DNA from: a bacterium
GTDB lineage: Bacteria > SAR324 > XYD2-FULL-50-16
Direction: 5' to 3'
Length of the DNA stretch: 64,000 nt
Assembly (NCBI GenBank): GCA_024275165.1
Contig: JAJRZQ010000002.1
Coordinates: 1-64,000 of the forward strand
The notes beneath the pieces are model-generated. The model saw only the letters and a program-made list of their open reading frames with translations. It had not been told where the DNA came from and ran no database searches. Of the stretch, positions 1-64,000 are shown one piece after another; the first letter of the stretch is position 1; the number at the start of each line of letters is the position of its first letter. Made by a program: the position numbers and the translations under genes.

Positions 1-1
1 A

Positions 2-48
2 AGCCGGCGGGGCGGCTCGCGCGAGCGCTCGCTGGGCGTAAGCGCCCC
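2..48. repeat. REP-like palindromic repeat, copy 1
   Basis: A GC-rich block holding overlapping palindromes (GCTCGCGCGAGC, GCGAGCGCTCGC) and a small hairpin GGGCG-TAAG-CGCCC. The same 47 bases occur in inverted orientation at 54013-54059 with one mismatch that I can see. It lies in non-coding DNA at the window edge, so its full extent to the left is unknown. The structure resembles extragenic palindromic elements; no function can be assigned. Confidence 0.7.
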
Positions 49-71
49 GCTATTTATATATGCTCCGCGGG

Positions 72-107
72 CTGGGGCCGAAAAGCCCCAGACCCCAGTG
101 GTTTTTT
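72..107 (+). terminator. possible Rho-independent terminator
   Basis: CTGGGGC and GCCCCAG (72-78, 85-91) form a perfect 7-bp stem with loop CGAAAA. A T-run lies at 102-107. An alternative pairing uses the second CCCCAG at 93-98, which brings the stem next to the T-run. It would end a plus-strand transcript entering from outside the window. The 10-base gap in the first pairing keeps confidence low. Confidence 0.3.
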
Positions 108-193
108 AAAATCAGGAACTATAGACACGCTGAGTTAATAAAAAGTTTTAAAAAGGAGAGAGTAGGGGGGGAGGCCAAGGCGTCATCGCGGGG

Positions 194-1804
194 TCAGAGA
201 TAGGTTTGGATGACCCACTGGGCGGCGCGCAGGCCGTCGATCCCGGCGCTGACGATTCCCCCGGCGTAGCCGGCTCCTTCCCCGCAGGGGAAAAGGCCCT
301 GGACCGTGGTGGATTGTCCGTCGTCCCCCCGGGTGACGCGGATGGGGCTCGAGCTGCGGGTTTCGGCGGCGTAGAGCAAGATATCGCTAAAGCTGCAACC
401 GGGCAGTTTTTGGAGCATCTCGGGAAGGGCGTGGCGTAAAGTTTCGCAAAGGCTTGCCGGCAGAATTTGCCAAAGATCGGCGGGCACGGCCCTGGGGGCG
501 GAGCGGTGCTGGGGTAAATCTTTTGGGCGTTGCTGGGATAAAAAATCACTCAAGCGAGAGGCAGGGAGGCTGTAATTGCCTCCGCCGAAAACAAAGGCTT
601 TTGCCTCAATGTTTTCTTGAAATTTGATTGCGTCTAAAATCGCCGGTTCCCCGTCGTTGGTGGGGGGAATATCGCTTGGGCGCAGGGGGACGATAAAGGC
701 GGCGTTGCCCCAGGCCAAATCCCGTTTGGAGAGGCTCATTCCGTTGGTGGTGAGTTTGTTTTTGCTCGAGGCGCAAGCGATGACCTTGCCGCCAGGGCAC
801 ATGCAAAAGCTGTAACAGGCGCGAAACCCCATCTCCTCTTTACGGGTGAGTCGAAAGCTCGCCACGCCCAAGGCGGGGTGCCCGGCCCATTTTTTGAATT
901 GGGCGTGGTTGATCACCTCTTGGGGCAGCTCCAGCCGCGCCCCTATGGCAAAGGATTTGGGTTCTAAGGCAACGGGGCTGTGAGCGAGCATGCGGTAGAC
1001 ATCGCGGGCGCTGTGCCCGGTGGCTAAAACGCATGCCTCGGTGGGGATGACTTCTCCTTGGATGGTGAGGGAGGTTAATTTACCCTGATGCGCCGTAAGC
1101 TTGTCCAAGCGACTTAAAAAACGCACCTCCCCGCCCATTTCTATGATGAAATCGCGCAAACGAGGGACGATGAGGGCGAGCTGATCGCTGCCTAAATGGG
1201 GGTTGTGGTCGATGAGGATTTCTTTGGGGGCGCCGCATTGGACTAAGGTTTCCAAGAAGTAGAGCAAGCGGGGGCTGTCTTTACTGCGGGAGGTGAGTTT
1301 GCCATCGGAATAAAGCCCTGCCCCGCCTTCACCATAGAGGGTATTGGTTTCTTCATCTAAGACGCCGTTGCTCCAGAAATCCCTGACCTTGGTTTTTCGT
1401 TCGTCAACCGCCGCGCCGCGCTCGATCAATAGAGGCTTTAACCCTGCCTTGGCTAAAGCGAAGGCGGCCATTAGGCCCGCCGGGCCGGCCCCTACCACCA
1501 CGGGGCGAGAGCGAGAGCGTTTTGTGGTGATTTGCGGAATGATGATGGGTTTGCTTTTGTGGGGGTCGAGGGGTTCAAGCAGGGCCTGGTTGGCGAGGGG
1601 GAGCCATTTTTTTTCTAAGTTTAAATCCACCGAAAAAACAAAGCGCGGGGCTTGGTTTGCTGCTCGGGCATCTAGGGAGCGCGTTCGGGGCTTCAACCCG
1701 GTAATGGCTTTTAGAGGGCAGCCCAACTTGAGGGCCACGGCTTGTGGTAGATCGGATTCGAGGTAATCTAGGGGGAGCTGGATTTGATGGAGGCGATAGC
1801 GCAT
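194..1804 (-). CDS. FAD-dependent dehydrogenase (COG2509 type)
   Basis: A 536-residue predicted soluble flavoprotein. Residues about 100-125 hold the dinucleotide-binding motif VVVGAGPAGLMAAFALAKAG followed by an acidic strand end (LLIERG). GEGGAGLYSDGKL and the later LATGHSARD are hallmarks of the COG2509 'uncharacterised FAD-dependent dehydrogenase' family, whose substrate is not established. The C-terminal segment has the usual FAD-closing motif (GEGAGYAGGIVSAGIDGLRA). The N-terminal 90 residues form the small extra domain typical of the family. The ATG start at 1804 follows a spacer with no other gene. The gene stands alone, with the SulP transporter upstream on the same strand. Length is normal. 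Cytosolic; role in redox metabolism inferred from family only. Confidence 0.85.
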   Translation of the reverse strand: MRYRLHQIQLPLDYLESDLPQAVALKLGCPLKAITGLKPRTRSLDARAANQAPRFVFSVDLNLEKKWLPLANQALLEPLDPHKSKPIIIPQITTKRSRSRPVVVGAGPAGLMAAFALAKAGLKPLLIERGAAVDERKTKVRDFWSNGVLDEETNTLYGEGGAGLYSDGKLTSRSKDSPRLLYFLETLVQCGAPKEILIDHNPHLGSDQLALIVPRLRDFIIEMGGEVRFLSRLDKLTAHQGKLTSLTIQGEVIPTEACVLATGHSARDVYRMLAHSPVALEPKSFAIGARLELPQEVINHAQFKKWAGHPALGVASFRLTRKEEMGFRACYSFCMCPGGKVIACASSKNKLTTNGMSLSKRDLAWGNAAFIVPLRPSDIPPTNDGEPAILDAIKFQENIEAKAFVFGGGNYSLPASRLSDFLSQQRPKDLPQHRSAPRAVPADLWQILPASLCETLRHALPEMLQKLPGCSFSDILLYAAETRSSSPIRVTRGDDGQSTTVQGLFPCGEGAGYAGGIVSAGIDGLRAAQWVIQTYL

Positions 1805-1897
1805 AAAACTGAGTCAAGAGGTGAAGAAGTCGATGGTTCAATCTTTGGGGCAGGCTGTCAAGCTTAGCAACGGGGGAGGGTAGGGGCTTTGAAAAGC

Positions 1898-3655
1898 TCA
1901 AGGGTTTGTTTTCATTTCAGCTTGAGTAATTTGAATCCCCGCATCGAGGTTCTCGCAGATGAACAGGTTTTGCCGGTCATGGAGGATTCCCGCGGCGGTC
2001 AAGCGTGCGGATACTTGGGTAGAGGGGCCGCAGATCACCACCTTGGCGTGGATTCGCTTTAGGTTTGCCAACAGGGATTCTAAGGCGACAATGCCGGTCA
2101 TGTCGATCATTTCCACATGGGTGAGGTCCAATACCAGGGTATGGAAGTGGGTGTCTACTTCTTCTAAGGCGTGAATCGCTTTTTGGGCAGCCCCAAAAAA
2201 GAGGGGTCCGTTGATTGCGTAGATAATCACCCCTTCGCTTTTTTCGATGGGCAGCAAACAAGCTCCCTTTTCTTGTAGGTTCTTGCTGCTGGTCAACTCC
2301 GACATCCGCCGGATAAACAGCATGGAGGCCAAACTAACCCCCACGGTTACCGCCGCGATCATATCCACAAAAACCGTCAACCCCGTGCAACTCAGCAACA
2401 CCACGACATCGCTGCGGGGGGCAATTTTGACAATACGGATGAAGTGCCGGACCTCGGCCATATTCCAAGCCACTACCAGTAGCAAGGCGGCTAAACTGGC
2501 CATGGGGATATAGCCCAATAGAGAACTGAAAAAAACCAAGACCAACAACAAAAAGATTCCGTGGATGGCCGCGGAAAGGGGGGAAAAGGCACCGGAGCGG
2601 ATGTTGGCCGTGGTTCGGGCAATGGCCGCGGTGGCGGGAATCCCACCGAAAAAGGGGGCCACCAAGTTGCCCAACCCCTGGCCGATCAGCTCTTTGTTGG
2701 GGTTGTGTTGGGTGCCTGTCATCCCATCGGCGACAACAGCGCACAACAAGGACTCGATTGCTCCTAAAATCGCGATGGTAAAGCCCGCCGTGCCCAGTTC
2801 CTTAAAAAGGGTCAGCGACCAAACCAGAGGTTTTTCCCCATTGCCGCTCCAATTCCAAGGGAGGGCCAAGGTGGGCAAGACCGCGGGAACCCCATTGCCG
2901 ACCTGATCCCCAATTTGGTAATGAAATTCGTTGCCGATGGTATGAACCGTCATTCCCAATAAATCACTATGGAGCAAGTAGGCAAGCAGGGTGCCGGTGA
3001 CTACCGCGACCAAATGGGCGGGGATTTTAATCCCGCTTTTGGGAAAGAGCAACAAAACCGCTAAAGTCAACAGCCCTACGGAGGTATCGGCCCAACTGAT
3101 TTGCTCCATGGAGCCGGCCACCTGCGCTAAGGTGGTTAAAAAGCCCCCTTTTTCCAGGTTGGAAAGCCCAAAAAAGTCTTTGAGCTGCAACCCCGCAATG
3201 ACAATGCCCACTCCGGTAGTGAACCCGATGACGACCGGGTACGGAATCAAGCGGATGACTCCGCCTAGCCGCGCCAGCCCCATCAAGACTAAAATCGCCC
3301 CCCCAAACAAGGTGGCGGTCAATAAACCGGCTAAACCAAACTGCTGGGAAATGGGGAGCAAAACCACCACAAAGGCCGCGGTTGGGCCGGAAACATTAAA
3401 GCGAGCCCCGCCGGTCAAAGCAATGACGATACCTGCAAAAATCGAGGTATAAAGCCCCTGTTGTGGCGGGACTCCGCTGGCGATGGCTAAGGCCATCGCC
3501 AGCGGGAGGGCAATAATCCCCACACTGATTCCGGCCAATAAATCGGCTTGAAAAGCTTGGAAACTATAACCCGATTTCAGCGCGGTTCTCAATGGGGAGC
3601 CTGGAAGGAGATTGAAAGCGAATAAGTTGTTTTTGCAAAAACCCTGCAAGGGCAA
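1898..3655 (-). CDS. SulP family anion transporter with STAS domain
   Basis: A 585-residue inner-membrane protein with 10-12 hydrophobic segments across residues 30-430. SulP signatures include DLLAGISVGIIALPLAMALA near the N terminus and the VSGPTAAFVVVL segment. The last ~120 residues form a cytosolic STAS domain (TLVLDLTHVEMIDMTGIVAL), the regulatory fold shared with anti-sigma antagonists. SulP proteins import sulfate, bicarbonate or related anions; the substrate cannot be read from sequence. The most upstream start is TTG at 3655 without a clear Shine-Dalgarno site, and other TTG codons lie within 65 bases, so the true N terminus is uncertain. No partner genes adjoin. Confidence 0.88.
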   Translation of the reverse strand: MPLQGFCKNNLFAFNLLPGSPLRTALKSGYSFQAFQADLLAGISVGIIALPLAMALAIASGVPPQQGLYTSIFAGIVIALTGGARFNVSGPTAAFVVVLLPISQQFGLAGLLTATLFGGAILVLMGLARLGGVIRLIPYPVVIGFTTGVGIVIAGLQLKDFFGLSNLEKGGFLTTLAQVAGSMEQISWADTSVGLLTLAVLLLFPKSGIKIPAHLVAVVTGTLLAYLLHSDLLGMTVHTIGNEFHYQIGDQVGNGVPAVLPTLALPWNWSGNGEKPLVWSLTLFKELGTAGFTIAILGAIESLLCAVVADGMTGTQHNPNKELIGQGLGNLVAPFFGGIPATAAIARTTANIRSGAFSPLSAAIHGIFLLLVLVFFSSLLGYIPMASLAALLLVVAWNMAEVRHFIRIVKIAPRSDVVVLLSCTGLTVFVDMIAAVTVGVSLASMLFIRRMSELTSSKNLQEKGACLLPIEKSEGVIIYAINGPLFFGAAQKAIHALEEVDTHFHTLVLDLTHVEMIDMTGIVALESLLANLKRIHAKVVICGPSTQVSARLTAAGILHDRQNLFICENLDAGIQITQAEMKTNP

Positions 3656-4042
3656 AGGTTCTTAAAGGTAGTTTGGGAGGGCTTGTTCAAAGAGGGAAAA
3701 TTGATTTTCCCCTTGGTCGAACTAAAAAAACCTCTTTTGCGCGGGGGGTGTCTTTTTATCCATGCCTGAATTAAAAACCATGGTTTTTGCTTGAATCGAG
3801 TACAGGGAGGCAACTTGGGTTTTTAAGGGACGCAGATTTGCGCAAACCCGACCACGCGCAGCATTTGTATAACCAAACAATAGCCAATAGGGCGGATAAA
3901 TGCACGCGTTTTTTTAATTTTTCCACCTTGTTTTTTTAGGTCCGGCAGGGACATGGAATCTATTTTTTCTTTTAAATTTAGATGATGAACCCCATGACTC
4001 AGGTAAAGGGTCAACCACTGGAAAAAAAACAACTATCTCCCC

Positions 4043-4074
4043 TTGACTTGATACCGGGGTATAAGGTTTAGACT
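4043..4074 (+). promoter_or_regulatory. MerR-type promoter/operator upstream of copZ-like gene
   Basis: -35 TTGACT (4043-4048) and -10 TAGACT (4069-4074) are separated by 20 bp, longer than the sigma-70 optimum but characteristic of MerR-family metal-responsive promoters such as zntA. The spacer carries the dyad ATACCGGGGTAT (4051-4062). Almost the same promoter occurs at 50917 and 52072 before the two merR genes. No merR gene adjoins this copy, so control in trans is inferred. Confidence 0.75.
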
Positions 4075-4102
4075 ACAAATAGAGGACAAAATAAGTTGCT
4101 TT

Positions 4103-4137
4103 TAAAGGAAACTCTGAAAAACGCGGAGGTTCCTAAA
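4103..4137. repeat. 27-bp mini-copy of the MITE-like element with TAAA flanks
   Basis: Bases 4107-4133 are, in reverse complement, nearly identical to the terminal 27 bases (63378-63404) of the full element at 63194-63404. They are bounded by TAAA at 4103-4106 and TAAA at 4134-4137, which looks like a 4-bp target-site duplication. The copy is itself an imperfect inverted repeat (GGAAACTC...GGTTCC) and sits in the leader between the MerR-type promoter and the copZ-like start codon. Confidence 0.6.
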
Positions 4138-4194
4138 GTAAAACACTGGCCACGCGAGGGGGAGTAAACCCCCAGACGACCCTAAGGAGTTGCG

Positions 4195-4686
4195 ATGTCA
4201 AGCTGCTGTAGTACGGATTCTTGCTCCATGGACGAAAAAACCGGGCAGGAGAATCAAGCCCTTTGCCCCCAATGCGGGCAAAAGGGGCTCAAGGTGAAAG
4301 GGGTTACCCTGCAATCCATGTTGAGCCTGGATCAAGTTTCAGGCGACTCTTTTGCGGGATACAGATTTTGCAAGACGGAAAACTGCGATATTGCCTACTT
4401 TGGCCCCGAGAAACGCAGTTTCACCAAGGAGCAGGTTAAGGTGCCGATCTTTCAAAAAGATCCCTCCGATGAGGTGGAGGTTTGTTATTGTTTTGCCCTA
4501 AGCCGTGGGGAGGTAAAAAAATCGGTTGCCCGTGGGGAGGGGATGAAACTCTACCATGAAATCAAACGCCGTAAGGATACCGAAGGTTGTGATTGCGAAG
4601 TCATGAACCCGCAAGGGAATTGTTGTTTTGGCAATGTCAAGCAATTGATTCTTTTGCAGGAACAAAAACTCACCATAAAAGGTTGA
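4195..4686 (+). CDS. CopZ-like zinc/[2Fe-2S] protein lacking the HMA domain
   Basis: A 163-residue cysteine-rich protein. The pattern C24-x2-C27, C59-x4-C64, CYC at 97-99, CDC at 132-134 and CC at 143-144, with YRFCKTENCDIAYF and MNPQGNCCFGNV, matches the N-terminal domain of Archaeoglobus-type CopZ (zf_CopZ family). That domain binds Zn and a [2Fe-2S] cluster and has been proposed to reduce Cu(II) for the chaperone. The C-terminal heavy-metal-associated (GMxCxxC) domain of full CopZ is absent. An extra Cys-rich N terminus (SCCSTDSC) may add a metal site. AAGGAG precedes the ATG. It lies 120 bases downstream of a MerR-type promoter and one base before the next gene, implying a two-gene metal-induced operon. 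Confidence 0.8.
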   Translation: MSSCCSTDSCSMDEKTGQENQALCPQCGQKGLKVKGVTLQSMLSLDQVSGDSFAGYRFCKTENCDIAYFGPEKRSFTKEQVKVPIFQKDPSDEVEVCYCFALSRGEVKKSVARGEGMKLYHEIKRRKDTEGCDCEVMNPQGNCCFGNVKQLILLQEQKLTIKG

Positions 4687-4687
4687 C

Positions 4688-5221
4688 ATGAAAGGGAAAT
4701 TATTACTTTTAGCCGGGCTCTTGCTTTTTCCTCTGCTGTCCTTTGCCCAACCCGCGCAGGAGGAGAGGATTTTTGTACACCTAAAGACAGGAATCAAGCA
4801 AGATGACGCGCAAATTTGTGTCGCTTATAACATCATTTGGGCGGCGTTGAAGTCGGGCCTAAAAGTAGATGTAATGGTGGACGCCGATGCAATCAATACT
4901 TATAAGACCGGAACTTTTTCCTCCAAGGATTCGATCCAAGATTATGATATTCCAGAAAATTTACGCCTGGCAATGGCTTCTCAGTTTGCGGTGCCCCTAA
5001 AGGAAGTTCCCACGACATATGGGGAATATTTGCGGTTATTGAGCAAAAAAGGGGCTGTTTTTTATATCAATAAGGGGTTCTTGATCGTTTCTAAAATTGC
5101 CCCTAATCCAGACCATGACTTAGGCAAAATATCGAATTACGCGGCAAAGATATTTAAACCTGTCAGTCTGTTGGAGATGATCCAAATCAGGAAAAAAGCA
5201 AGCTGGGATTATACCTTTTAG
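4688..5221 (+). CDS. exported DsrE-fold protein
   Basis: A 177-residue protein with a clear signal peptide (hydrophobic residues 4-18, cleavage near SFA-QPA). The mature part begins IFVHLKTGIKQDDAQICVAY and continues with ALKSGLKVDVMVDADA, the strand-helix-strand layout of the DsrE/DsrF/TusD superfamily. Members bind or relay sulfur via a cysteine. Here the one obvious mature cysteine is in QICVAY, not the canonical catalytic position, so sulfur transfer is not assured. It starts one base after the copZ-like stop with AAAGG as ribosome site, so the two are surely co-transcribed. A periplasmic metal- or thiol-linked role is inferred from this pairing. Confidence 0.65.
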   Translation: MKGKLLLLAGLLLFPLLSFAQPAQEERIFVHLKTGIKQDDAQICVAYNIIWAALKSGLKVDVMVDADAINTYKTGTFSSKDSIQDYDIPENLRLAMASQFAVPLKEVPTTYGEYLRLLSKKGAVFYINKGFLIVSKIAPNPDHDLGKISNYAAKIFKPVSLLEMIQIRKKASWDYTF

Positions 5222-5274
5222 CGCCTCAAGTGCCCTGGACTTGCGTGGGAGGCCCTATTGGCCGGATGTTTTGA

Positions 5275-6465
5275 TTAGGTGTCAGGGGCAAAGAACCGAG
5301 AGGTTTTTTTGCAAAATTCCACCAGCAGCAACATGATCGGCACCTCGATCAAGACCCCCACAACCGTGGCCAAAGCCGCGCCAGAAGAGAGGCCGAAGAG
5401 CATCACCGCGGTGGCGATGGCGACCTCAAAATGGTTGGAGGCCCCGATTAGGGCAACGGGGGCGGCATCCTCATACTTGAGTTTGAGCAGTTTGGCCCCG
5501 CCATAGCCCAAGGCAAAGATCAAAAGCGTCTGCAAAAAAAGCGGGATGGAAATCCACAAGATCGTCAGTGGATTTTCTAAAATCACCTTCCCCTTAAAAC
5601 TGAACAAAAGAACCAGCGTCAGCAGCAAGGCACCGATGGTAATTGGGGTTAAAAGATGGAGAAACCTTTCTTGAAACCAAGCTTCCCCCTTGGCCTGGAT
5701 GATCCATTTGCGGGAAAGGTATCCCGTTGCCAGAGGCAAGGCGACATAGATGCATATCGACAGCAAAAGGGCTTGCCAGGGCACCGGAAGTTGCCCCACG
5801 CCCAGTAGAAAGCCTCCGAGTACTCCATACAAGACCAGCATGGTCAAGGAATTGATCGCCACCATGATCAAAGTGAGCCCCTCATTGCCCTTGGCCAGAT
5901 ACCCCCAGACCAGCACCATTGCCGTGCAGGGGGCCACCCCCAGCAAGATGCACCCGGCAAAATAGCTGCGCCATAAGGGGATTTGCAGCATCTTGACCCC
6001 TTCAAACATTACCACGGTTCCAGCTCCATGTTGAGCCCTCAGCGGCAAGTTGAGCCCAAAGGGCAGCTTGACCACATCCATGGCCTCTGTGCCGATGAGC
6101 CCTTTCAGCAGCATACCGAGAAAAAACAGGGCAAGGGCATACATGGTAAAGGGCTTCACCCCCCAGTTGATCAGCAGGGTCAAGAAGACGGGCTTTCCCT
6201 TTTTACTGGCCTGGATCACCTTAGCGAAGTCAATCTTGACCATGATGGGGTACATCATAAAAAACAGGCAGATCGCGATGGGGATGGAGACAACGGGCGC
6301 TCCATTGACCTCAATCGACATCTGGTCTAATTGTTTGGCCAAGCCCGGAGCAAGCCTGCCTAAGGCAATCCCGGCTAAAATACAAAGGCCCACCCAAATC
6401 GTCAGGTATTTTTCGAAACTGCCGGTCATGCTCCGCTCTGGAGAAAGGCACTGGTCCGAGTTCAT
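5275..6465 (-). CDS. acr3: Arsenite efflux permease, ACR3 family
   Basis: A 396-residue inner-membrane protein with about ten membrane segments. It shows the ACR3 features [20 protein letters not shown] near the N terminus and the conserved cysteine in [13 protein letters not shown] (about Cys180), which is needed for As(III)/H+ antiport in characterised ACR3 proteins. The start overlaps the arsC stop by 4 nt (ATGA), so the pair is translationally coupled downstream of arsR. It exports arsenite made by ArsC. Length and topology are normal. Confidence 0.93.
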
Positions 6466-6890
6466 ATTGGGGTCCCTTTGCTATATTGATGCGCTAGTTT
6501 TTGGCAAACTTCGGCAATTTCGTCTCGTATTTGGCGGAAGCCTTTTAAGATTTCCGGAGCGCTACCGGAAAAATCCGCCGGATCCTCAAAACCGATATGG
6601 ATGCGCGCCTTTACCTCTCCCAAAAAGCTGGGGCAGGCTTCCTTGGCGCCTCCGCAAACGGTCCATACCAAGTCCCAGGAGTCGTTAAGGTATAAATCAA
6701 TTGCTTTAGGCTGATGGGGAGAAAGGTCAATCTCTTTTTCAAGCATCACCTGTATGGCTAAAGGATGGACTGCGTCACTGGGGCGGGTACCTGCCGAGCA
6801 AACGCGCCAGTCGGGCGCCAGAGCCCGCAAAAAACCTTCCGCCATCTGGCTTCGGCAAGAGTTGCCGGTACAGAGGATTAATATATTCAT
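6462..6890 (-). CDS. arsC: Arsenate reductase, low-molecular-weight phosphatase type
   Basis: 142 residues from the ATG at 6890. An in-frame GTG at 6920 would add ten residues, but family members begin at MNILILC. The P-loop CTGNSCRS gives Cys7-x5-Arg13, and [10 protein letters not shown] supplies the two resolving cysteines of the thioredoxin-coupled (Staphylococcus pI258-like) class. It reduces arsenate to arsenite through a cysteine relay reset by thioredoxin. The gene sits between arsR and acr3 on the minus strand. No strong ribosome site is visible before either start. Confidence 0.9.
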
Positions 6891-6972
6891 AAAGGAAGCC
6901 GATTTATTTGTTGTGAACACTTAGATTTAAAAAAGGAGCGATCATTGGGTTGAACCTAGCTTTAACGCGGCC

Positions 6973-7347
6973 TTAAGGGAGGGAGTCATTTTCAGCGTTG
7001 GTGTCTGACGCGCAGGCGAACCTGTTTTGCAATCGCTTGAGCTGTTGCGCGTCATCTTGGGTTTGTTGCTGCTCATTGAGCCAAGAGCGGAGCAAGGCTA
7101 AGAGTGGGGGGCCATAGGGGGGCTCTGCTTGTTCAACGAGACGGTAAATGATCCATTTTCCTTTTCGTTCTCCCTCAATCAATCCAGCGTTTTTGAGTAA
7201 CCCAAGGTGTTTGGAAATGGTGGAAGGCGCGAGTTTAAAAATTTCTTGGACCTCGCAATTGCATACAGGGCGAACTTCCAACAGCTTCAAAATGCGGAGT
7301 CGGGTTACATCGCCCAAGGCTTTGAATAGGGTTTCCAGTTTGTTCAT
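6973..7347 (-). CDS. arsR: ArsR-family metalloregulator
   Basis: 124 residues with a winged-helix DNA-binding domain: FKALGDVTRLRILKLLE, then IFKLAPSTISKHLGLLKNAG as the recognition helix and RKGKWIIYRL as the wing. Cys29 and Cys31 (RPVCNCEVQE) sit at the metal-sensing alpha-3 position of classic ArsR repressors (ELCVCDL in E. coli), consistent with As(III)/Sb(III) de-repression. First gene of the arsR-arsC-acr3 operon, so autoregulation of the promoter just upstream is likely. The C-terminal ~30 residues (LNEQQQTQDDAQQLKRLQNR) are a charged tail of unknown use. Confidence 0.92.
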   Translation of the reverse strand: MNKLETLFKALGDVTRLRILKLLEVRPVCNCEVQEIFKLAPSTISKHLGLLKNAGLIEGERKGKWIIYRLVEQAEPPYGPPLLALLRSWLNEQQQTQDDAQQLKRLQNRFACASDTNAENDSLP

Positions 7348-7368
7348 GTTAATTCGTCTTTTTGCGAA

Positions 7369-7397
7369 ATGATGAACTAATCAAGCCAAAGCGTCAA
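7369..7397 (-). promoter_or_regulatory. arsR promoter
   Basis: On the minus strand TTGACG (7392-7397) and CATCAT (7369-7374) lie 17 bp apart, 22 bases before the arsR start. AT-rich half-sites around TTGATTAGTTCATCA overlap the -10 and would be a fitting place for ArsR to bind. The -10 matches consensus at four of six positions. Confidence 0.45.
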
Positions 7398-7531
7398 GCT
7401 TAAACCCCAGCAAGAGGGAGGAAAATACCCGCAGCCCCGTTGCGCAATGGGCTGGGGATTTAAGGAAGCTCAAAAAATCAGGGTATTGATTTGTTTTAGG
7501 GTGGGGAGTTTACCGCGAACCAGGAAAGAGG

Positions 7532-7600
7532 AAAAAAGCCCAGGTACCACGAGGCGATGAAAGGCGCTTAAGGCTCTTTTCTGCCGTGGTCGGCCTGGGG
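7532..7600 (-). terminator. Terminator after the tatB-apt operon
   Basis: Reading the minus strand after apt, CCCAGG and ACCACG (7599-7585) pair with CGTGGT and CCTGGG (7551-7539), followed at once by six T residues (7537-7532). The 33-base interior can fold further. The shape fits a long, bulged Rho-independent terminator for the seven-gene operon that starts at 13203. Confidence 0.6.
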
Positions 7601-7627
7601 TTGGTTCAGAGGTTTTTTAAAGCTTGT

Positions 7628-8152
7628 CTAACCCTCATCGTAGGTGATCAGGCTCTCGACTCGGTAATTCTTGAGTAGCTCTCGGCCCGGCAGCCCGGTC
7701 AGCTCGATGATGCACAGCAGGGCGCCGACCGTCCCTTGGGAGGCTTCAACCAGCTTTGCCGCTGCCTCAAAGGTGCCCCCGGTGGCCAAAAGATCATCGA
7801 CCAACAAGATTTTTTGCCCCTTTTGGATGGCCCCCACATGCACCTGTAACTCATCGGTGCCGTATTCTAAGGCATAGGTTTGCGAGAGGGTCTCGCCGGG
7901 GAGTTTCCCTTTTTTGCGCACCAAGACAATCCCCAGCCCTAAGCGGTCAGCCAAGGCTGCGCCGAGGATAAAACCTCGTGACTCAATGCCGGCAACGGCA
8001 TCGAAACCCTCGTTTTTAAAGCGCGCCTCTAAGGCATCCAGCGCTTTTTTAAAACCTTCCTTATCTTGAAACAAGGTGGTTACATCTTTAAATTGAATCC
8101 CTGGTTTGGGGAAGTCGGGAATATTGCGGATATAAGCTTTTAATTCTTCCAT
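7628..8152 (-). CDS. apt: Adenine phosphoribosyltransferase
   Basis: 174 residues. It converts adenine plus PRPP to AMP in purine salvage in the cytosol. The N terminus MEELKAYIRNIPDFPKPGIQFKD and GIESRGFILGAALA are typical of Apt, and ILLVDDLLATGGTFEAA is the PRPP-binding loop. The ATG follows directly on the tatB TAA with no gap, and AAGGA lies inside the end of tatB. Last gene of the minus-strand operon, followed by a strong hairpin. Confidence 0.95.
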   Translation of the reverse strand: MEELKAYIRNIPDFPKPGIQFKDVTTLFQDKEGFKKALDALEARFKNEGFDAVAGIESRGFILGAALADRLGLGIVLVRKKGKLPGETLSQTYALEYGTDELQVHVGAIQKGQKILLVDDLLATGGTFEAAAKLVEASQGTVGALLCIIELTGLPGRELLKNYRVESLITYDEG

Positions 8153-8530
8153 TTAACTTTCCTTTTTCTCATGATTGAAAGGTTGGGTAGGGGGCGGTTG
8201 TTCCCCCTTTAAAGGCTGGGCGATTTGCCCCAGTTCCTTGTGGCCCGATTCGATCACCTGAGCCGCCGTTTCTAGGGCTTGGGAGATGTCGCCGGGGTTT
8301 TTTGTTTGGGCTCGTACCTCTTTGGCCAGTTGAGCCAGTTCCTTTACATCCGGGCCGAGGTGTTGGTCCATCTCCCCATGGAGGCTGCGTTTAAAATCGT
8401 TGGTCGCCTTGCGGAACTCGGTCAAGCCTCGGCCAATGGCGCGGGCCAAGTCGGGCAAGCCTTTCGGCCCAATCACCAAGAGGGCGATGGCGGCAATGAT
8501 GAGCATTTCGGATATTCCAATATTAAACAT
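8153..8530 (-). CDS. tatB: Sec-independent translocase protein TatB (TatA/B family)
   Basis: 125 residues: one N-terminal membrane helix ([20 protein letters not shown]), the conserved hinge with Gly-Pro, an amphipathic helix ([26 protein letters not shown]) and a long polar tail rich in Gln, Glu and Pro. The Glu within ISEM and the tail length fit TatB better than TatA. It would recruit twin-arginine substrates at the TatC complex; no tatC is in the window. It sits between a TlpA-like lipoprotein and apt in a compact operon. Confidence 0.82.
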
Positions 8531-8532
8531 GC

Positions 8533-9084
8533 TTAGGGCTCCTTGCTCAAAACTTTTAAAAAATCGACAAATTGTTGGTTGCGCCAGACCCGAGGGCCAA
8601 TGGCCTGGGCGCGTAGGCGGCCCTGTTTGTCGATCACCATGGTTGTGGGTAAGGCATTGATTTGAAAAAGATCGCTCACTTTAGAATCGGGGTCGAGCCC
8701 AATGGGGAAGGAGTAGGGGAATTTTTTTAAGAAGTGGGCGACCCGAGAGGACTTCTCCCCCATGCTGACCGCTAAGATTTGAAAGTTTTCACCTTGCATC
8801 AAGCCATGCAGTTCTTCGATATCGGGCATCTCTTTTTTACAGGGCATGCACCAGGTGGCCCAAAAATTCAAAAAAATCACCTTGCCCGGTTGGGCCGGGA
8901 GGTGGCGTGTTTCTCCCTCCAGAGTTTGGTAGCTAAAACCGGGGAAGACAAAGTCAGGCTTTTGGGGGCTCAAACCCATTTCTTTGATAAACTGGGTGGG
9001 CACCATTTCTGCTACATTGGGGGTTTTTGGTTTGTCGCAGGCGAGCAGCCCCAAGGCTAGGAAGAGCAAGAGAAAACGGGTCAT
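8533..9084 (-). CDS. TlpA-like thioredoxin-fold lipoprotein
   Basis: 183 residues with a lipoprotein signal ending at the lipobox LLAC (Cys16), so the mature protein is anchored in a membrane facing the periplasm. The domain begins near residue 50 and carries the redox motif WCMPC (Cys79, Cys82) in [17 protein letters not shown], with the cis-proline near [12 protein letters not shown]. This is the TlpA/ResA class of reductants, which keep periplasmic cysteines reduced, often for cytochrome c maturation. The stop is 2 nt before tatB and the start is 1 nt after cheW. Confidence 0.88.
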
Positions 9085-9085
9085 A

Positions 9086-9571
9086 TTAACTTTGATTGGC
9101 GGTTTGAGCGATTTTAGCGGCTGCTTTTTTACTCAACAGATGTTCTAAGTCGAGTAGAATTAAATTTTCATCTTTTTCTAAGACATACACCCCCCTCAGG
9201 CTATGCGGGTCTAAGCCCTGGAGCAAAACCGGGGGAGGGGGGAGGATGGAATGCTTGTTGACCTGCAAGACCCGACTCATCTCATCGACGATAAAACCGA
9301 TATGATGCCCCCGGACGGTGTGAATGATCACCCGCTCGAAACTGGTGGAAAGGTCGGGCAGGCCCATTAAAAGGCGAAAGTCGATCAAGGGGATGATCTG
9401 CCCGCGCAGGTTGAAAATCCCTTTCATGTATGCGGGCGCGCCGGGCACCGGGCGTACCTTGGGTAGGGTTAAAACCTCATGGATCCCATGGATATCAATG
9501 GCAAAAAGGGTTTTGCCCAGGCGAAAGCTCGCCAGCCGCTTGAGGTCGTATTCATGGGATTCCAGATTCAT
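9086..9571 (-). CDS. cheW: Chemotaxis adaptor CheW
   Basis: 161 residues forming a single CheW domain: LASFRLGKTLFAIDIHGIHEVL, then VPGAPAYMKGIFNLRGQIIPLIDFRLLMGL, and the C-terminal GFIVDEMSRVLQV. CheW couples chemoreceptors to the CheA kinase. No receptor, cheA or flagellar gene is in the window, so its partner lies elsewhere. AAAGGAG precedes the ATG by a few bases. It sits 14 nt downstream of pyrD in the operon. Confidence 0.92.
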   Translation of the reverse strand: MNLESHEYDLKRLASFRLGKTLFAIDIHGIHEVLTLPKVRPVPGAPAYMKGIFNLRGQIIPLIDFRLLMGLPDLSTSFERVIIHTVRGHHIGFIVDEMSRVLQVNKHSILPPPPVLLQGLDPHSLRGVYVLEKDENLILLDLEHLLSKKAAAKIAQTANQS

Positions 9572-9584
9572 GGGGCTCCTTTTG

Positions 9585-10679
9585 TTACTTCTCTTCTTTT
9601 AGCGCTTTGCGTGGGAATTGATCAAGGCTCTTTAATCCTTCTTGTTCCATGAGTTTTAAAAGATTGGATTTGAGATTTTTGATCAGTCCGGGCCCTTCAA
9701 AAATCAGGCTTGTATAGACCTGAACGAAGCTGGCGCCGAGCCGGAGCTTTTCAATGACATCGTGAGCGTTGAAAATCCCTCCCACGGCGACTAAGGGGAT
9801 TCGGCCTTGGGTAAACAAAGCGGCCTCTGCCAGCCGTTGGTTGGAAAGGGCGCGCAGGGGTTTGCCGCTGAGCCCTCCTGTTTCGATGGATAAGGGGCTG
9901 GTCAGGTTGGGCCGGGTCACGGTGGTGTTGGTTAAAACCAGCGCGTCCAAGCGGAGTTCTAAGGCGAGTTGGCAGATCGCTTGGAGCTCGTCGCTCTGTA
10001 AATCGGGCGCGAGTTTGAGCCAGAGAGGCTTTGTTTTGCCCCCTGTTGCCGCCAGTTGATCGCGCTGTTGGAGTAAGCCTCGCAAGAGGGGTTTTAGGTT
10101 TTCGATTTCTTGCAAACCTCTCAATCCTGGAGTATTGGGACTGGAAATATTGAGCACGAAGTAATCGCCGAAGGGGTACGCCTTTTCCAAAAGGAGGGCG
10201 TAGTCTTGAACGGCTTCTTCATTGGGGGTGGATTTATTTTTACCGAGATTGATCCCGAGGGGAATATTTTTTTTTAGCCGTTGCAGGCGGTGGGTCATGG
10301 CCCCAATTCCCTCGTTGTTGAACCCCATGCGGTTGATGATGGCCCGGTCCGCCAAGAGGCGGAATAATCTCGGTTTTTCGTTGCCCGCCTGCCCCTTTGG
10401 GGTGACGGTGCCCACCTCGACGGCGCCAAAACCAAGGGACTCTAAGAGGGGGACCGCTTCCGCGTTTTTGTCAAATCCCGCTGCCAAGCCGATGGGGTTG
10501 GGAAAGCGCAGGTTGCCGACTTGCGTCTGCAGGCGTTCGTCTTCAAGATAAAAGATGGCCCGCACCCCGTTGAGCAAGGCGGGATGTTTGGACGCCACGC
10601 GCCCGAGGGCGAGAATCTTCTCGTGGATGTTTTCTGGATGTAAGGCAAACAGCAGGGGTTTGAGCAGATTAAAAATCAT
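9585..10679 (-). CDS. pyrD: Dihydroorotate dehydrogenase (quinone), class 2
   Basis: 364 residues. It oxidises dihydroorotate to orotate in pyrimidine synthesis and passes electrons to quinone. The N-terminal extension (residues 1-45, hydrophobic then FYLEDERLQTQVGNLRFPNPIGLAAGFDKN) is the membrane-docking part of class 2 enzymes. The FMN and substrate residues follow in GAVEVGTVTPKGQ, NRMGFNNEG and VLNISSPNTPGLR, with the catalytic Ser in NISSPN. It overlaps the radical SAM gene by 4 nt (ATGA). Confidence 0.95.
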   Translation of the reverse strand: MIFNLLKPLLFALHPENIHEKILALGRVASKHPALLNGVRAIFYLEDERLQTQVGNLRFPNPIGLAAGFDKNAEAVPLLESLGFGAVEVGTVTPKGQAGNEKPRLFRLLADRAIINRMGFNNEGIGAMTHRLQRLKKNIPLGINLGKNKSTPNEEAVQDYALLLEKAYPFGDYFVLNISSPNTPGLRGLQEIENLKPLLRGLLQQRDQLAATGGKTKPLWLKLAPDLQSDELQAICQLALELRLDALVLTNTTVTRPNLTSPLSIETGGLSGKPLRALSNQRLAEAALFTQGRIPLVAVGGIFNAHDVIEKLRLGASFVQVYTSLIFEGPGLIKNLKSNLLKLMEQEGLKSLDQFPRKALKEEK

Positions 10680-11500
10680 GGGGCACCATAGATCAGGACT
10701 TCAAAAGGTAAGGCAGAGGTCAGTTGTTCGGCGATTTGGGTTAAGGTGGTGTCGCTTAAAGGTTTACAGTTTGAGTCTGCCGGGGGGCGAGCTAGGGTGT
10801 AGGCCAAGAGGCGTTGAATCTTCACCCCCCTGTGGAGCAATTGGCGCATGAGCTGGATCCATTGGTTCCATTGGGGGGGGCCGAAGGCATGCTCCCCGGC
10901 AAACAAACAGGCCTGCAAAACAACCGGAACCTTGGTCCCTACCTCGATTAAGCGGGCCAGCAGGTGGTCGTAGCTCATCTTGCCTTGATTGATTGCATGG
11001 TAGCTGACTTCGTCCCAAAAATCCAGTTTGAACCAGATTTCGCCCTCCTCTTGGGTGAGACGGGTGAGGGAGGGGCCGAGCCGCTTCCAGTCTAACCCGG
11101 TTCCGTTGGTATAGAGCAGGATGGGAAGGGGCCCAAGAGCCAGCTCTTTTTTTAGATCCAAGAGCCCGAGTAGAAGCTCAGGCAAGCAAGCGGCCTCGGT
11201 GGGCTCGCCATCGCCGGCTAAAGCGAGGTCTTTGACCGGCTGTTGGCTCAAGTCGTGGGGCTGGGTGAAAAAACGGCGGACTTCGGCAAGGATCAAGGCC
11301 GCCTCGGGCTTAGGCCCCGGGGGGGGCGGAGTTCGGCGCTCCACCTGACAATAGCGGCAATTAAAGCTGCAATGTTGATCAAGATTGAGGTTGATTCCCA
11401 AGGACAGGCCTTTGCTACGGCGACTGAAGACGGGATAGATAAAATCGCCGTAGGGGCTTTGACGCGGGTGCAGGTCAGGGCGCAATTCGCCTTGTTTCAT
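10676..11500 (-). CDS. Radical SAM domain protein
   Basis: 274 residues. The cluster motif CSFNCRYCQ (Cys44, Cys48, Cys51) binds the [4Fe-4S] cluster that cleaves S-adenosylmethionine. GDGEPTEA corresponds to the GGE-type SAM-contact motif, and LLYTNGTGL to the next core strand. The family is annotated only generally; no substrate can be named. It overlaps its neighbours on both sides by 4 nt, so expression is tied to pyrD and to the upstream helical-repeat protein. Some members sit near thiol-redox or cofactor genes, but that is not evidence here. Confidence 0.8.
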   Translation of the reverse strand: MKQGELRPDLHPRQSPYGDFIYPVFSRRSKGLSLGINLNLDQHCSFNCRYCQVERRTPPPPGPKPEAALILAEVRRFFTQPHDLSQQPVKDLALAGDGEPTEAACLPELLLGLLDLKKELALGPLPILLYTNGTGLDWKRLGPSLTRLTQEEGEIWFKLDFWDEVSYHAINQGKMSYDHLLARLIEVGTKVPVVLQACLFAGEHAFGPPQWNQWIQLMRQLLHRGVKIQRLLAYTLARPPADSNCKPLSDTTLTQIAEQLTSALPFEVLIYGAP

Positions 11501-13203
11501 GGTTCCGTGCTCTTTACTTGCCGCAGCTTGTGTTGCATGACCAGTTGGTTGGCCGTGGAGGGCGTGGGCAGGCTGAGTGATATTTCATGAATAATTTCAA
11601 CAGCTTGTTTGATTAGTTCCGGATTGCCGTAGGCCGCCATCTCCGTGACGATGACCTTATATAAGGCGGCTTCGACCTGCATGCGGACAATGGGGTCGAT
11701 GCGGTCGGGAGTGCAGGCCGTGAGAATATCGCTAAAGACGCGTTTTGCCGCTTGATGGATATCGCCGGTGGAGGCGAGTACGGATAAGAGTTCGGAATTG
11801 AGGTGGGTTTTGATTTGGGTCAAGGCCACATCATCCACCACCTCGCCCGCGTTGACCGTTTGCAGGTAGGATTTCAACAGCAATTCCGCGTTTTTGATCA
11901 TCTCTTTATTTTCAGGCTGTTGGGATATTTCAACGGCACGCAGGTTGAGGTGATAGGTGGCCGCTTCTTTGGTTTCTTGAAAGAGCGAGTCCGGCCCCAT
12001 TTGGGCAACCAACTCTCGCAGGAGGGAGACCAGCCGCTCAGCGATAATTTGATTCGTTTCCTGGGTGGCGAAGGATAAGAGTTCCTGGTTGACATGATTG
12101 ATCAAGGCCGCCTTGGTGCTTTCTTGCACATCGCCGCGCTGCAAGGCGCGAATAACGATGTCGGCCAGTTCTTGGGCCTTGGCCTGGACCTCTACATTGT
12201 CCGGCGTCAAGCTGTATTCCAAAGCGGCGCGGTTGACCTGTTCGGTCAATTGCTCAATGCTTTCTTCTTGAATGTAGCTTTGGCTCATGCTCTCGATGAA
12301 TTCGGAAAAGATCAATTGGGCCTTGGTTTGGAGTTCTTTTTTGCCGGTTTTTTCCGTCCATTCCAGCCCTTGCTGATTTAAATGAGAGGTGATCTCTTGT
12401 ATGGTTGTCCGGTTGATGAAGTCCGAACTGAGCCCCTTGATGTAATCGCTGACCAGATCAGCGACTTTTGCGGTCATGCGTTGATTTTTTGGGTCCATCA
12501 GCTTTCGACTGAAGTCCTGATTGATCTTGCCTTGAATCTCCGCAAGGGTTTGAGGGTATAAGATCATCTCGGTCAGGTTGTCGAGATACTCGTTGACCAG
12601 TTTGGCGACCTGGTCTTTGGTCTCGCGCGATTCCCTGGCGCAAATCCTGGCGCTGACCTCTTTATTGATATGGGCTTCTAAGTTTTGGCGGGTCTCTGAG
12701 GTTAAGGAATTGAGGGTGAGGGTCTGGATCAAGGCATCGGAAATCTCGCGCATTTTATCTTCAAAGCGGATGTCTTTTCCAGAAAGGATGCGTTTGCTGA
12801 CCTCTACATTGAGGTGCTCTTGCGCCTGAGAAGCCGTTTCAGTGGTGATCTGCCCTAAATCCATCTGCTGGTAAAAGGCGCTGAGCATTTGGTCGATCTT
12901 ATGCTGTACCCTTTTGTTGGTGCCTTCCAAGGCGTCTTTTAAGACGATGCGGTTTAAGTGTTCTTGAATCTCTTGTTCTACCGCCGGCTTAATCACTTCC
13001 GCGCCGTAATGCTCCAATTGGAGCAAGACCAGTTCCTTGGCCTTTTTTTGGATCAAACCTTCTAGGTTTGCCGTGTCTTTTTCCTCTACGCTGATTTGCC
13101 TTGCTTCGCGTAAAAAACCGCTGAAGATACGCAAGGTATAAATCAGGGTTTTAAAGGGTTCGATCAACAGACGGGCAAATAAGCCGGGCGAACTTTCGCT
13201 CAT
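11497..13203 (-). CDS. Helical-repeat protein with 48-residue period, unknown function
   Basis: 568 residues that I do not recognise. No signal peptide; residues 10-32 are moderately hydrophobic and might touch the membrane. From residue 80 to 500 it is predicted all-helical. A (H/K/Q)-(L/I/V)-N triplet recurs at residues 82, 130, 178, 226, 274, 322, 370, 418 and 467, that is every 48 (last 49) residues, giving an asparagine ladder at N84 through N469. Between the triplets lie helices rich in Gln, Glu, Lys and Ser. Such strict spacing implies a regular solenoid or rod of nine units. First gene of the operon, overlapping the radical SAM gene by 4 nt. Function unknown; scaffold or adaptor is only a guess. 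Confidence 0.85.
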   Translation of the reverse strand: MSESSPGLFARLLIEPFKTLIYTLRIFSGFLREARQISVEEKDTANLEGLIQKKAKELVLLQLEHYGAEVIKPAVEQEIQEHLNRIVLKDALEGTNKRVQHKIDQMLSAFYQQMDLGQITTETASQAQEHLNVEVSKRILSGKDIRFEDKMREISDALIQTLTLNSLTSETRQNLEAHINKEVSARICARESRETKDQVAKLVNEYLDNLTEMILYPQTLAEIQGKINQDFSRKLMDPKNQRMTAKVADLVSDYIKGLSSDFINRTTIQEITSHLNQQGLEWTEKTGKKELQTKAQLIFSEFIESMSQSYIQEESIEQLTEQVNRAALEYSLTPDNVEVQAKAQELADIVIRALQRGDVQESTKAALINHVNQELLSFATQETNQIIAERLVSLLRELVAQMGPDSLFQETKEAATYHLNLRAVEISQQPENKEMIKNAELLLKSYLQTVNAGEVVDDVALTQIKTHLNSELLSVLASTGDIHQAAKRVFSDILTACTPDRIDPIVRMQVEAALYKVIVTEMAAYGNPELIKQAVEIIHEISLSLPTPSTANQLVMQHKLRQVKSTEP

Positions 13204-13385
13204 GGGAACCTGGGGTACAAAGTTTTTTCATTTTCTAAAGAACAAACGCCCTCTCACCACTCCAGGGCAATCGACTTGCGACTTGCCGCGGCTTTTCGAG
13301 TGGGGTTTGTTTCAGAGTTTCAAAAGCGATTGACGGTTGTCAAGCGGCGGCGCTTGGGATACCTCTAGGTTAAGCTAAACTCCTT

Positions 13386-13415
13386 GTCGCGGTGGGCGTG
13401 GAGCCCTGCCGCGAC
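13386..13415 (+). other. Hairpin in the ligA upstream region
   Basis: GTCGCGG (13386-13392) and CCGCGAC (13409-13415) form a perfect 7-bp stem with a 16-base loop, 52 bases before the preferred ligA start. It could be a leader hairpin or a terminator-like barrier, but there is no T-run after it. The rest of the 13204-13467 gap shows nothing else distinctive. Confidence 0.35.
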
Positions 13416-13467
13416 CCCAACCGATTTGCCTGGATAAGGCGTAATATTGACCTTTTTTTTCTGGCCC

Positions 13468-15474
13468 ATGCAACCTGAAGAAGCGAAGAAGCGAATGACC
13501 TTGCTGAGCGAAACCCTGGATTCTGCGGCAAAAGCTTATTATCAAACCGGGACCTCGCCCTTTGACGACGCGCAATATGACCTCTTGAGCGAGGAATTGG
13601 CCGATTTGGAGCGGCAATTCCCCGAATTTGCCTTGAGGGAATCGGTGCTGACAAGGGTCGGGGCAGCGGCGGATTTTGCCCCGACGGCGCACCGTACAAA
13701 AATGTATTCTTTAGAGAATTGTTACCAACAAGAGGAGTTGCTGAAATGGTATGTGGAGGTGAAAAAAACCTTGGAAGAAGATTTTCAACTCCCTGAGCCT
13801 CCTCTTTTTGTAGCGGAATTGAAGATTGACGGCTTGGCCCTGTCGTTGACCTACGCGCGGGGTCGCTTGGTTCAGGCGGTTACCCGTGGGGATGGAAGCG
13901 TGGGCGACTTGGTGACCTCTAATGTCAAGTCGATTGAAAACCTACCCCACAAGCTGCCCGAACCCCTCGACTTGGAATTGCGGGGGGAGGTCTACCTCCC
14001 CTTAAGTCGTTTCGAGAAATTGCAACAAGACTTAGAGCGGGCCGGGCAGGATGGCTTTATGAACGCTCGCAACGCGGCGGCGGGCAGTATGCGGCTCAAG
14101 GACCCGCAAGAGGTAAAAAAACGCGGCCTTGCCTGCTGGGTCTATGATCAAGCGGGGGAGGAAAATCCGCAAAGTCACCAAAGCAACCTAGAAAAGTTGG
14201 AGCGCTTGGGCTTGCCGATCAATCCTCACCGTCTGGTGAGTTCTTCTTTTGCGGAGATTTTTGCCTTTTGCCAAACCTGGGAGGAGGGCCGCAAGTCCTT
14301 AGATTATGATATCGACGGGGTCGTCATTAAGCTTAATGACCCCTTGATTCGCTCTCGTCTTGGTTTTACGGCGAAGTTTCCCCGTTGGGCCAAAGCCTGG
14401 AAGTTTAAGGGGGAGCGGGTTGCCAGTCGGCTCAAAGAGGTGGAAGACTCCATTGGTCGCACCGGCGCGTTGACCCCCGTGGCCCGGATTGAGCCGGTGC
14501 TGCTGCATGGCACCTGGGTCAAGCGGGCGAGTCTGCACAACTACATGCAGGTTGAGCTGTTGGACTTGCGTTTGGGGGATCGGGTTTGGGTGGAAAAGGG
14601 AGGGGAGATCATCCCTAAAATCGTGGGGGTTGACCTCCATGCCCGGGAGGGAACCCCCCCGAAGTTAACCCCTCCGAGCCGGTGCCCTAGCTGCGGTGAA
14701 CCCTTGATTCATCTAGAACAGGAGGTGAACTTGCGTTGCTTGAACCTGCAATGCCCTGCCCAACAACAAGCGAGGTTGGAGCATTTTGTCAGTCGAAAGG
14801 CGTTGGATATCGAGGGCCTGGGGCCGAAGCAGATCGCTTTGTTTCTTCGGCAAGGCTGGGTTTTAAGCCCTGCGGATCTTTATCGTTTGGGGCAACGAGC
14901 CGAGGAGTTGAAAGGCTTGGAGGGATTTGGGGAAAAATCGGTGCAAAAATTGCTGCGGGCTTTGGAAAGGAGTAAAAAAGCGGAGTTGAACCGCTTTATC
15001 TTTGCCTTGGGGATTCGCCATGTAGGGGAAAAGCTGGCAAAGACCTTAGCCCTTGAAGCGGGAAGCCTCGATGGCTTTTTAAGTCTTGACGCGGCTCGTT
15101 TGGGTCAGATTGCCGAGGTGGATAAGGCGGTGACGGGTTCGGTTTTGGGCTGGCTGGGCGAAGCGGCCAATTTGCGTCTCTTGGCAGACCTCAAAGCCTT
15201 GGGGCTCGCGCCGAAGAGGGTGACCAAACCGCAAGAGGCCCCCTTTTCGGGGAAGAATATCGTGATTACCGGCACCTTAAGCTTGCCCAGGGGGGAATGG
15301 AAATACCGCTTAGAGCAAGCGGGCTTTAATGTGACAGCGGATATTTCCGCGAAAACCCATTTTCTCTTGGCAGGAGAGAAGGCAGGGAGCAAACTGAAAC
15401 GAGCGGAAAAATTAGGGGTTCCTGTTTTGGATGAGGCGGCGATAACTCAACTCTTGGCAGAAAAGGTTTTATGA
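13468..15474 (+). CDS. ligA: NAD+-dependent DNA ligase
   Basis: 668 residues from ATG 13468; an upstream in-frame TTG at 13447 would add seven residues that do not fit the family. Domain order is normal: Ia and adenylation domain with the lysine motif LKIDG near residue 120, DIDGVVIK, OB-fold, four-cysteine zinc finger (CPSCG and CLNLQCP), helix-hairpin-helix block (DIEGLGPKQI, LEGFGEKSVQKLL) and a C-terminal BRCT domain (FSGKNIVITGTL). It seals nicks in replication and repair. trkA overlaps its end by 4 nt. Confidence 0.95.
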   Translation: MQPEEAKKRMTLLSETLDSAAKAYYQTGTSPFDDAQYDLLSEELADLERQFPEFALRESVLTRVGAAADFAPTAHRTKMYSLENCYQQEELLKWYVEVKKTLEEDFQLPEPPLFVAELKIDGLALSLTYARGRLVQAVTRGDGSVGDLVTSNVKSIENLPHKLPEPLDLELRGEVYLPLSRFEKLQQDLERAGQDGFMNARNAAAGSMRLKDPQEVKKRGLACWVYDQAGEENPQSHQSNLEKLERLGLPINPHRLVSSSFAEIFAFCQTWEEGRKSLDYDIDGVVIKLNDPLIRSRLGFTAKFPRWAKAWKFKGERVASRLKEVEDSIGRTGALTPVARIEPVLLHGTWVKRASLHNYMQVELLDLRLGDRVWVEKGGEIIPKIVGVDLHAREGTPPKLTPPSRCPSCGEPLIHLEQEVNLRCLNLQCPAQQQARLEHFVSRKALDIEGLGPKQIALFLRQGWVLSPADLYRLGQRAEELKGLEGFGEKSVQKLLRALERSKKAELNRFIFALGIRHVGEKLAKTLALEAGSLDGFLSLDAARLGQIAEVDKAVTGSVLGWLGEAANLRLLADLKALGLAPKRVTKPQEAPFSGKNIVITGTLSLPRGEWKYRLEQAGFNVTADISAKTHFLLAGEKAGSKLKRAEKLGVPVLDEAAITQLLAEKVL

Positions 15475-16838
15475 AGGTTTTAATTATCGGCGCGGGCGAA
15501 ACGGGTTATTTCATTGCCCAAGGCTTAAGTGAAGAAAGCGGGATTGAGGTGGTTTTGGTGGATTCAAAGCGCCAACATGTCGAGAATTTGCAACGGAGTT
15601 TGAATATTGCCGGGGTGGTGGGCAATGGAACCAGTTTGCGGGTTTTAGAGCAAGCGGGAATTGAGTCTTGCGATATCCTGATCGCCTGTACCGACCACGA
15701 TGAAACCAATTTAATCTGCTGTTTGGTGGCGAATCATTATAAGGTGCCTTATAAAATCGCGGTCACCCGCACCGATAGCTTTTTAAAGCGTAAGACAGTG
15801 CAGCGCTATATGGAAGGCGGAGTGAGCCAGGTAATCAACACTTCGGTCTTGACCGCTCAAGAGGTGATTGCCACGGCGACTTATGCCTCTGCCACGGCGG
15901 TGAGTGTTTTTGGGGAAAGAAATGTACTCTTAATCGGTTACAAGATGCGTGAAGACAGCCCCTGGAAAGATAAAATGATGTTTGAGATTCGCAGTGCCCA
16001 TGCCAATCAAGACTTCTTGATCGCCAGCATTGTGCGGGATGGGGAATCGTTTTTGCCCACGGGGCGGGATCAGGTTTTAGAAGGGGATTATGTCTATATA
16101 TTGGCTCCTAAAAAAGGGGTCGAAGCCTTGGACGACATGCTCCACACCAAGGTCGCCCATAATCGGCGGGCCGTGGTGGCCGGTTCCGGTTACATCGCCC
16201 AAAGGGTAGCCTTAGGGCTGATTCATAGCCATTTTCAGGTCACCATGATTTGCGACGACCCGGTAGGCTACCATCAACTCAAAGAAAAGTTCAGCCATCA
16301 CAAGGGGTTTCATCTTTTGCAGGGGGAATTGAGCAATGTGAAATTGCAGCTCAAGCAAGAGGTTTCGACCGCCGCCTTGTTTGTTGCCGTGGGGAAGTTG
16401 GACGAGAGCAATATCGCCGCTGCCTTGGTGGCGAAATACCTCGGAGCGGTCAAGACCATTGCCGTGGTGAATCGGCAAGATTTGGTCGAACCGGCGAGGT
16501 TGTTGGATATTGATGTGATTTTAAGTCCGAGGCTCAGTACGGCCCGCGCCGTGAAAAAGGTGATTCAAGGGGATACCTCCTCGAAGCTTAATTTTACCAC
16601 CATCTCAGAAACCGATATGGAGGTACGAGAGATGATCGTTTCAGAGAAAAGCCCGCTGGCGCGAAAAGCCCTAAAGGAGATCAAAATTCCGAAGGGAATT
16701 TTGATCGGCGCGCTGGTGCAAGAATCGGGAGAGGTTTTGATTCCCAAAGGGGATACGGTAATTCATGCTGGGGACCGGGTGATTGTGGTCACCTTGCCCG
16801 AGACGGCGCCGAAACTGAAAGAGCTGGTGGACCCTTAA
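15471..16838 (+). CDS. trkA: Trk system potassium uptake regulator TrkA
   Basis: 455 residues with two tandem RCK units. Each has an N-terminal Rossmann part and a C-terminal part. The first Rossmann fold starts MKVLIIGAGETGYFIAQ with the acidic end VVLVDSK that favours NAD(H). The second (VVAGSGYIAQRVALGL) has a less complete glycine motif. RCK_C parts lie near residues 145-225 and 370-450. TrkA is the cytosolic NAD-binding gate of TrkH/TrkG potassium channels; no trkH is in the window. It is coupled to ligA through an ATGA overlap. Confidence 0.92.
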   Translation: MKVLIIGAGETGYFIAQGLSEESGIEVVLVDSKRQHVENLQRSLNIAGVVGNGTSLRVLEQAGIESCDILIACTDHDETNLICCLVANHYKVPYKIAVTRTDSFLKRKTVQRYMEGGVSQVINTSVLTAQEVIATATYASATAVSVFGERNVLLIGYKMREDSPWKDKMMFEIRSAHANQDFLIASIVRDGESFLPTGRDQVLEGDYVYILAPKKGVEALDDMLHTKVAHNRRAVVAGSGYIAQRVALGLIHSHFQVTMICDDPVGYHQLKEKFSHHKGFHLLQGELSNVKLQLKQEVSTAALFVAVGKLDESNIAAALVAKYLGAVKTIAVVNRQDLVEPARLLDIDVILSPRLSTARAVKKVIQGDTSSKLNFTTISETDMEVREMIVSEKSPLARKALKEIKIPKGILIGALVQESGEVLIPKGDTVIHAGDRVIVVTLPETAPKLKELVDP

Positions 16839-16926
16839 TATTATTGTGGCTTGCGGCAGTGGTTATGATGTTTTAGCCTAATCAATCACCACGGTTTCAA
16901 GACGGTTGATAGCAGGAAAAAACCCA

Positions 16927-18030
16927 ATGAAAAAATCTCTCCAAACCCATTCTACCATCTCCTTTCTTGTTGCTTACGGGATATCGTTATATCTTTTGGT
17001 TTTGATGATGTGGCCCTACCTCAACACCTTGGTGTTTGCCACCATGTTGAGCGGGAGCTTTTTCCCCCTGCGCACCTGGATGAAGGAACGGCTACGGCTT
17101 TCCAATTTCTCCGCTGCTTGGGGAACCTTGACGGTGATCATCGTAACTCTATTTCTACCGGCCATCTACCTGATCGTCAGCCTTTCTGAAGAGGCGGTCA
17201 ATCTGTTCAATTATCTGAAGTCCGCACTGACCGAAGAAGTGGTGGAAAATATTCTCTTTGGTGAGGGGGTTTTTGGCAGGGGGTATCTTCCCAATGTTCT
17301 AGAAGAGGTTTTTTTGGCCTTTAACTTGGAATATAATACCTCTACCATTCAAACCTTGATCTTGGATTGGGCGAAGGTGACGAGCAGTTATTTTATCAAC
17401 GCGGCCAATCAGATTTTAGGTAACTTGTTGTTGTTTTTGTTTAACCTGGTAATATTGCTGGTTGTTTGCTTCTCTGTTTTTTTAGAGGGGGATCGCTTGA
17501 AGGCCTTTTTTCATCGGCTTTCTCCTTGGCCGATGGAGGAAGAGCAATTGATGGTCGATAAATTCAATCAAATGAATTACGCCACCTTGGTGGGGAACGG
17601 GATCGGCGGTTTGTTGCAGGGGGGGCTGGCAGGCCTTGCCTTCTGGTGGGTGGGGTTTGAGTCCACCTTTTTATGGGCCGCGGTGATGGTTTTTTTAGCC
17701 TTTATCCCCATGGTGGGCATGAGTTTTATCTATGTTCCCGCGGGGATTATCTTGCTGATGCAAGACCGCTTGGCCGAAGGGATCGGGCTGTTGGTTTTTT
17801 GCACTCTCGTTGCCCTGTGGGTGGAGCAATGGTTTAAACCGAAATTTGTGGGCAGCCGGGTGAAGATCCATTCGGTGCTGGTTTTTTTGAGTATCATTGG
17901 GGGGATGAGTGTCTTTGGGCTTTTAGGGATTTTTTACGGCCCCTTGATCATCTCCATTTTTTTGACCTTTGTGGAGATTTATCAAAAGCGCTATAGTGTG
18001 ACTGAAGCAACCCTAAGGCAGGAAGAATGA
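16927..18030 (+). CDS. AI-2E family transporter (PerM/YdiK type)
   Basis: 367 residues from ATG 16927, which has AGGA upstream; a TTG at 16906 is less likely. About eight membrane segments: two pairs at the N terminus, a long soluble loop (residues ~70-150), then a cluster from about 150 to 350 with FLAFIPMVGMSFIYVPAGI and the closing GIFYGPLIISIFLTFVEIY, characteristic of the AI-2E/UPF0118 family. Named for autoinducer-2 export but members also act in Na+/H+ transport; substrate unknown here. It overlaps the next gene by 4 nt. Confidence 0.88.
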   Translation: MKKSLQTHSTISFLVAYGISLYLLVLMMWPYLNTLVFATMLSGSFFPLRTWMKERLRLSNFSAAWGTLTVIIVTLFLPAIYLIVSLSEEAVNLFNYLKSALTEEVVENILFGEGVFGRGYLPNVLEEVFLAFNLEYNTSTIQTLILDWAKVTSSYFINAANQILGNLLLFLFNLVILLVVCFSVFLEGDRLKAFFHRLSPWPMEEEQLMVDKFNQMNYATLVGNGIGGLLQGGLAGLAFWWVGFESTFLWAAVMVFLAFIPMVGMSFIYVPAGIILLMQDRLAEGIGLLVFCTLVALWVEQWFKPKFVGSRVKIHSVLVFLSIIGGMSVFGLLGIFYGPLIISIFLTFVEIYQKRYSVTEATLRQEE

Positions 18031-21000
18031 AGCATTTCTTACAGGTTCAATCCCATCTCGATTCTTTTGGCCTACAGCGCCTAATGAAGCAGGTCAGGGA
18101 GGAGTTAAGAAAAAAACCTCTTAGTTTAGAGGAAATGTCGACGAAGTCGGAGGTGATTTGTATTAATTCTTCCAATATCGTGGAATACATCCCTCCAGGT
18201 ATGACTCAACTGCTTTATCCTAAAAACTTAACAACCAACGCCAAGCTGCCACCGGACTTCATTCAAAAAATAAATAAGCTTGTCGAAGAAAACTCCGGGC
18301 ATGTAACCGCTTATATTTTAGGGAATATTCAGACTAAAGAGCTCGAAAACTATCTTGATTTGGTTTTGGGGCTCAAACGGGATTACGATTTTGAGCCCCT
18401 GGTGTTGACGCACTTTTCCGACAACGATTTAGCCGGTTATCTGCGGGATTTCTTAACCCCAAAAATAGGGGGCGAGGCGGGGCTTGCTCAAGAGTTGAAA
18501 ATCGAAGTCTTTGAAGAAGGCGCCCCTACCCCCTGGACGACCTTGACCAAACCAGAGAACCTAAACCTCTTGCAAACCGGGCAAAGGCGACCGGGGATCA
18601 TTCAAAAACCTTTTTTTTCCGATATTTGTTTGAAGGTTAAAGTCAATCAGGTGGAAAAAACGGAAGAGTATTCCTTGGGCAAGCTGCGCACCGCTTTGGG
18701 TCATTTCAATAAAAAAAGAGATATCTCGGGGATGATTCATCGGGCTAAAAACAGCCTGTACCTTCGTTGGCGAGATATCGACGCCTTCAAGCTCGCCAGT
18801 TCCCAAGACCAGAAAACCATTGCCGGGGTTTCTTTGAGGGGGGAGTTTATTCCTGTGGGTAAATTTATTTCTGAAAATGTGGGTTCCGCCTTTTTAAAGC
18901 CGGCAGAGGTTGATTTTTTCCGCATGAAAATCGGCCCGGAGATGGTTGACCTTACCCCCGATGAAATCACGGAGATGGAAGTCAACCTAGAAACCCAACA
19001 GGTGATCTTTACCCGGGGGGTGGGCAAGACGGAGTTTCATGTCTCTCGCTTTCATCGCTTGAAGCTTTATAAGCAGGGCCGCATTGGGGAGGTGCATAAA
19101 TGCGTTTCCTTTAATCGGGGTGAATCCAATTTTGAAATCATCTCGCGCTACCTAGGGAGCCGCTACGCGGAATATGAAAAAGCCCGCGCCTTAAGAAAGG
19201 GTTCGGTGGAACTCGATTATCTCGCCACCCAAAAGGTGTTTGCCGGTGACCTTTCGGCCCAGTTGGTGTTATCCTCCATGCGCCTTTTGGGGGTGCTGCC
19301 TCTAGAGGCGCCCTGTTTGGGTTTTGGCCCTAAGGACATAAAAAACGCCTCGGGTTTGCAAGCGGACTTTCAGCAGAGGGAAGAGGATTTAAAGAGGATT
19401 TTTACCCATATCTTGGATTTAAGCAGCACCCCGAACTTTACCGATACCGATTTTAAACGCTTGACCAAACGCATTACCTTTTATTTGGCGCAAAAAGACC
19501 CCTTGAGCGTGACTGGTGAGGTGATGGACGACCTCTTGATTGAGTTGGAACATCTAACCCAATACATGGATGATTTCTTTAAACTCAATTTATACAACCG
19601 CTTTCAAGAAGAATTGGAGGTCGATCAGGTGGGGGAAGAAACTGAAATTTTGGAGATTCCCCCAGAAGAGCATCATCTCGATAGTGAATCCAAGGATTTT
19701 ATCAGTCAAAATTACGGTTTTTTTCGCAAAAGAGAACTGGTGATGGCGGCCATCAACCGCGTGGAGTTGATGCGGTTTTATTTGAGTCATATCAAAGCGT
19801 CTGCCGAAGATCCAAATTTAGAGCCTGCCTTGGTGGTTTTTTCCTCTAAGAATAGTTTGGTGGAGCATTACAAAAAAACGGCCTACCCTGCCTTTGCCTT
19901 GACGCAAGTCTTATCTCCCGATTTATTCAAGGCGGAGTCGCAAGATGAGGATTTAATTTTTATCCGCTTCATGCGGGGCTTGACCCAAAAGGTATTTCGC
20001 AAGGCGCAAGAGGTGAATCAGACCTTTCACCATCAATATAAGCATACGCTAGCCGAGTTGGGTTTTCTTGCTTCGGAAAAGCTTGAACACTTAAAAGAGG
20101 AATTGGCTTTTTTAGAAGATCCAGCCAATAAGGAAAAGGCCTACCAGCAGCTTTTGGAAAAAATAACCGAAGTCTTTCAAGCTCAGGTGAAAGAACGGCA
20201 AGAGCGGATTCAGGCCTTAAAGCAAGAGCAAGAAGACCTGACAAAGGAGGTGAAGACCGAGTTTAGCCGTTTAGGGAAACTCTTAAAAGAAGAGTTGGAT
20301 TTAGCGCAAATCGAAGAGGTACTCGCTGCCATGACTCCCAAGGTCGAGGCGATGCGAGAGCGCATCTTAGCCCATCACCGGGCCAAGCGGGCAAAGATTA
20401 TTCGCATCTACAACCCCTTCAGTAAACTCTACGCGCAGCTTTTAGGCTATCACCAAAGGTGGGTGGCTTACATCTCTCTTTTTCAAAAGGCGTTGTTTAT
20501 CACCAAGCGGGATCAGTTGATTTTAGAGTTGAAAAAGCAGGCCAAGCAGCTTTTGACGCTTCCTCCAGAGCAGATCAAGGCCAAGGTGGTGGAGTGGCGG
20601 GGGAATCAACCCGCTCCAGAAGCGGCAAAAGAGGCTCAGGGTCGTTTGCTGCAAAAGTCAAAAGAGATTGAGAAAAAGCTTGTCGAGCTCCGTCAACTTT
20701 CAGGAAAGGGGATGTTTCAAGACAAGGAAAAAGAGCAGGGCCCCTTGACCCCTTATTTAGAGTATTATTTGGCCGATGCGGAGCGTCTCGCCACCAATGT
20801 CAAAGAGCTGGGAAGATATTTTCAGGAATTAGACCGTTTGGAACAAGAACTGTTTGACCTGCACAATCAAGTGGCAGAGGCGAGAATAGCCCAAGAGCAG
20901 CTATCGCTGAGGTTGAAGGTGGCAAAATTGGCTTTGGCCGACCCGAACTCTCAAGAGCGGATTTTAACCCTTTTGGGAGCAAAGCACGAGGTTCCTCCAG

Positions 21001-22016
21001 AGATTAAAAAAGAATTGAGTGGGCTGCGTACCCAACTCAATGAATCCAACCGGGCGTTTCAGAAAGTAGCGACCTCGGCCTCCTTAGAGGAAATCACTAA
21101 TTTCCGGGCTTTGTTGAGCGAGTCGGCCCGACGCGATAAGATTCATGACCTCTCTAAACACTTGGTCAATATTCACCAAGGGATGGTGGCGATTGGGCCG
21201 GAGATCGAAGGAGAGGAAAAAGAATTGGTTTTTTTAGAGTCTCAAGAGGAGAATTTAGAGGAACTCGCCATGTCCAAGGCCTTGCCCAGCACCCGAATCC
21301 TCTTGAAAACCCAGTATATCCCCTTAGTGGAAAGGGAAAAACGGATGCTCGCCCGGGCCGATCAATTTTTAGGGGAGGTCATGAGCAAGGGGCAGGCTTT
21401 AAAAGATAGCTTTGTGAATTGCTTTTTTCGGAAGCGTTATGCCTTTCCCCAATTTTTGCGGGGTAGTTTTGCGATGGATTCGCAACGGGGGGCGAAAAGC
21501 AACACGGCAAAAAACATCAATTCCGCCTATTTGCTGCTGGGGGAGAAGTTTGCCAACGGCTGCGCCCCGGCCTTGCAATATGAGGATAAGGTGCATCTAA
21601 AAAAGATTGAGGTCTTAGGCCCCGAAGCGATCCATAAAAGAGTTCGGGAGATGTGGACCGGTGGGATTACAGATCGTTTCATCCTGCTGCCTTCGGTTTA
21701 CACCTTGAATGAGGCCTTGGGTTTTTGCGAGAAGAAAGAGGCTTTGACCCAAGAGATTCAAGTGGTGGGGCAATCACGCCATAGCCTGATTTTGATTTAC
21801 TGTGGAGAGATCAACTGGGCCGCTTTGCAAGGAAATCCAGCCTTGCTGGATCAATACCACCGCGCCATTATGAGCAATATTTTTATTGATATCAATGGGG
21901 TGGATGTTTACAATAATCGGCAATCCATTTATGAGGCTTTGATTCAAGAGACCTTTGGGCAGAGCAACGACCAAATCAGCCAAGGCATTGCCTTTCGTTT
22001 TTTAAACGAAGTTTAG
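18027..22016 (+). CDS. 1329-residue coiled-coil protein, unknown function
   Basis: I do not recognise this protein. It has no signal peptide or membrane segment. Residues 1-540 look globular (alpha/beta mix). Residues about 670-790 and 845-1090 are dense in Glu, Lys, Gln and Leu with heptad character, predicted to form two long coiled coils separated by a short globular link (RIYNPFSKLYAQLLGYHQRW). A conserved-looking C-terminal domain of ~170 residues follows (FPQFLRGSFAMDSQRGAKSN, MWTGGITDRFILLPS, LILIYCGEINW). No Walker A motif is visible, so it is not an SMC-type ATPase. The ATGA overlap with the AI-2E permease implies co-translation. A large cytoplasmic scaffold is the best inference. 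Confidence 0.85.
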   Translation: MKHFLQVQSHLDSFGLQRLMKQVREELRKKPLSLEEMSTKSEVICINSSNIVEYIPPGMTQLLYPKNLTTNAKLPPDFIQKINKLVEENSGHVTAYILGNIQTKELENYLDLVLGLKRDYDFEPLVLTHFSDNDLAGYLRDFLTPKIGGEAGLAQELKIEVFEEGAPTPWTTLTKPENLNLLQTGQRRPGIIQKPFFSDICLKVKVNQVEKTEEYSLGKLRTALGHFNKKRDISGMIHRAKNSLYLRWRDIDAFKLASSQDQKTIAGVSLRGEFIPVGKFISENVGSAFLKPAEVDFFRMKIGPEMVDLTPDEITEMEVNLETQQVIFTRGVGKTEFHVSRFHRLKLYKQGRIGEVHKCVSFNRGESNFEIISRYLGSRYAEYEKARALRKGSVELDYLATQKVFAGDLSAQLVLSSMRLLGVLPLEAPCLGFGPKDIKNASGLQADFQQREEDLKRIFTHILDLSSTPNFTDTDFKRLTKRITFYLAQKDPLSVTGEVMDDLLIELEHLTQYMDDFFKLNLYNRFQEELEVDQVGEETEILEIPPEEHHLDSESKDFISQNYGFFRKRELVMAAINRVELMRFYLSHIKASAEDPNLEPALVVFSSKNSLVEHYKKTAYPAFALTQVLSPDLFKAESQDEDLIFIRFMRGLTQKVFRKAQEVNQTFHHQYKHTLAELGFLASEKLEHLKEELAFLEDPANKEKAYQQLLEKITEVFQAQVKERQERIQALKQEQEDLTKEVKTEFSRLGKLLKEELDLAQIEEVLAAMTPKVEAMRERILAHHRAKRAKIIRIYNPFSKLYAQLLGYHQRWVAYISLFQKALFITKRDQLILELKKQAKQLLTLPPEQIKAKVVEWRGNQPAPEAAKEAQGRLLQKSKEIEKKLVELRQLSGKGMFQDKEKEQGPLTPYLEYYLADAERLATNVKELGRYFQELDRLEQELFDLHNQVAEARIAQEQLSLRLKVAKLALADPNSQERILTLLGAKHEVPPEIKKELSGLRTQLNESNRAFQKVATSASLEEITNFRALLSESARRDKIHDLSKHLVNIHQGMVAIGPEIEGEEKELVFLESQEENLEELAMSKALPSTRILLKTQYIPLVEREKRMLARADQFLGEVMSKGQALKDSFVNCFFRKRYAFPQFLRGSFAMDSQRGAKSNTAKNINSAYLLLGEKFANGCAPALQYEDKVHLKKIEVLGPEAIHKRVREMWTGGITDRFILLPSVYTLNEALGFCEKKEALTQEIQVVGQSRHSLILIYCGEINWAALQGNPALLDQYHRAIMSNIFIDINGVDVYNNRQSIYEALIQETFGQSNDQISQGIAFRFLNEV

Positions 22017-22118
22017 GGGCTTTGAAAAAAGGCGGCGGGGGTTGAGGTCGTTTGTTCCAAGCAGCTTGGCGGTCTGCTGAAAACAGGATCGGGCTTGTTG
22101 GTCAAGGCTTTGCTTGAA

Positions 22119-22646
22119 TCAAAGGCACTTGCCGATACTGTTTGTTTTGCACTCCTCATCTTTAATTCCCTGGGCACCGCTGAGGTTGGCTAGGCTGAGG
22201 TCGGTTCCTTCGATCAGCGCGTCTTCTAAATTGGCTCCCGCAAAGGTGCTGCCTTTAACGGTGGCGCTGGTCAAGATGGCATCGGCCAGGTTGGCTTGGG
22301 AAAAATCGACCCAGACCAATTGGGTTCTGGCCAAGTTCGCCTCACTCAAATCAGCGCCCGTAAAGTTGACTCGCATCAGTTTTGCCCCGCTTAAGTTTGC
22401 CTCGGAGAGGTTCGCTTTGGAGAGATCAACATTGGTCAACTTGGCCCCCTTCAAGTTGGCCCCTTCTAAATGCGCCCCAACCAGATCGAGACCGGTTAGG
22501 TTGGCGCCGGAAAGGTCGCAACTGGAAAAGGTGCCGGAACTGCACTTTTTAGATTGAATCAATTTTTGCACATCTTCTTTTTTAAAGGCCTGAGCCGCTG
22601 GAGTAAAAATAAGAGAGGCCGCCAAGGAAAGATAGAGGTACTTCAT
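22119..22646 (-). CDS. Exported pentapeptide-repeat protein
   Basis: 175 residues from ATG 22646; an upstream TTG at 22670 would spoil the signal peptide. Residues 1-20 form a signal sequence (MKYLYLSLAASLIFTPAAQA). After a short helical part with a likely disulphide pair (KKCSSGTFSSC) come about 20 A(D/N)LxG-type pentapeptide repeats (SGANLTGLDLVGAHLEGANL and onward), which fold into a right-handed quadrilateral beta helix. A last CK/CL pair near the C terminus may cap it. Unlike gyrase-protecting Qnr/MfpA proteins this one is periplasmic, so a DNA-mimic role is unlikely. Function unknown. A decayed relative lies at 23280-23511. Confidence 0.85.
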   Translation of the reverse strand: MKYLYLSLAASLIFTPAAQAFKKEDVQKLIQSKKCSSGTFSSCDLSGANLTGLDLVGAHLEGANLKGAKLTNVDLSKANLSEANLSGAKLMRVNFTGADLSEANLARTQLVWVDFSQANLADAILTSATVKGSTFAGANLEDALIEGTDLSLANLSGAQGIKDEECKTNSIGKCL

Positions 22647-22922
22647 GATAGAACCTAAAAGAGGGGTCAATCTGAGAAAAAATTCGACTTATTACATTAG
22701 TATAGGCGAAAAAGGTAAGAAGGGTAAAGCCTTTTTTTTACTCGCGGAAAAACCCCGTACTAGGCCCTGGCCCCGAAAGGGACTGAAGGAGCCCCGCTCC
22801 ATCAACCCACAGAGTAAATGGACTGGTTTTGAGGGTCGGGGCGCGTTGGCCACTTTAAACGCCAGAGTCCTCTTGCTTGGAGGGATGGTTTCCAGGCTTT
22901 TGAAAAAGAAAAAAGAACGGAA

Positions 22923-23131
22923 GGACCCTCTGAAAAACTCCTTGCCTACCGCTTGTTCAAGCGGCAGGCTCGTGCCTTTTGGGCTGATTATAGCCCCTGG
23001 GGCGCGTCAAGTTTTTCCGTCGTTTCGGTGGGGAATAAAATCCACAATCCCAACGCGAATCAATAAGTTTCGCTTTTTGATTTGGCAAGGCATCCCTGCC
23101 TTGCCAGGAAGCTGCGTTTTTCAGAGTTTCC
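22923..23131. mobile_element. MITE-like element, copy A
   Basis: About 209 bp, closely similar over its whole length to copy B at 63194-63404. The left end GGACCCTCTGAAAAACTCC and right end GTTTTTCAGAGTTTCC are terminal inverted repeats. A near-perfect 26-bp palindrome lies at 22944-22969 (one mismatch). Flanking 4-mers (GGAA / TGAA) do not match. There is no transposase; it would have moved in trans. Any reading frame through it is an artefact shared between copies. Confidence 0.75.
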
Positions 23132-23171
23132 TGAAATAAAAAAATTAATGATTTGAAATACTTTTATTTCA
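23132..23171. repeat. AT-rich hairpin adjoining MITE copy A
   Basis: TGAAATAAAA (23132-23141) and TTTTATTTCA (23162-23171) are perfect inverted repeats with a 20-base loop, directly against the right end of element copy A. It could be a bidirectional terminator or part of the insertion site; no neighbouring gene ends close enough to decide. The rest of the gap up to 23279 shows nothing recognisable. Confidence 0.4.
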
Positions 23172-23279
23172 TTTTATTATCCTAAGGCCTTTTGAACTGC
23201 TGGGCATCTCTTGGATCAATTGCGGCAGAGGTAGGTAGGGTCGAAAAAAAATAAAAAAAGCTTAGCCTATCTTAAATCT

Positions 23280-23511
23280 TCATGCTAGGTTTGCCCCACT
23301 TAGGTCGCAAGGGTTCTTGACTGTCGCGGTAAAAAATCCTTGACATTTGCATGGCGATTGAGGAGTCTCTTCCACAAGCTGTGCAATAAAATACAAAAGT
23401 TGTTGCAAGTTGAGTCGTTCGAGTAAAGTGATTTGCTCCATGCGCGCTTTCAGTAAAAAAGGGAGGGCCGCTTTGAGGCGGTCTTGCAATTGAAAGATAC
23501 AGCTTCTTCAT
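23280..23511 (-). pseudogene. Decayed pentapeptide-repeat gene
   Basis: From ATG 23511 the reading begins MKKLYLSI, like the signal peptide of the intact pentapeptide gene at 22119-22646. The frame then appears to shift, and the alternative frame runs to 23280, ending NPCDLSGANLA and a stop. That ending matches the SCDLSGANLT where the intact protein begins its repeats. The repeats themselves are missing. I read this as a truncated and frameshifted paralogue; a short real peptide cannot be excluded. Confidence 0.4.
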
Positions 23512-23535
23512 AATCGCTTTCGCGGTTACCCTAAG

Positions 23536-23549
23536 GGGGGTTAACCCCC
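23536..23549. promoter_or_regulatory. 14-bp perfect palindrome upstream of the cytochrome-porin gene
   Basis: GGGGGTTAACCCCC is a perfect palindrome 130 bases before the cytochrome-porin start, flanked by TTCGCG on both sides (TTCGCGGTTACC...GTTCGCGAA). The nested dyads look like a regulator site or a stem in the RNA leader. Nearer the gene, GGTATC repeats directly and GAGG forms the ribosome site. No regulator can be named. Confidence 0.4.
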
Positions 23550-23678
23550 GTTCGCGAATGTGGTCTTTTCATCGGGTTGAAACGTGCATCAACCCCTGAT
23601 TAAGTCACATTTTTAGTTCTGTCTTTTCACGGTTCGTCGAGAAAAGATAACAACCTAACGGTATCATAGAGGTATCCG

Positions 23679-24956
23679 ATGCAAAATAGCCTTACTAAAA
23701 AACTGGGTCTGTCCGTAGCCGCCATGGCTTTGGCGGCTACCAGCCTATTTACCGCCAGCGATGCTCAGGCAGTTCCTGCCTTTGCTCGCCAAACCGGTAT
23801 GTCTTGTTCTTCTTGCCATTACCAAAGTTTCCCTGCTTTGAATGGCATGGGCCGTAGCTTTAAAGCGGGCGGCTATACCATGAAAGGGATGCAAGCCTCT
23901 ATTGAAGGTGAGCGAATTGATCTTCCTGTCAACTTGAACTTAGCCCTTGCTTGGAAAACTTTTTATGAAAAGAAAAGTGGTGCAACGGTCGGCGAAATTT
24001 TGATGCCGGATGAGTTCGCGATTCTTGCAGGTGGTCGTATGGCCGCAAACATCGGTTTCTTGGCTGAAATTGGTGATTTGAATAAAAATGAAAGCAACTT
24101 TTCCAATGTAAAGATGCAGTTCAATGTCTACAATGAAGGTGGTACTACCGTCGCCATCATCCCCTTTTCTGGGGGTATGGGCGCCGCGTACGGCTTTGAA
24201 TTGATGAACACGGGGAACCAGGCTTCTCAGCGTCCCTTGGAAGCCAAGCGCGCCTTGAACCCTGGTTTGAACGGTATCATTGGTCAAGCTGGTTCAGGTA
24301 CAGGTGTATCCTTTGTAGCTCATAACTTGGCTACGGGCTGGTGGGTCAACTACAGTCTCTGGGCTCCTCTGCACAGCAATGACATGCAAGCTCTCGATGG
24401 TGGCTCAATCGGTGATCCCCTCCCTGGCGATCCTACCGGTATGGCCGCTTACATTCGTGCCGGCTATTTCTTTGACTTAGCCGGCTTTGATAGTGGGGTC
24501 GCTATTGCGAGTCGCACCGGTACGGCTAAGACCAGCTTTGCTTGGGCTGCCAATCCTACGCAAACCATCACCAAAGTGAAGGTCGCCGGCAACACGGTTG
24601 ATTTTCAGATGCAAGGTGGGGATGATTTCCCTCTGGCTATTTACTTAGTGAAAGCGGACGCGGGCACTTCGCCTACCACCAAAGATAACGATACCTATTA
24701 TGCAGGTTACGCTGATGGTGGCGCCTCCGGGTTGGGTACGATGCTGAAGTATGCCGTAACTCCTGGCATCTTGGTTCATTATGCTTCTTCCAGCCTCACC
24801 TACGGCACAGCTAGCACAAAGCTAACTGAGTCGAGTGTGGGGATTGATTTGAAGCCCTCTGAAAATGTCACCTTCCAGATTTTTCAACATAGCGAAAAAG
24901 ATGGCGCGGCAGATGCTGTAAACACAATGGTTATGGGCTGGTTCGTAGCGATGTAA
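23679..24956 (+). CDS. Cyc2-like fused monoheme cytochrome-porin
   Basis: 425 residues. A signal peptide (residues 1-31, ending DAQA) precedes PAFARQTGMSCSSCHYQSFP, with a single heme-c site at Cys43-Cys46-His47, then LNGMGRSFKAGGYTMKG. This N terminus closely resembles Cyc2, the outer-membrane Fe(II) oxidase of neutrophilic and acidophilic iron oxidisers, in which one heme is fused to a 16-strand beta barrel. The remaining ~370 residues are rich in Gly, Ala, Thr and aromatic residues with alternating strands and no membrane helices, as expected of a porin. Length matches Cyc2. The codons are more GGT/AAC-biased than in neighbours, and it has its own leader and a strong terminator, suggesting high expression. 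Related monoheme porins of unknown role exist, so iron oxidation is an inference. Confidence 0.65.
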   Translation: MQNSLTKKLGLSVAAMALAATSLFTASDAQAVPAFARQTGMSCSSCHYQSFPALNGMGRSFKAGGYTMKGMQASIEGERIDLPVNLNLALAWKTFYEKKSGATVGEILMPDEFAILAGGRMAANIGFLAEIGDLNKNESNFSNVKMQFNVYNEGGTTVAIIPFSGGMGAAYGFELMNTGNQASQRPLEAKRALNPGLNGIIGQAGSGTGVSFVAHNLATGWWVNYSLWAPLHSNDMQALDGGSIGDPLPGDPTGMAAYIRAGYFFDLAGFDSGVAIASRTGTAKTSFAWAANPTQTITKVKVAGNTVDFQMQGGDDFPLAIYLVKADAGTSPTTKDNDTYYAGYADGGASGLGTMLKYAVTPGILVHYASSSLTYGTASTKLTESSVGIDLKPSENVTFQIFQHSEKDGAADAVNTMVMGWFVAM

Positions 24957-24989
24957 TCCATCGCTTTGAATTCACTTCAGAGCTATCTA

Positions 24990-25026
24990 AAGGGCTCCCT
25001 GTTCAAAAGGGGAGCCCTTTTTTTTT
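24990..25026 (+). terminator. Rho-independent terminator after the cytochrome-porin gene
   Basis: AGGGCTCCC (24991-24999) and GGGGAGCCCT pair in a 9-bp stem with a 10-base loop, followed by nine T residues. A textbook intrinsic terminator 35 bases after the stop codon, isolating the gene as a single transcription unit. Confidence 0.9.
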
Positions 25027-25115
25027 GCTTGCAGATTATTCTGTTTTAGGGGTTAATCCCTACTTTTCAAGGGGGTGGGGCCGTGTTAGCTTGAGGAAAC
25101 GCATGAAAAGGGAGT

Positions 25116-26096
25116 ATGAAATTCTTTGAAGCGGTTCCAAACCTTTCCGAGGGGCGGGATCAAGCTTTTTTACAACGCTTGCAAGGCCTTCTTCAAAAGA
25201 TTCCAAACCTGTGGTTTTTAGGCTGTGATACCCATCACGATGCCCATCGCAGTGTGTTTACTGTAGTCGGCACGGCAGCGGGATTGCGCCAGGGACTACT
25301 TACTCTTTATTCCGAGGCGATCCGGCAGGTTCACCTACCCACCCATCAAGGGAATCATCCTCGCGTCGGCGCGGTCGATGTTTGCCCCATTGTTCCCTTA
25401 GGGGGGACCACCGTAGAAGAGGCACAAACTTTTGTGCGGGAACTCGGTGAAGAACTGGCCCGGCAATGGAATCTACCCCTATTTTTATATCAAGAATCGG
25501 CAAGGACCTTGGAACGAAGGAGTCTTTCCTTCTTACGCTTGGGGGGGGATGAAGGTTTGAGTGAGCGGATGAAAAAGGGTTTTTTGCCCGATTTTGGGCC
25601 TGAGGAGCCCCATCCCACAGCGGGAAGCAGTATTTTAGGGGTGAGGGGGTTGATGCTGGCCTATAATGTGAATTTGGAGCAGGCGACCTTAAAGCAAGCC
25701 AAAACCCTGGCAGCTAGTTTGCGTGCCGCAAGGGATAAAGAAAAGCTCGCTAATTTGCGGGGCACTGAGTTGATGGGTTGGGAATTGGCCGAAGAGCAGC
25801 GGGTGCAAATCAGTTGCAATCTGCGCAAGCCCTTGCAAGCCGGGCCTATTGAAGTATTTTACGAGGTAAAAAGGTTGGCGACTCGCTTCGGGATTCGAGT
25901 TACGGGCTCCGAGGTGGTGGGGCTGGCCCCGCTGAAATCCTTAGTGCAGCAGCCGAAAACCAGCTTGGCCGACCAACTCGCTCAGGTCCGGGAGGTGGTT
26001 CAAATTTTAGGCCTTTCCGATTTTCGGCCCTTTGACCCGATGAAAAAAATCCTTGAATTTCGCCTGCGATCCCTCGGTTGCCCCTATGAAATTTAG
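25116..26096 (+). CDS. ftcD: Glutamate formiminotransferase
   Basis: 326 residues. The enzyme transfers the formimino group of formiminoglutamate to tetrahydrofolate in histidine breakdown; related proteins serve folate salvage. Signatures: MKFFEAVPNLSEGRD at the N terminus, the His-rich DTHHDAHRSVFTVVG, HQGNHPRVGAVDVCPIVPL and GVRGLMLAYNVNL. The fused cyclodeaminase domain of mammalian FTCD is absent, as usual in bacteria. GGGAGT precedes the ATG. No other histidine-degradation gene is nearby. The next gene overlaps its end by 11 nt. Confidence 0.9.
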   Translation: MKFFEAVPNLSEGRDQAFLQRLQGLLQKIPNLWFLGCDTHHDAHRSVFTVVGTAAGLRQGLLTLYSEAIRQVHLPTHQGNHPRVGAVDVCPIVPLGGTTVEEAQTFVRELGEELARQWNLPLFLYQESARTLERRSLSFLRLGGDEGLSERMKKGFLPDFGPEEPHPTAGSSILGVRGLMLAYNVNLEQATLKQAKTLAASLRAARDKEKLANLRGTELMGWELAEEQRVQISCNLRKPLQAGPIEVFYEVKRLATRFGIRVTGSEVVGLAPLKSLVQQPKTSLADQLAQVREVVQILGLSDFRPFDPMKKILEFRLRSLGCPYEI

Positions 26097-28023
26097 TCTA
26101 TTGCTCAGCGCGGCGCAAACGCGACATGAGGGTAGTTTATTCGGGGCCTCTGGCCTAGAGGCCTTACTGGAAACCGCTAAGGCGATGAAGGAGGTTGGCC
26201 TGGAGGGGCGGATCTTCGACCTCCCCTGCAACGCGCGCGATTTGACCCAAGCGAGCCCCTTTTCGATTCGCAGCGGCTTTGCCTTAAATCCCTTGGAGTT
26301 GGATCTTTTTACGGTGCCTGAAATCCTTGAACAGGCTGAAGTACTGGCTACCTTAAAGGAATTGCAGGCCCTAGAGCAGGCCAACTTTGCCCAAAGCCCC
26401 GGGCTCGCCTATTCTTTTCGGGCAACTTTATACCTCTGGGCTTTGCGGAAGGCTTTTGGGGGAGGGAAGTTGAAAGGCAAGCGGGGGAAAAGTTATCAAG
26501 AGTTTCAAAAGGCGGCGGCTTATTGGCTGGAGCCGTACGCTTTGTTTGAGGCGCGACGACAACTCAAAACTCTCCCCGCCCCCACTGAGCCCTGGCAATC
26601 AAGCATGACAGCGCAGGAGGAAGAGGAGAGCCGCTTCATCGTCTATCAACAATTTCTTTGTTGGGAGCAGAGAAAAAAATTAAAAGAAAGGCTGGAGGAG
26701 GAGCAGATCCCCTTGGTACTCAACCTTCCCTTTGGGCTCGAGCGTGATTCTGCCGAGGTGGCCTTGTTGAGCGAGGTTTTTGATCCTAGCCTGCAAGTCG
26801 GCTGCGGCCCCGAGCCCTATAACGGTTTTCCGGAGCAGGCTTGGGGGATCGCGCCTTATCAAGAGCGCAGCCCGGCCTTAAAAGAATACCTCTTGCGACG
26901 GATTGCGTGGTTGGGGCAATTTGGCCACGGAGTTTTTTTAGATCACCTTGTGGGTTGGTGCGGCCAATATGTACTTCCCCTGAAGCTCTCTGCAAACCCT
27001 GGGCCGCAGGGGCACTTTCTCACTTCGGACGCGGAGGAGCGCAAAGCCAATCTTTTATGGTTTTTAGAGGTGCTGCACCAGGGGAAGCTGTCCGTTTTAG
27101 GTGAAATCGCCGGGGATAGGGAGCGGGTCGCGGCAACGCAAGCGGGTTTGGCCGAAGCGAAGAAAAAAGGCTGGGAGGTGACCCCAACCCTTATTCCCCG
27201 CTGGGAAAAGGACCATGCCGGTCGCTTGCGTACCTTGGCGGAGTATGACCCCCAGGCTTTGGTAATGATCGAAACCCATGATACCTCGACTCTCTTGCAA
27301 TATCTAGCCAACCAAAAGGGAGGGCAAGCCGATTTTGAGGGCTTGAGCCAAATTGAGGAGTTCTGCCATCTGGTTTTGGGCCTCCCTCTTTTTCCTCATC
27401 AACTCCCCTTAAAGCCCGCTGTGTACAGTGAAGAAGCGGTTTGGGAGATTTATCGCCGTTTGGTTCAGGGTTGCCCCTCGCAGGAGGTCGCGTTTACCTT
27501 GCCCGGTTTGATCAGTTGGTTGCATCCAAAGTGGCGGAGCGTCAGTAAGAAAAACAATATCAATGTACAAGCCGGTACCACGGGTGAGGTGGGGAATGAA
27601 GAGGGAAATTGGAGCTTTTTCTCCCCTCCCTTAAGGGCCTTCAAGGAATTAAAAAAGGGGTTTGCGCAACTTGGCCCTCGTGTTTTTGCCCCCATGCAAC
27701 CGGTTTACGGGCTCGATTTGGGGCCGGTGCGGGGCTTGTGGTCTGCCTTGGAAAATAAAACCCCCTTGGTTTTACAAGAGGGGAAGCTTATTCAAACCGG
27801 GGTCGGGGCTGATTTTGAGATTTGCCTTTATAACCCTCAGCAACAACCGATGAGCGGGATGTTGGGACTTTCTTTTTTACCCCTACAGGGGGAGGAGTTG
27901 CAGGTACGGGATGCCGGTGCTTCGCAGAAAGTTTGGCGGCACGATTTAAGGCGGATACGCCAAGAGGGGCTCTATTACCGTTTAGGGCCCGGCCAAAGCC
28001 AGCACCTGTTGTTATGGAATTAG
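26086..28023 (+). CDS. Divergent 4-alpha-glucanotransferase (GH77)
   Basis: 645 residues from ATG 26086 (a TTG at 26053 is less likely). It shares GH77/MalQ landmarks: SPFSIRSGFALNPLELDL near residue 70, VLNLPFGLERDSAEVALLSE, PYNGFPEQAWGIAPYQ, the nucleophile region FLDHLVGW (Asp286), acid/base GEIAGD (Glu340) and ETHDTSTL (Asp399). The arginine two residues before the nucleophile in canonical RIDH is replaced by phenylalanine, and overall identity looks low, so disproportionating activity is not certain. MalQ transfers maltosyl units between alpha-1,4-glucans. It is coupled to ftcD by an 11-nt overlap and converges on the next gene with overlapping stops. Confidence 0.75.
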   Translation: MKFSLLLSAAQTRHEGSLFGASGLEALLETAKAMKEVGLEGRIFDLPCNARDLTQASPFSIRSGFALNPLELDLFTVPEILEQAEVLATLKELQALEQANFAQSPGLAYSFRATLYLWALRKAFGGGKLKGKRGKSYQEFQKAAAYWLEPYALFEARRQLKTLPAPTEPWQSSMTAQEEEESRFIVYQQFLCWEQRKKLKERLEEEQIPLVLNLPFGLERDSAEVALLSEVFDPSLQVGCGPEPYNGFPEQAWGIAPYQERSPALKEYLLRRIAWLGQFGHGVFLDHLVGWCGQYVLPLKLSANPGPQGHFLTSDAEERKANLLWFLEVLHQGKLSVLGEIAGDRERVAATQAGLAEAKKKGWEVTPTLIPRWEKDHAGRLRTLAEYDPQALVMIETHDTSTLLQYLANQKGGQADFEGLSQIEEFCHLVLGLPLFPHQLPLKPAVYSEEAVWEIYRRLVQGCPSQEVAFTLPGLISWLHPKWRSVSKKNNINVQAGTTGEVGNEEGNWSFFSPPLRAFKELKKGFAQLGPRVFAPMQPVYGLDLGPVRGLWSALENKTPLVLQEGKLIQTGVGADFEICLYNPQQQPMSGMLGLSFLPLQGEELQVRDAGASQKVWRHDLRRIRQEGLYYRLGPGQSQHLLLWN

Positions 28024-28619
28024 GCTTTACGGGTTAAGGGTTCCACCCGCAAGGGCTGGAAAAAATAGCGGGGGTTAAAGTAACGGCTCATTTCGCTCAA
28101 GCGTTCTTCAGCAAAACCGCTCACATCTAAGTAGAGCGTCCTCCCCGGAAAATTCTGGTTGATGTATCGCGCCACCTTGGCAACCTGCTCCATTTGGCTT
28201 TTTTTCCCTTGATCGGGGAAGAAGAGTAAACATTGCTTGTTTTCTAAAAGGGCCAAAAAATCGATTGCCGCATTGAGATTGATCCAAAGGGTCGAGTTTC
28301 TCGCCTCAGGGCCGAGTAGATTATAAAATTGCACCCCTCGCTCATCTTCTGGCATCTTGGCTTTCCAGGTTTGATGGAGCTGATAAATCGGCCCCTGGTT
28401 GGATGAACTGGCTTCGGCTAAGGCCCGAATCTCTACAGCGAGGTTTTGTACTTTTTTTAAGATCTTGTGATTGAGGTTTTCTAGGGGAAGAGAAAAGACC
28501 TGCTCAATTTGCTGGAGTCGGTCATAATATTGTTCAAATTCTTTTTGCGCTTTTAAGTTGGCGGAAAAACGGTCTAAGAGGCCGCGGATGCGCTGGAGTA
28601 GTTCGGCGAACTCAGTCAT
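28020..28619 (-). CDS. Unknown protein paired with the 830-residue gene
   Basis: 199 residues from ATG 28619 (MTEFAELLQRIRGLL). The frame stays open upstream to a TTG at 28730, which would overlap the preceding gene by 88 nt, so the ATG is preferred although its ribosome site is poor. Residues 1-80 are helical with coiled-coil character. The second half has alternating strands and helices (WINLNAAIDFLALLENKQCLLFFPD, GRTLYLDVSGFAEERLSEMS) that could be a small Rossmann-like fold. I do not recognise a family. The gene follows the 830-residue protein by 23 nt and very likely works with it. Confidence 0.65.
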   Translation of the reverse strand: MTEFAELLQRIRGLLDRFSANLKAQKEFEQYYDRLQQIEQVFSLPLENLNHKILKKVQNLAVEIRALAEASSSNQGPIYQLHQTWKAKMPEDERGVQFYNLLGPEARNSTLWINLNAAIDFLALLENKQCLLFFPDQGKKSQMEQVAKVARYINQNFPGRTLYLDVSGFAEERLSEMSRYFNPRYFFQPLRVEPLTRKA

Positions 28620-28642
28620 CTCAACTTGAGATTTTTTTAAGG

Positions 28643-31135
28643 CTAAAACGCCCTGATGCAGTTGCCCGGTGGTGGCGACATCGGAAGGGGGGCTATTGCT
28701 TTTTTTGTTTTTTGCGTTTGGAAATTGCAAAACTTGTTGAAATCAATTCGCTTTAAATCCCCTATCAAAAGTTTAAACTCATCGGGGATATAATATTTGA
28801 CTCGCTCGGTCGCAAATTTAACCATCTTTGCGTCCAGGATTTGATAGGCCTTAAAGGCTTGGTCTGCGAGGATCCAGCCAAGATAGGGCTGGAGTTTGCG
28901 GGTGATCTGAGCAAATTCGTTCAAGAGGTCGCGGGCCAACGCCAATTCTTTTCGTTCGGCGCTGTTTGGTTTCTTTAAGTGCGCCTCGATATTTTTACAG
29001 AGTTTTAGATCGGTGGTTTCTAGTTCTTCCAGTTTTTGCGGAACCACCAAAAAATGCACTCGAACCCGCTTGGTCTCTTGGGAGAGGTCAAACTCGTTCC
29101 CCATCGCCAGTAAAGGGGTAAAGCTTTCGGGGGCATGCAGAATCGCTTTTTGATTGACAGCTCGCGCAAAAATCGCCTCTAAAACCTCTTGCGCGGAATT
29201 GACGACCACTTCATGCAATTCTTCATAAAAGGGAGTGGGACGGAACTTTTTTTGAAAGGAGGGTGAGAGGAAGTTGAAGTACCCCTCTTGGATTTGACCG
29301 AGCAGGAATTTACAAATTCCGTTGGGGTTGGAGGATTCCTTGCCCTGTTTGGCCAACTTTGCCATGAAGTGGGTAAATTTTTGGGTGAGCTTTTCAAATT
29401 CCTCACCGAATTCCTTGGGCCCCCATTTGGGGTTGGAAATCAGGCTCAATCCGGGCTCAATCAGGTGTTGAGCCGATAAAAGGGGGTGGAAGTCGGTTTC
29501 GTCGGCATCGGGGTTGAATCCGCGTTCGTTGAGGCGGGGAATGATATTTTTTGCCTCCAGCCATTGGGCGAATTTTTTGCGAGTGATCGGTAGGCCGGGG
29601 TTGAGAACCAGTTTCTCATAAAAAATATCAAAGAAATCACGGCCAAAGCGCTTCATGAGGGATTCTTTGGAATCGCGGAACATTTTTTGGAATTCCTTTT
29701 CCAAAAGGGAAGCCAAGAGAACGCCTTCGGTTGCCGAAACCAAGTGGAGATTGAAGTAAAGCTGGGTGGGGGGTCGACCCGCATCGTCAAAGAGACTCAT
29801 GCCTTTGCCTTGCAGCTTTTGGGGGAGCAATTTCATCTGGTATTGCTCGGCAAGCATCGAACGGATCAACTTGCCTAAGAGGGGGGGGATGTTGTCCCCG
29901 ATCCATAAGGGGTAGCTGGATAAGAGCAGGTCGATATTGTGGAGCAGGTAAGTTTCTTCATGGGTCTGTTTGGAGCCGTCATAAGATTGGTGTTGGCGCT
30001 CAACAATCTGCTTGACCAGTTGATCGATGGCCTGGGTTCGTTCTTCAGCGGAGGTGTTTTCATCATTGGGGGCATGAAAAAAGATGGATTTCTTCCAGAG
30101 GGGGGGGTCGAATTGACTGCGAGCGACCATCACTAAAGAGCGGATACGCCCAAAAAGGGTGGTTTTGTTGAATATTTTTGGGTCGCGCCCTGCTAGTTGG
30201 TTTTGCTCCATCATTTGCAGGGACTTGTAAATATTGGCAAAAATCTGTTGATTGTTTTTACAGGGAGGCCCCTCAGGCATAAAGTCGAAGAGCCTTTTTT
30301 GGAGGTAGCTGGGGCTCATCCCTTGGGTTAGATCCTCAAACATCTTCGCCAAGGCTTGCGGAGGGAATTTTTGTGAGGTCACCTCGGTTTGAAAGTTCGA
30401 GGTTAATTCATTGTAACGGCTTGTTAAGTCAGCTAAAAGGATAATGTTGACCGCCTCAGCGGGGGTGAGGTCGACCTTTCTGGCCTGACTCAGTTCCTTT
30501 AATTTCTCCGCGATGTGTATTTTGATGTTGGTGAAATCCACCAGTTCGCGCGCGGTGGCCTGAAAACCTTTGGTGCGCTGGCTGCGGGCGATCAGTTCTT
30601 CCACTAGGTCGGGCTGGGCGGCAATCTCAGGGGGGATGGCCTGAAACTCTAAATCAACCTTGGCGGTCAACTGGGCCTCAAGTTTTTTATTCGAGCCCGT
30701 TACCAAGACCGAGCCCTGATTTTTATAAACTTCCGCAAAAAGTAAAGGCAGGGTGCAGGTCTCTCCCTTGCTGCGGTATAGCTGCACATGCAGCAGGTTT
30801 TCTGAGTCTTTGGCCACCCGCCAAGCGAGTTGGCGCATTCCCCTCAAGGTGCCGTTGATGTTGGTTTTTTCCTCAATGGTGACTTTTTGCGTTGGTCCAT
30901 TGGGGTTTTTAGGGTTGATGGGCCGCTTGGTCTCGACCTTGTGTACCAGTTTATATTCAAAGTGATCGCAGAAAAAACCCTTTGCTTCTAAGAGATCGCG
31001 CAGTAAATCAACCCCCTCCACTTGACGGCGGTCTTGCAGGCTGATGAGGCATAGACTTTGTTCTAATTGAGTCCGGCTGGGACCTGAACCGATTTTGAGA
31101 ACCTCGCCTTGTTCTGTTGATTTGAGTACCGCCAT
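28643..31135 (-). CDS. 830-residue protein of unknown function
   Basis: No signal peptide or membrane span. Mostly alpha-helical and charged, with an N-terminal mixed domain (residues 1-160, including HVQLYRSKGETCTLPLLFAEVY and GSVLVTGSNKKLEAQL) followed by long helical stretches. I see no nucleotide-binding P-loop, zinc cluster or known catalytic motif. ATG start at 31135 without a clear ribosome site. The downstream 199-residue gene overlaps or abuts it. Size, charge and lack of motifs resemble the 1329-residue protein at 18027-22016, but I see no clear shared sequence. Function unknown. Confidence 0.8.
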   Translation of the reverse strand: MAVLKSTEQGEVLKIGSGPSRTQLEQSLCLISLQDRRQVEGVDLLRDLLEAKGFFCDHFEYKLVHKVETKRPINPKNPNGPTQKVTIEEKTNINGTLRGMRQLAWRVAKDSENLLHVQLYRSKGETCTLPLLFAEVYKNQGSVLVTGSNKKLEAQLTAKVDLEFQAIPPEIAAQPDLVEELIARSQRTKGFQATARELVDFTNIKIHIAEKLKELSQARKVDLTPAEAVNIILLADLTSRYNELTSNFQTEVTSQKFPPQALAKMFEDLTQGMSPSYLQKRLFDFMPEGPPCKNNQQIFANIYKSLQMMEQNQLAGRDPKIFNKTTLFGRIRSLVMVARSQFDPPLWKKSIFFHAPNDENTSAEERTQAIDQLVKQIVERQHQSYDGSKQTHEETYLLHNIDLLLSSYPLWIGDNIPPLLGKLIRSMLAEQYQMKLLPQKLQGKGMSLFDDAGRPPTQLYFNLHLVSATEGVLLASLLEKEFQKMFRDSKESLMKRFGRDFFDIFYEKLVLNPGLPITRKKFAQWLEAKNIIPRLNERGFNPDADETDFHPLLSAQHLIEPGLSLISNPKWGPKEFGEEFEKLTQKFTHFMAKLAKQGKESSNPNGICKFLLGQIQEGYFNFLSPSFQKKFRPTPFYEELHEVVVNSAQEVLEAIFARAVNQKAILHAPESFTPLLAMGNEFDLSQETKRVRVHFLVVPQKLEELETTDLKLCKNIEAHLKKPNSAERKELALARDLLNEFAQITRKLQPYLGWILADQAFKAYQILDAKMVKFATERVKYYIPDEFKLLIGDLKRIDFNKFCNFQTQKTKKAIAPLPMSPPPGNCIRAF

Positions 31136-31269
31136 AAAAGGGGGCCGCTTGTAGGTTGAATTGGTTTTTGTCGAGTTTGCTCGTCTTTGCCCTTGCTACT
31201 GAGTGGGAATGTAGGATAGGCAAAACTAAAAGATTTTACTATACTTTTGAAAAAGAAAAAAGGCACTCG

Positions 31270-31947
31270 ATGACTTGGGTAAAAAAAATTTCTCCTTTTT
31301 TATGGTTTTTGCTTCTTTTCGGGGTCGTGGGTTGCGCTGAATATCGCTTTCGGCCTGAACCGGGATTTTATTACGAGTGGCAAGAGGGGGATAGTCTCGA
31401 AAAGATTGCCCAGGAGTACAAGATAGACCGCATCGAGCTGATGCGAAAAAACACCCTGATTGACCCCGAAGACTTAGAAGTGGGAATGCTGATCTTCATC
31501 CCCTCGACAAAAGCCGCGGCTTTGGTGGGAGGGGTTCGCTTTCCAGATGAAAAAGCGAGCTTTCGTTTGGCGGGGGAGGGTTTGATCTGGCCTTCGAAGG
31601 GGCACTTGAGCTCTAAATTCGGGAAGCGCTGGGGGAGAAAGCACGAAGGGATTGACATGAGTTCAGATCAGGGTTTGGATATCCATGCGGCGGCGAGCGG
31701 AGTGGTCGATTTCGCCGGGCGGCAACGGGGCTATGGCAATACTTTGATTCTCAATCACGGGCGGGGGATTCAAACGCTGTATGGTCACAATAAACGACTT
31801 TTGGTGCGCAAGGGGCAGAGGGTGCGCAAGGGGCAGAGAATATCCCTGATGGGCAAAAGCGGACACAGCACGGGGGTGCATCTGCATTTTGAGGTGCGGG
31901 TACGCGGAGAGGCGCGCGATCCCTTGCGTTATCTTCCTTCTCGTTAA
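31270..31947 (+). CDS. LysM/M23 murein-hydrolase-like lipoprotein (NlpD type)
   Basis: 225 residues from ATG 31270, which has AAAAAAGG upstream; the frame is open further 5' but gives no signal peptide. The lipobox is GVVGC. A LysM domain (residues ~38-85, EWQEGDSLEKIAQEYKIDRIEL to VGMLIFIPS) binds peptidoglycan. The M23 domain has GRKHEGIDMSSDQG, the metal ligands HxxxD and HLHFEV (GVHLHFEVRVRG). Catalytic residues look intact, so it may be a true endopeptidase rather than an EnvC-type activator. An 18-bp tandem duplication doubles VRKGQR near residue 180. Converges with the cyclase gene 2 nt away. Confidence 0.9.
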   Translation: MTWVKKISPFLWFLLLFGVVGCAEYRFRPEPGFYYEWQEGDSLEKIAQEYKIDRIELMRKNTLIDPEDLEVGMLIFIPSTKAAALVGGVRFPDEKASFRLAGEGLIWPSKGHLSSKFGKRWGRKHEGIDMSSDQGLDIHAAASGVVDFAGRQRGYGNTLILNHGRGIQTLYGHNKRLLVRKGQRVRKGQRISLMGKSGHSTGVHLHFEVRVRGEARDPLRYLPSR

Positions 31948-31949
31948 AA

Positions 31950-34217
31950 CTATTTAACGGTGAGGTGGTAAATCCCGTCCCAATTCTTGGGGGGGGCTTG
32001 CTCATAAGTTTTGCAACGGTTCAACAGCACGAGGCTTGGTCCGTCCTCTTTTTTGAGTTTAATGCATTGGGCAAAGTATTTTTTGGCTTCTGCAAACTTT
32101 TTTTTGCGGTAGAGCCGCAAGCCCTTTAAATAGTATCGGTGCGCTTGCAAGGTCTCTTCGGCGACTTCTCCCCTTTTGCCCAGTAATTCAAAGATGCGAA
32201 CGGGTTCGGATTTGCCGACCACCCGAATGGCGTCCAACTCCCGCACCTCTAAGGCTTCACCAATGGCTTGGCGGGTATGTTGCGAGATCATGCTATAGGT
32301 TTTGTATTCCTTGTTGACCCCTTCTAAGCGAGCGGCAAGATTGACGGCGTCCCCCATGATGGTGTAGTCCATGCGTTGGGCGCTGCCCATGTTGCCCACC
32401 ACCATCAAGCCGGTGTTGACCCCAATGCGGGTATGGAGTTCATGCTTGCCCCGGGTTTGTTGTTGTGCCCGCATCTCGGCTCCCTTGACTTGCATTTCGA
32501 TGACGGCGCGGCAGGCCTGCAAGGCGTGATCGGGCTGCTGTAGGGGGGCGCCGAAAAAGGCGATGATCGCGTCTCCCTCAAATTTATCCACGGTGCCCCC
32601 ATGCCGTTGGATGATTTGAGTCATTTCAGTCAGGTATTCGTTTAAGAGTTCCACCAATTCTTCAGGGGATGAGCCTTCGGAAATCGTAGAAAAGCCTTGA
32701 ATATCGGAAAAAATACAAGTCATCTCCCGTTGTTCGCCCCCGAGCTTGAGCAGCGCGGGGTTTTCGACTAAGGAGTCGATGACATCGGGGCTCAAGTATT
32801 GGCTGAAAGCGGATTTAATAAATCGTTTGTCTTTTTCTTCGCCGAAATATTTCAGCAAGGTTACGGCCAACCAACTCAAAACCAGGGTGAGGCTGAGGTA
32901 GACAAAGCTTACCCAGCGTTGGTTGTAAAGGAGGCTGTACAGGTTTGCCGCCCAAAAGACGGCGAGGGTGCTGAGGATGAAGATCGCCCCGGAAAGAGCC
33001 CTTAACTTCGGGACCAGCCAACCGGTGAGCAAGCCGATGAAGAGAATGAGAACCAAGGAGAGCATCCGGCTGGTATCGGTGACTAAGAAGTAATCGCCCT
33101 GTAAGATGTTGTCGATCACATTGGCATGCACCTCCACCCCGGGGTAGGCGACCCCGACGGGGGTGGTCCGTAAGTCCATCACCCCAATCTCGGTTGCCCC
33201 CAGCAAGACAATTTTATTTTGGAGGGCGCTTTTTTTAACGCGGCGCTGGATGATATCGACGACAGAGTAGTGCGGAAAGGTCATGGCGGGGCCGCGATAG
33301 TTGATCATGATGCTCCCGTCCGAGGCGGTGGGAATAATCCGCTTGCCGATCTTGACCGCTTCAATCCCCCCTTGGTTGGCGATGAGGGAGAGGCCTCGGT
33401 TGGTGTCGTGGCGGCGGACGACTTGCAAATCCAAACTGGGGTAGTAGCCCCCCTTGTACCGGGTGACCAGATGCACCCTGCGCACCGTGCCGTCTTCAAA
33501 GTCGGGAAAGACATTGAAATAACCATAGAGGCTGTTGGAGGTCGTGAGCGTGTCGGTATTGGTTTCCACCCCTTTTGCCTCAAAGAGCGGCAAATCCGCT
33601 AAAAACTGGTGTCCCTTTAAATGGGTGATCTGGTTGCGCTCGACCCGAGCATCATTGCTTTGGACCTCACGGGCGCTTAGGTGTTGGATGTTGTCTTTAT
33701 TGTAGAAAAAGAAATAGCCCCCCACCACTCGGTTGGTGTCGTTGAGTTCTTTGGCGAATTGTCGGTCTAGGCTGAGTTTTTGAGCCAGTTCTTGGCGCAC
33801 TTCTTTCAGTTTGTCGGGCTGATGGGTGAGTTTCATCGCTTGACGATGATAGATATCCAAAACCTTTTTGGTGGTTTGGTCATTGGGGTCGGGCTCAGAG
33901 AAGACGACATCATAACCTATGACCTTAGCGCCGTAGTAGTGGGTCAACTCATGCAGGAGCTTTGCCATGAGGTCGCGCCCCCAGGGCCAGCGGCCATACT
34001 GATCTACGGATTTGGTGTCAATGACGGCAATGGCGATTTTGCCCGAGGTGGGCTGCGTACCCCGCGCGAGTAAAATGAAGTCCACTACTTTTTTATCGAG
34101 GAGTTCGATAAAGCTACCCTGGCCCATTCCAATGAAGTTCCAAAGGTAGAGGGCCACCATGGAAAAGGTGATGATGGAAGTCAGCTTGAGGCCGGTGGGG
34201 CGGAAAAGGCTGTTCAT
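31950..34217 (-). CDS. CHASE2-domain adenylate cyclase (class III)
   Basis: 755 residues. One N-terminal membrane helix, an extracytoplasmic CHASE2 sensor domain (residues ~40-380, FILLARGTQPTSGKIAIAVID, GRWPWGRDLMAKLLHEL), three membrane helices (~395-465) and a class III cyclase domain (~495-680). Metal-binding Asp lies in CIFSDIQGFS and in VDKFEGDAIIAFFG; the Lys of DKFEGD and MDYTIMGDAVNLAARLEG fit ATP rather than GTP. A short helical tail with TPR-like character follows. It makes cAMP in response to an unknown external signal. Overlaps aroE by 4 nt, last gene of the metK-ptsH-aroE unit. Confidence 0.9.
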   Translation of the reverse strand: MNSLFRPTGLKLTSIITFSMVALYLWNFIGMGQGSFIELLDKKVVDFILLARGTQPTSGKIAIAVIDTKSVDQYGRWPWGRDLMAKLLHELTHYYGAKVIGYDVVFSEPDPNDQTTKKVLDIYHRQAMKLTHQPDKLKEVRQELAQKLSLDRQFAKELNDTNRVVGGYFFFYNKDNIQHLSAREVQSNDARVERNQITHLKGHQFLADLPLFEAKGVETNTDTLTTSNSLYGYFNVFPDFEDGTVRRVHLVTRYKGGYYPSLDLQVVRRHDTNRGLSLIANQGGIEAVKIGKRIIPTASDGSIMINYRGPAMTFPHYSVVDIIQRRVKKSALQNKIVLLGATEIGVMDLRTTPVGVAYPGVEVHANVIDNILQGDYFLVTDTSRMLSLVLILFIGLLTGWLVPKLRALSGAIFILSTLAVFWAANLYSLLYNQRWVSFVYLSLTLVLSWLAVTLLKYFGEEKDKRFIKSAFSQYLSPDVIDSLVENPALLKLGGEQREMTCIFSDIQGFSTISEGSSPEELVELLNEYLTEMTQIIQRHGGTVDKFEGDAIIAFFGAPLQQPDHALQACRAVIEMQVKGAEMRAQQQTRGKHELHTRIGVNTGLMVVGNMGSAQRMDYTIMGDAVNLAARLEGVNKEYKTYSMISQHTRQAIGEALEVRELDAIRVVGKSEPVRIFELLGKRGEVAEETLQAHRYYLKGLRLYRKKKFAEAKKYFAQCIKLKKEDGPSLVLLNRCKTYEQAPPKNWDGIYHLTVK

Positions 34218-35053
34218 GACCGCAGGGTTTGTAGGGATTCTGCCAAAGAGTTTTGCATCACTGTAACGGGCGCGGGCTGTTTCGTCCAGATTTCAAAAGC
34301 GATCGCTCCTTGATACAGCAACATGGCCGCCCCGTTTTGGGTTGCTTTGTCTAGTTTGCGCGCGCGTCGCAGCAGTTCGGTTTGTGGGGGATTGTAGATA
34401 ATATCGCTCACTCTTTTTGCTTGGGCGATCAGTTTATTGTCGGCAGGGCAACCGTCTTTCATCCCCAGGCTGGTGGCGTTGATCAAGAGGTCAAAGTCTT
34501 GGCCTTGATTTTTGGTGGAGAGACTTAAGGGGGGAAAGGCTTGCCGCAAGAGGTTTTGTAAGGCAACCGCTTTTTCAGGACTGCGGTTGAGCAGCGTTAG
34601 GTGAGCCGCCCCCGCTTGCGCTAGAGCCCAGGCAATCGCCTTGGCGCTGCCCCCCGCGCCGAGGAGGCAGATCTCCGCTTTTTTGGGGGTAAAGTCCAAC
34701 TCTGCCAATCCTCGGACAAAACCGGCCCCATCCGTGCTGTAACCGATCCACTTTCCTTCTTGGAGGGTGACGGTGTTCACCGACCCCAAAGCTTGGGCCT
34801 CGGGCGAGAGTTCATCGAGATGAGGAAGAATCGCCTCCTTAAAGGGAACCGTGACATTAAACCCCTTTAGGCCAATGAGCTGGAAGGCTTGCAGGAGTTC
34901 GCCCAGCTGGTCGGCTTGGGCTAAAAAGGGGAGGTAAACCGCGTTGATGCCCAAAGCCTGAAAAGCCTTGGTCTGCATGGAGGGGGAAAAGGAATGGGCC
35001 ACCGGGTTCCCGATGATCCCGTATTTTTCGGTGGCGCCATTGATGAGGGTCAT
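34214..35053 (-). CDS. aroE: Shikimate dehydrogenase
   Basis: 279 residues. NADP-dependent reduction of 3-dehydroshikimate in aromatic amino-acid synthesis. Shikimate-binding SFSPSM and NVTVPFKEAI (with the catalytic Lys), GYSTDGAGF, and the dinucleotide loop CLLGAGGSAKAIAWALA with the NLSLLNRSPEK-like NADP contact (LTLLNRSPEK) are all present. It overlaps ptsH and the cyclase gene by 4 nt on either side. Confidence 0.95.
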   Translation of the reverse strand: MTLINGATEKYGIIGNPVAHSFSPSMQTKAFQALGINAVYLPFLAQADQLGELLQAFQLIGLKGFNVTVPFKEAILPHLDELSPEAQALGSVNTVTLQEGKWIGYSTDGAGFVRGLAELDFTPKKAEICLLGAGGSAKAIAWALAQAGAAHLTLLNRSPEKAVALQNLLRQAFPPLSLSTKNQGQDFDLLINATSLGMKDGCPADNKLIAQAKRVSDIIYNPPQTELLRRARKLDKATQNGAAMLLYQGAIAFEIWTKQPAPVTVMQNSLAESLQTLRS

Positions 35054-35328
35054 TCCGGCTCGTTGAATCTATTTTCAATGAGGGCGCAAATTTGTTGGAG
35101 CGCCTCCCCTTCTTCCCCCTCGGATTCCCCTTCTGCGGTGACCTTGACATCGCTGCCGTTGGTGGCGGCGAGCATTAAGACCTCCATGATGGATTTGGCA
35201 TCGGCGCTTTGCCCATCAAAGTGCAGGGTGATCTCGGGGTCTAAGTCGCTGGCGGCCTGCACCAAAAGCGTTGCCGCCCGCACATGCAGGCCCAACTTAT
35301 TGCAGATTTGTACCTTTCGTTCCTGCAT
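35050..35328 (-). CDS. ptsH: Phosphocarrier protein HPr
   Basis: 92 residues. The active histidine is in NKLGLHVRAATLLV (His15) and the regulatory-serine region is AKSIMEVLMLAATNGSDV. HPr relays phosphate from enzyme I to sugar-specific PTS parts or regulators. No enzyme I or sugar permease gene is near, so a regulatory (PTS-Ntr-like) role is possible. An acidic insert (GESEGEEGE) precedes the last helix. It lies 12 nt after metK and overlaps aroE by 4 nt. Confidence 0.92.
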   Translation of the reverse strand: MQERKVQICNKLGLHVRAATLLVQAASDLDPEITLHFDGQSADAKSIMEVLMLAATNGSDVKVTAEGESEGEEGEALQQICALIENRFNEPE

Positions 35329-35340
35329 GGAACAGACCCT

Positions 35341-36504
35341 TTATAAGCCGAGCGCTTTTTTCAAGTCCGCGGCGCGGTCGGTTTTTTCCCAGGTGAACTC
35401 GGGGAGGTCGCGCCCAAAGTGGCCATAGGCTGCGGTTTTAGAGTAGATCGGGCGCTTGAGGTCGAGAGTTTGCACAATCCAAGTGGGGTTGAGGGGGAAG
35501 AGTTCCTTCACTACTTCTTCGATTTTGCTCTCTGCCACCTTAGCGGTGCCGAAGCAATTGACATGGATGCTGATAGGCTGGGGGTAGCCGATGGCGTAGG
35601 CCACTTGGATCTCGCATTCATCAGCGGCGCCGGAAGCGACGATGTTTTTGGCCACATAGCGGCAGGCGTACGCGGCGGAGCGGTCTACCTTAGAGGGGTC
35701 CTTGCCGGAAAAGGCGCCGCCCCCATGGCGGCCACGCCCCCCGTAGGTATCGACAATGATTTTGCGCCCCGTCAAACCGCAGTCGCCCATGGGGCCGCCG
35801 ATGATAAAAATGCCCGTGGGGTTGATGAGCCATTCGATGCCGTCGTGAAGCAGTTCTTGAGGGAGGACGGACTGAGCCATCTCTTTCAAATCCTTTTGAA
35901 TTTGCTCTAAGCTGATGTCTGGGCTGTGCTGGCTGCTCATGACCACGCTGGTTACCTTGACGGGCTTCCCCCCTTCATAGAGTACCGAGACTTGAGTCTT
36001 CCCGTCGGCGCGGAGGTAGCCCAGCTTGCCCTGTTTTCTCTCCGAGGCCATTTTTTCCGCCAAGCGGTGGGAAAGGTAGATGGGTAAAGGCATCAGCCCG
36101 GGGGTTTCGTTGACGGCGTAGCCGAACATCAAACCTTGATCCCCCGCGCCCTGTTCGGCGTAGGAGCCTTCCCCTTCATTGACCCCTTGGGCGATGTCGG
36201 GGGATTGCTTGTCTAAGGTGATCATGACCGCGCAGGTGGTGCCGTCAAAGCCTTTGTCGGAGTGATCGTAGCCGATTTCTCGAATTTTGTTGCGTACAAT
36301 CTCTTGAAAGTCGATGACCGCCTTGGAGGTGATTTCTCCGGCGATAACCACTAAACCCGTGGTGATCATGGTTTCGCAAGCAACGCGGCTGTTTGGGTCT
36401 TGTTCCAACATGGCGTCTAAAATGGCATCGGAAATTTGGTCCGCCATTTTATCGGGATGACCTTCGGTAACAGACTCAGAAGTAAAGATATAAGATCGGG
36501 ACAT
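35341..36504 (-). CDS. metK: S-adenosylmethionine synthetase
   Basis: 387 residues. It makes SAM from methionine and ATP. Signatures: [32 protein letters not shown], and the P-loop [19 protein letters not shown]. The C-terminal AAYGHFGRD is intact. Length is normal. The short 41-bp gap upstream to fetB leaves no room for a SAM riboswitch, so transcription may come from the upstream genes. Confidence 0.97.
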
Positions 36505-36545
36505 AAGTGACCTATGGGATAGGGTAGTTGGTTTTGAATAACAGA

Positions 36546-37370
36546 TTATCGTTTGGGGCTTTGGCTGTCAACATTGCTCTGAGATGTTTGCAGGCGATCC
36601 AGCCGCAGCCGCATTCGGTTATCGAAAAGCCGGTTGGCCGCAAGCCACAGGGATGCTAGAGTCCCCAAACCGGTGCCCGCCACTATGAGAAAGATCACCA
36701 AGATTTGATATTTCGCCGCTTCTAAGGGGTTGCCCCCGGCTAAGATTTGCCCGGTCATCAAACCGGGCAGGCTGACTAGCCCTGCTGCCGCCATGGTGTT
36801 GATGATGGGGGTCAGGCCGGTGCGGAAGGCTTCTTGAGAAATCCCTAAAATCGCTTCTTTGCTGTTTTGTCCCAGGGATAAACGCCCTTCAATCTCGGTT
36901 TGTCGTTCGTAGGCTAAACTGGTCAAGCGGTCCAGGCCTAAGGAAACGCCATTCATGGTATTGCCCAGTAAAATCCCCAGCATGGGGATGGAGTATTGGG
37001 GCTCAAACCAGGGTTTTGCCTGGAGGATGAACCAGAGCGCGTAAAAAGAGATCAGGTAACTGGAAATCGTGAGAGCCCCTAAAGAGAGGCCAAAGCCCCA
37101 AAAACCGACAAAGCTCCTTTTTTGTCTTGCCGTGACTTCCTTGGCGGCAGCGAGGAGCATGACCAAAGAAATGGCCAAGACCCATAAAATGCCTTGCCTG
37201 CTGAAGATGAATTGCACGATATAGCCCAGCAAGCCCAGTTGCAAGGTGGCGCGCAAGGCCCCAAGGAGCAGGCGAGAGCCCATCTCCAGCCGGAGGCTGA
37301 GGGTCGCTAGGGCCAAGAGGAGGATTAAAAGGGCCCCGAGAGCTAAGTCCAAAGGGGTTAAGAGAATCAT
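36546..37370 (-). CDS. fetB: FetB-like ABC exporter permease
   Basis: 274 residues with about seven membrane helices. Family features of UPF0014/Fet[23 protein letters not shown] near residue 40, [21 protein letters not shown] and [22 protein letters not shown]. In E. coli FetAB exports iron and protects against peroxide. It overlaps the ATPase gene by 4 nt. The C terminus ends in a polar tail. Confidence 0.88.
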
Positions 37371-37993
37371 GCCAAAGCCCCCTCCAATTCGTATTGCCCT
37401 TTTTGCAGCCCTTGGGGTAAAAGTTGCAAGTGCCTGGTACAGAGGCGTCTTGCCTGGATGGGGTCATGGCCCACCCAAATCAGGCCGGCCTTGGTTTTTC
37501 TCAGGTAATCTAAAACAAGGGTTTCTAAGAGGAGCGTATTTCTTGGGTCTAGGGCAGCGCTGGGCTCATCGAGTAAAAGCAGGCGGGGTTGATTTTCTAA
37601 AAGTCGCAAGAGGGCCAAGCGTTGCCGTTCACCGCTAGAAAGGTTTTTGAGCTCTTGGTCTAAGATATCCGGGGTTAAATCCAGTTGTTGTAAGGGGAGT
37701 TGCGCTGGGGCCAAAAAGTGAGGCCTGGGCCGCTCATACCACCAGGCGCTTTGGGCCGGTAAATAACCGATTTGGCGGCGCAAGTCCTGGGGGGCTATCG
37801 TTTGGGTGGGTTGGCCTTGAAAAATCACCTCGCCTTTTGCGGGGATGAGGTCGGTCAAGGCGCGCAAAAGCTGACTTTTCCCCCTGCCCGAGGGGCCGGA
37901 GAGGCTCAATCGTTCTTGAGGATGTAAGTTAAGGCTAAAGGGCCCAAGATGTAAAAAACAGAGCCCCTTAACCGATAACAGCGGCTCAGGCAT
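37367..37993 (-). CDS. fetA: FetA-like ABC transporter ATP-binding protein
   Basis: 208 residues, single ABC domain: Walker A GPSGRGKSQLL, signature LSSGERQRLALLRLL, Walker B LLLLDEPSAALD and switch histidine in GLIWVGHDP. It energises the adjacent FetB permease. It overlaps fetB by 4 nt and the DUF420 gene by 8 nt. Iron as substrate is inferred from E. coli FetAB, not visible in sequence. Confidence 0.9.
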   Translation of the reverse strand: MPEPLLSVKGLCFLHLGPFSLNLHPQERLSLSGPSGRGKSQLLRALTDLIPAKGEVIFQGQPTQTIAPQDLRRQIGYLPAQSAWWYERPRPHFLAPAQLPLQQLDLTPDILDQELKNLSSGERQRLALLRLLENQPRLLLLDEPSAALDPRNTLLLETLVLDYLRKTKAGLIWVGHDPIQARRLCTRHLQLLPQGLQKGQYELEGALA

Positions 37994-38417
37994 AAAGATG
38001 AAAGACCATCCAGTAGATCAATACCCCCGAAAAGGAGACATAAAGCCAGATGGGATAAGTCCAGCGAACCCATTTTTTATGGCGTTCCCGCTGATCTCGC
38101 ATGGCCGCGCGAGCCGTAAAAAAGATCAGGGGCAATAGGGCTCCGGCCAGTAGGATATGGGGGAAGAGGATCAGATAATACAGGGTTCGGCTCCAACCCT
38201 CGCCCTTAAATTCCACATGGCCCACCTGCCCGTGATAAAAAAAGTAGATCGCCAAAAAGACGGTGGACACAATTAAGGCTGAAAAGATCAGCTTTTTATG
38301 CAGTTGCTCATCTTTTTTGATTTTAACGGCATAACCCGCTCCGAGGAGCAGGCAGGTTGAAAGTCCGTTGAGCCCCGCATTGAGGGGGGGGAGTTGGGTC
38401 ACCCAATCTGCTGACAT
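37986..38417 (-). CDS. DUF420 membrane protein
   Basis: 143 residues with four membrane helices and two histidine-bearing loops (FYHGQVGHVEF, LFPHILLAGALLPL), the pattern of DUF420. Relatives such as CtaM are linked to cytochrome oxidase assembly. GGAG lies 8 bases before the ATG. It is first in a coupled set with fetA and fetB, which suggests a link between respiratory heme/metal handling and metal export. Function inferred only. Confidence 0.82.
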   Translation of the reverse strand: MSADWVTQLPPLNAGLNGLSTCLLLGAGYAVKIKKDEQLHKKLIFSALIVSTVFLAIYFFYHGQVGHVEFKGEGWSRTLYYLILFPHILLAGALLPLIFFTARAAMRDQRERHKKWVRWTYPIWLYVSFSGVLIYWMVFHLYA

Positions 38418-38519
38418 TTTTTTTGCTCCGTAAGGGGTAGGGTTTTAGGTTGGGGCTTCCGCTAAAAGGTTGTCAAGGCCTCAATGGGCAGAGGGAGGGA
38501 AAAAATTGCCCCCGAAGCC

Positions 38520-41500
38520 CTATTCGTAGCGATCCACCATTTGAAAGGCACTCCAAAAATAGGGGTGGCCCCAAGAATCGGAATGCAGCAAGGCCAGCTT
38601 GGCTTGGCGCAGGGCAACCGGGGGCTTGATCCCTTCGAGCATCTGGGCGTAAAAGGCGGTCATTAAATCCTTGGTGGCCTCATCGCTCACGGCCCAGAGG
38701 CTATTGACCACTCTGGCTACCCCCGCCTCTTGAAAGGCGCGGCGCAAGCCGTAAACCCCTTCCCCGGCGTGGATTTCTCCCAACCCCGTTTCACAGGCGG
38801 AAAGGACGACCATCTGAGTGCCGTAGAGGTTTAAGGATAATACCTCCATGGCGGTTAAAACCCCGTCGTTGTCGGAGTCGATTTCCCCCAGCAGGGGGGC
38901 GTTGGCATTGATTCCCGCAAAGGCCAGCCCCGCCCGCAGCAAGGGGTTGTCTCCCGGGGGAGGGGGCTTGACATTGCCGCCTCGGCTCACCGATAAGAGG
39001 CGTTGTTTTAAGCGTTCCTCCTTTTTTAAGAAAAATCCATGGGTGGCGATGTGCAAAACTTCGGGCGCGGTTTTCATTTCTCGCAAACGCGCTTCTTCCG
39101 CCTTTTTCCCCGTAAGGAAGAGGGCTTGTGTCTGGTTTTTGTTTTTCACCACCTGATTGATGCTCTCTCCTTCTACCTTGGCCCCTAACAGGGGGACAAA
39201 GGAGAGACTGCGCAAGCCGGTGGGGGAGAGCTTGATCCCTTCATTGACTGCGCCGCGGCTGTATGCCTGCGCGCGCGCTTGACTGGGCACGAAATCCACA
39301 TCGTAATCCGGGCCCGCTAAGATCACATATTGCCCTGTTGTGGGGGGAGGGGGGGTTAAAACGAGGTCTCGAGTTGAGTTGAGTTCCTTAAAAAGAAACT
39401 CCTCCAGCAAGACACTGTGGCTTTCCGGCAAGGGAATGGCGTCAAAGGGAACAATGTTGAGTACCCCGTCTTGGACTAGATAAACCTGGGTGCGGCCACC
39501 CAACTTGTCTTTTAAGGGCTCCCAGAGCAGGCTGTAAATCCACGCGCCGGATTCTTCCAGGCTCTCTTCATCGGCGTCCTCGCTGATGATGGAATCGCGG
39601 AACTCCTGAGCGGAGGTGGTGATGGTTTCATAGGGGCCGAGATCCAGCAGTTGAGCGGTCGGTTTTTCGCAAGAGAAAACCAAGAGGCAAGTCTCTTTTT
39701 CCTTGGTTAAGACAACGGCCAACAAGCGCTCTTCTCCCTTGCGGGAAAAGATTTGATAATCAATCAAGGCGTGATTTTCTTTTAAGGCGGGGAGGACTTC
39801 ATCAACGGTAATTTGCCGTTGGGTATCCCGATAGGCCTTGGAGGATTGGCCTAGAAGGGCTTCGATCTTAAAGGTTTCGGTTTCGAGTTGGGTGGTTTTG
39901 TTTTGATAGGCCTCGGGGCTTAAATCCTGGGGGCCCTTGAGGGTTAGGTTTGCCAGTTCTTTTCTCGCCGCGTCCAGTCGGAGGGCTTTTTCTTTTAAGT
40001 CCGGGTCTTTTTGCATGGCCACGACCTTGCGCACCTCACTGGAAATTTTCAACAGCAGCCCCTTTCGTTTCAGGCTGACCTCTAAAGCCAGGTAAGGGGC
40101 CACGGGGTGGCTGCTGCGCGATAAGAGGTCTAAGAGTTTGTCTTGCTCCCCCCTGTGCAGGTCGATATAGGCTTGGCGGGTATTGGCCCCGGTGACCCAG
40201 AGCATGGTTTGAAAAAAGGAGTTGCGCCGCTGGAACCCCTCATAGGCGTTGAGCAGGGCCGCGTTGCCCTGCCCCGCTAAATCCTGCGCTTGGATCAAGG
40301 CGTTCAAGGCGTCATAGGTGTAGGGGTGTTGCTTGCCTAAGCGCTTTTCCGCCACTTTTAAGGCGCTTTGGAGTTGCGCGATTGCTTGTTGGTATTTTTT
40401 TTGCTGGATGAAGAGTTGCCCTAAGTCGATTTGGCTGCGAATCACATCGGGGTGGTTTTTGCCCAAAGCCTTGCCGCGCAGGGCCAGGGCTCTAGTTAAG
40501 GTGGCTAAGGCGGCCGGCAGTTGGTTGAGTCCCATTTGGGCGCGGCCCACATTATTGAGCGCCTTGAGGGTGTTGGGGTGCTGGAGCCCCAATTGCCCTT
40601 GCCATGCCGCAAAGACCTGCTCAAAACCATCTAAGGCGAGCGCGTAATTTTTTTGCATGAGATACAAAAAGGCCAAGTTGTTGCGGAAGCGCAAAACAAA
40701 ATCCGAATTGGCGCCATAGGCCCGATTCGCCGCTTGAATCGCTTCTTGGTATAGGGGGACGGCCTGCGTAAAAACCCCTTGCGACTCCATGAGCATGGCC
40801 AAGTTGTTGGCGGCGGCCAAGGTTTTGGGGTGCGCGGGGCCCAAGCTCGCTTTGGATTTTTGATAGACCTCTTTCATCAAGGGTTCTGCTTGTTCAAAAA
40901 AACCTCGGTTTTCATAGAGTAGGGCGAGGTTGCCCAAAGCGGATAGGGTTTCGGGGTGATCTGGCCCCAAGAGGCTTTTTAACCCGCTGACCGCGTCGAG
41001 ATAATTTTGCTCTGCCTGTTTCCAACGGCCCATGAGGCGGCGCAGGCCCGCCAGATTATTGAGGTCGATAAGGGTGTTGAGGTCTTGGGGGCCGTAAAAC
41101 TCCATATCGAATTGATACACTTTTAAGCCGTAGCTTTCCGCTTCCTTGTACTTTCCCATGGCGGCAAAGGTTTGGCCTAAATAGGCTTGGGTTAACCAGT
41201 AGTCGGGGTCCTGCTCCCCTCCTAAGGCCAGCAGGCCTTGGGCCGCCCGGTTTAAGAGGGTTAGGGCCTGGTCGTATTGATTGCGCAAGCGGGCTAGATC
41301 GCCTTGGGTACGCAGGGCGAGCCAAGTTTCATAGGCCTTTTCGCCGTAGGCTTGTTGGTTGAGTTGGTAGACCTGATCGGCGAGTTGAGCCGCCTGGGCA
41401 TATTTCCCCAGTTTTTTATAGACCGAGGCGCTTTGTTCTAAAAGGGTGAGCCTCACCTCTTCGTCGGCGTCGCTTAAGTTTGCCAGGGCGGCAATGCCCT

Positions 41501-42044
41501 CTTGGAGCAGTGCCGCCGCGGCGTCAAAGCGGCCTAAGGCTTCTTCGATTTCGGCGAGTTGCGCCAAGGCCTTGAGGGTCTGGTTGTTTTTGAGTCCTTG
41601 GGCCTGTTTCAACCCCTGAAACGCGGTATGGAGATAGGGTTTGGCTTCGGTAAATTTTCCCTCGTAACTTAAAAGTCTGCCGTAATGCAGTTGCACCTTC
41701 CAGGTGAAGGGGTGATTGCCATAGGCCTTGCGTACCGTTTTCAAGGCTTTTTTGGTCAAGCGTAACGCCTTGGCTTGGTCTTCGCTTTCGCTCCATACTA
41801 AGGCTTGCTGCCAAGCGCTTTGGGCAGAGGGTTTGGAAAAAGGGCCAAAATGCCGATTGGCATAGCGGATCGCTTGGTTGGCGGCCTGGGCGGCCTGCGC
41901 TAAATCCTGCTCGGTCAATGAGGTTTCGCTGGTTTGTTGCAGGCGGTTCCATTCCTCCATTTGTCGCGAGAGGCTCGTTGATTTTGCGAAAGAGGAGGTG
42001 GAAAGCCCTCCCAACAGGGCAAGGATCAAGATGATTCGTTTCAT
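38520..42044 (-). CDS. TPR-CHAT domain protein (caspase-like)
   Basis: 1174 residues with a signal peptide (MKRIILILALLGGLSTSSFA), so exported. About 14 tetratricopeptide repeats, many of the long kinesin-light-chain type (LGPDHPETLSALGNLALLYENRGFFEQAEPL and similar), cover residues ~40-620. A helical linker leads to a C-terminal CHAT domain (~830-1170) with the caspase-type dyad: His in VLHIATHGFF (~998) and Cys in VVLSACETGLG (~1080). CHAT proteins are proteases in several signalling and defence systems, but exported TPR-CHAT proteins are common and their targets are mostly unknown. No gasdermin, nucleotidyltransferase or CRISPR gene adjoins. Stands alone upstream of DUF420-fetAB. Confidence 0.9.
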   Translation of the reverse strand: MKRIILILALLGGLSTSSFAKSTSLSRQMEEWNRLQQTSETSLTEQDLAQAAQAANQAIRYANRHFGPFSKPSAQSAWQQALVWSESEDQAKALRLTKKALKTVRKAYGNHPFTWKVQLHYGRLLSYEGKFTEAKPYLHTAFQGLKQAQGLKNNQTLKALAQLAEIEEALGRFDAAAALLQEGIAALANLSDADEEVRLTLLEQSASVYKKLGKYAQAAQLADQVYQLNQQAYGEKAYETWLALRTQGDLARLRNQYDQALTLLNRAAQGLLALGGEQDPDYWLTQAYLGQTFAAMGKYKEAESYGLKVYQFDMEFYGPQDLNTLIDLNNLAGLRRLMGRWKQAEQNYLDAVSGLKSLLGPDHPETLSALGNLALLYENRGFFEQAEPLMKEVYQKSKASLGPAHPKTLAAANNLAMLMESQGVFTQAVPLYQEAIQAANRAYGANSDFVLRFRNNLAFLYLMQKNYALALDGFEQVFAAWQGQLGLQHPNTLKALNNVGRAQMGLNQLPAALATLTRALALRGKALGKNHPDVIRSQIDLGQLFIQQKKYQQAIAQLQSALKVAEKRLGKQHPYTYDALNALIQAQDLAGQGNAALLNAYEGFQRRNSFFQTMLWVTGANTRQAYIDLHRGEQDKLLDLLSRSSHPVAPYLALEVSLKRKGLLLKISSEVRKVVAMQKDPDLKEKALRLDAARKELANLTLKGPQDLSPEAYQNKTTQLETETFKIEALLGQSSKAYRDTQRQITVDEVLPALKENHALIDYQIFSRKGEERLLAVVLTKEKETCLLVFSCEKPTAQLLDLGPYETITTSAQEFRDSIISEDADEESLEESGAWIYSLLWEPLKDKLGGRTQVYLVQDGVLNIVPFDAIPLPESHSVLLEEFLFKELNSTRDLVLTPPPPTTGQYVILAGPDYDVDFVPSQARAQAYSRGAVNEGIKLSPTGLRSLSFVPLLGAKVEGESINQVVKNKNQTQALFLTGKKAEEARLREMKTAPEVLHIATHGFFLKKEERLKQRLLSVSRGGNVKPPPPGDNPLLRAGLAFAGINANAPLLGEIDSDNDGVLTAMEVLSLNLYGTQMVVLSACETGLGEIHAGEGVYGLRRAFQEAGVARVVNSLWAVSDEATKDLMTAFYAQMLEGIKPPVALRQAKLALLHSDSWGHPYFWSAFQMVDRYE

Positions 42045-42379
42045 GCAATTGCTTGGTTTAAGGTCGGAGTTGGAGGTAAGGGCGCCCTTGGGTTGAGGGG
42101 ATGTGGGCGCGACCTCGGGTTAAGCTCAACATTATATTATATCGCTTTTTTTGTATCCTTTAAGGGCGGTCAAACAAAGGGATGCTGGTTTCAATTATAC
42201 GCCAAGTCGTTTGTGGGGGCAAAGGGAATTTCTTTTTCCTCGCAAAGCCTTTAAATCTCTGGGGTGCCTTGAGGCTGAAAACTCCCCCTGAAATCAAAAT
42301 AGCTTGAACGAGCCTGGGGGTGGACTTTTTTATCCATTGGCTTATTCTGCTCAAAGCAGTTGAATTTTAAGGAAGAACG
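42045..42379. other. Intergenic region between divergent genes
   Basis: 335 bases separating the minus-strand TPR-CHAT gene from the plus-strand HAD gene. It must hold both promoters. An AT-rich tract (ATTATATTATAT, about 42131-42142) is the only likely core-promoter signal. A 64-codon open frame on the minus strand inside it has no supporting features. I see no repeat, operator dyad or RNA gene. Confidence 0.4.
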
Positions 42380-43018
42380 ATGAGATTACAAGCTTACTCC
42401 GTTATTTTTTGGGATTTCGATGGGGTCATTAAAGATTCCATGGAGGTGAAAAGCGAGGGCTTTTATCAACTTTTTTTGCCCTACGGCTTGGAGGTGGCCC
42501 AAAGGGTAAAGGCCCATCACCAAGCCAACGGGGGGATGAGCCGCCTGCTCAAGATTCCCTTTTACTTCAGCGAGTTTTTAGGTTGGCCCCCCGACCTCGA
42601 GCGGGATCAAAAGGCGATTGAAAAATTCGCCCAATTGAGTTGGGAGGCGACGATCAACAGCCCTTGGGTGCCTGGGGCGAAAGAATACCTGAGGGGCCAT
42701 AAAAAAGCCCAGGACTTTTACATTGTGACCGGCACTCCCGAAACAGAGATCATTCAAAGCTGCCGCTCTTTGGAAATCAGCGATTGCTTTTGTGGAATTT
42801 TCGGGGCTCCCAAAGAAAAGGAGGCCATCATCGCTCAGGTGATGGCGCAAGAGGGCTATGCAAAATCGTCATGCCTGATGATTGGGGACGCGACTAAAGA
42901 CCTGCAAGCGGCGCGGGCGAATGGGATTGATTTTTTGTTGCGGGAAACAGCAGAAAACAGGTCTCTTTTTTCCACCTTTACGGGGCCTAAAGTTGCTGAC
43001 TTTACGGGTTTTTTATAA
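42380..43018 (+). CDS. HAD-superfamily phosphatase, beta-phosphoglucomutase-like
   Basis: 212 residues. Motif I FWDFDGVIKDS with the nucleophile and second Asp, motif II Thr in YIVTGTPE, motif III Lys in APKEKEAI and motif IV MIGDATKDLQAA are all present, with a helical cap between residues 20 and 90. This is the phosphoglycolate phosphatase/beta-PGM subgroup; the substrate is unknown. AAGGAAG precedes the ATG. It converges with the CDF gene. Confidence 0.88.
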   Translation: MRLQAYSVIFWDFDGVIKDSMEVKSEGFYQLFLPYGLEVAQRVKAHHQANGGMSRLLKIPFYFSEFLGWPPDLERDQKAIEKFAQLSWEATINSPWVPGAKEYLRGHKKAQDFYIVTGTPETEIIQSCRSLEISDCFCGIFGAPKEKEAIIAQVMAQEGYAKSSCLMIGDATKDLQAARANGIDFLLRETAENRSLFSTFTGPKVADFTGFL

Positions 43019-43027
43019 ATATAGAGA

Positions 43028-43981
43028 TCAGCAGCCGATGTGGCAGGCCTTTTCCTCTAGCTGAATGGTGCAGTGGGTGATGTGAAAGCGCTCTGCCAAA
43101 GCTTGGCGCAGAGGGGGTAAGAACCCCTCTTTCTGAATGGTCTCGACAACGAGGTGAACCGTTAAAATCGGTTCCTTGCTGCCAACGCTCCAGACATGTA
43201 AATCGCAGATATCGACTACGCCGGGGTATTGGCGAAAAAATTCTTTGACTTCTTGGTTGTTGATGTCTTTCGGATAAGCGTCCAATAAGAGGTTGAAGCT
43301 TTCTAAAAGAATGCGTCCGGCACCGAAAAAAATCAACAGCGCGATGAAGCCGGAGACCCAAAGGTCGATTTGGACCTTTCCGGTCAACTCAATGGCGATG
43401 CCCGCCCCAATGGCCCCGACAGAACCTAAGATATCCCCCAGCATATGCGCCCAGGCAGAACGCAGGCTAAGGCTGCGTTTGCTTGTGCCCGATTGGGCGG
43501 CATCCTGGTCGTGGTGACGCTCATGGCCGGCGGAGCCTTCCTTGCCATGCAAGAGCTTTAAGGCGAGCAAATTGACCAACAACCCGATAACCGCAATCAC
43601 GATCATCACCAAACTGTGGATGGTTCGGGGTTGCCCCGCTCTGTCCCAGGCCTCATAGAGAATCCAGCCCCCCAGGCCTGCCAGGGTGAGCCCGTTGATG
43701 GCGGCGGCAAGCACCTCAACGCGTTTTAACCCATAACTATAGCGACCCTTGGCAGGGCGCGCGGCGAGCCAAAGAGCAAAGAGAGCGATAGCCAAGGCGG
43801 AAGAATCGGTCAACATGTGACCGGCATCGGCGACTAAGGCGAGGCTGCCGCTGAAGATTCCCCCCGCCCACTCGACCCCCGCAAAGCCCGCGGTTAAAGC
43901 GAGAGCCCAAGCCAGAACACGCATCTCAAAGGAGTAAGGGGCCTGGCGGGTCGTTTTTTGCTCGGGGGTGGGGCTAGTCAT
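43028..43981 (-). CDS. Cation diffusion facilitator (Zn/Cd/Co exporter, CzcD-like)
   Basis: 317 residues from ATG 43981; an ATG at 44014 would add 11 residues but leaves the ribosome site one base from the start. Six membrane helices. The Zn site residues lie in DAGHMLTDSSALAIAL (helix II) and WAHMLGDILGSVGA (helix V), both in the HxxxD form. A His-rich loop GHERHHDQD between helices IV and V and a C-terminal cytosolic domain (VVDICDLHVWSVGSKEPILTVHL) complete the CzcD/ZitB architecture. It exports Zn2+ or similar ions against protons. It overlaps the kinase gene by 8 nt. Confidence 0.92.
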   Translation of the reverse strand: MTSPTPEQKTTRQAPYSFEMRVLAWALALTAGFAGVEWAGGIFSGSLALVADAGHMLTDSSALAIALFALWLAARPAKGRYSYGLKRVEVLAAAINGLTLAGLGGWILYEAWDRAGQPRTIHSLVMIVIAVIGLLVNLLALKLLHGKEGSAGHERHHDQDAAQSGTSKRSLSLRSAWAHMLGDILGSVGAIGAGIAIELTGKVQIDLWVSGFIALLIFFGAGRILLESFNLLLDAYPKDINNQEVKEFFRQYPGVVDICDLHVWSVGSKEPILTVHLVVETIQKEGFLPPLRQALAERFHITHCTIQLEEKACHIGC

Positions 43982-46900
43982 GGTCTGTTGAGCTTGAGGC
44001 CAAGGTTTGCACATACTCCTCTAGGGCCGTTTTGGTTTGGGGTAGAGCGGCTTTTAGTTCTTTGAGGAGTTCCTCTAAACCCATGGGGTTGGTATCCTCT
44101 CCCTTGAATTGGAACTTTTTCCCCAATTCCGCGATTTTTGTGGTTCCCATGTTGGCGGCGATTCCTTTTAAAATATGACCTTGGGTCTGTAGAGTGAGGA
44201 AGTCCTTGGCCGTGACCGCCTCTTGAATCAAGGGAATCACCTGGTCTAGCTGCTGGTAATAAGCTTGCACAAAGCGTTGCATGAAGTCCAACCCCAGTAA
44301 AGATCGCCCTTCTAAGAGGTCAAGATCCAGTAAGGGGGTCGGGGAGGAATCGGGCATGATTTTATTTTTGCTGTATTTCCCCGACCATTTTTCCAAGATC
44401 ATTTCAATATTTTTCGGGTGCACCGGTTTGGCCATGTAATCGTCAATCCCTGCGTCTAAATACTTCTGTCGGTCACCAGGCATGGCGTTGGCGGTCATGG
44501 CAATGATGATCGGCTGGGGGATGGGCAAACCTCGAATCGCTTGGGTGGCGGCGACCCCGTCTAAAACGGGCATTTGAATGTCCATAAAGATCAGGTCGAA
44601 GTTTTGGTTTTTGACGAGAGTTAGGGCTTCGCCCCCATGGTTGGCGGTTGTGGGGGTATAGCCGAGTTTGTTGAGGATTTTGATGGCTAAAAGTTGATTG
44701 ATCTTGTTGTCTTCCACCAAAAGGATGTCGAGGGGGAGGTCGATGGCTAAAGAGGAATTGAGTTGATTCGTTGTTTCTGGGGCTTGGGGGCTGGTGCCCA
44801 AGGCTTGCTCCAGCGCGTTGAGCAGCGTTGTACGGCGCAGAGGCTTTAAGAGCGGAATCACGGATTGATGGGAGGGGTCATCGCGAAAGCTTCGCTCCTT
44901 GATAAATTGCGATTGAACGACCGGCAACCCCTGCTGGATCGCTCGATCTAAGAGGTTTTCCACCTCTTGCGTCGTGCAACCCAGATCACTGAATCCCCGG
45001 CCCGCAAGGTCGATCAATAAAGCGTCTAGGGGTAACTGCAAGGCCGCCTTGGCTGCCTTGTAGCCTGTAACCCTTTGGATGTCGAGGGGCCAACCGGCCC
45101 CCAACTCTTGTAAGTATTGAGCGTAGTGGGGGTTGCCGCTGAGGCAGAGCAGCCGAGCGGGCTTGGAGAGCATCAACTGCGGTCGATGGTTCCCCTGAGC
45201 CGCCTGGAGCAAAATAGTAAAATAAAAGGTGCTGCCTTGCCCCTTGGTGGACTCGGCCCACATGGAGCCATCCATGATCTCTGCCAAACGCTTGGAAATG
45301 GCGAGCCCCAGCCCGGTGCCCCCGAAGTTCCTTGTGGTGGAACTATCGGCCTGGGTAAAGGGCTTAAAGAGGTTTTTCAGCTCTTTTGGGTCGATTCCGA
45401 TCCCCGTATCCTCAATACTGAAACGGAGTTCCAAATTAGAGCCCGGTGGGCCTTGCCGTACCCGTAGCCAGATCTGCCCGAGGCTGGTGAACTTGATGGC
45501 GTTGCTGAGTAAATTGACCAAAATCTGTTTGATGCGGATTTCATCCCCGATTAAGGTTTGGGGTAGGTTGGGGTCCAGGGAGTAGAATAATTCCAATTCT
45601 TTTTCCGCGATGGAAAAGGCAAAGAGTTCCATGACCTCTTCAATGCAATCTCGCAAGCGAAAGGGGTGCGGGTCTAGGGTCAGTTTGCCTGCTTCAATCT
45701 TGGAAAAGTCCAAGATGTCGTTGATCACCCGGAGTAGGTTTTGCCCGCTGGATTTAAGCGTTTCCACATATTGGGCCTGCTCTAGGCTGAGATCGGTTTC
45801 TTCCAAAAGGCTGCTCATTCCGATGAGGCCGTTCATGGGGGTGCGGATTTCATGGCTCATGGTGGCTAAAAAGTCCGCCTTGATCCGGCTGTTCATTTCA
45901 GCGGCTTCCTTGGCCTTTTTGAGTTCTTCTGCTTGCTGTTTGGCCTTGGTGATATCTTCTTTTACCCCTAGGAAATTGATGATATTGCCTTGGGCGTCTC
46001 GAATGGGGCTGATGGAACTGGATTCCCAATAGAGGGTTCCGTTCTTTTTTTTGTTTAGGAGTTCTCCATACCAGGGCTTGCCGTGGGTGATCTTGTCCCA
46101 GAGATCGCGGTATAGGCTGGGGTGTTGGTGGCCTGATTTAAAAATTCTCGGGGTGTGTTCGCGCAGTTCTTCCAAGCTGTAGCCCGTTAGGGATTCGCAT
46201 TTGGGATTGGCGTAGATGATTTTGCCTTCTAAATCGGTGATGATGATGGATACAGGGCTTTGCACGACTGCTTGATGCAATCTGAGGATCTCTTGTTCCG
46301 CCTGCTTGCGGTCTCGATTGTCGCGGATGAAAAAAAGCTGCGCCGGGCTGCTTTGATAGGTGAAGTGGAGGTGATAAAACTCAATGGGGAGGTTTTCTTG
46401 TCTTTTGGTGACCAGCCAGCCTTCTTGCACATGAGAAAGCCCTTCTGTATGCGTTGTTGTGGTGAGGTTCATCTGGCTGAAAAGCTGTTCGGAGGGGAGC
46501 CCGATGATCTCTTCTAAAAGGTATCCCGAGAGGGTTAAAAACTGTCGGTTGGCAAAGCGAACCTTACCAAAGGCGACAATTAAAATCCCATCGCTGCTGG
46601 ATTCCACCACCGCCTTATAATGCTCTTCACTGCGGATGAGGGCTTGCTTTTGTTTTTCTACCCGTTGTTCCAATTCATTTTGAATTTGCCGCAAGTCGTG
46701 GTTTGCCTGACTGTGGCCCGTTTTTTCACGGGCATAGAGAAAGCTGCCGCAGGCCAGCAGAAGGCTGATGAGCAAAAAGCTCAGGAGGGAGTCATAAAGG
46801 AATTCTTGATCACTTCCGAAATTGTTGGATTCAAGGAAGTGTTGGACAAGCTTGAGCTGAGGTTGGGCTAAATGGGTTGAGCTGATTAGGGTTTGAGACA

Positions 46901-47747
46901 GGTTCAAGGTGGAGAAAACATAAGTGCCCTGTGTGCCTGTAGTCATGCCGAAGCTTTTTTGGCTTATTTTTTTCCAGGCTTTAGGGTCGGAATTTTTTAA
47001 GTTTTTCTCCTTTCGTGCCGGCATGAGGTGGCCCCATTGATCATTTTGGTTCATTCCCAGCAGGAAATAGCCATCTTGGTTGAGGACCATGATGTGCCCA
47101 TCCATGCCCTGGGCGCGTTGTTGAATCTCTGCGAGCAATTTATTTCCGGAAAACTCCAAAAGCAGCAATAACCCCGATCCCGCTTTTGCTGGATCGAGCT
47201 GGATCGCCGCTTGAAAAATCGGGGTCAGGGGCAGTTGATAGAGGCCATGGTCTTTTTTAGGGTGAATCGAAGAAAAAAGGACTTCTTTTTGTTTTAAATT
47301 CAGAGCTTGCTTAAAAAAATCGTTCCGGCTTAAATTAGGGCGGAAGGAGGTCGCCGGTTCCAATTGGCTGCGGACGATTTTTGCGAGCTCTTGCCCCTGG
47401 CGGTTGAAGAGGGATATCTGGTTGAGAAAGCGGGAGGAGTTTAAATAGGCTTGCGCTGTTTTATAGGGAGTGTGTTGTTTTGCCTCAAGGCCTTTGATAG
47501 GGGGAGCAAAAGGGTACCAATGGGCGACAAAACGGGTTTGGGCTTGAAAGTCTTGGAAGAGTTTTTCTAAATATTGTTGTTGCGCCTGGGTATAGTTCAG
47601 TGTCCTTGCTTTAAACTCTTTTTGCGTTAAGCTTTTATGAAGTTGGTTTGTACTGTATGCAAAAAGGGCAAAGATCAGGAAAATAGGTAAAAAGACAATC
47701 AGAAAATTAGAAAACAGATGATTTTCTTTGAAAAAAATATGTTTCAA
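43974..47747 (-). CDS. Membrane hybrid histidine kinase (PAS-PAS-HK-REC-Hpt)
   Basis: 1257 residues. Two membrane helices (residues ~12-32 and ~320-340) bracket a ~285-residue periplasmic sensor of Cache-like size. Then two PAS domains (~370-480 and ~489-610), the dimerisation domain with phospho-His in MSHEIRTPMNG (~630), the ATPase (N box ~736), a degenerate receiver (~890-980) lacking the acidic pair, a full receiver (LLVEDNKINQ ~1007, phospho-Asp in FMDIQMP ~1055, KP later) and an Hpt domain with HILKGIAANMG (~1190). The signal is unknown. The CDF exporter overlaps its end by 8 nt, so metal sensing is one possibility. Confidence 0.9.
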   Translation of the reverse strand: MKHIFFKENHLFSNFLIVFLPIFLIFALFAYSTNQLHKSLTQKEFKARTLNYTQAQQQYLEKLFQDFQAQTRFVAHWYPFAPPIKGLEAKQHTPYKTAQAYLNSSRFLNQISLFNRQGQELAKIVRSQLEPATSFRPNLSRNDFFKQALNLKQKEVLFSSIHPKKDHGLYQLPLTPIFQAAIQLDPAKAGSGLLLLLEFSGNKLLAEIQQRAQGMDGHIMVLNQDGYFLLGMNQNDQWGHLMPARKEKNLKNSDPKAWKKISQKSFGMTTGTQGTYVFSTLNLSQTLISSTHLAQPQLKLVQHFLESNNFGSDQEFLYDSLLSFLLISLLLACGSFLYAREKTGHSQANHDLRQIQNELEQRVEKQKQALIRSEEHYKAVVESSSDGILIVAFGKVRFANRQFLTLSGYLLEEIIGLPSEQLFSQMNLTTTTHTEGLSHVQEGWLVTKRQENLPIEFYHLHFTYQSSPAQLFFIRDNRDRKQAEQEILRLHQAVVQSPVSIIITDLEGKIIYANPKCESLTGYSLEELREHTPRIFKSGHQHPSLYRDLWDKITHGKPWYGELLNKKKNGTLYWESSSISPIRDAQGNIINFLGVKEDITKAKQQAEELKKAKEAAEMNSRIKADFLATMSHEIRTPMNGLIGMSSLLEETDLSLEQAQYVETLKSSGQNLLRVINDILDFSKIEAGKLTLDPHPFRLRDCIEEVMELFAFSIAEKELELFYSLDPNLPQTLIGDEIRIKQILVNLLSNAIKFTSLGQIWLRVRQGPPGSNLELRFSIEDTGIGIDPKELKNLFKPFTQADSSTTRNFGGTGLGLAISKRLAEIMDGSMWAESTKGQGSTFYFTILLQAAQGNHRPQLMLSKPARLLCLSGNPHYAQYLQELGAGWPLDIQRVTGYKAAKAALQLPLDALLIDLAGRGFSDLGCTTQEVENLLDRAIQQGLPVVQSQFIKERSFRDDPSHQSVIPLLKPLRRTTLLNALEQALGTSPQAPETTNQLNSSLAIDLPLDILLVEDNKINQLLAIKILNKLGYTPTTANHGGEALTLVKNQNFDLIFMDIQMPVLDGVAATQAIRGLPIPQPIIIAMTANAMPGDRQKYLDAGIDDYMAKPVHPKNIEMILEKWSGKYSKNKIMPDSSPTPLLDLDLLEGRSLLGLDFMQRFVQAYYQQLDQVIPLIQEAVTAKDFLTLQTQGHILKGIAANMGTTKIAELGKKFQFKGEDTNPMGLEELLKELKAALPQTKTALEEYVQTLASSSTDHD

Positions 47748-47820
47748 GGGGTTGTTGTTCTGAGTGTTTCTGTCGGCTAAAAGGCTGGATTAAACTACGA
47801 CATTAAAGTAATTTAAGCAA

Positions 47821-48216
47821 ATGAAAGCGAGGGGTTTACAGATTCTGGCAAGGATGGGCTACGCGGTATTGGCGGTGGTTTTGCTCCTTGCTTGTTCTGG
47901 GAAAGACAAAAAAACGGTTAAAAGCATGGTGATTGAGCCGGCCAATTATGAGGCGCAGCTGAGCGAAGCCTTTTTGACCTATTCGGCCATCGCCACCTAT
48001 GACGATGACACCACCGGCGATGTCACCGGAAAATTGCGTTGGAGAAGCTTTGCCAGCTTTCAGTCCGACAGCACGGCGGACTTGCTTTTTTTAGATTCCA
48101 CCAGCAGTTTGGCGGTCTTGCGCACCTCAGGCCTGTTTACCATTCAAGCGACTTGGCAGGCTTATTATGACGCTTCGACGGATTTAAAGGTCTATACCAA
48201 ATTGACCATAAATTAA
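47821..48216 (+). CDS. Small lipoprotein with an Ig-like fold, unknown function
   Basis: 131 residues. Signal peptide with lipobox LLLAC at about residue 25. The mature part (IEPANYEAQLSEAFLTYSAIATYDDDTTGDVTGKLRWRSF) alternates strands and resembles a bacterial Ig-like (Big_2) domain with a DDDTTGDVT loop that could bind calcium. It is transcribed away from the kinase across a 73-bp gap. No family can be named with assurance. Confidence 0.7.
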   Translation: MKARGLQILARMGYAVLAVVLLLACSGKDKKTVKSMVIEPANYEAQLSEAFLTYSAIATYDDDTTGDVTGKLRWRSFASFQSDSTADLLFLDSTSSLAVLRTSGLFTIQATWQAYYDASTDLKVYTKLTIN

Positions 48217-48289
48217 GATTTACCAATTGGTTGTTTTGCCGTATGTTTTATTCTGAAGTTTTTTCTTAAATTTTCCAGGGTGCGCAGTC

Positions 48290-48601
48290 ATGAAAAATAA
48301 AATGATCGGTCTTTTTATCGCGGTTTTGTTCATTCTTCCTGCTTCGGCTTTGGCGGACGGTAAGGCTTTGTTCAAGTCGAAGGGTTGCTCTGGTTGTCAT
48401 GGGGCCATGGGGGCGAAAGCGAGTGGGATGATCCCTCAGTTGATGGGGAAAGATGTCGCCTTGTTGCAGGAAAAGCTTACCGGCTATCGCGACGGTACCA
48501 TTAAGAGCAAGGGCGCGATGCTGATGAACAATAAAATGGTCAAGTCTTTGAGTGATGAAGAGATCGTCGCCATCACCACTTGGTTGGCGGGTCATCAGTA
48601 A
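48290..48601 (+). CDS. Monoheme cytochrome c (class I)
   Basis: 103 residues with a signal peptide (MKNKMIGLFIAVLFILPASALA) and one heme-c site, CSGCH (Cys33, Cys36, His37). The C-terminal helix SLSDEEIVAITTWLAG is typical of small periplasmic cytochromes c of the c553/c5 kind, with a Met in the MLMNNKM stretch as likely sixth ligand. It carries electrons in the periplasm. It lies directly before msrA. Confidence 0.9.
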   Translation: MKNKMIGLFIAVLFILPASALADGKALFKSKGCSGCHGAMGAKASGMIPQLMGKDVALLQEKLTGYRDGTIKSKGAMLMNNKMVKSLSDEEIVAITTWLAGHQ

Positions 48602-48608
48602 CCAATAG

Positions 48609-49094
48609 ATGGCAGAACATCATGCCCTGTTTGCCGCCGGATGTTTTTGGGGGGTGGAAGAAGGCTTTCTCTCCACTCCGGGGGTGACGCGAACTCAGGT
48701 GGGTTATGCGGGGGGAAGCACGGAAAACCCGACTTACCAAGAGGTTTGCGGGGGGGCAACGGGGCACGCCGAAGTGGTATGGGTGACCTTTGATTCGGCA
48801 AGGGTCTCCTATGCTCAATTGCTGGAGCGGTTTTGGTCGCTCCACGACCCGACGCAACTCAATCGGCAGGGCCCTGACCAGGGGACTCAATACCGTTCCG
48901 CGATTTTTTACCTTAACGATGAGCAAATGAATTTGGCCCATGCAAGCATGCAAGCTTTTTCCGGTCATTTTTCGCGTCCGATAGTGACCGAGGTCACTGC
49001 CGCGCCCGCCTTTTTCCCCGCAGAGGAATACCACCAAAAATATATTCGCAAGCGCAGTCGGCATTGCGATTCAGCATTTGCCAAGAGCCCCTGA
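48609..49094 (+). CDS. msrA: Peptide methionine-S-sulfoxide reductase
   Basis: 161 residues. The active-site motif GCFWGVEEGF holds the catalytic cysteine; GYAGGSTENPTYQEVCGGATGHAEVV and HDPTQLNRQGPDQGTQYRSAIF are MsrA hallmarks. Resolving cysteine is likely the C-terminal one in RSRHCDSAF. It repairs oxidised methionine. No signal peptide. It begins 7 nt after the cytochrome c gene. Confidence 0.95.
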   Translation: MAEHHALFAAGCFWGVEEGFLSTPGVTRTQVGYAGGSTENPTYQEVCGGATGHAEVVWVTFDSARVSYAQLLERFWSLHDPTQLNRQGPDQGTQYRSAIFYLNDEQMNLAHASMQAFSGHFSRPIVTEVTAAPAFFPAEEYHQKYIRKRSRHCDSAFAKSP

Positions 49095-49139
49095 TTGCGG
49101 CAAGTTGCGGCAAAGGCACTGTTTAAGGATGGAGGTAGA

Positions 49140-49763
49140 TTGGATCAGATTTGGCTTATTTTAGAAAAAGGGGGAGTGATGATGATCCCCTTAGGGCTTT
49201 GTTCGCTCATCGCCTTAACGGTGATCTTTGAGCGACTATGGGCCTTGAACCGCGCCAAGGTATTGCCTCGTGGGGCCTTGTTGGTTTGGGATGCCTGGGC
49301 CGCGCAGGGCGCGGATATGAAGCATTTGCCCGAGGGCTCGAAGCAGGCGGTGCTACAGGCTGTTTTAAGTGAATTGGCCGATTTTTTGCCTCTGCCTGTC
49401 AGCCGCCTGGAAGAGCGTTTTGGCGACCTCTCTCGCAAGGCGCGCAACCGTTTGGAGCAAGGGCTGGTTTATTTAGATACCATTGCCGGGGTGGCTCCTT
49501 TATTGGGTTTGTTGGGGACCGCCTTGGGGATGATTCGCGTCTTTGCCCAGCTTTCTTCAACGGGCGCGGCGAAGATGGAAGCCTTGTCCGCTGGGATTAG
49601 CGAGGCCTTGTTTACCACCGTGACCGGTTTGTGTATCGGTATTCCCGCGTTGATTGCCGCTAATTTAATCAGTCGCCAGATCGACAACCTGATGCTGGGT
49701 CTGGAAGACCAACTCAATAGCTTGTTGGACGCGCACCCTCTCTGTTTTGTCGAGGGGCAATGA
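49140..49763 (+). CDS. exbB: ExbB/TolQ/MotA family proton channel
   Basis: 207 residues from TTG 49140, chosen because GGAGG sits four bases upstream; the frame opens earlier at 49095 without a ribosome site. Three membrane helices: residues ~8-28 (GVMMIPLGLCSLIALTVIFER) and two near the C terminus containing GVAPLLGLLGTALGMIRVF and the Thr-rich TTVTGLCIGIPALIAAN. With ExbD it uses the proton gradient to drive TonB. It overlaps exbD by 4 nt. Confidence 0.9.
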   Translation: MDQIWLILEKGGVMMIPLGLCSLIALTVIFERLWALNRAKVLPRGALLVWDAWAAQGADMKHLPEGSKQAVLQAVLSELADFLPLPVSRLEERFGDLSRKARNRLEQGLVYLDTIAGVAPLLGLLGTALGMIRVFAQLSSTGAAKMEALSAGISEALFTTVTGLCIGIPALIAANLISRQIDNLMLGLEDQLNSLLDAHPLCFVEGQ

Positions 49764-50161
49764 GGCTCGATCAGGCGAAAACTCGGCGCACAAGCATCAA
49801 TCTGACCGCTTTGATTGATGTGCTGTTTTTGCTCATCATCTTTTTTTCGGTTTCCACTCAGTTTACCAATCAGCAGGCCGTTGAGATCAAGCTGCCTAAA
49901 AGCGATACCAGCCAAGCGGTTTCGACCAGTTCAAGGTTGATCATCTTAATGAAGTCGAAAGAGGAGTTGTTGCTCAACGGCGAACCCGTGTTGGCCGACT
50001 CCTTAGCGCAACGGTTGGCCGGGAAGGAGTTTGACCGGAAAAAAAAGGTGATTTTGAATATTGATAACGCGGTGACTCATGGCCAGGTAATCTGGTTGTT
50101 GGATGCCTTGAAGCGGAATCATTTCCAAAAGGTGGCTTTTGGCACTCAAGCTGGATTATAA
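49760..50161 (+). CDS. exbD: ExbD/TolR family protein
   Basis: 133 residues. The single membrane helix LTALIDVLFLLIIFFSVST bears the essential Asp of the proton path. A periplasmic domain follows (AVEIKLPKSDTSQ, VILNIDNAVTHGQVIWLLDALK). It is coupled to exbB (4-nt overlap) and to the tonB-like gene (23-nt overlap). Confidence 0.9.
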   Translation: MRLDQAKTRRTSINLTALIDVLFLLIIFFSVSTQFTNQQAVEIKLPKSDTSQAVSTSSRLIILMKSKEELLLNGEPVLADSLAQRLAGKEFDRKKKVILNIDNAVTHGQVIWLLDALKRNHFQKVAFGTQAGL

Positions 50162-50879
50162 AGAGCGGAAAGGGGCCTTGATTTTTGCCTTCGCGCTGGC
50201 TTTGCTGTTGCATCTTGCCTTGCTCTCTCCTGTCGCCCATTGGCTGAAGCAAAGCCTGCTGCCGAGCTTTTCGGAACGGGATATCGACTTAGAACTGCTG
50301 CAAATCAAGCGGAAAGAAAAAGAGAAGGATCGCTGGAAACGGCTCCCGAAGCATAAAAAACGACTCGCTCAGCAAGAGCAAAAAGGGCAAAGCGGGGGAG
50401 CGGGTTCCGTAAAGCGAGGGCGAACCCGCAAGGATGAATGGGCGAAAAAGGGGCCTTTTTCAGAAAGTCCGGCCATGTTGGAAGAACTGAAAAGCACCTT
50501 AAAGGGAAAGGGTCCCAACCCGACCGCCGCGGAGGGGCTGAAGTTCACCATGAACACCTATCGCTGGAGTTGGGAACGCTATATTGAGAATTGGGCAGTG
50601 GATTTAAGCCGCTGGTGGCAGCCCCCGAACGATTATATGAGCGGGCAATATCCAGAAGGGGGGTTTGTTTGGGTGCGGGTACGCCTATCGCCGGGCGGAG
50701 AAATGCTGGGATATGAAATTTTAGAACACAATGTGAGCTCCGAAATGAAGATGATGGTGGTTCAGGCTTTATTGGGCGCGCGGTTGCGGCCCCCCTTGCC
50801 CGCCGACTTTACGGAAAAGGAATTGCAGATCAACTGGAAGTTTATTTATCCGAGGTTTGCCGATTTGCGGCATCGCTAA
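50139..50879 (+). CDS. TonB-like energy transducer
   Basis: 246 residues from TTG 50139 (AGGTGG just upstream). An N-terminal membrane anchor (ALIFAFALALLLHLALL) with the His typical of TonB, then a Lys/Arg-rich, not Pro-rich, periplasmic linker (IKRKEKEKDRWKRLPKHKKR), and a C-terminal TonB/TolA-type domain (GGFVWVRVRLSPGGEMLGYEILEHN, MKMMVVQALLGAR). The basic linker and the absence of a nearby TonB-dependent receptor make a TolA-like role possible. It completes the exbB-exbD-tonB set. Confidence 0.75.
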   Translation: MALKLDYKERKGALIFAFALALLLHLALLSPVAHWLKQSLLPSFSERDIDLELLQIKRKEKEKDRWKRLPKHKKRLAQQEQKGQSGGAGSVKRGRTRKDEWAKKGPFSESPAMLEELKSTLKGKGPNPTAAEGLKFTMNTYRWSWERYIENWAVDLSRWWQPPNDYMSGQYPEGGFVWVRVRLSPGGEMLGYEILEHNVSSEMKMMVVQALLGARLRPPLPADFTEKELQINWKFIYPRFADLRHR

Positions 50880-50916
50880 GGTGCGGGGTGAAGCCGAAGA
50901 GGGGGCCGCAAAATAC

Positions 50917-50948
50917 TTGACTCTATACTGGGGTATAGGGTGTATCTT
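50917..50948 (+). promoter_or_regulatory. MerR-type promoter of merR copy 1
   Basis: -35 TTGACT (50917-50922), 20-bp spacer with the dyad TATACTGGGGTATA, -10 TATCTT (50943-50948). The start codon of merR lies 18 bases further with AAGGGG between. The 20-bp spacing and dyad match MerR-family promoters, so this is probably an autoregulated operator. Near-copies lie at 4043 and 52072. Confidence 0.75.
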
Positions 50949-50966
50949 CAATTTAAGGGGTATGAA

Positions 50967-51368
50967 ATGGAATTGAAGATTGGAGAATTAGCCAAACAAG
51001 CGGGGATTCATATACAAACGGTGCGGTATTATGAGCGTAAGGGGTTGCTGTTTGCCCCGAGTCGCTCGGCCTCAGGCTATCGGTATTACTCCCTTGAAAG
51101 CTTAAAGCGGTTGAATTTTATTCTTAAGGCCAAAGAGCTTGGATTCAGCTTAAAAGAGGTTCAAGAATTATTGGAACTCCGGGCGGACCCAAAAGAAAGC
51201 TGCCAGCAGGTGCAAGCCCAAGCGAGGTTGAAACAAGTGGAGGTGCAAAAGAAAATCAATTTTCTGACTCGACTCGATCACAGTCTAGGCCAGTTGATTC
51301 AAGCATGTGAGCATCGCAGCCTAGAAGATCAATGCCCCATCTTAACGAATTTGGAGGATGAAGCATGA
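50967..51368 (+). CDS. merR: MerR-family regulator, Hg(II)-type cysteines (copy 1)
   Basis: 133 residues from ATG 50967, preferred over an upstream in-frame start because AAGGGG fits it. The N-terminal winged helix (IGELAKQAGIHIQTVRYYERKGLL) and long dimerisation helix are standard. Cys79, Cys114 and Cys123 (ESCQ, QACEHRSLEDQCPIL) have the same 35- and 9-residue spacing as Cys82/117/126 of Tn501 MerR, which bind Hg(II). It would activate its promoter when mercury is present. The next gene overlaps its stop by 4 nt. Confidence 0.9.
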   Translation: MELKIGELAKQAGIHIQTVRYYERKGLLFAPSRSASGYRYYSLESLKRLNFILKAKELGFSLKEVQELLELRADPKESCQQVQAQARLKQVEVQKKINFLTRLDHSLGQLIQACEHRSLEDQCPILTNLEDEA

Positions 51369-51625
51369 AACCCATGACCTTGATTTATTTTAAGGGCTGC
51401 CCCAATGCCCAACCCATGAGAAAAATGCTCCTGCAAGCCGGGGTGGAGGAGATTGAAGAATGGATTCAAGATGAGCTCCCCCCGGGGCACCGCTTTTTGG
51501 GTTATTCTTCCCCAACGGTGATGCGGGGGGAGTCGCTTCTTTTTGGAACCCGGACCGACGCGGCCCAGGGGGGCTGTAGTTTATCCCTGCCGAATCTGGA
51601 AGAGTTGAGGGAACTGCTTGCCTGA
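51365..51625 (+). CDS. Small thioredoxin-like protein, CPNA motif
   Basis: 86 residues. TLIYFKGCPNAQPMRKMLLQAG is a thioredoxin-type strand, CPxA loop and helix with a single active-site cysteine. YSSPTVMRGESLLFG matches the cis-proline region, and a late GGCSL resembles the final cysteine of mer-linked thioredoxin-like proteins. Similar small proteins occur in mercury operons; the role (thiol or metal relay) is not established. It is coupled to merR copy 1 by an ATGA overlap. Confidence 0.7.
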   Translation: MKPMTLIYFKGCPNAQPMRKMLLQAGVEEIEEWIQDELPPGHRFLGYSSPTVMRGESLLFGTRTDAAQGGCSLSLPNLEELRELLA

Positions 51626-51654
51626 AGGGGTTGCTCTTTCCTTTCTTTTCCTCT

Positions 51655-51939
51655 TCAACTTCCTTCCGGCTGTAGGCCCACCCCTGCGGCCCGCAAGGCG
51701 GCCTCGGTGATGCCCGTGCCTTGGCGGCAAGCCAACAATTCTCCATTGACCGCAACTGAGGGGAGCTGTTTGACCCCATAGGCCTTCGCCTTATCCCGAC
51801 ATGTGTTGCTTTCGCGGCCTGCATTGAGGTCATAAAGCAGCACTTCGCAAGTGTCACAGGCAATTTGTTTCACTAGTTGCACAAGTGGCTCACAGATGGG
51901 GCAATTGGCGGTAAAGACTTCGACTGTTTTCGTTTTCAT
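51655..51939 (-). CDS. Thioredoxin-fold protein, CPIC motif
   Basis: 94 residues from ATG 51939, preceded by AAGG; an ATG at 51963 lacks a ribosome site. VEVFTANCPICEPLVQLVKQ has a CxxC redox or metal site, further cysteines follow (ACDTCEVLL, NTCRDK, LACRQG), and LPSVAVNGEL holds the cis-proline. Seven cysteines in 94 residues suggest metal binding. It is divergent from merR copy 2 and convergent with the CPNA protein, inside the mer cluster. Confidence 0.75.
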   Translation of the reverse strand: MKTKTVEVFTANCPICEPLVQLVKQIACDTCEVLLYDLNAGRESNTCRDKAKAYGVKQLPSVAVNGELLACRQGTGITEAALRAAGVGLQPEGS

Positions 51940-52071
51940 GACCTTGCTCCGATTGAGTTTCACAGAGGTTTTACCAGACTGAATCGTCCAGAGAAAGGGT
52001 TTCTGTTATCTTTAGGATAAGCCCGGTACCTGCCTATAGAGTCAAGGCTGAAAAAGAATTATTTTTTGGGC

Positions 52072-52103
52072 TTGACTCGGTACTAAGGTATAAGGTTTAG
52101 ACT
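52072..52103 (+). promoter_or_regulatory. MerR-type promoter of merR copy 2
   Basis: -35 TTGACT (52072-52077), 20-bp spacer, -10 TAGACT (52098-52103); GGTATAAGGTTTAGACT is shared base for base with the promoter at 4043. The left half of the dyad (GTACT) is less symmetric. The ATG of the gene is only seven bases after the -10, so transcription would begin at or next to the start codon. Confidence 0.75.
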
Positions 52104-52109
52104 TAAAGC

Positions 52110-52577
52110 ATGAAACAAACCCAATTACTGCAAATCGGTGCCTTGGCCAAACAAGCGAGGGTCAACATTCAAACGATTCGCTATTATGAGCGCCGGGACT
52201 TGTTGCGCCCCCGGCAAAAGTCGGAGTCCGGTTATCGGTTGTTTGAGCCCGATGCGGTGAAAACCATCGGCTTCATTAAGCAGGCGCAAAAATTGGGGTT
52301 TAGTTTGGCCACCATAGCCGATTTATTGGCCTTGCGAGAGCCCGGTGCGGTCAATTGCCAAAAGGTGCGCGGTAAGGCAGAAGCCAAGTTGGTCGAAATA
52401 CAAGAAAAGCTCCATCAGCTAGAGCGGATGAAACAGACGATTCAGGATTTAATCCAGAGTTGTAAGGCTCAAACAGAGCAAAAGGGTTGCCCCATTCTTG
52501 CGGGCATGGAGGTAAATACGCATGAACCTCCATGGAGATTAGCGGAGGGTTTGCATTGCGAATGTTTAGAACCTTAG
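52110..52577 (+). CDS. merR: MerR-family regulator, Hg(II)-type cysteines (copy 2)
   Basis: 155 residues. Winged helix IGALAKQARVNIQTIRYYERRDLL, and Cys83, Cys118 and Cys127 (VNCQ, QSCKAQTEQKGCPIL) with the 35- and 9-residue spacing of Hg(II)-binding MerR. A C-terminal extension ends in HCECLEP, adding two cysteines. It diverges clearly from copy 1, so not a recent duplicate. No ribosome site is present and the ATG coincides with the expected transcription start, so the mRNA may be leaderless. It heads the merF-merT-merP set. Confidence 0.9.
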   Translation: MKQTQLLQIGALAKQARVNIQTIRYYERRDLLRPRQKSESGYRLFEPDAVKTIGFIKQAQKLGFSLATIADLLALREPGAVNCQKVRGKAEAKLVEIQEKLHQLERMKQTIQDLIQSCKAQTEQKGCPILAGMEVNTHEPPWRLAEGLHCECLEP

Positions 52578-52658
52578 ACTCAAAGCTTGCGGGCTTTTGG
52601 AGGCGATGCATTGAAATCGACCTCCAAAATTTAAAAAATAGTTTTTTTGGGAGGGTTT

Positions 52659-52910
52659 TTGAAAAATAAATGGATGATTTTTGGCGGCGTCGGAGCGGGC
52701 ATCGCGGCTTTATGTTGCTTTACCCCCCTTTTGGTGATCGCCTTGGCCGCCGTAGGCTTGGCAGGGCTGAGCGCCTATCTGGATTTTGTGCTTTTACCCC
52801 TGTTGCTTGTCTTTGTGGCCTTATTTGCTTTAGGATTATATCAGGCCCGTAAACTCAAAAACTGTGTCCCCGATAATCTAGACAAAAGCTTAAACGAGGA
52901 GGCAGAATGA
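52659..52910 (+). CDS. merF: MerF-like mercury transporter
   Basis: 83 residues from TTG 52659, placed after GGGAGGG; an ATG at 52674 is an alternative. Two membrane helices. The vicinal pair in AALCCFTPLLVIALAAVGL and a second cysteine near the C terminus (KLKNC) are typical of MerF, which moves Hg(II) across the inner membrane using paired cysteines. It overlaps merT by 4 nt. Confidence 0.82.
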   Translation: MKNKWMIFGGVGAGIAALCCFTPLLVIALAAVGLAGLSAYLDFVLLPLLLVFVALFALGLYQARKLKNCVPDNLDKSLNEEAE

Positions 52911-53263
52911 AACAAAAAGATTCAAACCTCGCTTTATTGGGTGGGGGGCTCTTTACGGCTTTTTTGGCTTCACTTTGTTGCCTTGGCCCCTTCGTGCTTT
53001 TGACTCTCGGTATCGGGGGGGCCTGGGTGGCGAATTTAAGAATTTTGGAAGACTATCGCTATCTACTGATGCTGTTTACGGCATTGTTGTTGGGATGGGC
53101 TTACAAAGGCGTTTTTTTGAATAAGGAAACCGGAGAATGCTCGGCAGAACAAATTTGCGCTCGTCCTGCGGTGAAAAAAAGCTATAAAATCGGTTTTTGG
53201 TTGGTTTTGCTTGGGGTTGGCCTTTTGTTCGCCTCACCGGAGTTGGCGCCATTTTTTTATTAA
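52907..53263 (+). CDS. merT: MerT mercuric transport protein
   Basis: 118 residues, three membrane helices. The first bears the Hg-carrying pair in TAFLASLCCLGPFVLLTLGIGGAW (Cys24-Cys25); the cytoplasmic loop has the second pair (GECSAEQICARP). This is the standard MerT layout. It takes Hg(II) from MerP into the cell, where MerA would normally reduce it; no merA is present here. Coupled to merF by ATGA and followed 8 nt later by merP. Confidence 0.92.
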   Translation: MKQKDSNLALLGGGLFTAFLASLCCLGPFVLLTLGIGGAWVANLRILEDYRYLLMLFTALLLGWAYKGVFLNKETGECSAEQICARPAVKKSYKIGFWLVLLGVGLLFASPELAPFFY

Positions 53264-53271
53264 GAGGGAAA

Positions 53272-53562
53272 ATGAAAATCAAAATTGTGGGTTTTGTTTT
53301 GGTGATTGGCTTGTTGGTAAACCCCATGCTTTGGGCAGCGCAACAGCAGGTGACTTTAAAGGTTGAGGGGATGACTTGCGGGATGTGCCCTCTTACTGTA
53401 AAATCAAGCCTGAAAGCCGTAAAATGTGTTTCCAAGGCCGAGATTTCGTTAGCGGAGCAAACTGCTAAGGTGCGGTTTGATGATGCCCAGTGCCAAGTCG
53501 AAGAGCTGATTGAGGCAACGACTCGCGCGGGCTATCCCTCAAGGCTGAAAGAAACAAGCTAA
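53272..53562 (+). CDS. merP: MerP periplasmic mercury-binding protein
   Basis: 96 residues from ATG 53272 (GAGGG upstream). A signal peptide (to about residue 23) precedes one heavy-metal-associated domain with GMTCGMCP (Cys36, Cys39). The ferredoxin-like fold continues to AGYPSRLKE. It scavenges Hg(II) in the periplasm and hands it to MerT. Confidence 0.92.
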   Translation: MKIKIVGFVLVIGLLVNPMLWAAQQQVTLKVEGMTCGMCPLTVKSSLKAVKCVSKAEISLAEQTAKVRFDDAQCQVEELIEATTRAGYPSRLKETS

Positions 53563-53587
53563 TCTTACTTTTTTTTGCAGGGGTCTT

Positions 53588-53740
53588 ATGAAAAGCGTTA
53601 AATTTCTTGTCTTGATTGCGCTGGTTTTTTCAGTTTCCGGTTGTGGTTGGCTCTGGGGTGGGTGTCATGGTTCGCGCCATGGCCATCATGAGAGTCGCTC
53701 TGTAGAGCAAAACTCCGCTGTTGGCGCAGAGGGGGAGTAG
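53588..53740 (+). CDS. Tiny His-rich lipoprotein
   Basis: 50 residues. The signal ends in a lipobox (VSGC, Cys19), giving a mature peptide of 32 residues that begins CGWLWGGCHGSRHGHHESR. One cysteine and four histidines in the first dozen mature residues suggest metal binding. It follows merP by 25 bases. A similar small His-rich lipoprotein lies at 63623-63802 after the Cus operon. No family recognised. Confidence 0.65.
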   Translation: MKSVKFLVLIALVFSVSGCGWLWGGCHGSRHGHHESRSVEQNSAVGAEGE

Positions 53741-53936
53741 GGTAAAGCGGTAAACAAATCGCCTGGAATCAATGAGCCCAGCAGGCTGAGACCGCCTTGC
53801 CGCCTTGAAACCCATTCGTTTGGGGGGAGGCATAAGTTCGCTAAGCCGCTTTGAGGGGGATCAAGCCAAGCCCGATTGAGGCTCTTTGTGGGAAAGAAGC
53901 CCGGTTTTAATTTAGTAACCCGGCGTATATATTTTG

Positions 53937-54014
53937 GGAACCTCTGAAAAACTCCTTGCCTACCGCTTGTTCAAGCGGTAGGCTCGTGCCCTTCGGGCTG
54001 ATTATAGCCCTGGG
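53937..54014. mobile_element. MITE-like element, truncated copy C fused to a REP-like repeat
   Basis: The left 75 or so bases match copies A and B (GGAACCTCTGAAAAACTCC, the perfect 26-bp palindrome at 53958-53983, then CTCGTGCCCTTCGG). At about 54011 the match stops and the REP-like block begins. The right half of the element is missing. Confidence 0.7.
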
Positions 54015-54059
54015 GGCGCTTACGCCCAGCGAGCGCTCGCGCGAGCCGCCCCACCGGCT
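54013..54059. repeat. REP-like palindromic repeat, copy 2 (inverted)
   Basis: Reverse complement of 2-48 with one mismatch. It contains GCGAGCGCTCGC and GCTCGCGCGAGC palindromes and the GGGCG/CGCCC hairpin. It joins the truncated MITE copy C. The remaining non-coding DNA to 54249 holds no gene that I can support. Confidence 0.7.
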
Positions 54060-54249
54060 GCGGTCTCGGGCAGAGCGTCATCAAGGCGATCTGTCTTTAA
54101 GCGAACTCTGCGAAGGTAAAGGGAGCGGTCTGTAGGCTGCGCCTAGGTCGGTCCAGTTTATGGAGAAACAGTAATAGGCGCCGGATTAATCTTGACTCTG
54201 AAGAAAATATGCTTTAAGTCTAAAGAAGAAGAAAAATATAAAAATCGAT

Positions 54250-54657
54250 ATGCTGCAAATTCGTCAACATTCCTCTAGGGTCGCGGCCCCACTGGTGATT
54301 CTATTACTCCTGCTTACGCTGGCTTGTAGTTTTGCCTATCAAGGTCTGCCGGATTCTTTGAGGAGTTCGAACTCCTTTTTGTTGGCGGCTTCCCCCTCTC
54401 ATTTTAGCTATCATCAACATCGGCAAGCCGAACCTTCTCCTCTGGATTCATTTTGCTGTGTTGAGGTCATGGCCCCCAGCAAAGATGTGGCCGTTAAACT
54501 GGACCCTTCTCTTTTTGCTTTGCTTGCCGCTCCCTTGGTGATCCTCTGGGTTTTGCCCTCACTTTGGAAGAGAAGGCTGAGCTTCTCTGTTTCTCGATTC
54601 ATACTTCTCTCCCCTCCTCAAAGTTTGGTGGACCGAAAAGTCTGTCTACTCTGTTAA
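54250..54657 (+). CDS. Small membrane protein, unknown function
   Basis: 135 residues. Two hydrophobic segments (VAAPLVILLLLLTLACSFAY and ALLAAPLVILWVLPSLW) flank a short loop with FSYHQHRQAEP and FCCVEVM, which could bind metal. Such small His/Cys membrane proteins often precede metal-efflux operons, but I recognise no family. It lies before the HD-GYP gene and the Cus genes. A -35-like TTGACT lies at about 54191 upstream. Confidence 0.55.
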   Translation: MLQIRQHSSRVAAPLVILLLLLTLACSFAYQGLPDSLRSSNSFLLAASPSHFSYHQHRQAEPSPLDSFCCVEVMAPSKDVAVKLDPSLFALLAAPLVILWVLPSLWKRRLSFSVSRFILLSPPQSLVDRKVCLLC

Positions 54658-54675
54658 GTTTCCTTATATATTTTA

Positions 54676-54966
54676 TTATTTCTTGCTTGGTTTAAGACCA
54701 AACCATTGAGCGTAGCTTATTATTTGCGCAAATTGGGCAGGGGCAATTGAACCTTGAAGGCTAGGGTTATATTGCTCTACAGGTCTCATGATTGCACGCG
54801 ATTGAGGGTTGTTGCCCTTTGCGCAAATAATAATTTTAGTTTCCAGGTTTTTATCATGTTGCATCATCAATATAATAAAGGGAGAATGAAAATTGTTTTC
54901 CGTTATCTTATTTTTTTTAAGCCCTTTTAGTGGCTCCCATCGACTCTTTAGGTGGGAGGAATTCAT
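54676..54966 (-). CDS. Possible small protein, unknown
   Basis: A 96-codon frame from ATG 54966, opposite the HD-GYP gene. The composition is plausible for a soluble protein (KIIICAKGNNPQSRAIMRP), it fills an otherwise empty 300-base gap, and no ribosome site is visible. Nothing recognisable. It may be real or chance. Confidence 0.3.
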   Translation of the reverse strand: MNSSHLKSRWEPLKGLKKNKITENNFHSPFIILMMQHDKNLETKIIICAKGNNPQSRAIMRPVEQYNPSLQGSIAPAQFAQIISYAQWFGLKPSKK

Positions 54967-54984
54967 TTTTGCAAAAGAGCGGGT

Positions 54985-56187
54985 ATGAAATTAAAGGGTA
55001 AAATCAAACCGTCGATTCCATTATGGATTGCCTTGGGGCTTGGTTTGTTGATCAGTCTTTTGGTGTTTCGTTTGGTCTCCTTTAGCGCCAAGGTCACCGA
55101 TTATTACACTCCGGCGGTTTTGGTTTCCGAAGACTTTGTCGAGGCGGCGGAGCATTTGCGCGACAGCCTAGGGCAAAAGGAACCGGCAGCATCAACCAGT
55201 ATGGTGCGGATTCATTTTCGGAGTTCCTTTCAGAAATTTCGTAAGTTCATGGCCTTGTTTCATCGTGATGGCTTGCATTTTAACGCTCAAGTGATCGAGG
55301 TGGGGGACGAGGTATTGGCCTTGCTCGCAGCTCACAACTTCAATCCCTTGCCAAACCGATTGGATAAATTGACCGAGGTGGCAAGTCAAAACCTGAGGCA
55401 GCACCAAGAAGAAATCCGCCGCGCTAAATTAAACATCCAATTCAGTGCCTATTTGGTCGCTCTATTGAGTTTGTTGCTTTTGGGCGCGGGTTTTTATTAC
55501 ACGAAACTAGAGCTTCGCCTGCAAGAAATTAGGGAGCAGGAAGCAGCGACCTTGTCGGCGATCAAGGCGTTGGTCAATGCCTTAGAAGCCCGTGATGCCT
55601 ATACCAAGGGGCATAGTGCCCGGGTAGCGCGGTATGCGTTGCAACTGGGCAAGGCCCTGAATTGCTGTTCCTGCGACTTGGATGCCCTGGAATTAGCGGC
55701 GATTATGCACGATATCGGTAAAATCGGGGTGCCCGACCAAGCTTTGCTGAAGGCGGGAAAGCTGACCGAAGAAGAATACGGCTTGATCAAAAAACATCCG
55801 CGCATTGGAGAAACCATCTTAGCCGATTCAGCGCACCTGGAAAAAATTATCCCAGGGGTGTTGCTGCATCATGAGCGCTTTGATGGAACCGGATACCCTC
55901 AAGGGATATCCGGGGACCGTATTCCCTTAATGGCGCAGATCATCTCGGTGGCGGACGCCTATGACGCCATGACCAGCACCCGCCCCTATCGTCAAGCCTT
56001 AAGCCCGAAGCAGGCGATGGAGGAATTAAAACGAGGAATCAACACCCAATGGGAGCAAAAAATCATCGAATGCTTTATCCAAACCTTACAGAACCCGGAC
56101 TCAACCAGCCAGTTGGAATTTTTTCTGCAGCCGACTCCGGGCAACCCCCCAACCTCTGTGCCCAAGTCAGGTGCTAGATCCAATTAA
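54985..56187 (+). CDS. Membrane HD-GYP domain protein (c-di-GMP phosphodiesterase)
   Basis: 400 residues from ATG 54985. Two membrane helices (~10-30 and ~160-180) enclose a ~130-residue helical periplasmic domain. The C-terminal HD-GYP domain has GHSARVARYAL, the HD pair in IMHDIGKIGVPD, HPRIGETIL, HHERFDGTGYPQG (the GYP motif) and ADAYDAMTS. It would hydrolyse c-di-GMP in response to a periplasmic signal. The haem-binding gene follows by 15 nt, linking signalling to the metal-efflux operon. Confidence 0.9.
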   Translation: MKLKGKIKPSIPLWIALGLGLLISLLVFRLVSFSAKVTDYYTPAVLVSEDFVEAAEHLRDSLGQKEPAASTSMVRIHFRSSFQKFRKFMALFHRDGLHFNAQVIEVGDEVLALLAAHNFNPLPNRLDKLTEVASQNLRQHQEEIRRAKLNIQFSAYLVALLSLLLLGAGFYYTKLELRLQEIREQEAATLSAIKALVNALEARDAYTKGHSARVARYALQLGKALNCCSCDLDALELAAIMHDIGKIGVPDQALLKAGKLTEEEYGLIKKHPRIGETILADSAHLEKIIPGVLLHHERFDGTGYPQGISGDRIPLMAQIISVADAYDAMTSTRPYRQALSPKQAMEELKRGINTQWEQKIIECFIQTLQNPDSTSQLEFFLQPTPGNPPTSVPKSGARSN

Positions 56188-56202
56188 AAAAAGGAGTTTT
56201 TT

Positions 56203-56685
56203 ATGTTGAAATCAATTCTCATTATGTTTTTGCTTGTGCTGGGTCCCTTCGCCTTGTCGGCTCACTCTGGAGAGGAACATCAAAAGAATAAAATGGAGAG
56301 CGCCCCTTCGCCAGAAGGGCTGAAGAAGGTCAATGAGCATTATCTCAAGCAGGTTAAACCGATTTTTAAGAAAAAATGTTTTTCTTGCCACGGCTCCGGT
56401 GTGGATTTGCCCTGGTATGCGGTGATTCCAGGCCCAAAGCAGTTGATGGAGTGGGATATTAAAAAGGCGAAAAAGCACTTGGATTTTAGCCGAGACTTTC
56501 CCTTTGTCAGTCATGCCACTCCAAAAAAGGATTTACAGGCAATCCTCAAAATGGTTCGGGAGGGCAGTATGCCGCCATTGCGTTTTTTATTGATGCACTG
56601 GGATGGCGCTTTAACCTTGGAGGAGGATCAGGTGATTCAGGCCTGGGCCAAAAAGAGTTTGCTCCAACTTCAACAGACCCCTTAA
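56203..56685 (+). CDS. Haem-binding domain protein (c-type heme)
   Basis: 160 residues with a signal peptide ending ALSA-HSG. One heme-c site CFSCH (Cys59, Cys62, His63) is followed by GSGVDLPWYAVIPGPKQLMEWDIKKAKKHLDFS, which matches the Haem_bd family (CxxCH...PWY...DI). These are small periplasmic cytochromes of unclear role. AAGGAG precedes the ATG. Part of the HD-GYP/cytochrome/Cus run. Confidence 0.85.
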   Translation: MLKSILIMFLLVLGPFALSAHSGEEHQKNKMESAPSPEGLKKVNEHYLKQVKPIFKKKCFSCHGSGVDLPWYAVIPGPKQLMEWDIKKAKKHLDFSRDFPFVSHATPKKDLQAILKMVREGSMPPLRFLLMHWDGALTLEEDQVIQAWAKKSLLQLQQTP

Positions 56686-56739
56686 GCCCTTTTGCAAACT
56701 AAGCTGGGGAGGATTCAATAATTTTTTAGGTACAAGAAG

Positions 56740-57210
56740 ATGAAACAGAAAAAAAAACAAAACCAACAAATCTTAATTTGGCTTTTGACCGTTGCGCTCT
56801 TTGCTGGGGGTGGGGCTTGGTGGTTTAAGGAGCAGGAGAAAACTTCCAGCAGTTTTTCGGGCGCAGCTCAAGGCCCTCGTTTATCGGGCGAAAATATTTT
56901 CGCAAAATATTGCGCCTCCTGCCACGGTGATCAGGCAGTGGGAGAAAACCCGCTCAAGGTCGCGGGGGGGCAAAAGCCGGGGGGTGGTTACTGGGCCCCG
57001 GCCCTCAATGGAACCGCGCATGCTTGGCACCATCCTCCAGACGCGTTGTTCCAAACGGTGAAAGAAGGTTCCATCGCGGAAGATTAGCGGATGCGGGGTT
57101 TTAAGAATCGTTTAAGTGACGAAGAAATCAATAGAGTGCTAAGTTATATTCAGTCTTTATGGCCGAAAAAGATTCAAGAGCGCTATCAGCGGGCGCATGA
57201 GGGGCTTTAA
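56740..57210 (+). pseudogene. Cytochrome c split by an in-frame amber codon
   Basis: From ATG 56740 the frame encodes an N-terminal membrane anchor and a heme-c site CASCH (Cys58, Cys61, His62), then stops at TAG (57085-57087) after GSIAED. The same frame continues without another stop to TAA at 57208, giving RMRGFKNRLSDEEINRVLSY and more, which is the expected C-terminal helix of a class I cytochrome c. So the protein of about 155 residues is interrupted at residue 116. It is either a nonsense mutation (a CAG to TAG change would suffice), a sequencing error, or readthrough. A 115-residue product would lack the C-terminal helix. Confidence 0.75.
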
Positions 57211-57248
57211 AATTAGACGAAGCTAAATTTTACAAGAGTAAACCCAAA

Positions 57249-58607
57249 ATGAAATTTAAAAATAAACGGGCAAAAGAGTTTCTTTTTTTGCTTTGCTGGC
57301 GGTCATTATTTATTACTTTGTTGCTGATTTTTTCTGGGGGGGCCTTATGGGCGGAAGAGAAAGCGCGGCCGGTTGCCCCCAATGCAGCTTTTTACACCTT
57401 AGAGTCTGCGATTGAATACGCCTTAAAGCACAACTCGGGCTTGCATCAAGTGACTTCGCGGCAAAAGGCCAAAGAAAATATCGTGCCCCAGGCAGGCTCC
57501 TTGCCGGATCCGGAAATTAGTGTGGGCATGGCGAATCTGCCGACGGATACCTATGATCGCCAGCAAGAAGGCATGACCCAGTATAAGGTCGGTTTAAGTC
57601 AAAGTTTTCCCTTTCCGGGCAAGCTTGGGTTAAAAGAAGATTCCGCTAAATTCATTGCCGAGAGCGCAGGCAAGGAAGTCGATGAATTCCGCTTTAACTT
57701 AAAACAGCAGGTCAGCACTTCTTGGTGGGAACTCTTTTATCTCAATCGAGCTTTAGAGGTGGTGAGAAAAAATCAGAATTTGCTGCGTCAGTTTGTGCAG
57801 ATTGCCAAGACCAAATACCGGGTGGGTAAGGGGCTGCAACAAGATGTCCTGTTGGCCGAGGTGGAACTCTCTAAGCTTCTGGATGCAGAGATTCAGTTAA
57901 AGCGGTTGAAAGAAAGGGCAATCGCCTTTTTTAACGCCCTATTGAATAAAGACCCGCTGAGTGTGGTCGAACTCCCGCACGAGGCTCCGCCAAAGCTCCC
58001 GGAACTGTTGCCCGAGGTCGCCTTGTATGAGTTGGCGCAAAAAAATCGACCCCTTCTCGCTGCTTATCGCAGCCGGATCAAGGCGGCAAAGAGCCGGCTC
58101 GCTTTGGCGGAAAAGGAATACTATCCCAACTTTAAGTTTGGCGTTGAATATGGTACCAGGTATGGGCAAAATCCCGACGGCACGGACCGAACCAATTTAG
58201 CGAGCGTTAAACTGGGAATCTCGATTCCCCTGTACGCGGCTTCAAAACAAAGCGAAGGGGTCAGCCAGCGGGAGCATGAACTGGAAATGAACCAAAGCGC
58301 TTTGGTGGATCAAGAGGTGCGGGTTCGCTCACAGGTTTCAGACATGCTCTCTGAATATCGCAATGGGGTGGATCAGGCGCAATTGTTTTTATTGGGGATC
58401 ATTCCTCAAGCCAGGCAGGCGGTTGAGTCGATGCAAGCGGCTTATCGGGTGAACAAGGTAGACTTTTTAAACCTCGTGCGCATGCAAGTCACCCTATTCA
58501 ATTATGAAACCCAGTATTGGAGAGTCTTTACCAGAGCAAAGCAGACTCTTTCTCAGATCGAAGCCCTGGTCGGCAGCGAGGCGATTTATAGCTCCACTAA
58601 GAAATAA
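57249..58607 (+). CDS. Outer-membrane efflux protein (TolC/CusC family)
   Basis: 452 residues with a signal peptide (to about residue 36). Two repeated OEP halves: the first starts YTLESAIEYALKHNSGL, the second near LYELAQKNRPLLAAYRSRI; long coiled helices (LLRQFVQIAKTKYRVGKGLQQDVLLAEVELSK) form the periplasmic tunnel. There is no lipobox. It is the outer channel of the Cus-type system with the following MFP and RND genes. The membrane-fusion gene follows 19 nt after its stop. Confidence 0.88.
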   Translation: MKFKNKRAKEFLFLLCWRSLFITLLLIFSGGALWAEEKARPVAPNAAFYTLESAIEYALKHNSGLHQVTSRQKAKENIVPQAGSLPDPEISVGMANLPTDTYDRQQEGMTQYKVGLSQSFPFPGKLGLKEDSAKFIAESAGKEVDEFRFNLKQQVSTSWWELFYLNRALEVVRKNQNLLRQFVQIAKTKYRVGKGLQQDVLLAEVELSKLLDAEIQLKRLKERAIAFFNALLNKDPLSVVELPHEAPPKLPELLPEVALYELAQKNRPLLAAYRSRIKAAKSRLALAEKEYYPNFKFGVEYGTRYGQNPDGTDRTNLASVKLGISIPLYAASKQSEGVSQREHELEMNQSALVDQEVRVRSQVSDMLSEYRNGVDQAQLFLLGIIPQARQAVESMQAAYRVNKVDFLNLVRMQVTLFNYETQYWRVFTRAKQTLSQIEALVGSEAIYSSTKK

Positions 58608-58626
58608 CTTGAAGCAAAGGCAACCT

Positions 58627-60003
58627 ATGAATAAACAACTGATCGTATCTGTCTTGGCCACGGCAATCTTGAGCGCTGCGGGGGGATATTGGTTCTCGAA
58701 TTTAAAGAGTGGAGGCCAAGGCTCCGCCAGTCAAGAACAGAGCGAACGCAAGCCTCTGTATTATCGCAGCGCCATGAACCCCGCGGTGACCTCGCCTGTT
58801 CCGGCGAAAGACTCGATGGGCATGGATTATGTTCCTGTTTACGCGGATGAAGGGGGGGGGAATGATGCCAAGGGGACGGTGCGGATTGATCCGGTTACCA
58901 CCCAGGATATGGGGGTTAAAACCGTTCGGGTGAAGAAAACGAACCTTTCTTCGAATGTCCAGGCTGTGGGCCGGGTGACCTTTAATGAAGAGCATATGAG
59001 TAGATTGCATGCCAAAACAGAGGGCTGGATTCAAGAAGTTTTGGTGAGTAAGACGGGGGCTTGGGTCAATAAAGGGGATGTTTTATTAAAAATCTATTCC
59101 CCCCAATTGGTGACGAGTCAGCAAGAATATGTTTTGGCTGTAAAAAACCTGAATAATATTAAAGCCTTAAAGAAAAGTAAATTTCACGAGCTCTATCAAA
59201 ACGCCAAGGAAATGGTTTTCACTTCGCGCGAACGCTTGAGGCTGTTGGATGTTCCGGAACACCAGATTAAAGAATTGGAAAAAACCTTAAAAATTAAAGA
59301 CGCCCTGCACATTCATTCAATCGCGACCGGGGTCGCGATTAAGGTGGATGCGCGAGAAGGGCAATATGTGACCCCCAAGGATGAACTCTACATGATCGCG
59401 GATTTATCCAATGTCTGGGTTTTAGCCGAGGTTTATGAAAATGAATTACCTTGGATTCAGCAAGGCAATGAGGCTCAGCTTCGTTTGTCGGGGTTGCCGG
59501 GCCGAGTTTTTCGGGGAAAATTGGTCTATATCTATCCCTATGCCCAGGAAAAAACCAGAACGATTCAGGTCAGAATGGAGTTTAAAAACGCGGATATGGC
59601 CCTGAAACCGGAGATGTTTGCCAATGTGACCATTCAATCGACCAAGACCATAGACGCTTTGGTTGTCCCCTCGGAGGCGATTATCCGCACCGGTTCGAGA
59701 GAGCAGGTTTTTGTGGTGCGAGAACCGGGTAAGTTTGAGCCGAGAGCGGTGACCATCGGTATCAGTTCAGAGGGGCAAACCCAGGTTTTATCGGGGTTGA
59801 ACGAAGGGGAGGAAGTGGTGACCTCAGCGATGTTCTTGATTGATTCGGAGTCGAAACTGCGCGAAGCTTCCAGTAAAATGCAGGAGAGAAAAAGCCTAGA
59901 GCCCCCTCCCATGGATCCCAACATGAAGATGGACTCATCTCCCTCCATGCCGGAGATGGATCACTCTAAAATGAAGATGGACAAGCAGGGAGGGCAACCA
60001 TGA
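58627..60003 (+). CDS. cusB: CusB-like membrane fusion protein
   Basis: 458 residues from ATG 58627. N-terminal anchor (residues 5-25), then YYRSAMNPAVTSPVPAKDSM and GMDYVPVYADE, which align with the Met-rich segment of E. coli CusB. A barrel-sandwich/lipoyl half (RLHAKTEGWIQEVLVSKTGA), helical hairpin, and beta barrel (NVWVLAEVYENELPWI) follow. The C-terminal 40 residues are rich in Met, His and Asp (PPPMDPNMKMDSS, MPEMDHSKMKMD), a probable Cu(I)/Ag(I)-binding tail that replaces a separate CusF. It overlaps the RND gene by 4 nt. Confidence 0.9.
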   Translation: MNKQLIVSVLATAILSAAGGYWFSNLKSGGQGSASQEQSERKPLYYRSAMNPAVTSPVPAKDSMGMDYVPVYADEGGGNDAKGTVRIDPVTTQDMGVKTVRVKKTNLSSNVQAVGRVTFNEEHMSRLHAKTEGWIQEVLVSKTGAWVNKGDVLLKIYSPQLVTSQQEYVLAVKNLNNIKALKKSKFHELYQNAKEMVFTSRERLRLLDVPEHQIKELEKTLKIKDALHIHSIATGVAIKVDAREGQYVTPKDELYMIADLSNVWVLAEVYENELPWIQQGNEAQLRLSGLPGRVFRGKLVYIYPYAQEKTRTIQVRMEFKNADMALKPEMFANVTIQSTKTIDALVVPSEAIIRTGSREQVFVVREPGKFEPRAVTIGISSEGQTQVLSGLNEGEEVVTSAMFLIDSESKLREASSKMQERKSLEPPPMDPNMKMDSSPSMPEMDHSKMKMDKQGGQP

Positions 60004-63000
60004 TCAGTAAGCTTATCGAGGCCTGTCTGAAAAATCGTTTTGTCACTTTGGTTTTTTCGCTGCTGTTGACCCTAATCGGCCTCTGGTCTTTTATCAGCAC
60101 ACCCTTGGACGCGATTCCGGATTTATCGGATGTGCAGGTGATTATTTTTACCGAGTTTCCAGGCCAAGCCCCTCAGGTTGTAGAGGATCAGGTGACCTAC
60201 CCCCTGACCACGGCCATGTTGGCCGTTCCCTTTGCGCAGGTTGTGCGGGGCTACTCCTTTTTTGGTTTGTCTTTTGTCTATATTATTTTTGAAGAGGGCA
60301 CGGATATGTACTGGGCCCGCTCGAGGGTATTAGAGTATTTAAACTATGTCTCCGGGCGCCTGCCGCAAGGGGTCAATCCGGCCTTGGGACCGGACGCGAC
60401 CGGAGTGGGTTGGGTCTATGAATATGCCCTCATTGACAAAACCGGAAAGCACAACCTCGCTGAATTGCGTTCCATTCAAGATTGGTATCTGCGCTATCCG
60501 TTGCAAACCGTGAACGGCGTATCTGAGGTGGCCTCGGTGGGGGGTTATGTCAAACAATATCAAATTGAAGTCGACCCCAATGCCTTGGCGAGTTACAATA
60601 TCCCCTTGTCGAAGGTGTTGCGTGCGATTAAGCGCTCTAACAGGGATGTGGGCGGTAAGTTGATCGAAATGAGTGAAACCGAGTATATGGTTCGTGCCGC
60701 GGGGTATATTCAGGGAATTGAAGATATCAACCAGATTCCCGTGGCCTCGGACGGCAAGGGCACCCCGGTGCGGATTCAAGATATCGCTCATGTCCATATC
60801 GGCCCCGAATTGCGTCGTGGTCTGGTGGAACTGAACGGTGAGGGAGAGGTCGCCGGCGGGGTGGTGATCATGCGCTTTGAAGAAAACGCTCTCGCCACCA
60901 TTCAAGGGGTTCGGGATAAACTGGAGGAATTAAAAAAGGGGCTGCCCGAAGGGGTGGAGATTGTTCCCGTTTATGACCGCGGTTCCTTAATTGAACGAGC
61001 GGTGGAAAACCTGCAAAGTAATTTGTTCCAAGAGCTGGCGATTGTCGGGTTGCTGTGCGTATTGTTTCTTTTTCATTTTCGTTCGGCTCTGGTGATTTTT
61101 ATTTCCTTGCCCATCGGTATTTTAATCGCCTTCATTATTATGCGCTGGCAGGGACTCAATGCCAATATTATGTCTCTGGGAGGCATTGCCATTACCATCG
61201 GGGCCATGGTGGACGGGGCGATTGTGATGATTGAAAATGCCCATAAACATTTGGCGGAGGCGGCCTTGAAAAAAGGAGAAGCCCTAACGACAGAGGAACG
61301 CTGGAAAACGGTGGGGATTGCCGCGAAGGAGGTCGGGCCGGCTTTGTTTTTCTCCTTGCTGGTGATTACGGTCTCTTACCTTTCTATATTTACTCTAGAG
61401 GCGCAAGAGGGCCGGCTGTTTAAACCCTTGGCCTTTACCAGTACTTATGCCATGGCGGTGTCGGCGATCTTGGCGGTCACGATGGTCCCTCTGTTGATGG
61501 GGTATTTGATCAAGGGCAAGATTCCAGATGAGAACAAAAACCCGATCAACCGAGCCCTCCATTGGCTGCATACTCCGGCGTTGAAAGTCTCTTTGCAAAA
61601 GCGAGGGGTGACCTTTTTAGCTACCCTGCTCATTTTAGCGGCAACGCTTTATCCTTTGTCTCAATTGGGGAGCGAATTCATGCCGCCCTTGGATGAAGGG
61701 GATATTTTATATATGCCTACCACTTTTCCCGGTATTTCCATTACGAAAGCCAAAGAGCTTTTACAGCAAACCGACAAGATTTTAAAAACCTTTCCTGAGG
61801 CGAAAACGGTTTTTGGCAAGGTAGGCCGGGCGGATACGGCGACAGACTCGGCTCCCTTGAGCATGATGGAAACCATTGTGCAATTAAAACCCCGGGCAGA
61901 ATGGCCCGATCCAGATAAAACGACCCAGGAATTAATGAAGGAAATGGATCAAGCCATTCAGTTTCCGGGGCTTTCTAATGCCTGGACTCTTCCTATCAAA
62001 ACCCGTATCGACATGCTTTCTACGGGGATCAAGACGCCCATTGGGATCAAGGTCAGCGGGCCGGATTTGACGGTATTGCAGAGGATTTCTGAAGACATTG
62101 AACAGGCGATGAAAACAATTCCCGATACGCTTTCCGCTTTTGGAGATCGCACCGTGGGGGGATATTTTCTCGATTTTGATATCGACCGAGAGGAGGCCTC
62201 TCGTTATGGTTTGACGGTGGGGGATGTTCAAGATGTAGTGCAATCCGCGGTCGGGGGTATGAATGTAACCCTGACCGTAGAAGGGCTGGAGCGGTATCCG
62301 GTCAATGTGCGCTACGCTAGGGAATTGCGCGATAGCCCGGAAAAACTCAAGCGAATTTTAATCTCTCTACCGGGTGGGGGGCAAATTCCCTTGTCTCTGG
62401 TCGCGAAAATTAAATTAAGAAGAGGCGCCCCGGTGATTAAAAGTGAGAACGCCCGCTTAAATGCCTGGATTTATGTGGACATCAAAACCTCGGATATTGG
62501 CGGTTATGTGGCTCAGGCAAAGAAAACCTTGCAAGAGCAGGTGGTTATTCCTCCCGGTTATACGGTGGCATGGTCCGGGCAGTTTGAATACATGGAGCGG
62601 GCGGCCAAACGGTTGCAGGTCGTGGTTCCCCTGACCTTGTTTTTGATTTTTATGTTGTTGTATTTTAATTTTGGAAACCTCGTCGGGCCTTTGGTGATTA
62701 TGTTGACGATTCCCTGCGCTCTGGTCGGTGGTGTTTGGTTGGTCTACTTCATGAACTATAATATTTCGGTTGCCGTGGCAGTGGGCTTTATCGCTTTGGC
62801 CGGGGTTGCCGCGGAAATCGGGGTTTTGGTGCTGACCTTTATTGATGAGAATATCGCCCAGATGCGGAAGGAGAAAAATCGCCCCTTGAGGGGGGAGGAA
62901 ATCCAAGCCGCGGTGCTGCAGGGAACATCGGCCCGGGTGCGCCCTGTGGCGATGACAACCTTATCCACCCTTGTGGGTTTGCTGCCCATCATGTGGGGCT

Positions 63001-63155
63001 CGGGGACGGGCTCGGATGTAATGCACCGGATCGCCGCCCCCATGGCCGGAGGTTTGATCACGGTGATCTTGCTGGGGTTGCTGGTGCTGCCGGTGATCTA
63101 TGGGGGGGTGTTGTGGTTTTTAGAAGAAAAGCAGCCTCAACCCGGTGCAGAATGA
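60000..63155 (+). CDS. cusA: CusA-like Cu(I)/Ag(I) RND efflux pump
   Basis: 1051 residues, twelve membrane helices, heavy-metal-efflux RND family. The N terminus (LIGLWSFISTPLDAIPDLSDVQV) and charged helix GGIAITIGAMVDGAIVMIENAHK (proton relay Asp) are typical. The three methionines that bind Cu(I)/Ag(I) in E. coli CusA are all present at matching positions: Met572 (LYMPTT), Met622 (PLSMMET) and Met672 (RIDMLSTG). It therefore likely exports Cu(I)/Ag(I) rather than Zn/Co/Cd. It is coupled to cusB by ATGA. Confidence 0.95.
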   Translation: MISKLIEACLKNRFVTLVFSLLLTLIGLWSFISTPLDAIPDLSDVQVIIFTEFPGQAPQVVEDQVTYPLTTAMLAVPFAQVVRGYSFFGLSFVYIIFEEGTDMYWARSRVLEYLNYVSGRLPQGVNPALGPDATGVGWVYEYALIDKTGKHNLAELRSIQDWYLRYPLQTVNGVSEVASVGGYVKQYQIEVDPNALASYNIPLSKVLRAIKRSNRDVGGKLIEMSETEYMVRAAGYIQGIEDINQIPVASDGKGTPVRIQDIAHVHIGPELRRGLVELNGEGEVAGGVVIMRFEENALATIQGVRDKLEELKKGLPEGVEIVPVYDRGSLIERAVENLQSNLFQELAIVGLLCVLFLFHFRSALVIFISLPIGILIAFIIMRWQGLNANIMSLGGIAITIGAMVDGAIVMIENAHKHLAEAALKKGEALTTEERWKTVGIAAKEVGPALFFSLLVITVSYLSIFTLEAQEGRLFKPLAFTSTYAMAVSAILAVTMVPLLMGYLIKGKIPDENKNPINRALHWLHTPALKVSLQKRGVTFLATLLILAATLYPLSQLGSEFMPPLDEGDILYMPTTFPGISITKAKELLQQTDKILKTFPEAKTVFGKVGRADTATDSAPLSMMETIVQLKPRAEWPDPDKTTQELMKEMDQAIQFPGLSNAWTLPIKTRIDMLSTGIKTPIGIKVSGPDLTVLQRISEDIEQAMKTIPDTLSAFGDRTVGGYFLDFDIDREEASRYGLTVGDVQDVVQSAVGGMNVTLTVEGLERYPVNVRYARELRDSPEKLKRILISLPGGGQIPLSLVAKIKLRRGAPVIKSENARLNAWIYVDIKTSDIGGYVAQAKKTLQEQVVIPPGYTVAWSGQFEYMERAAKRLQVVVPLTLFLIFMLLYFNFGNLVGPLVIMLTIPCALVGGVWLVYFMNYNISVAVAVGFIALAGVAAEIGVLVLTFIDENIAQMRKEKNRPLRGEEIQAAVLQGTSARVRPVAMTTLSTLVGLLPIMWGSGTGSDVMHRIAAPMAGGLITVILLGLLVLPVIYGGVLWFLEEKQPQPGAE

Positions 63156-63193
63156 AATAATGTGTTAGTTTAAATGAGGGGAGCTTTGATAAA

Positions 63194-63404
63194 GGAACCT
63201 CTGAAAAACTCCTTGCCTACCGCTTGTTCAAGCGGTAGGCTCGTGCCCTTCGGACTGATTATGGCCCCTGGGGCGCGTCGAGTTTTTCCGTCCTTTCGGT
63301 GGGGAATGAAATCCACAATCCCAACGCGAATCAAGAAGTCGCGCTTTTTGATTTGGCAAGGCATTCCTGCCTTGCTGGGAAACTCCTCGTTTTTCAGAGT
63401 TTCC
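63194..63404. mobile_element. MITE-like element, copy B (full length)
   Basis: 211 bp. Left end GGAACCTCTGAAAAACTCC, right end GTTTTTCAGAGTTTCC, flanked by TAAA at 63190-63193 and TAAA at 63405-63408. A perfect 26-bp palindrome lies at 63215-63240 (arms GCCTACCGCTTG and CAAGCGGTAGGC). The terminal 27 bases (63378-63404) are themselves an inverted repeat. Matches copy A throughout. No transposase. Confidence 0.8.
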
Positions 63405-63410
63405 TAAAGT

Positions 63411-63440
63411 CCTTCCCTACCGCTGTTTAGGTCGGGAAGG
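63411..63440 (+). terminator. Possible terminator after the Cus operon
   Basis: CCTTCCC (63412-63417 region) pairs with GGGAAGG (to 63440), with an inner ACC/GGT pairing and an 8-base loop. It is followed only by TGTTTTGGGG, so the U-tract is weak. It lies downstream of cusA and element copy B. Confidence 0.35.
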
Positions 63441-63622
63441 TGTTTTGGGGCTGTTGCTTGTTTTGTGGCGGGTAGATTTTTTTGGTTTTAGGGTTGGGAA
63501 GTGAGTTTTCGAGTTGAAGGCAAATCAATGAATTGCGGTTATTGACTTGGGGGCATCCCTACCCTTTTAAGGAGTCTCTAAATTTTTCAGAGGGTTTTGC
63601 GTAAACCCGAATTCGAGGAAGC

Positions 63623-63802
63623 ATGAAGTTGATATCATTTTGTTTATTGATCTTGTCTGTTTTGATTTTATCGGGTTGCCCGCGTTGGACGAATCCCAAT
63701 GAACACCAGTATCACCAAGCCCAGGGCCATGAGGGGCATCAAGAGCTGATTGTTCCGGAATATCCACCGGGTTTAGAGCCGGTTAAAAATAGCGAAGAGT
63801 GA
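63623..63802 (+). CDS. Tiny His-rich lipoprotein (second)
   Basis: 59 residues. The signal MKLISFCLLILSVLILSGC ends in a lipobox (LSGC, Cys19). The mature part CPRWTNPNEHQYHQAQGHEG has five histidines in its first 22 residues, then a Pro/Glu tail. GAGGAA precedes the ATG. Same size class, lipobox position and His content as the protein at 53588-53740. It may bind metal at the membrane. No family recognised. Confidence 0.6.
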   Translation: MKLISFCLLILSVLILSGCPRWTNPNEHQYHQAQGHEGHQELIVPEYPPGLEPVKNSEE

Positions 63803-63828
63803 GTTTTAGCCGATTCAGCATCCTCTGA

Positions 63829-63967
63829 AAAGCTCTATCCTGGGGCTTTTTCAGCTTTGGTGATCCGAAAGTGAATTTTTGATTGCCAAACAAATCAATT
63901 CACTTTGTTCATTGTTGGGCGGAGCATTCTAGCCTGCATAAAAAACTCTGACTTTTTCAGAGTTTCC
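63829..63967. repeat. Diverged MITE-like element, copy E
   Basis: About 139 bp with a left end like the family (ATCCTCTGAAAAGCTC) and a right end ACTTTTTCAGAGTTTCC identical in its last 14 bases to copies A and B. The right end also forms an 8-bp hairpin (AACTCTGA/TCAGAGTT). The interior differs from A and B. A weaker half-site (TTTTTCAGAGGG) lies near 63584. I see no gene after 63802. Confidence 0.45.
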
Positions 63968-64000
63968 TTCAGTTTTATGGTTAGGGGGGGCTTTGTCGTT

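What the first reader, a model, noticed from the sequence alone, without database searches (positions are those of the whole stretch)
23679..24956. Cyc2-like outer-membrane cytochrome-porin: possible Fe(II) oxidase
The mature N terminus PAFARQTGMSCSSCHYQSFP with LNGMGRSFKAGGYT strongly resembles Cyc2, a single-heme cytochrome fused to an outer-membrane barrel that oxidises extracellular Fe(II). Length (425 residues), single CxxCH, barrel-like remainder, own terminator and distinct codon use all fit. This would make the host a candidate iron oxidiser.
Basis: partly seen in the sequence, partly recalled or inferred. Interest (0 to 1): 0.7.

Follow-up and report, generated by a model that had tools for sequence, protein, structure and literature searches.

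The report
Cyc2-type outer-membrane iron oxidase gene
The gene encodes a member of the known Cyc2 family, a one-heme protein fused to an outer-membrane pore that takes electrons from dissolved iron, here carried at a conserved place in the genomes of a little-studied bacterial lineage (most likely SAR324) that lacks RuBisCO.

Summary
Window 23679-24956 (+) encodes a 425-residue protein with a signal peptide, the Cyc2 motif AVPAFARQT, one CxxCH, PAL four residues later, and a predicted OprP/OprO-like barrel of 16 strands plus one loop hairpin. 29 named relatives were found, including Gallionella and Sideroxydans. Profiles from Gallionellaceae proteins (the group of Cyc2 Cluster 1) recognise both heme domain and barrel; a Cluster-2-like profile recognises the heme domain only. 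It is therefore a true, Cluster-1-like Cyc2, not another monoheme porin. The odd codon use is real but does not mean recent import: the gene sits at the same place in three genera of its family, is missing there in the sister genera checked, and its orthologs share the bias. The genome has two heme-copper oxidases, a diheme c4-type cytochrome and small c-type cytochromes, but no RuBisCO and no MtrB/PioB. Fe(II) oxidation is thus plausible, most likely in a heterotroph. A second, distant Cyc2-like gene lies just past the window. The host is probably SAR324, where Cyc2 was already reported in 2022 (PMC9769843). Verdict: new member of a known kind; Fe(II) oxidation inferred, not shown.

The parts
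23679..24956 (+). cyc2-like gene, 425 aa, fused monoheme cytochrome and outer-membrane porin
23679..23771 (+). signal peptide, residues 1-31, cut after AQA (by inspection)
   Evidence: sequence; helix 4-23 in the model
23769..23795 (+). Cyc2 motif A-V-P-A-F-A-R-Q-T (AxPxFAR[QK][TY])
   Evidence: motif definition PMC8406198
23805..23819 (+). heme c site CSSCH (C43, C46, H47), the only CxxCH
23832..23840 (+). PxL motif (PAL), four residues after CxxCH
23880..23882 (+). Met68, the only Met or His besides H47 that is invariant in 30 of 30 aligned relatives: candidate distal heme ligand (inference)
23934..24950 (+). beta barrel, residues 86-424: 16 family strands plus a low-confidence hairpin (282-301) in a variable-length loop
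24989..25020 (+). intrinsic terminator-like stem-loop followed by a T run; the gene looks monocistronic
48290..48601 (+). class I cytochrome c, 103 aa, a possible periplasmic electron carrier; 23 kb away, not an operon partner

Best explanation
[quoted passage not shown] Dissolved Fe2+ would enter the pore, give one electron to the heme (His47, probably with Met68 as distal ligand) and leave as Fe3+ outside the cell. Periplasmic cytochromes (diheme c4-type and small class I) would pass the electron to an aa3-type oxidase. Shown here: family membership, predicted fold, conserved locus, presence of oxidases and soluble cytochromes, no RuBisCO, no MtrB/PioB. Inferred: Fe(II) as substrate, the electron route, the Met68 ligand. 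The likely physiology is lithoheterotrophic or auxiliary Fe(II) oxidation, not autotrophic growth by the Calvin cycle.
For: Motif and architecture match the published definition. Relatives in Gallionella, Sideroxydans, Nitrospirae, delta-type MAGs and Chromatiaceae, 26-39% identical in the alignment. A Gallionellaceae profile gives 173 bits for the whole protein and 70 bits for the barrel alone; a Nitrospirae/delta profile gives 247 and 132; the Cluster-2-like profile gives 67 bits for the whole and nothing for the barrel; shuffles stay under 7 bits. Tree: starred clade with the two same-family orthologs (100/99) and a 100/100 branch separating Cluster-2-like proteins. Fold: best PDB match is OprP 2o4v, a structural homolog named for Cyc2 of PV-1; a Gallionella Cyc2 modelled as control shows 16 strands in the same order. 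Same gene order at roughly 34-54% protein identity in three genera argues for long functional retention and against contamination. Oxidases at C39 and C14; a c4-like diheme cytochrome on C3, 27-31% identical to the cytochromes encoded directly downstream of plasmid cyc2 genes.
Against: No activity data. The gene stands alone: no cytochrome or oxidase gene next to it, unlike the Chromatiaceae and several plasmid relatives. The protein sits on the longest end branch of its clade (1.26-1.28), and its last residue is Met where 20 of 30 relatives have Phe. The heme domain is modelled with low confidence (pLDDT mostly 29-42). The tree does not fix where Cluster 2 attaches (AU p 0.41).
Confidence: 0.68

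Rival explanations
1. A Cyc2-family cytochrome-porin that takes electrons from a donor other than Fe(II) (an electrode-like solid, another cell, Mn(II) or a reduced organic) or that serves iron detoxification instead of energy gain.
For: Cyc2 homologs are found in many heterotrophs with no known Fe(II) oxidation (PMC9769843), and the authors of the family tree warn that other functions are possible. No RuBisCO here; no operon link to respiration.
Against: Profile match to Gallionellaceae proteins over both domains, where Fe(II) oxidation is the best supported role; terminal oxidases and soluble cytochromes are present.
Confidence: 0.25
2. A monoheme porin that is not Cyc2 and only resembles it at the N terminus.
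For: No Pfam or NCBIfam match; the other Cyc2-like protein of this genome matches family profiles in the heme region only, so such proteins exist.
Against: The barrel alone (residue 81 on) matches Gallionellaceae and Nitrospirae/delta Cyc2 barrels at 1e-20 and 2e-39; all motif criteria are met.
Confidence: 0.04
3. A recently imported or contaminating gene, as the odd codon use might suggest.
For: Lowest GC3 and poorest codon fit of the 25 window genes tested; not explained by the codon use of EF-Tu.
Against: Same position and neighbours in G002 and G004, with the same shift to GGT and GCT against different backgrounds; own clade with them.
Confidence: 0.03

Closest known systems
Cyc2 Cluster 1 (Gallionellaceae; Mariprofundus ferrooxydans PV-1 type)
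   Same: Signal peptide, AxPxFARQT-CxxCH-PxL, FKAGGYTM stretch, 16-strand OprP-like barrel, one heme; profile match over both domains
   Different: Only about 27-31% identical to the Gallionellaceae proteins; forms its own clade with orthologs of two related genera; host not known as an iron oxidiser
Cyc2 of Chromatiaceae (Thiorhodococcus mannitoliphagus, Thiocystis violacea; L003, L007)
   Same: Nearest rows outside the host family by tree path, 36% identical, weakly joined (84/88)
   Different: There the gene is followed at 25 bp by a diheme cytochrome frame; here it stands alone
Cluster-2-like Cyc2 (Acidithiobacillus type; plasmid copies in Caballeronia, Ideonella, Methylocystis)
   Same: Heme domain motif
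   Different: Barrel not recognised by profile; the Met of GYTM is missing; often followed by a c-type cytochrome gene
Cyc2 homologs reported in SAR324 MAGs of the Southwest Indian Ridge (PMC9769843)
   Same: Same phylum if the host is SAR324; same kind of gene; heterotroph with oxidase
MtrAB, PioAB and MtoAB porin-cytochrome complexes
   Same: Heme protein in an outer-membrane barrel
   Different: Multiheme and 26 strands; no MtrB/PioB family protein in this genome

Membership tests
Cyc2 | Signal peptide and a single CxxCH near the N terminus | tested here: met
   (signal peptide by inspection, no SignalP)
Cyc2 | AxPxFAR[QK][TY] just upstream of CxxCH, called unique to Cyc2 | tested here: met
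   AVPAFARQT, residues 31-39; definition in PMC8406198
Cyc2 | PxL four residues downstream of CxxCH | tested here: met
   PAL at residues 52-54
Cyc2 | At least 365 residues | tested here: met
   425 aa
Cyc2 | Fused 16-strand porin resembling OprO/OprP | tested here: met
   16 strands plus a low-confidence hairpin in a variable loop; best PDB match OprP 2o4v, E 1.5e-9, TM 0.54; Gallionella control 16 strands
Cyc2 | Match to FeGenie Cyc2 HMMs | not testable with these tools
   HMMs not held; substitute profiles built here match strongly
Cyc2 Cluster 1 | Groups with Gallionellaceae and Zetaproteobacteria Cyc2 rather than Clusters 2 and 3 | tested here: inconclusive
   Profiles favour the Gallionellaceae side over Cluster-2-like, but the tree cannot fix the attachment of Cluster 2 (AU p 0.41), and no Cluster 3 or PV-1 sequence was at hand
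Cyc2 | Oxidises Fe(II), with a redox potential suited to neutral pH | not testable with these tools
   needs biochemistry
Cyc2 Cluster 2 (Acidithiobacillus type) | Barrel and heme domain of that type, usually in an operon with cyc1 | tested here: not met
   barrel not recognised, no cytochrome gene next to it

The most novel reading that the evidence does not exclude
One branch of a SAR324 family gained a Cluster-1-like Cyc2 in its ancestor and has kept it at one chromosomal site, so that an uncultivated group without RuBisCO makes a living partly by oxidising dissolved Fe(II) with oxygen; the window's genome adds a second, very different Cyc2-like protein of unknown cluster.
Probability: 0.4. 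Interest if true: 0.5.

Novelty: new member of a known kind. Interest (0 to 1): 0.36.

Why it matters
Cyc2 is the main marker gene for Fe(II) oxidation at neutral pH. A deeply conserved copy in a heterotroph-like lineage is a good test of whether the marker means iron oxidation outside the classical iron oxidisers. It also shows a practical point: neither Pfam nor NCBIfam matches this protein, so routine annotation by those libraries would leave it unnamed.

Tried and rejected
Own 16S: not in the assembly; of 11 relatives searched only G010 has one, and a SAR324 probe recalled from memory did not match it within 3 mismatches, which is inconclusive (other family, probe not verified). Solved structures by sequence: none. 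Codon bias as a sign of high expression: EF-Tu and ribosomal proteins of this genome show only weak bias and do not explain it. Codon bias as recent transfer: rejected by shared synteny and shared bias. 18 strands: rejected as the family topology because the two extra strands are a low-confidence hairpin (pLDDT 65-69) in a loop of variable length (occupancy 0.74-0.88, many insertions after residue 295), and the Gallionella control has 16. Plasmid search with the second Cyc2-like protein: nothing.

Full report
OBSERVATION. The ORF at 23679-24956 (+) is real, 425 aa, with one CxxCH and the quoted N terminus. The published description of Cyc2 (PMC8406198) asks for a signal peptide, AxPxFAR[QK][TY] just upstream of CxxCH, PxL four residues downstream, at least 365 residues, and a fused 16-strand porin that resembles OprO/OprP. 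Each sequence criterion is met (AVPAFARQT, CSSCH, PAL). Neither Pfam nor NCBIfam matches.

RELATIVES. A scan of one genome per species found 29 relatives, among them Gallionella, Sideroxydans, Hydrogenophilales, Nitrospirae, delta-type MAGs, Thiorhodococcus and Thiocystis. Identities to the window protein in the alignment are 26-39%. Invariant in 30 of 30 rows: R37, Q38, G40, C43, C46, H47, P52, L54, G58, F61, A63, Y66, M68, G70, G119, R120, G126, G209, G281, G313, N396. H47 and M68 are the only invariant Met or His residues, so M68 is the best candidate for the distal heme ligand; this is inference, and the Cluster-2-like proteins do not keep it.

PLACEMENT. Plasmid-borne relatives from Paraburkholderia, Caballeronia, Ideonella, Methylocystis and Polymorphobacter were taken as Cluster-2-like; this rests on PMC10654088, which links Acidithiobacillus Cyc2 to Burkholderiales and Hyphomicrobiales homologs, and was not tested against Acidithiobacillus Cyc2 itself. 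The window protein forms a starred clade (100/99) with two same-family orthologs, weakly next to Chromatiaceae (84/88); Cluster-2-like proteins sit behind a 100/100 branch. Because the tree is unrooted and the attachment of Cluster 2 is loose (AU p 0.41), profiles were used as well: the Gallionellaceae profile scores 173 bits on the whole protein and 70 on the barrel alone, the Nitrospirae/delta profile 247 and 132, the Cluster-2-like profile 67 and nothing; 200 shuffled copies stay under 7 bits. Gallionellaceae belong to Cluster 1 together with Zetaproteobacteria and Chlorobium. So the protein is Cluster-1-like; Cluster 3 and PV-1 itself could not be tested.

STRUCTURE. The AlphaFold model (mean pLDDT 71.8, pTM 0.74) has an N-terminal helical heme region at low confidence (no heme in the model) and a barrel with 18 DSSP strands. 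Two of them, 282-289 and 292-301, lie in a low-confidence loop whose length varies between relatives. A Gallionella Cyc2 modelled with the same sequences shows 16 strands in the same order; my count merges split strands and leaves out one short loop strand. Foldseek puts OprP (2o4v) first, E 1.5e-9, TM 0.54, with OprO also found; the control matches the same porins. OprP and OprO are the homologs named for PV-1 Cyc2.

LOCUS. Upstream are a pentapeptide-repeat gene, a 1329-aa protein, an AI-2E-type transporter, TrkA and DNA ligase; downstream a formiminotransferase-like protein and a 4-alpha-glucanotransferase. The order ligase, TrkA, transporter, 1329-aa protein, cyc2, formiminotransferase, glucanotransferase, large protein is kept in G002 and G004, two other genera of the family. 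In four further genera of the family (G001, G003, G005, G006, G007, G008) the 1329-aa gene is present, in all but G001 followed by the pentapeptide gene, but then other genes follow, without cyc2. Whole-genome searches agree: full-length cyc2 in three of ten family genomes, and a diverged one in one genome of another family of the class (G028). The gene was therefore gained once, or lost several times, and then kept over three genera. The odd codons are seen in the orthologs too, most clearly GGT and GCT, and do not match EF-Tu; their cause is open.

HOST. The record is unnamed. Four genomes of the same class match SAR324 entries in Table 1 of PMC9031357 in size, contig number, approximate completeness and G+C: G043 with GCA_002685535, G021 with GCA_002082305, G033 with GCA_002683655, G046 with GCA_002726945 (contamination estimates differ for some, and G+C was sampled from three short stretches each). 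I take the host as SAR324 with about 85% confidence. Cyc2 in SAR324 MAGs was already reported from the Southwest Indian Ridge (PMC9769843).

RESPIRATION. The genome has two heme-copper oxidases (C39 with COX3 and a weak COX4-like gene, C14 with COX2 and SCO1-like genes), a diheme c4-like cytochrome on C3 that is 27-31% identical to the cytochromes encoded directly after plasmid cyc2 genes, and several class I cytochromes. No RuBisCO and no MtrB/PioB. A path from Cyc2 through periplasmic cytochromes to oxygen is thus available, but its use is inferred.

SECOND COPY. At contig 64313-65560 (-), 313 bp beyond the window, lies a 416-aa protein with ALPVFARKY and one CxxCH. It matches Cyc2 profiles in the heme region only, is found in no other genome of the class at full length, and its cluster is unknown.

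VERDICT. A genuine Cyc2, most likely Cluster-1-like; Fe(II) oxidation is the best explanation, with about two in three confidence. It is a new member of a known kind; the conserved locus in a lineage without RuBisCO is the interesting part.

Noticed in passing
contig C16 64313-65560 (-), just beyond the window end (L035:814-2061:-): Second Cyc2-like protein, 416 aa, ALPVFARKYNISCNSCHTAFPKL; its barrel matches no Cyc2 profile built here, and no other genome of the class has it at full length.
   Followed up: partly
window 56740-57209 (+): Class I cytochrome c frame interrupted by an in-frame TAG at 57085-57087, after which the conserved C-terminal part continues; a recent pseudogene, readthrough or assembly error.
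   Followed up: partly
window 50940-63155: Heavy-metal island: two MerR-type regulators, MerT-like transporter, heme-binding cytochrome, and OEP/HlyD/RND efflux genes of the Cus type.
   Followed up: no
window 18027-22016 and 28643-31135: Large proteins of 1329 and 830 aa without Pfam match; the first is present in all ten family genomes.
   Followed up: partly
window 22119-22670 (-): Secreted pentapeptide-repeat protein on the opposite strand next to cyc2, present in most sister genera at the same locus.
   Followed up: no
L003 and L007 (Thiorhodococcus, Thiocystis): Purple sulfur bacteria with a Cyc2-like gene followed at 25 bp by a diheme cytochrome frame.
   Followed up: no
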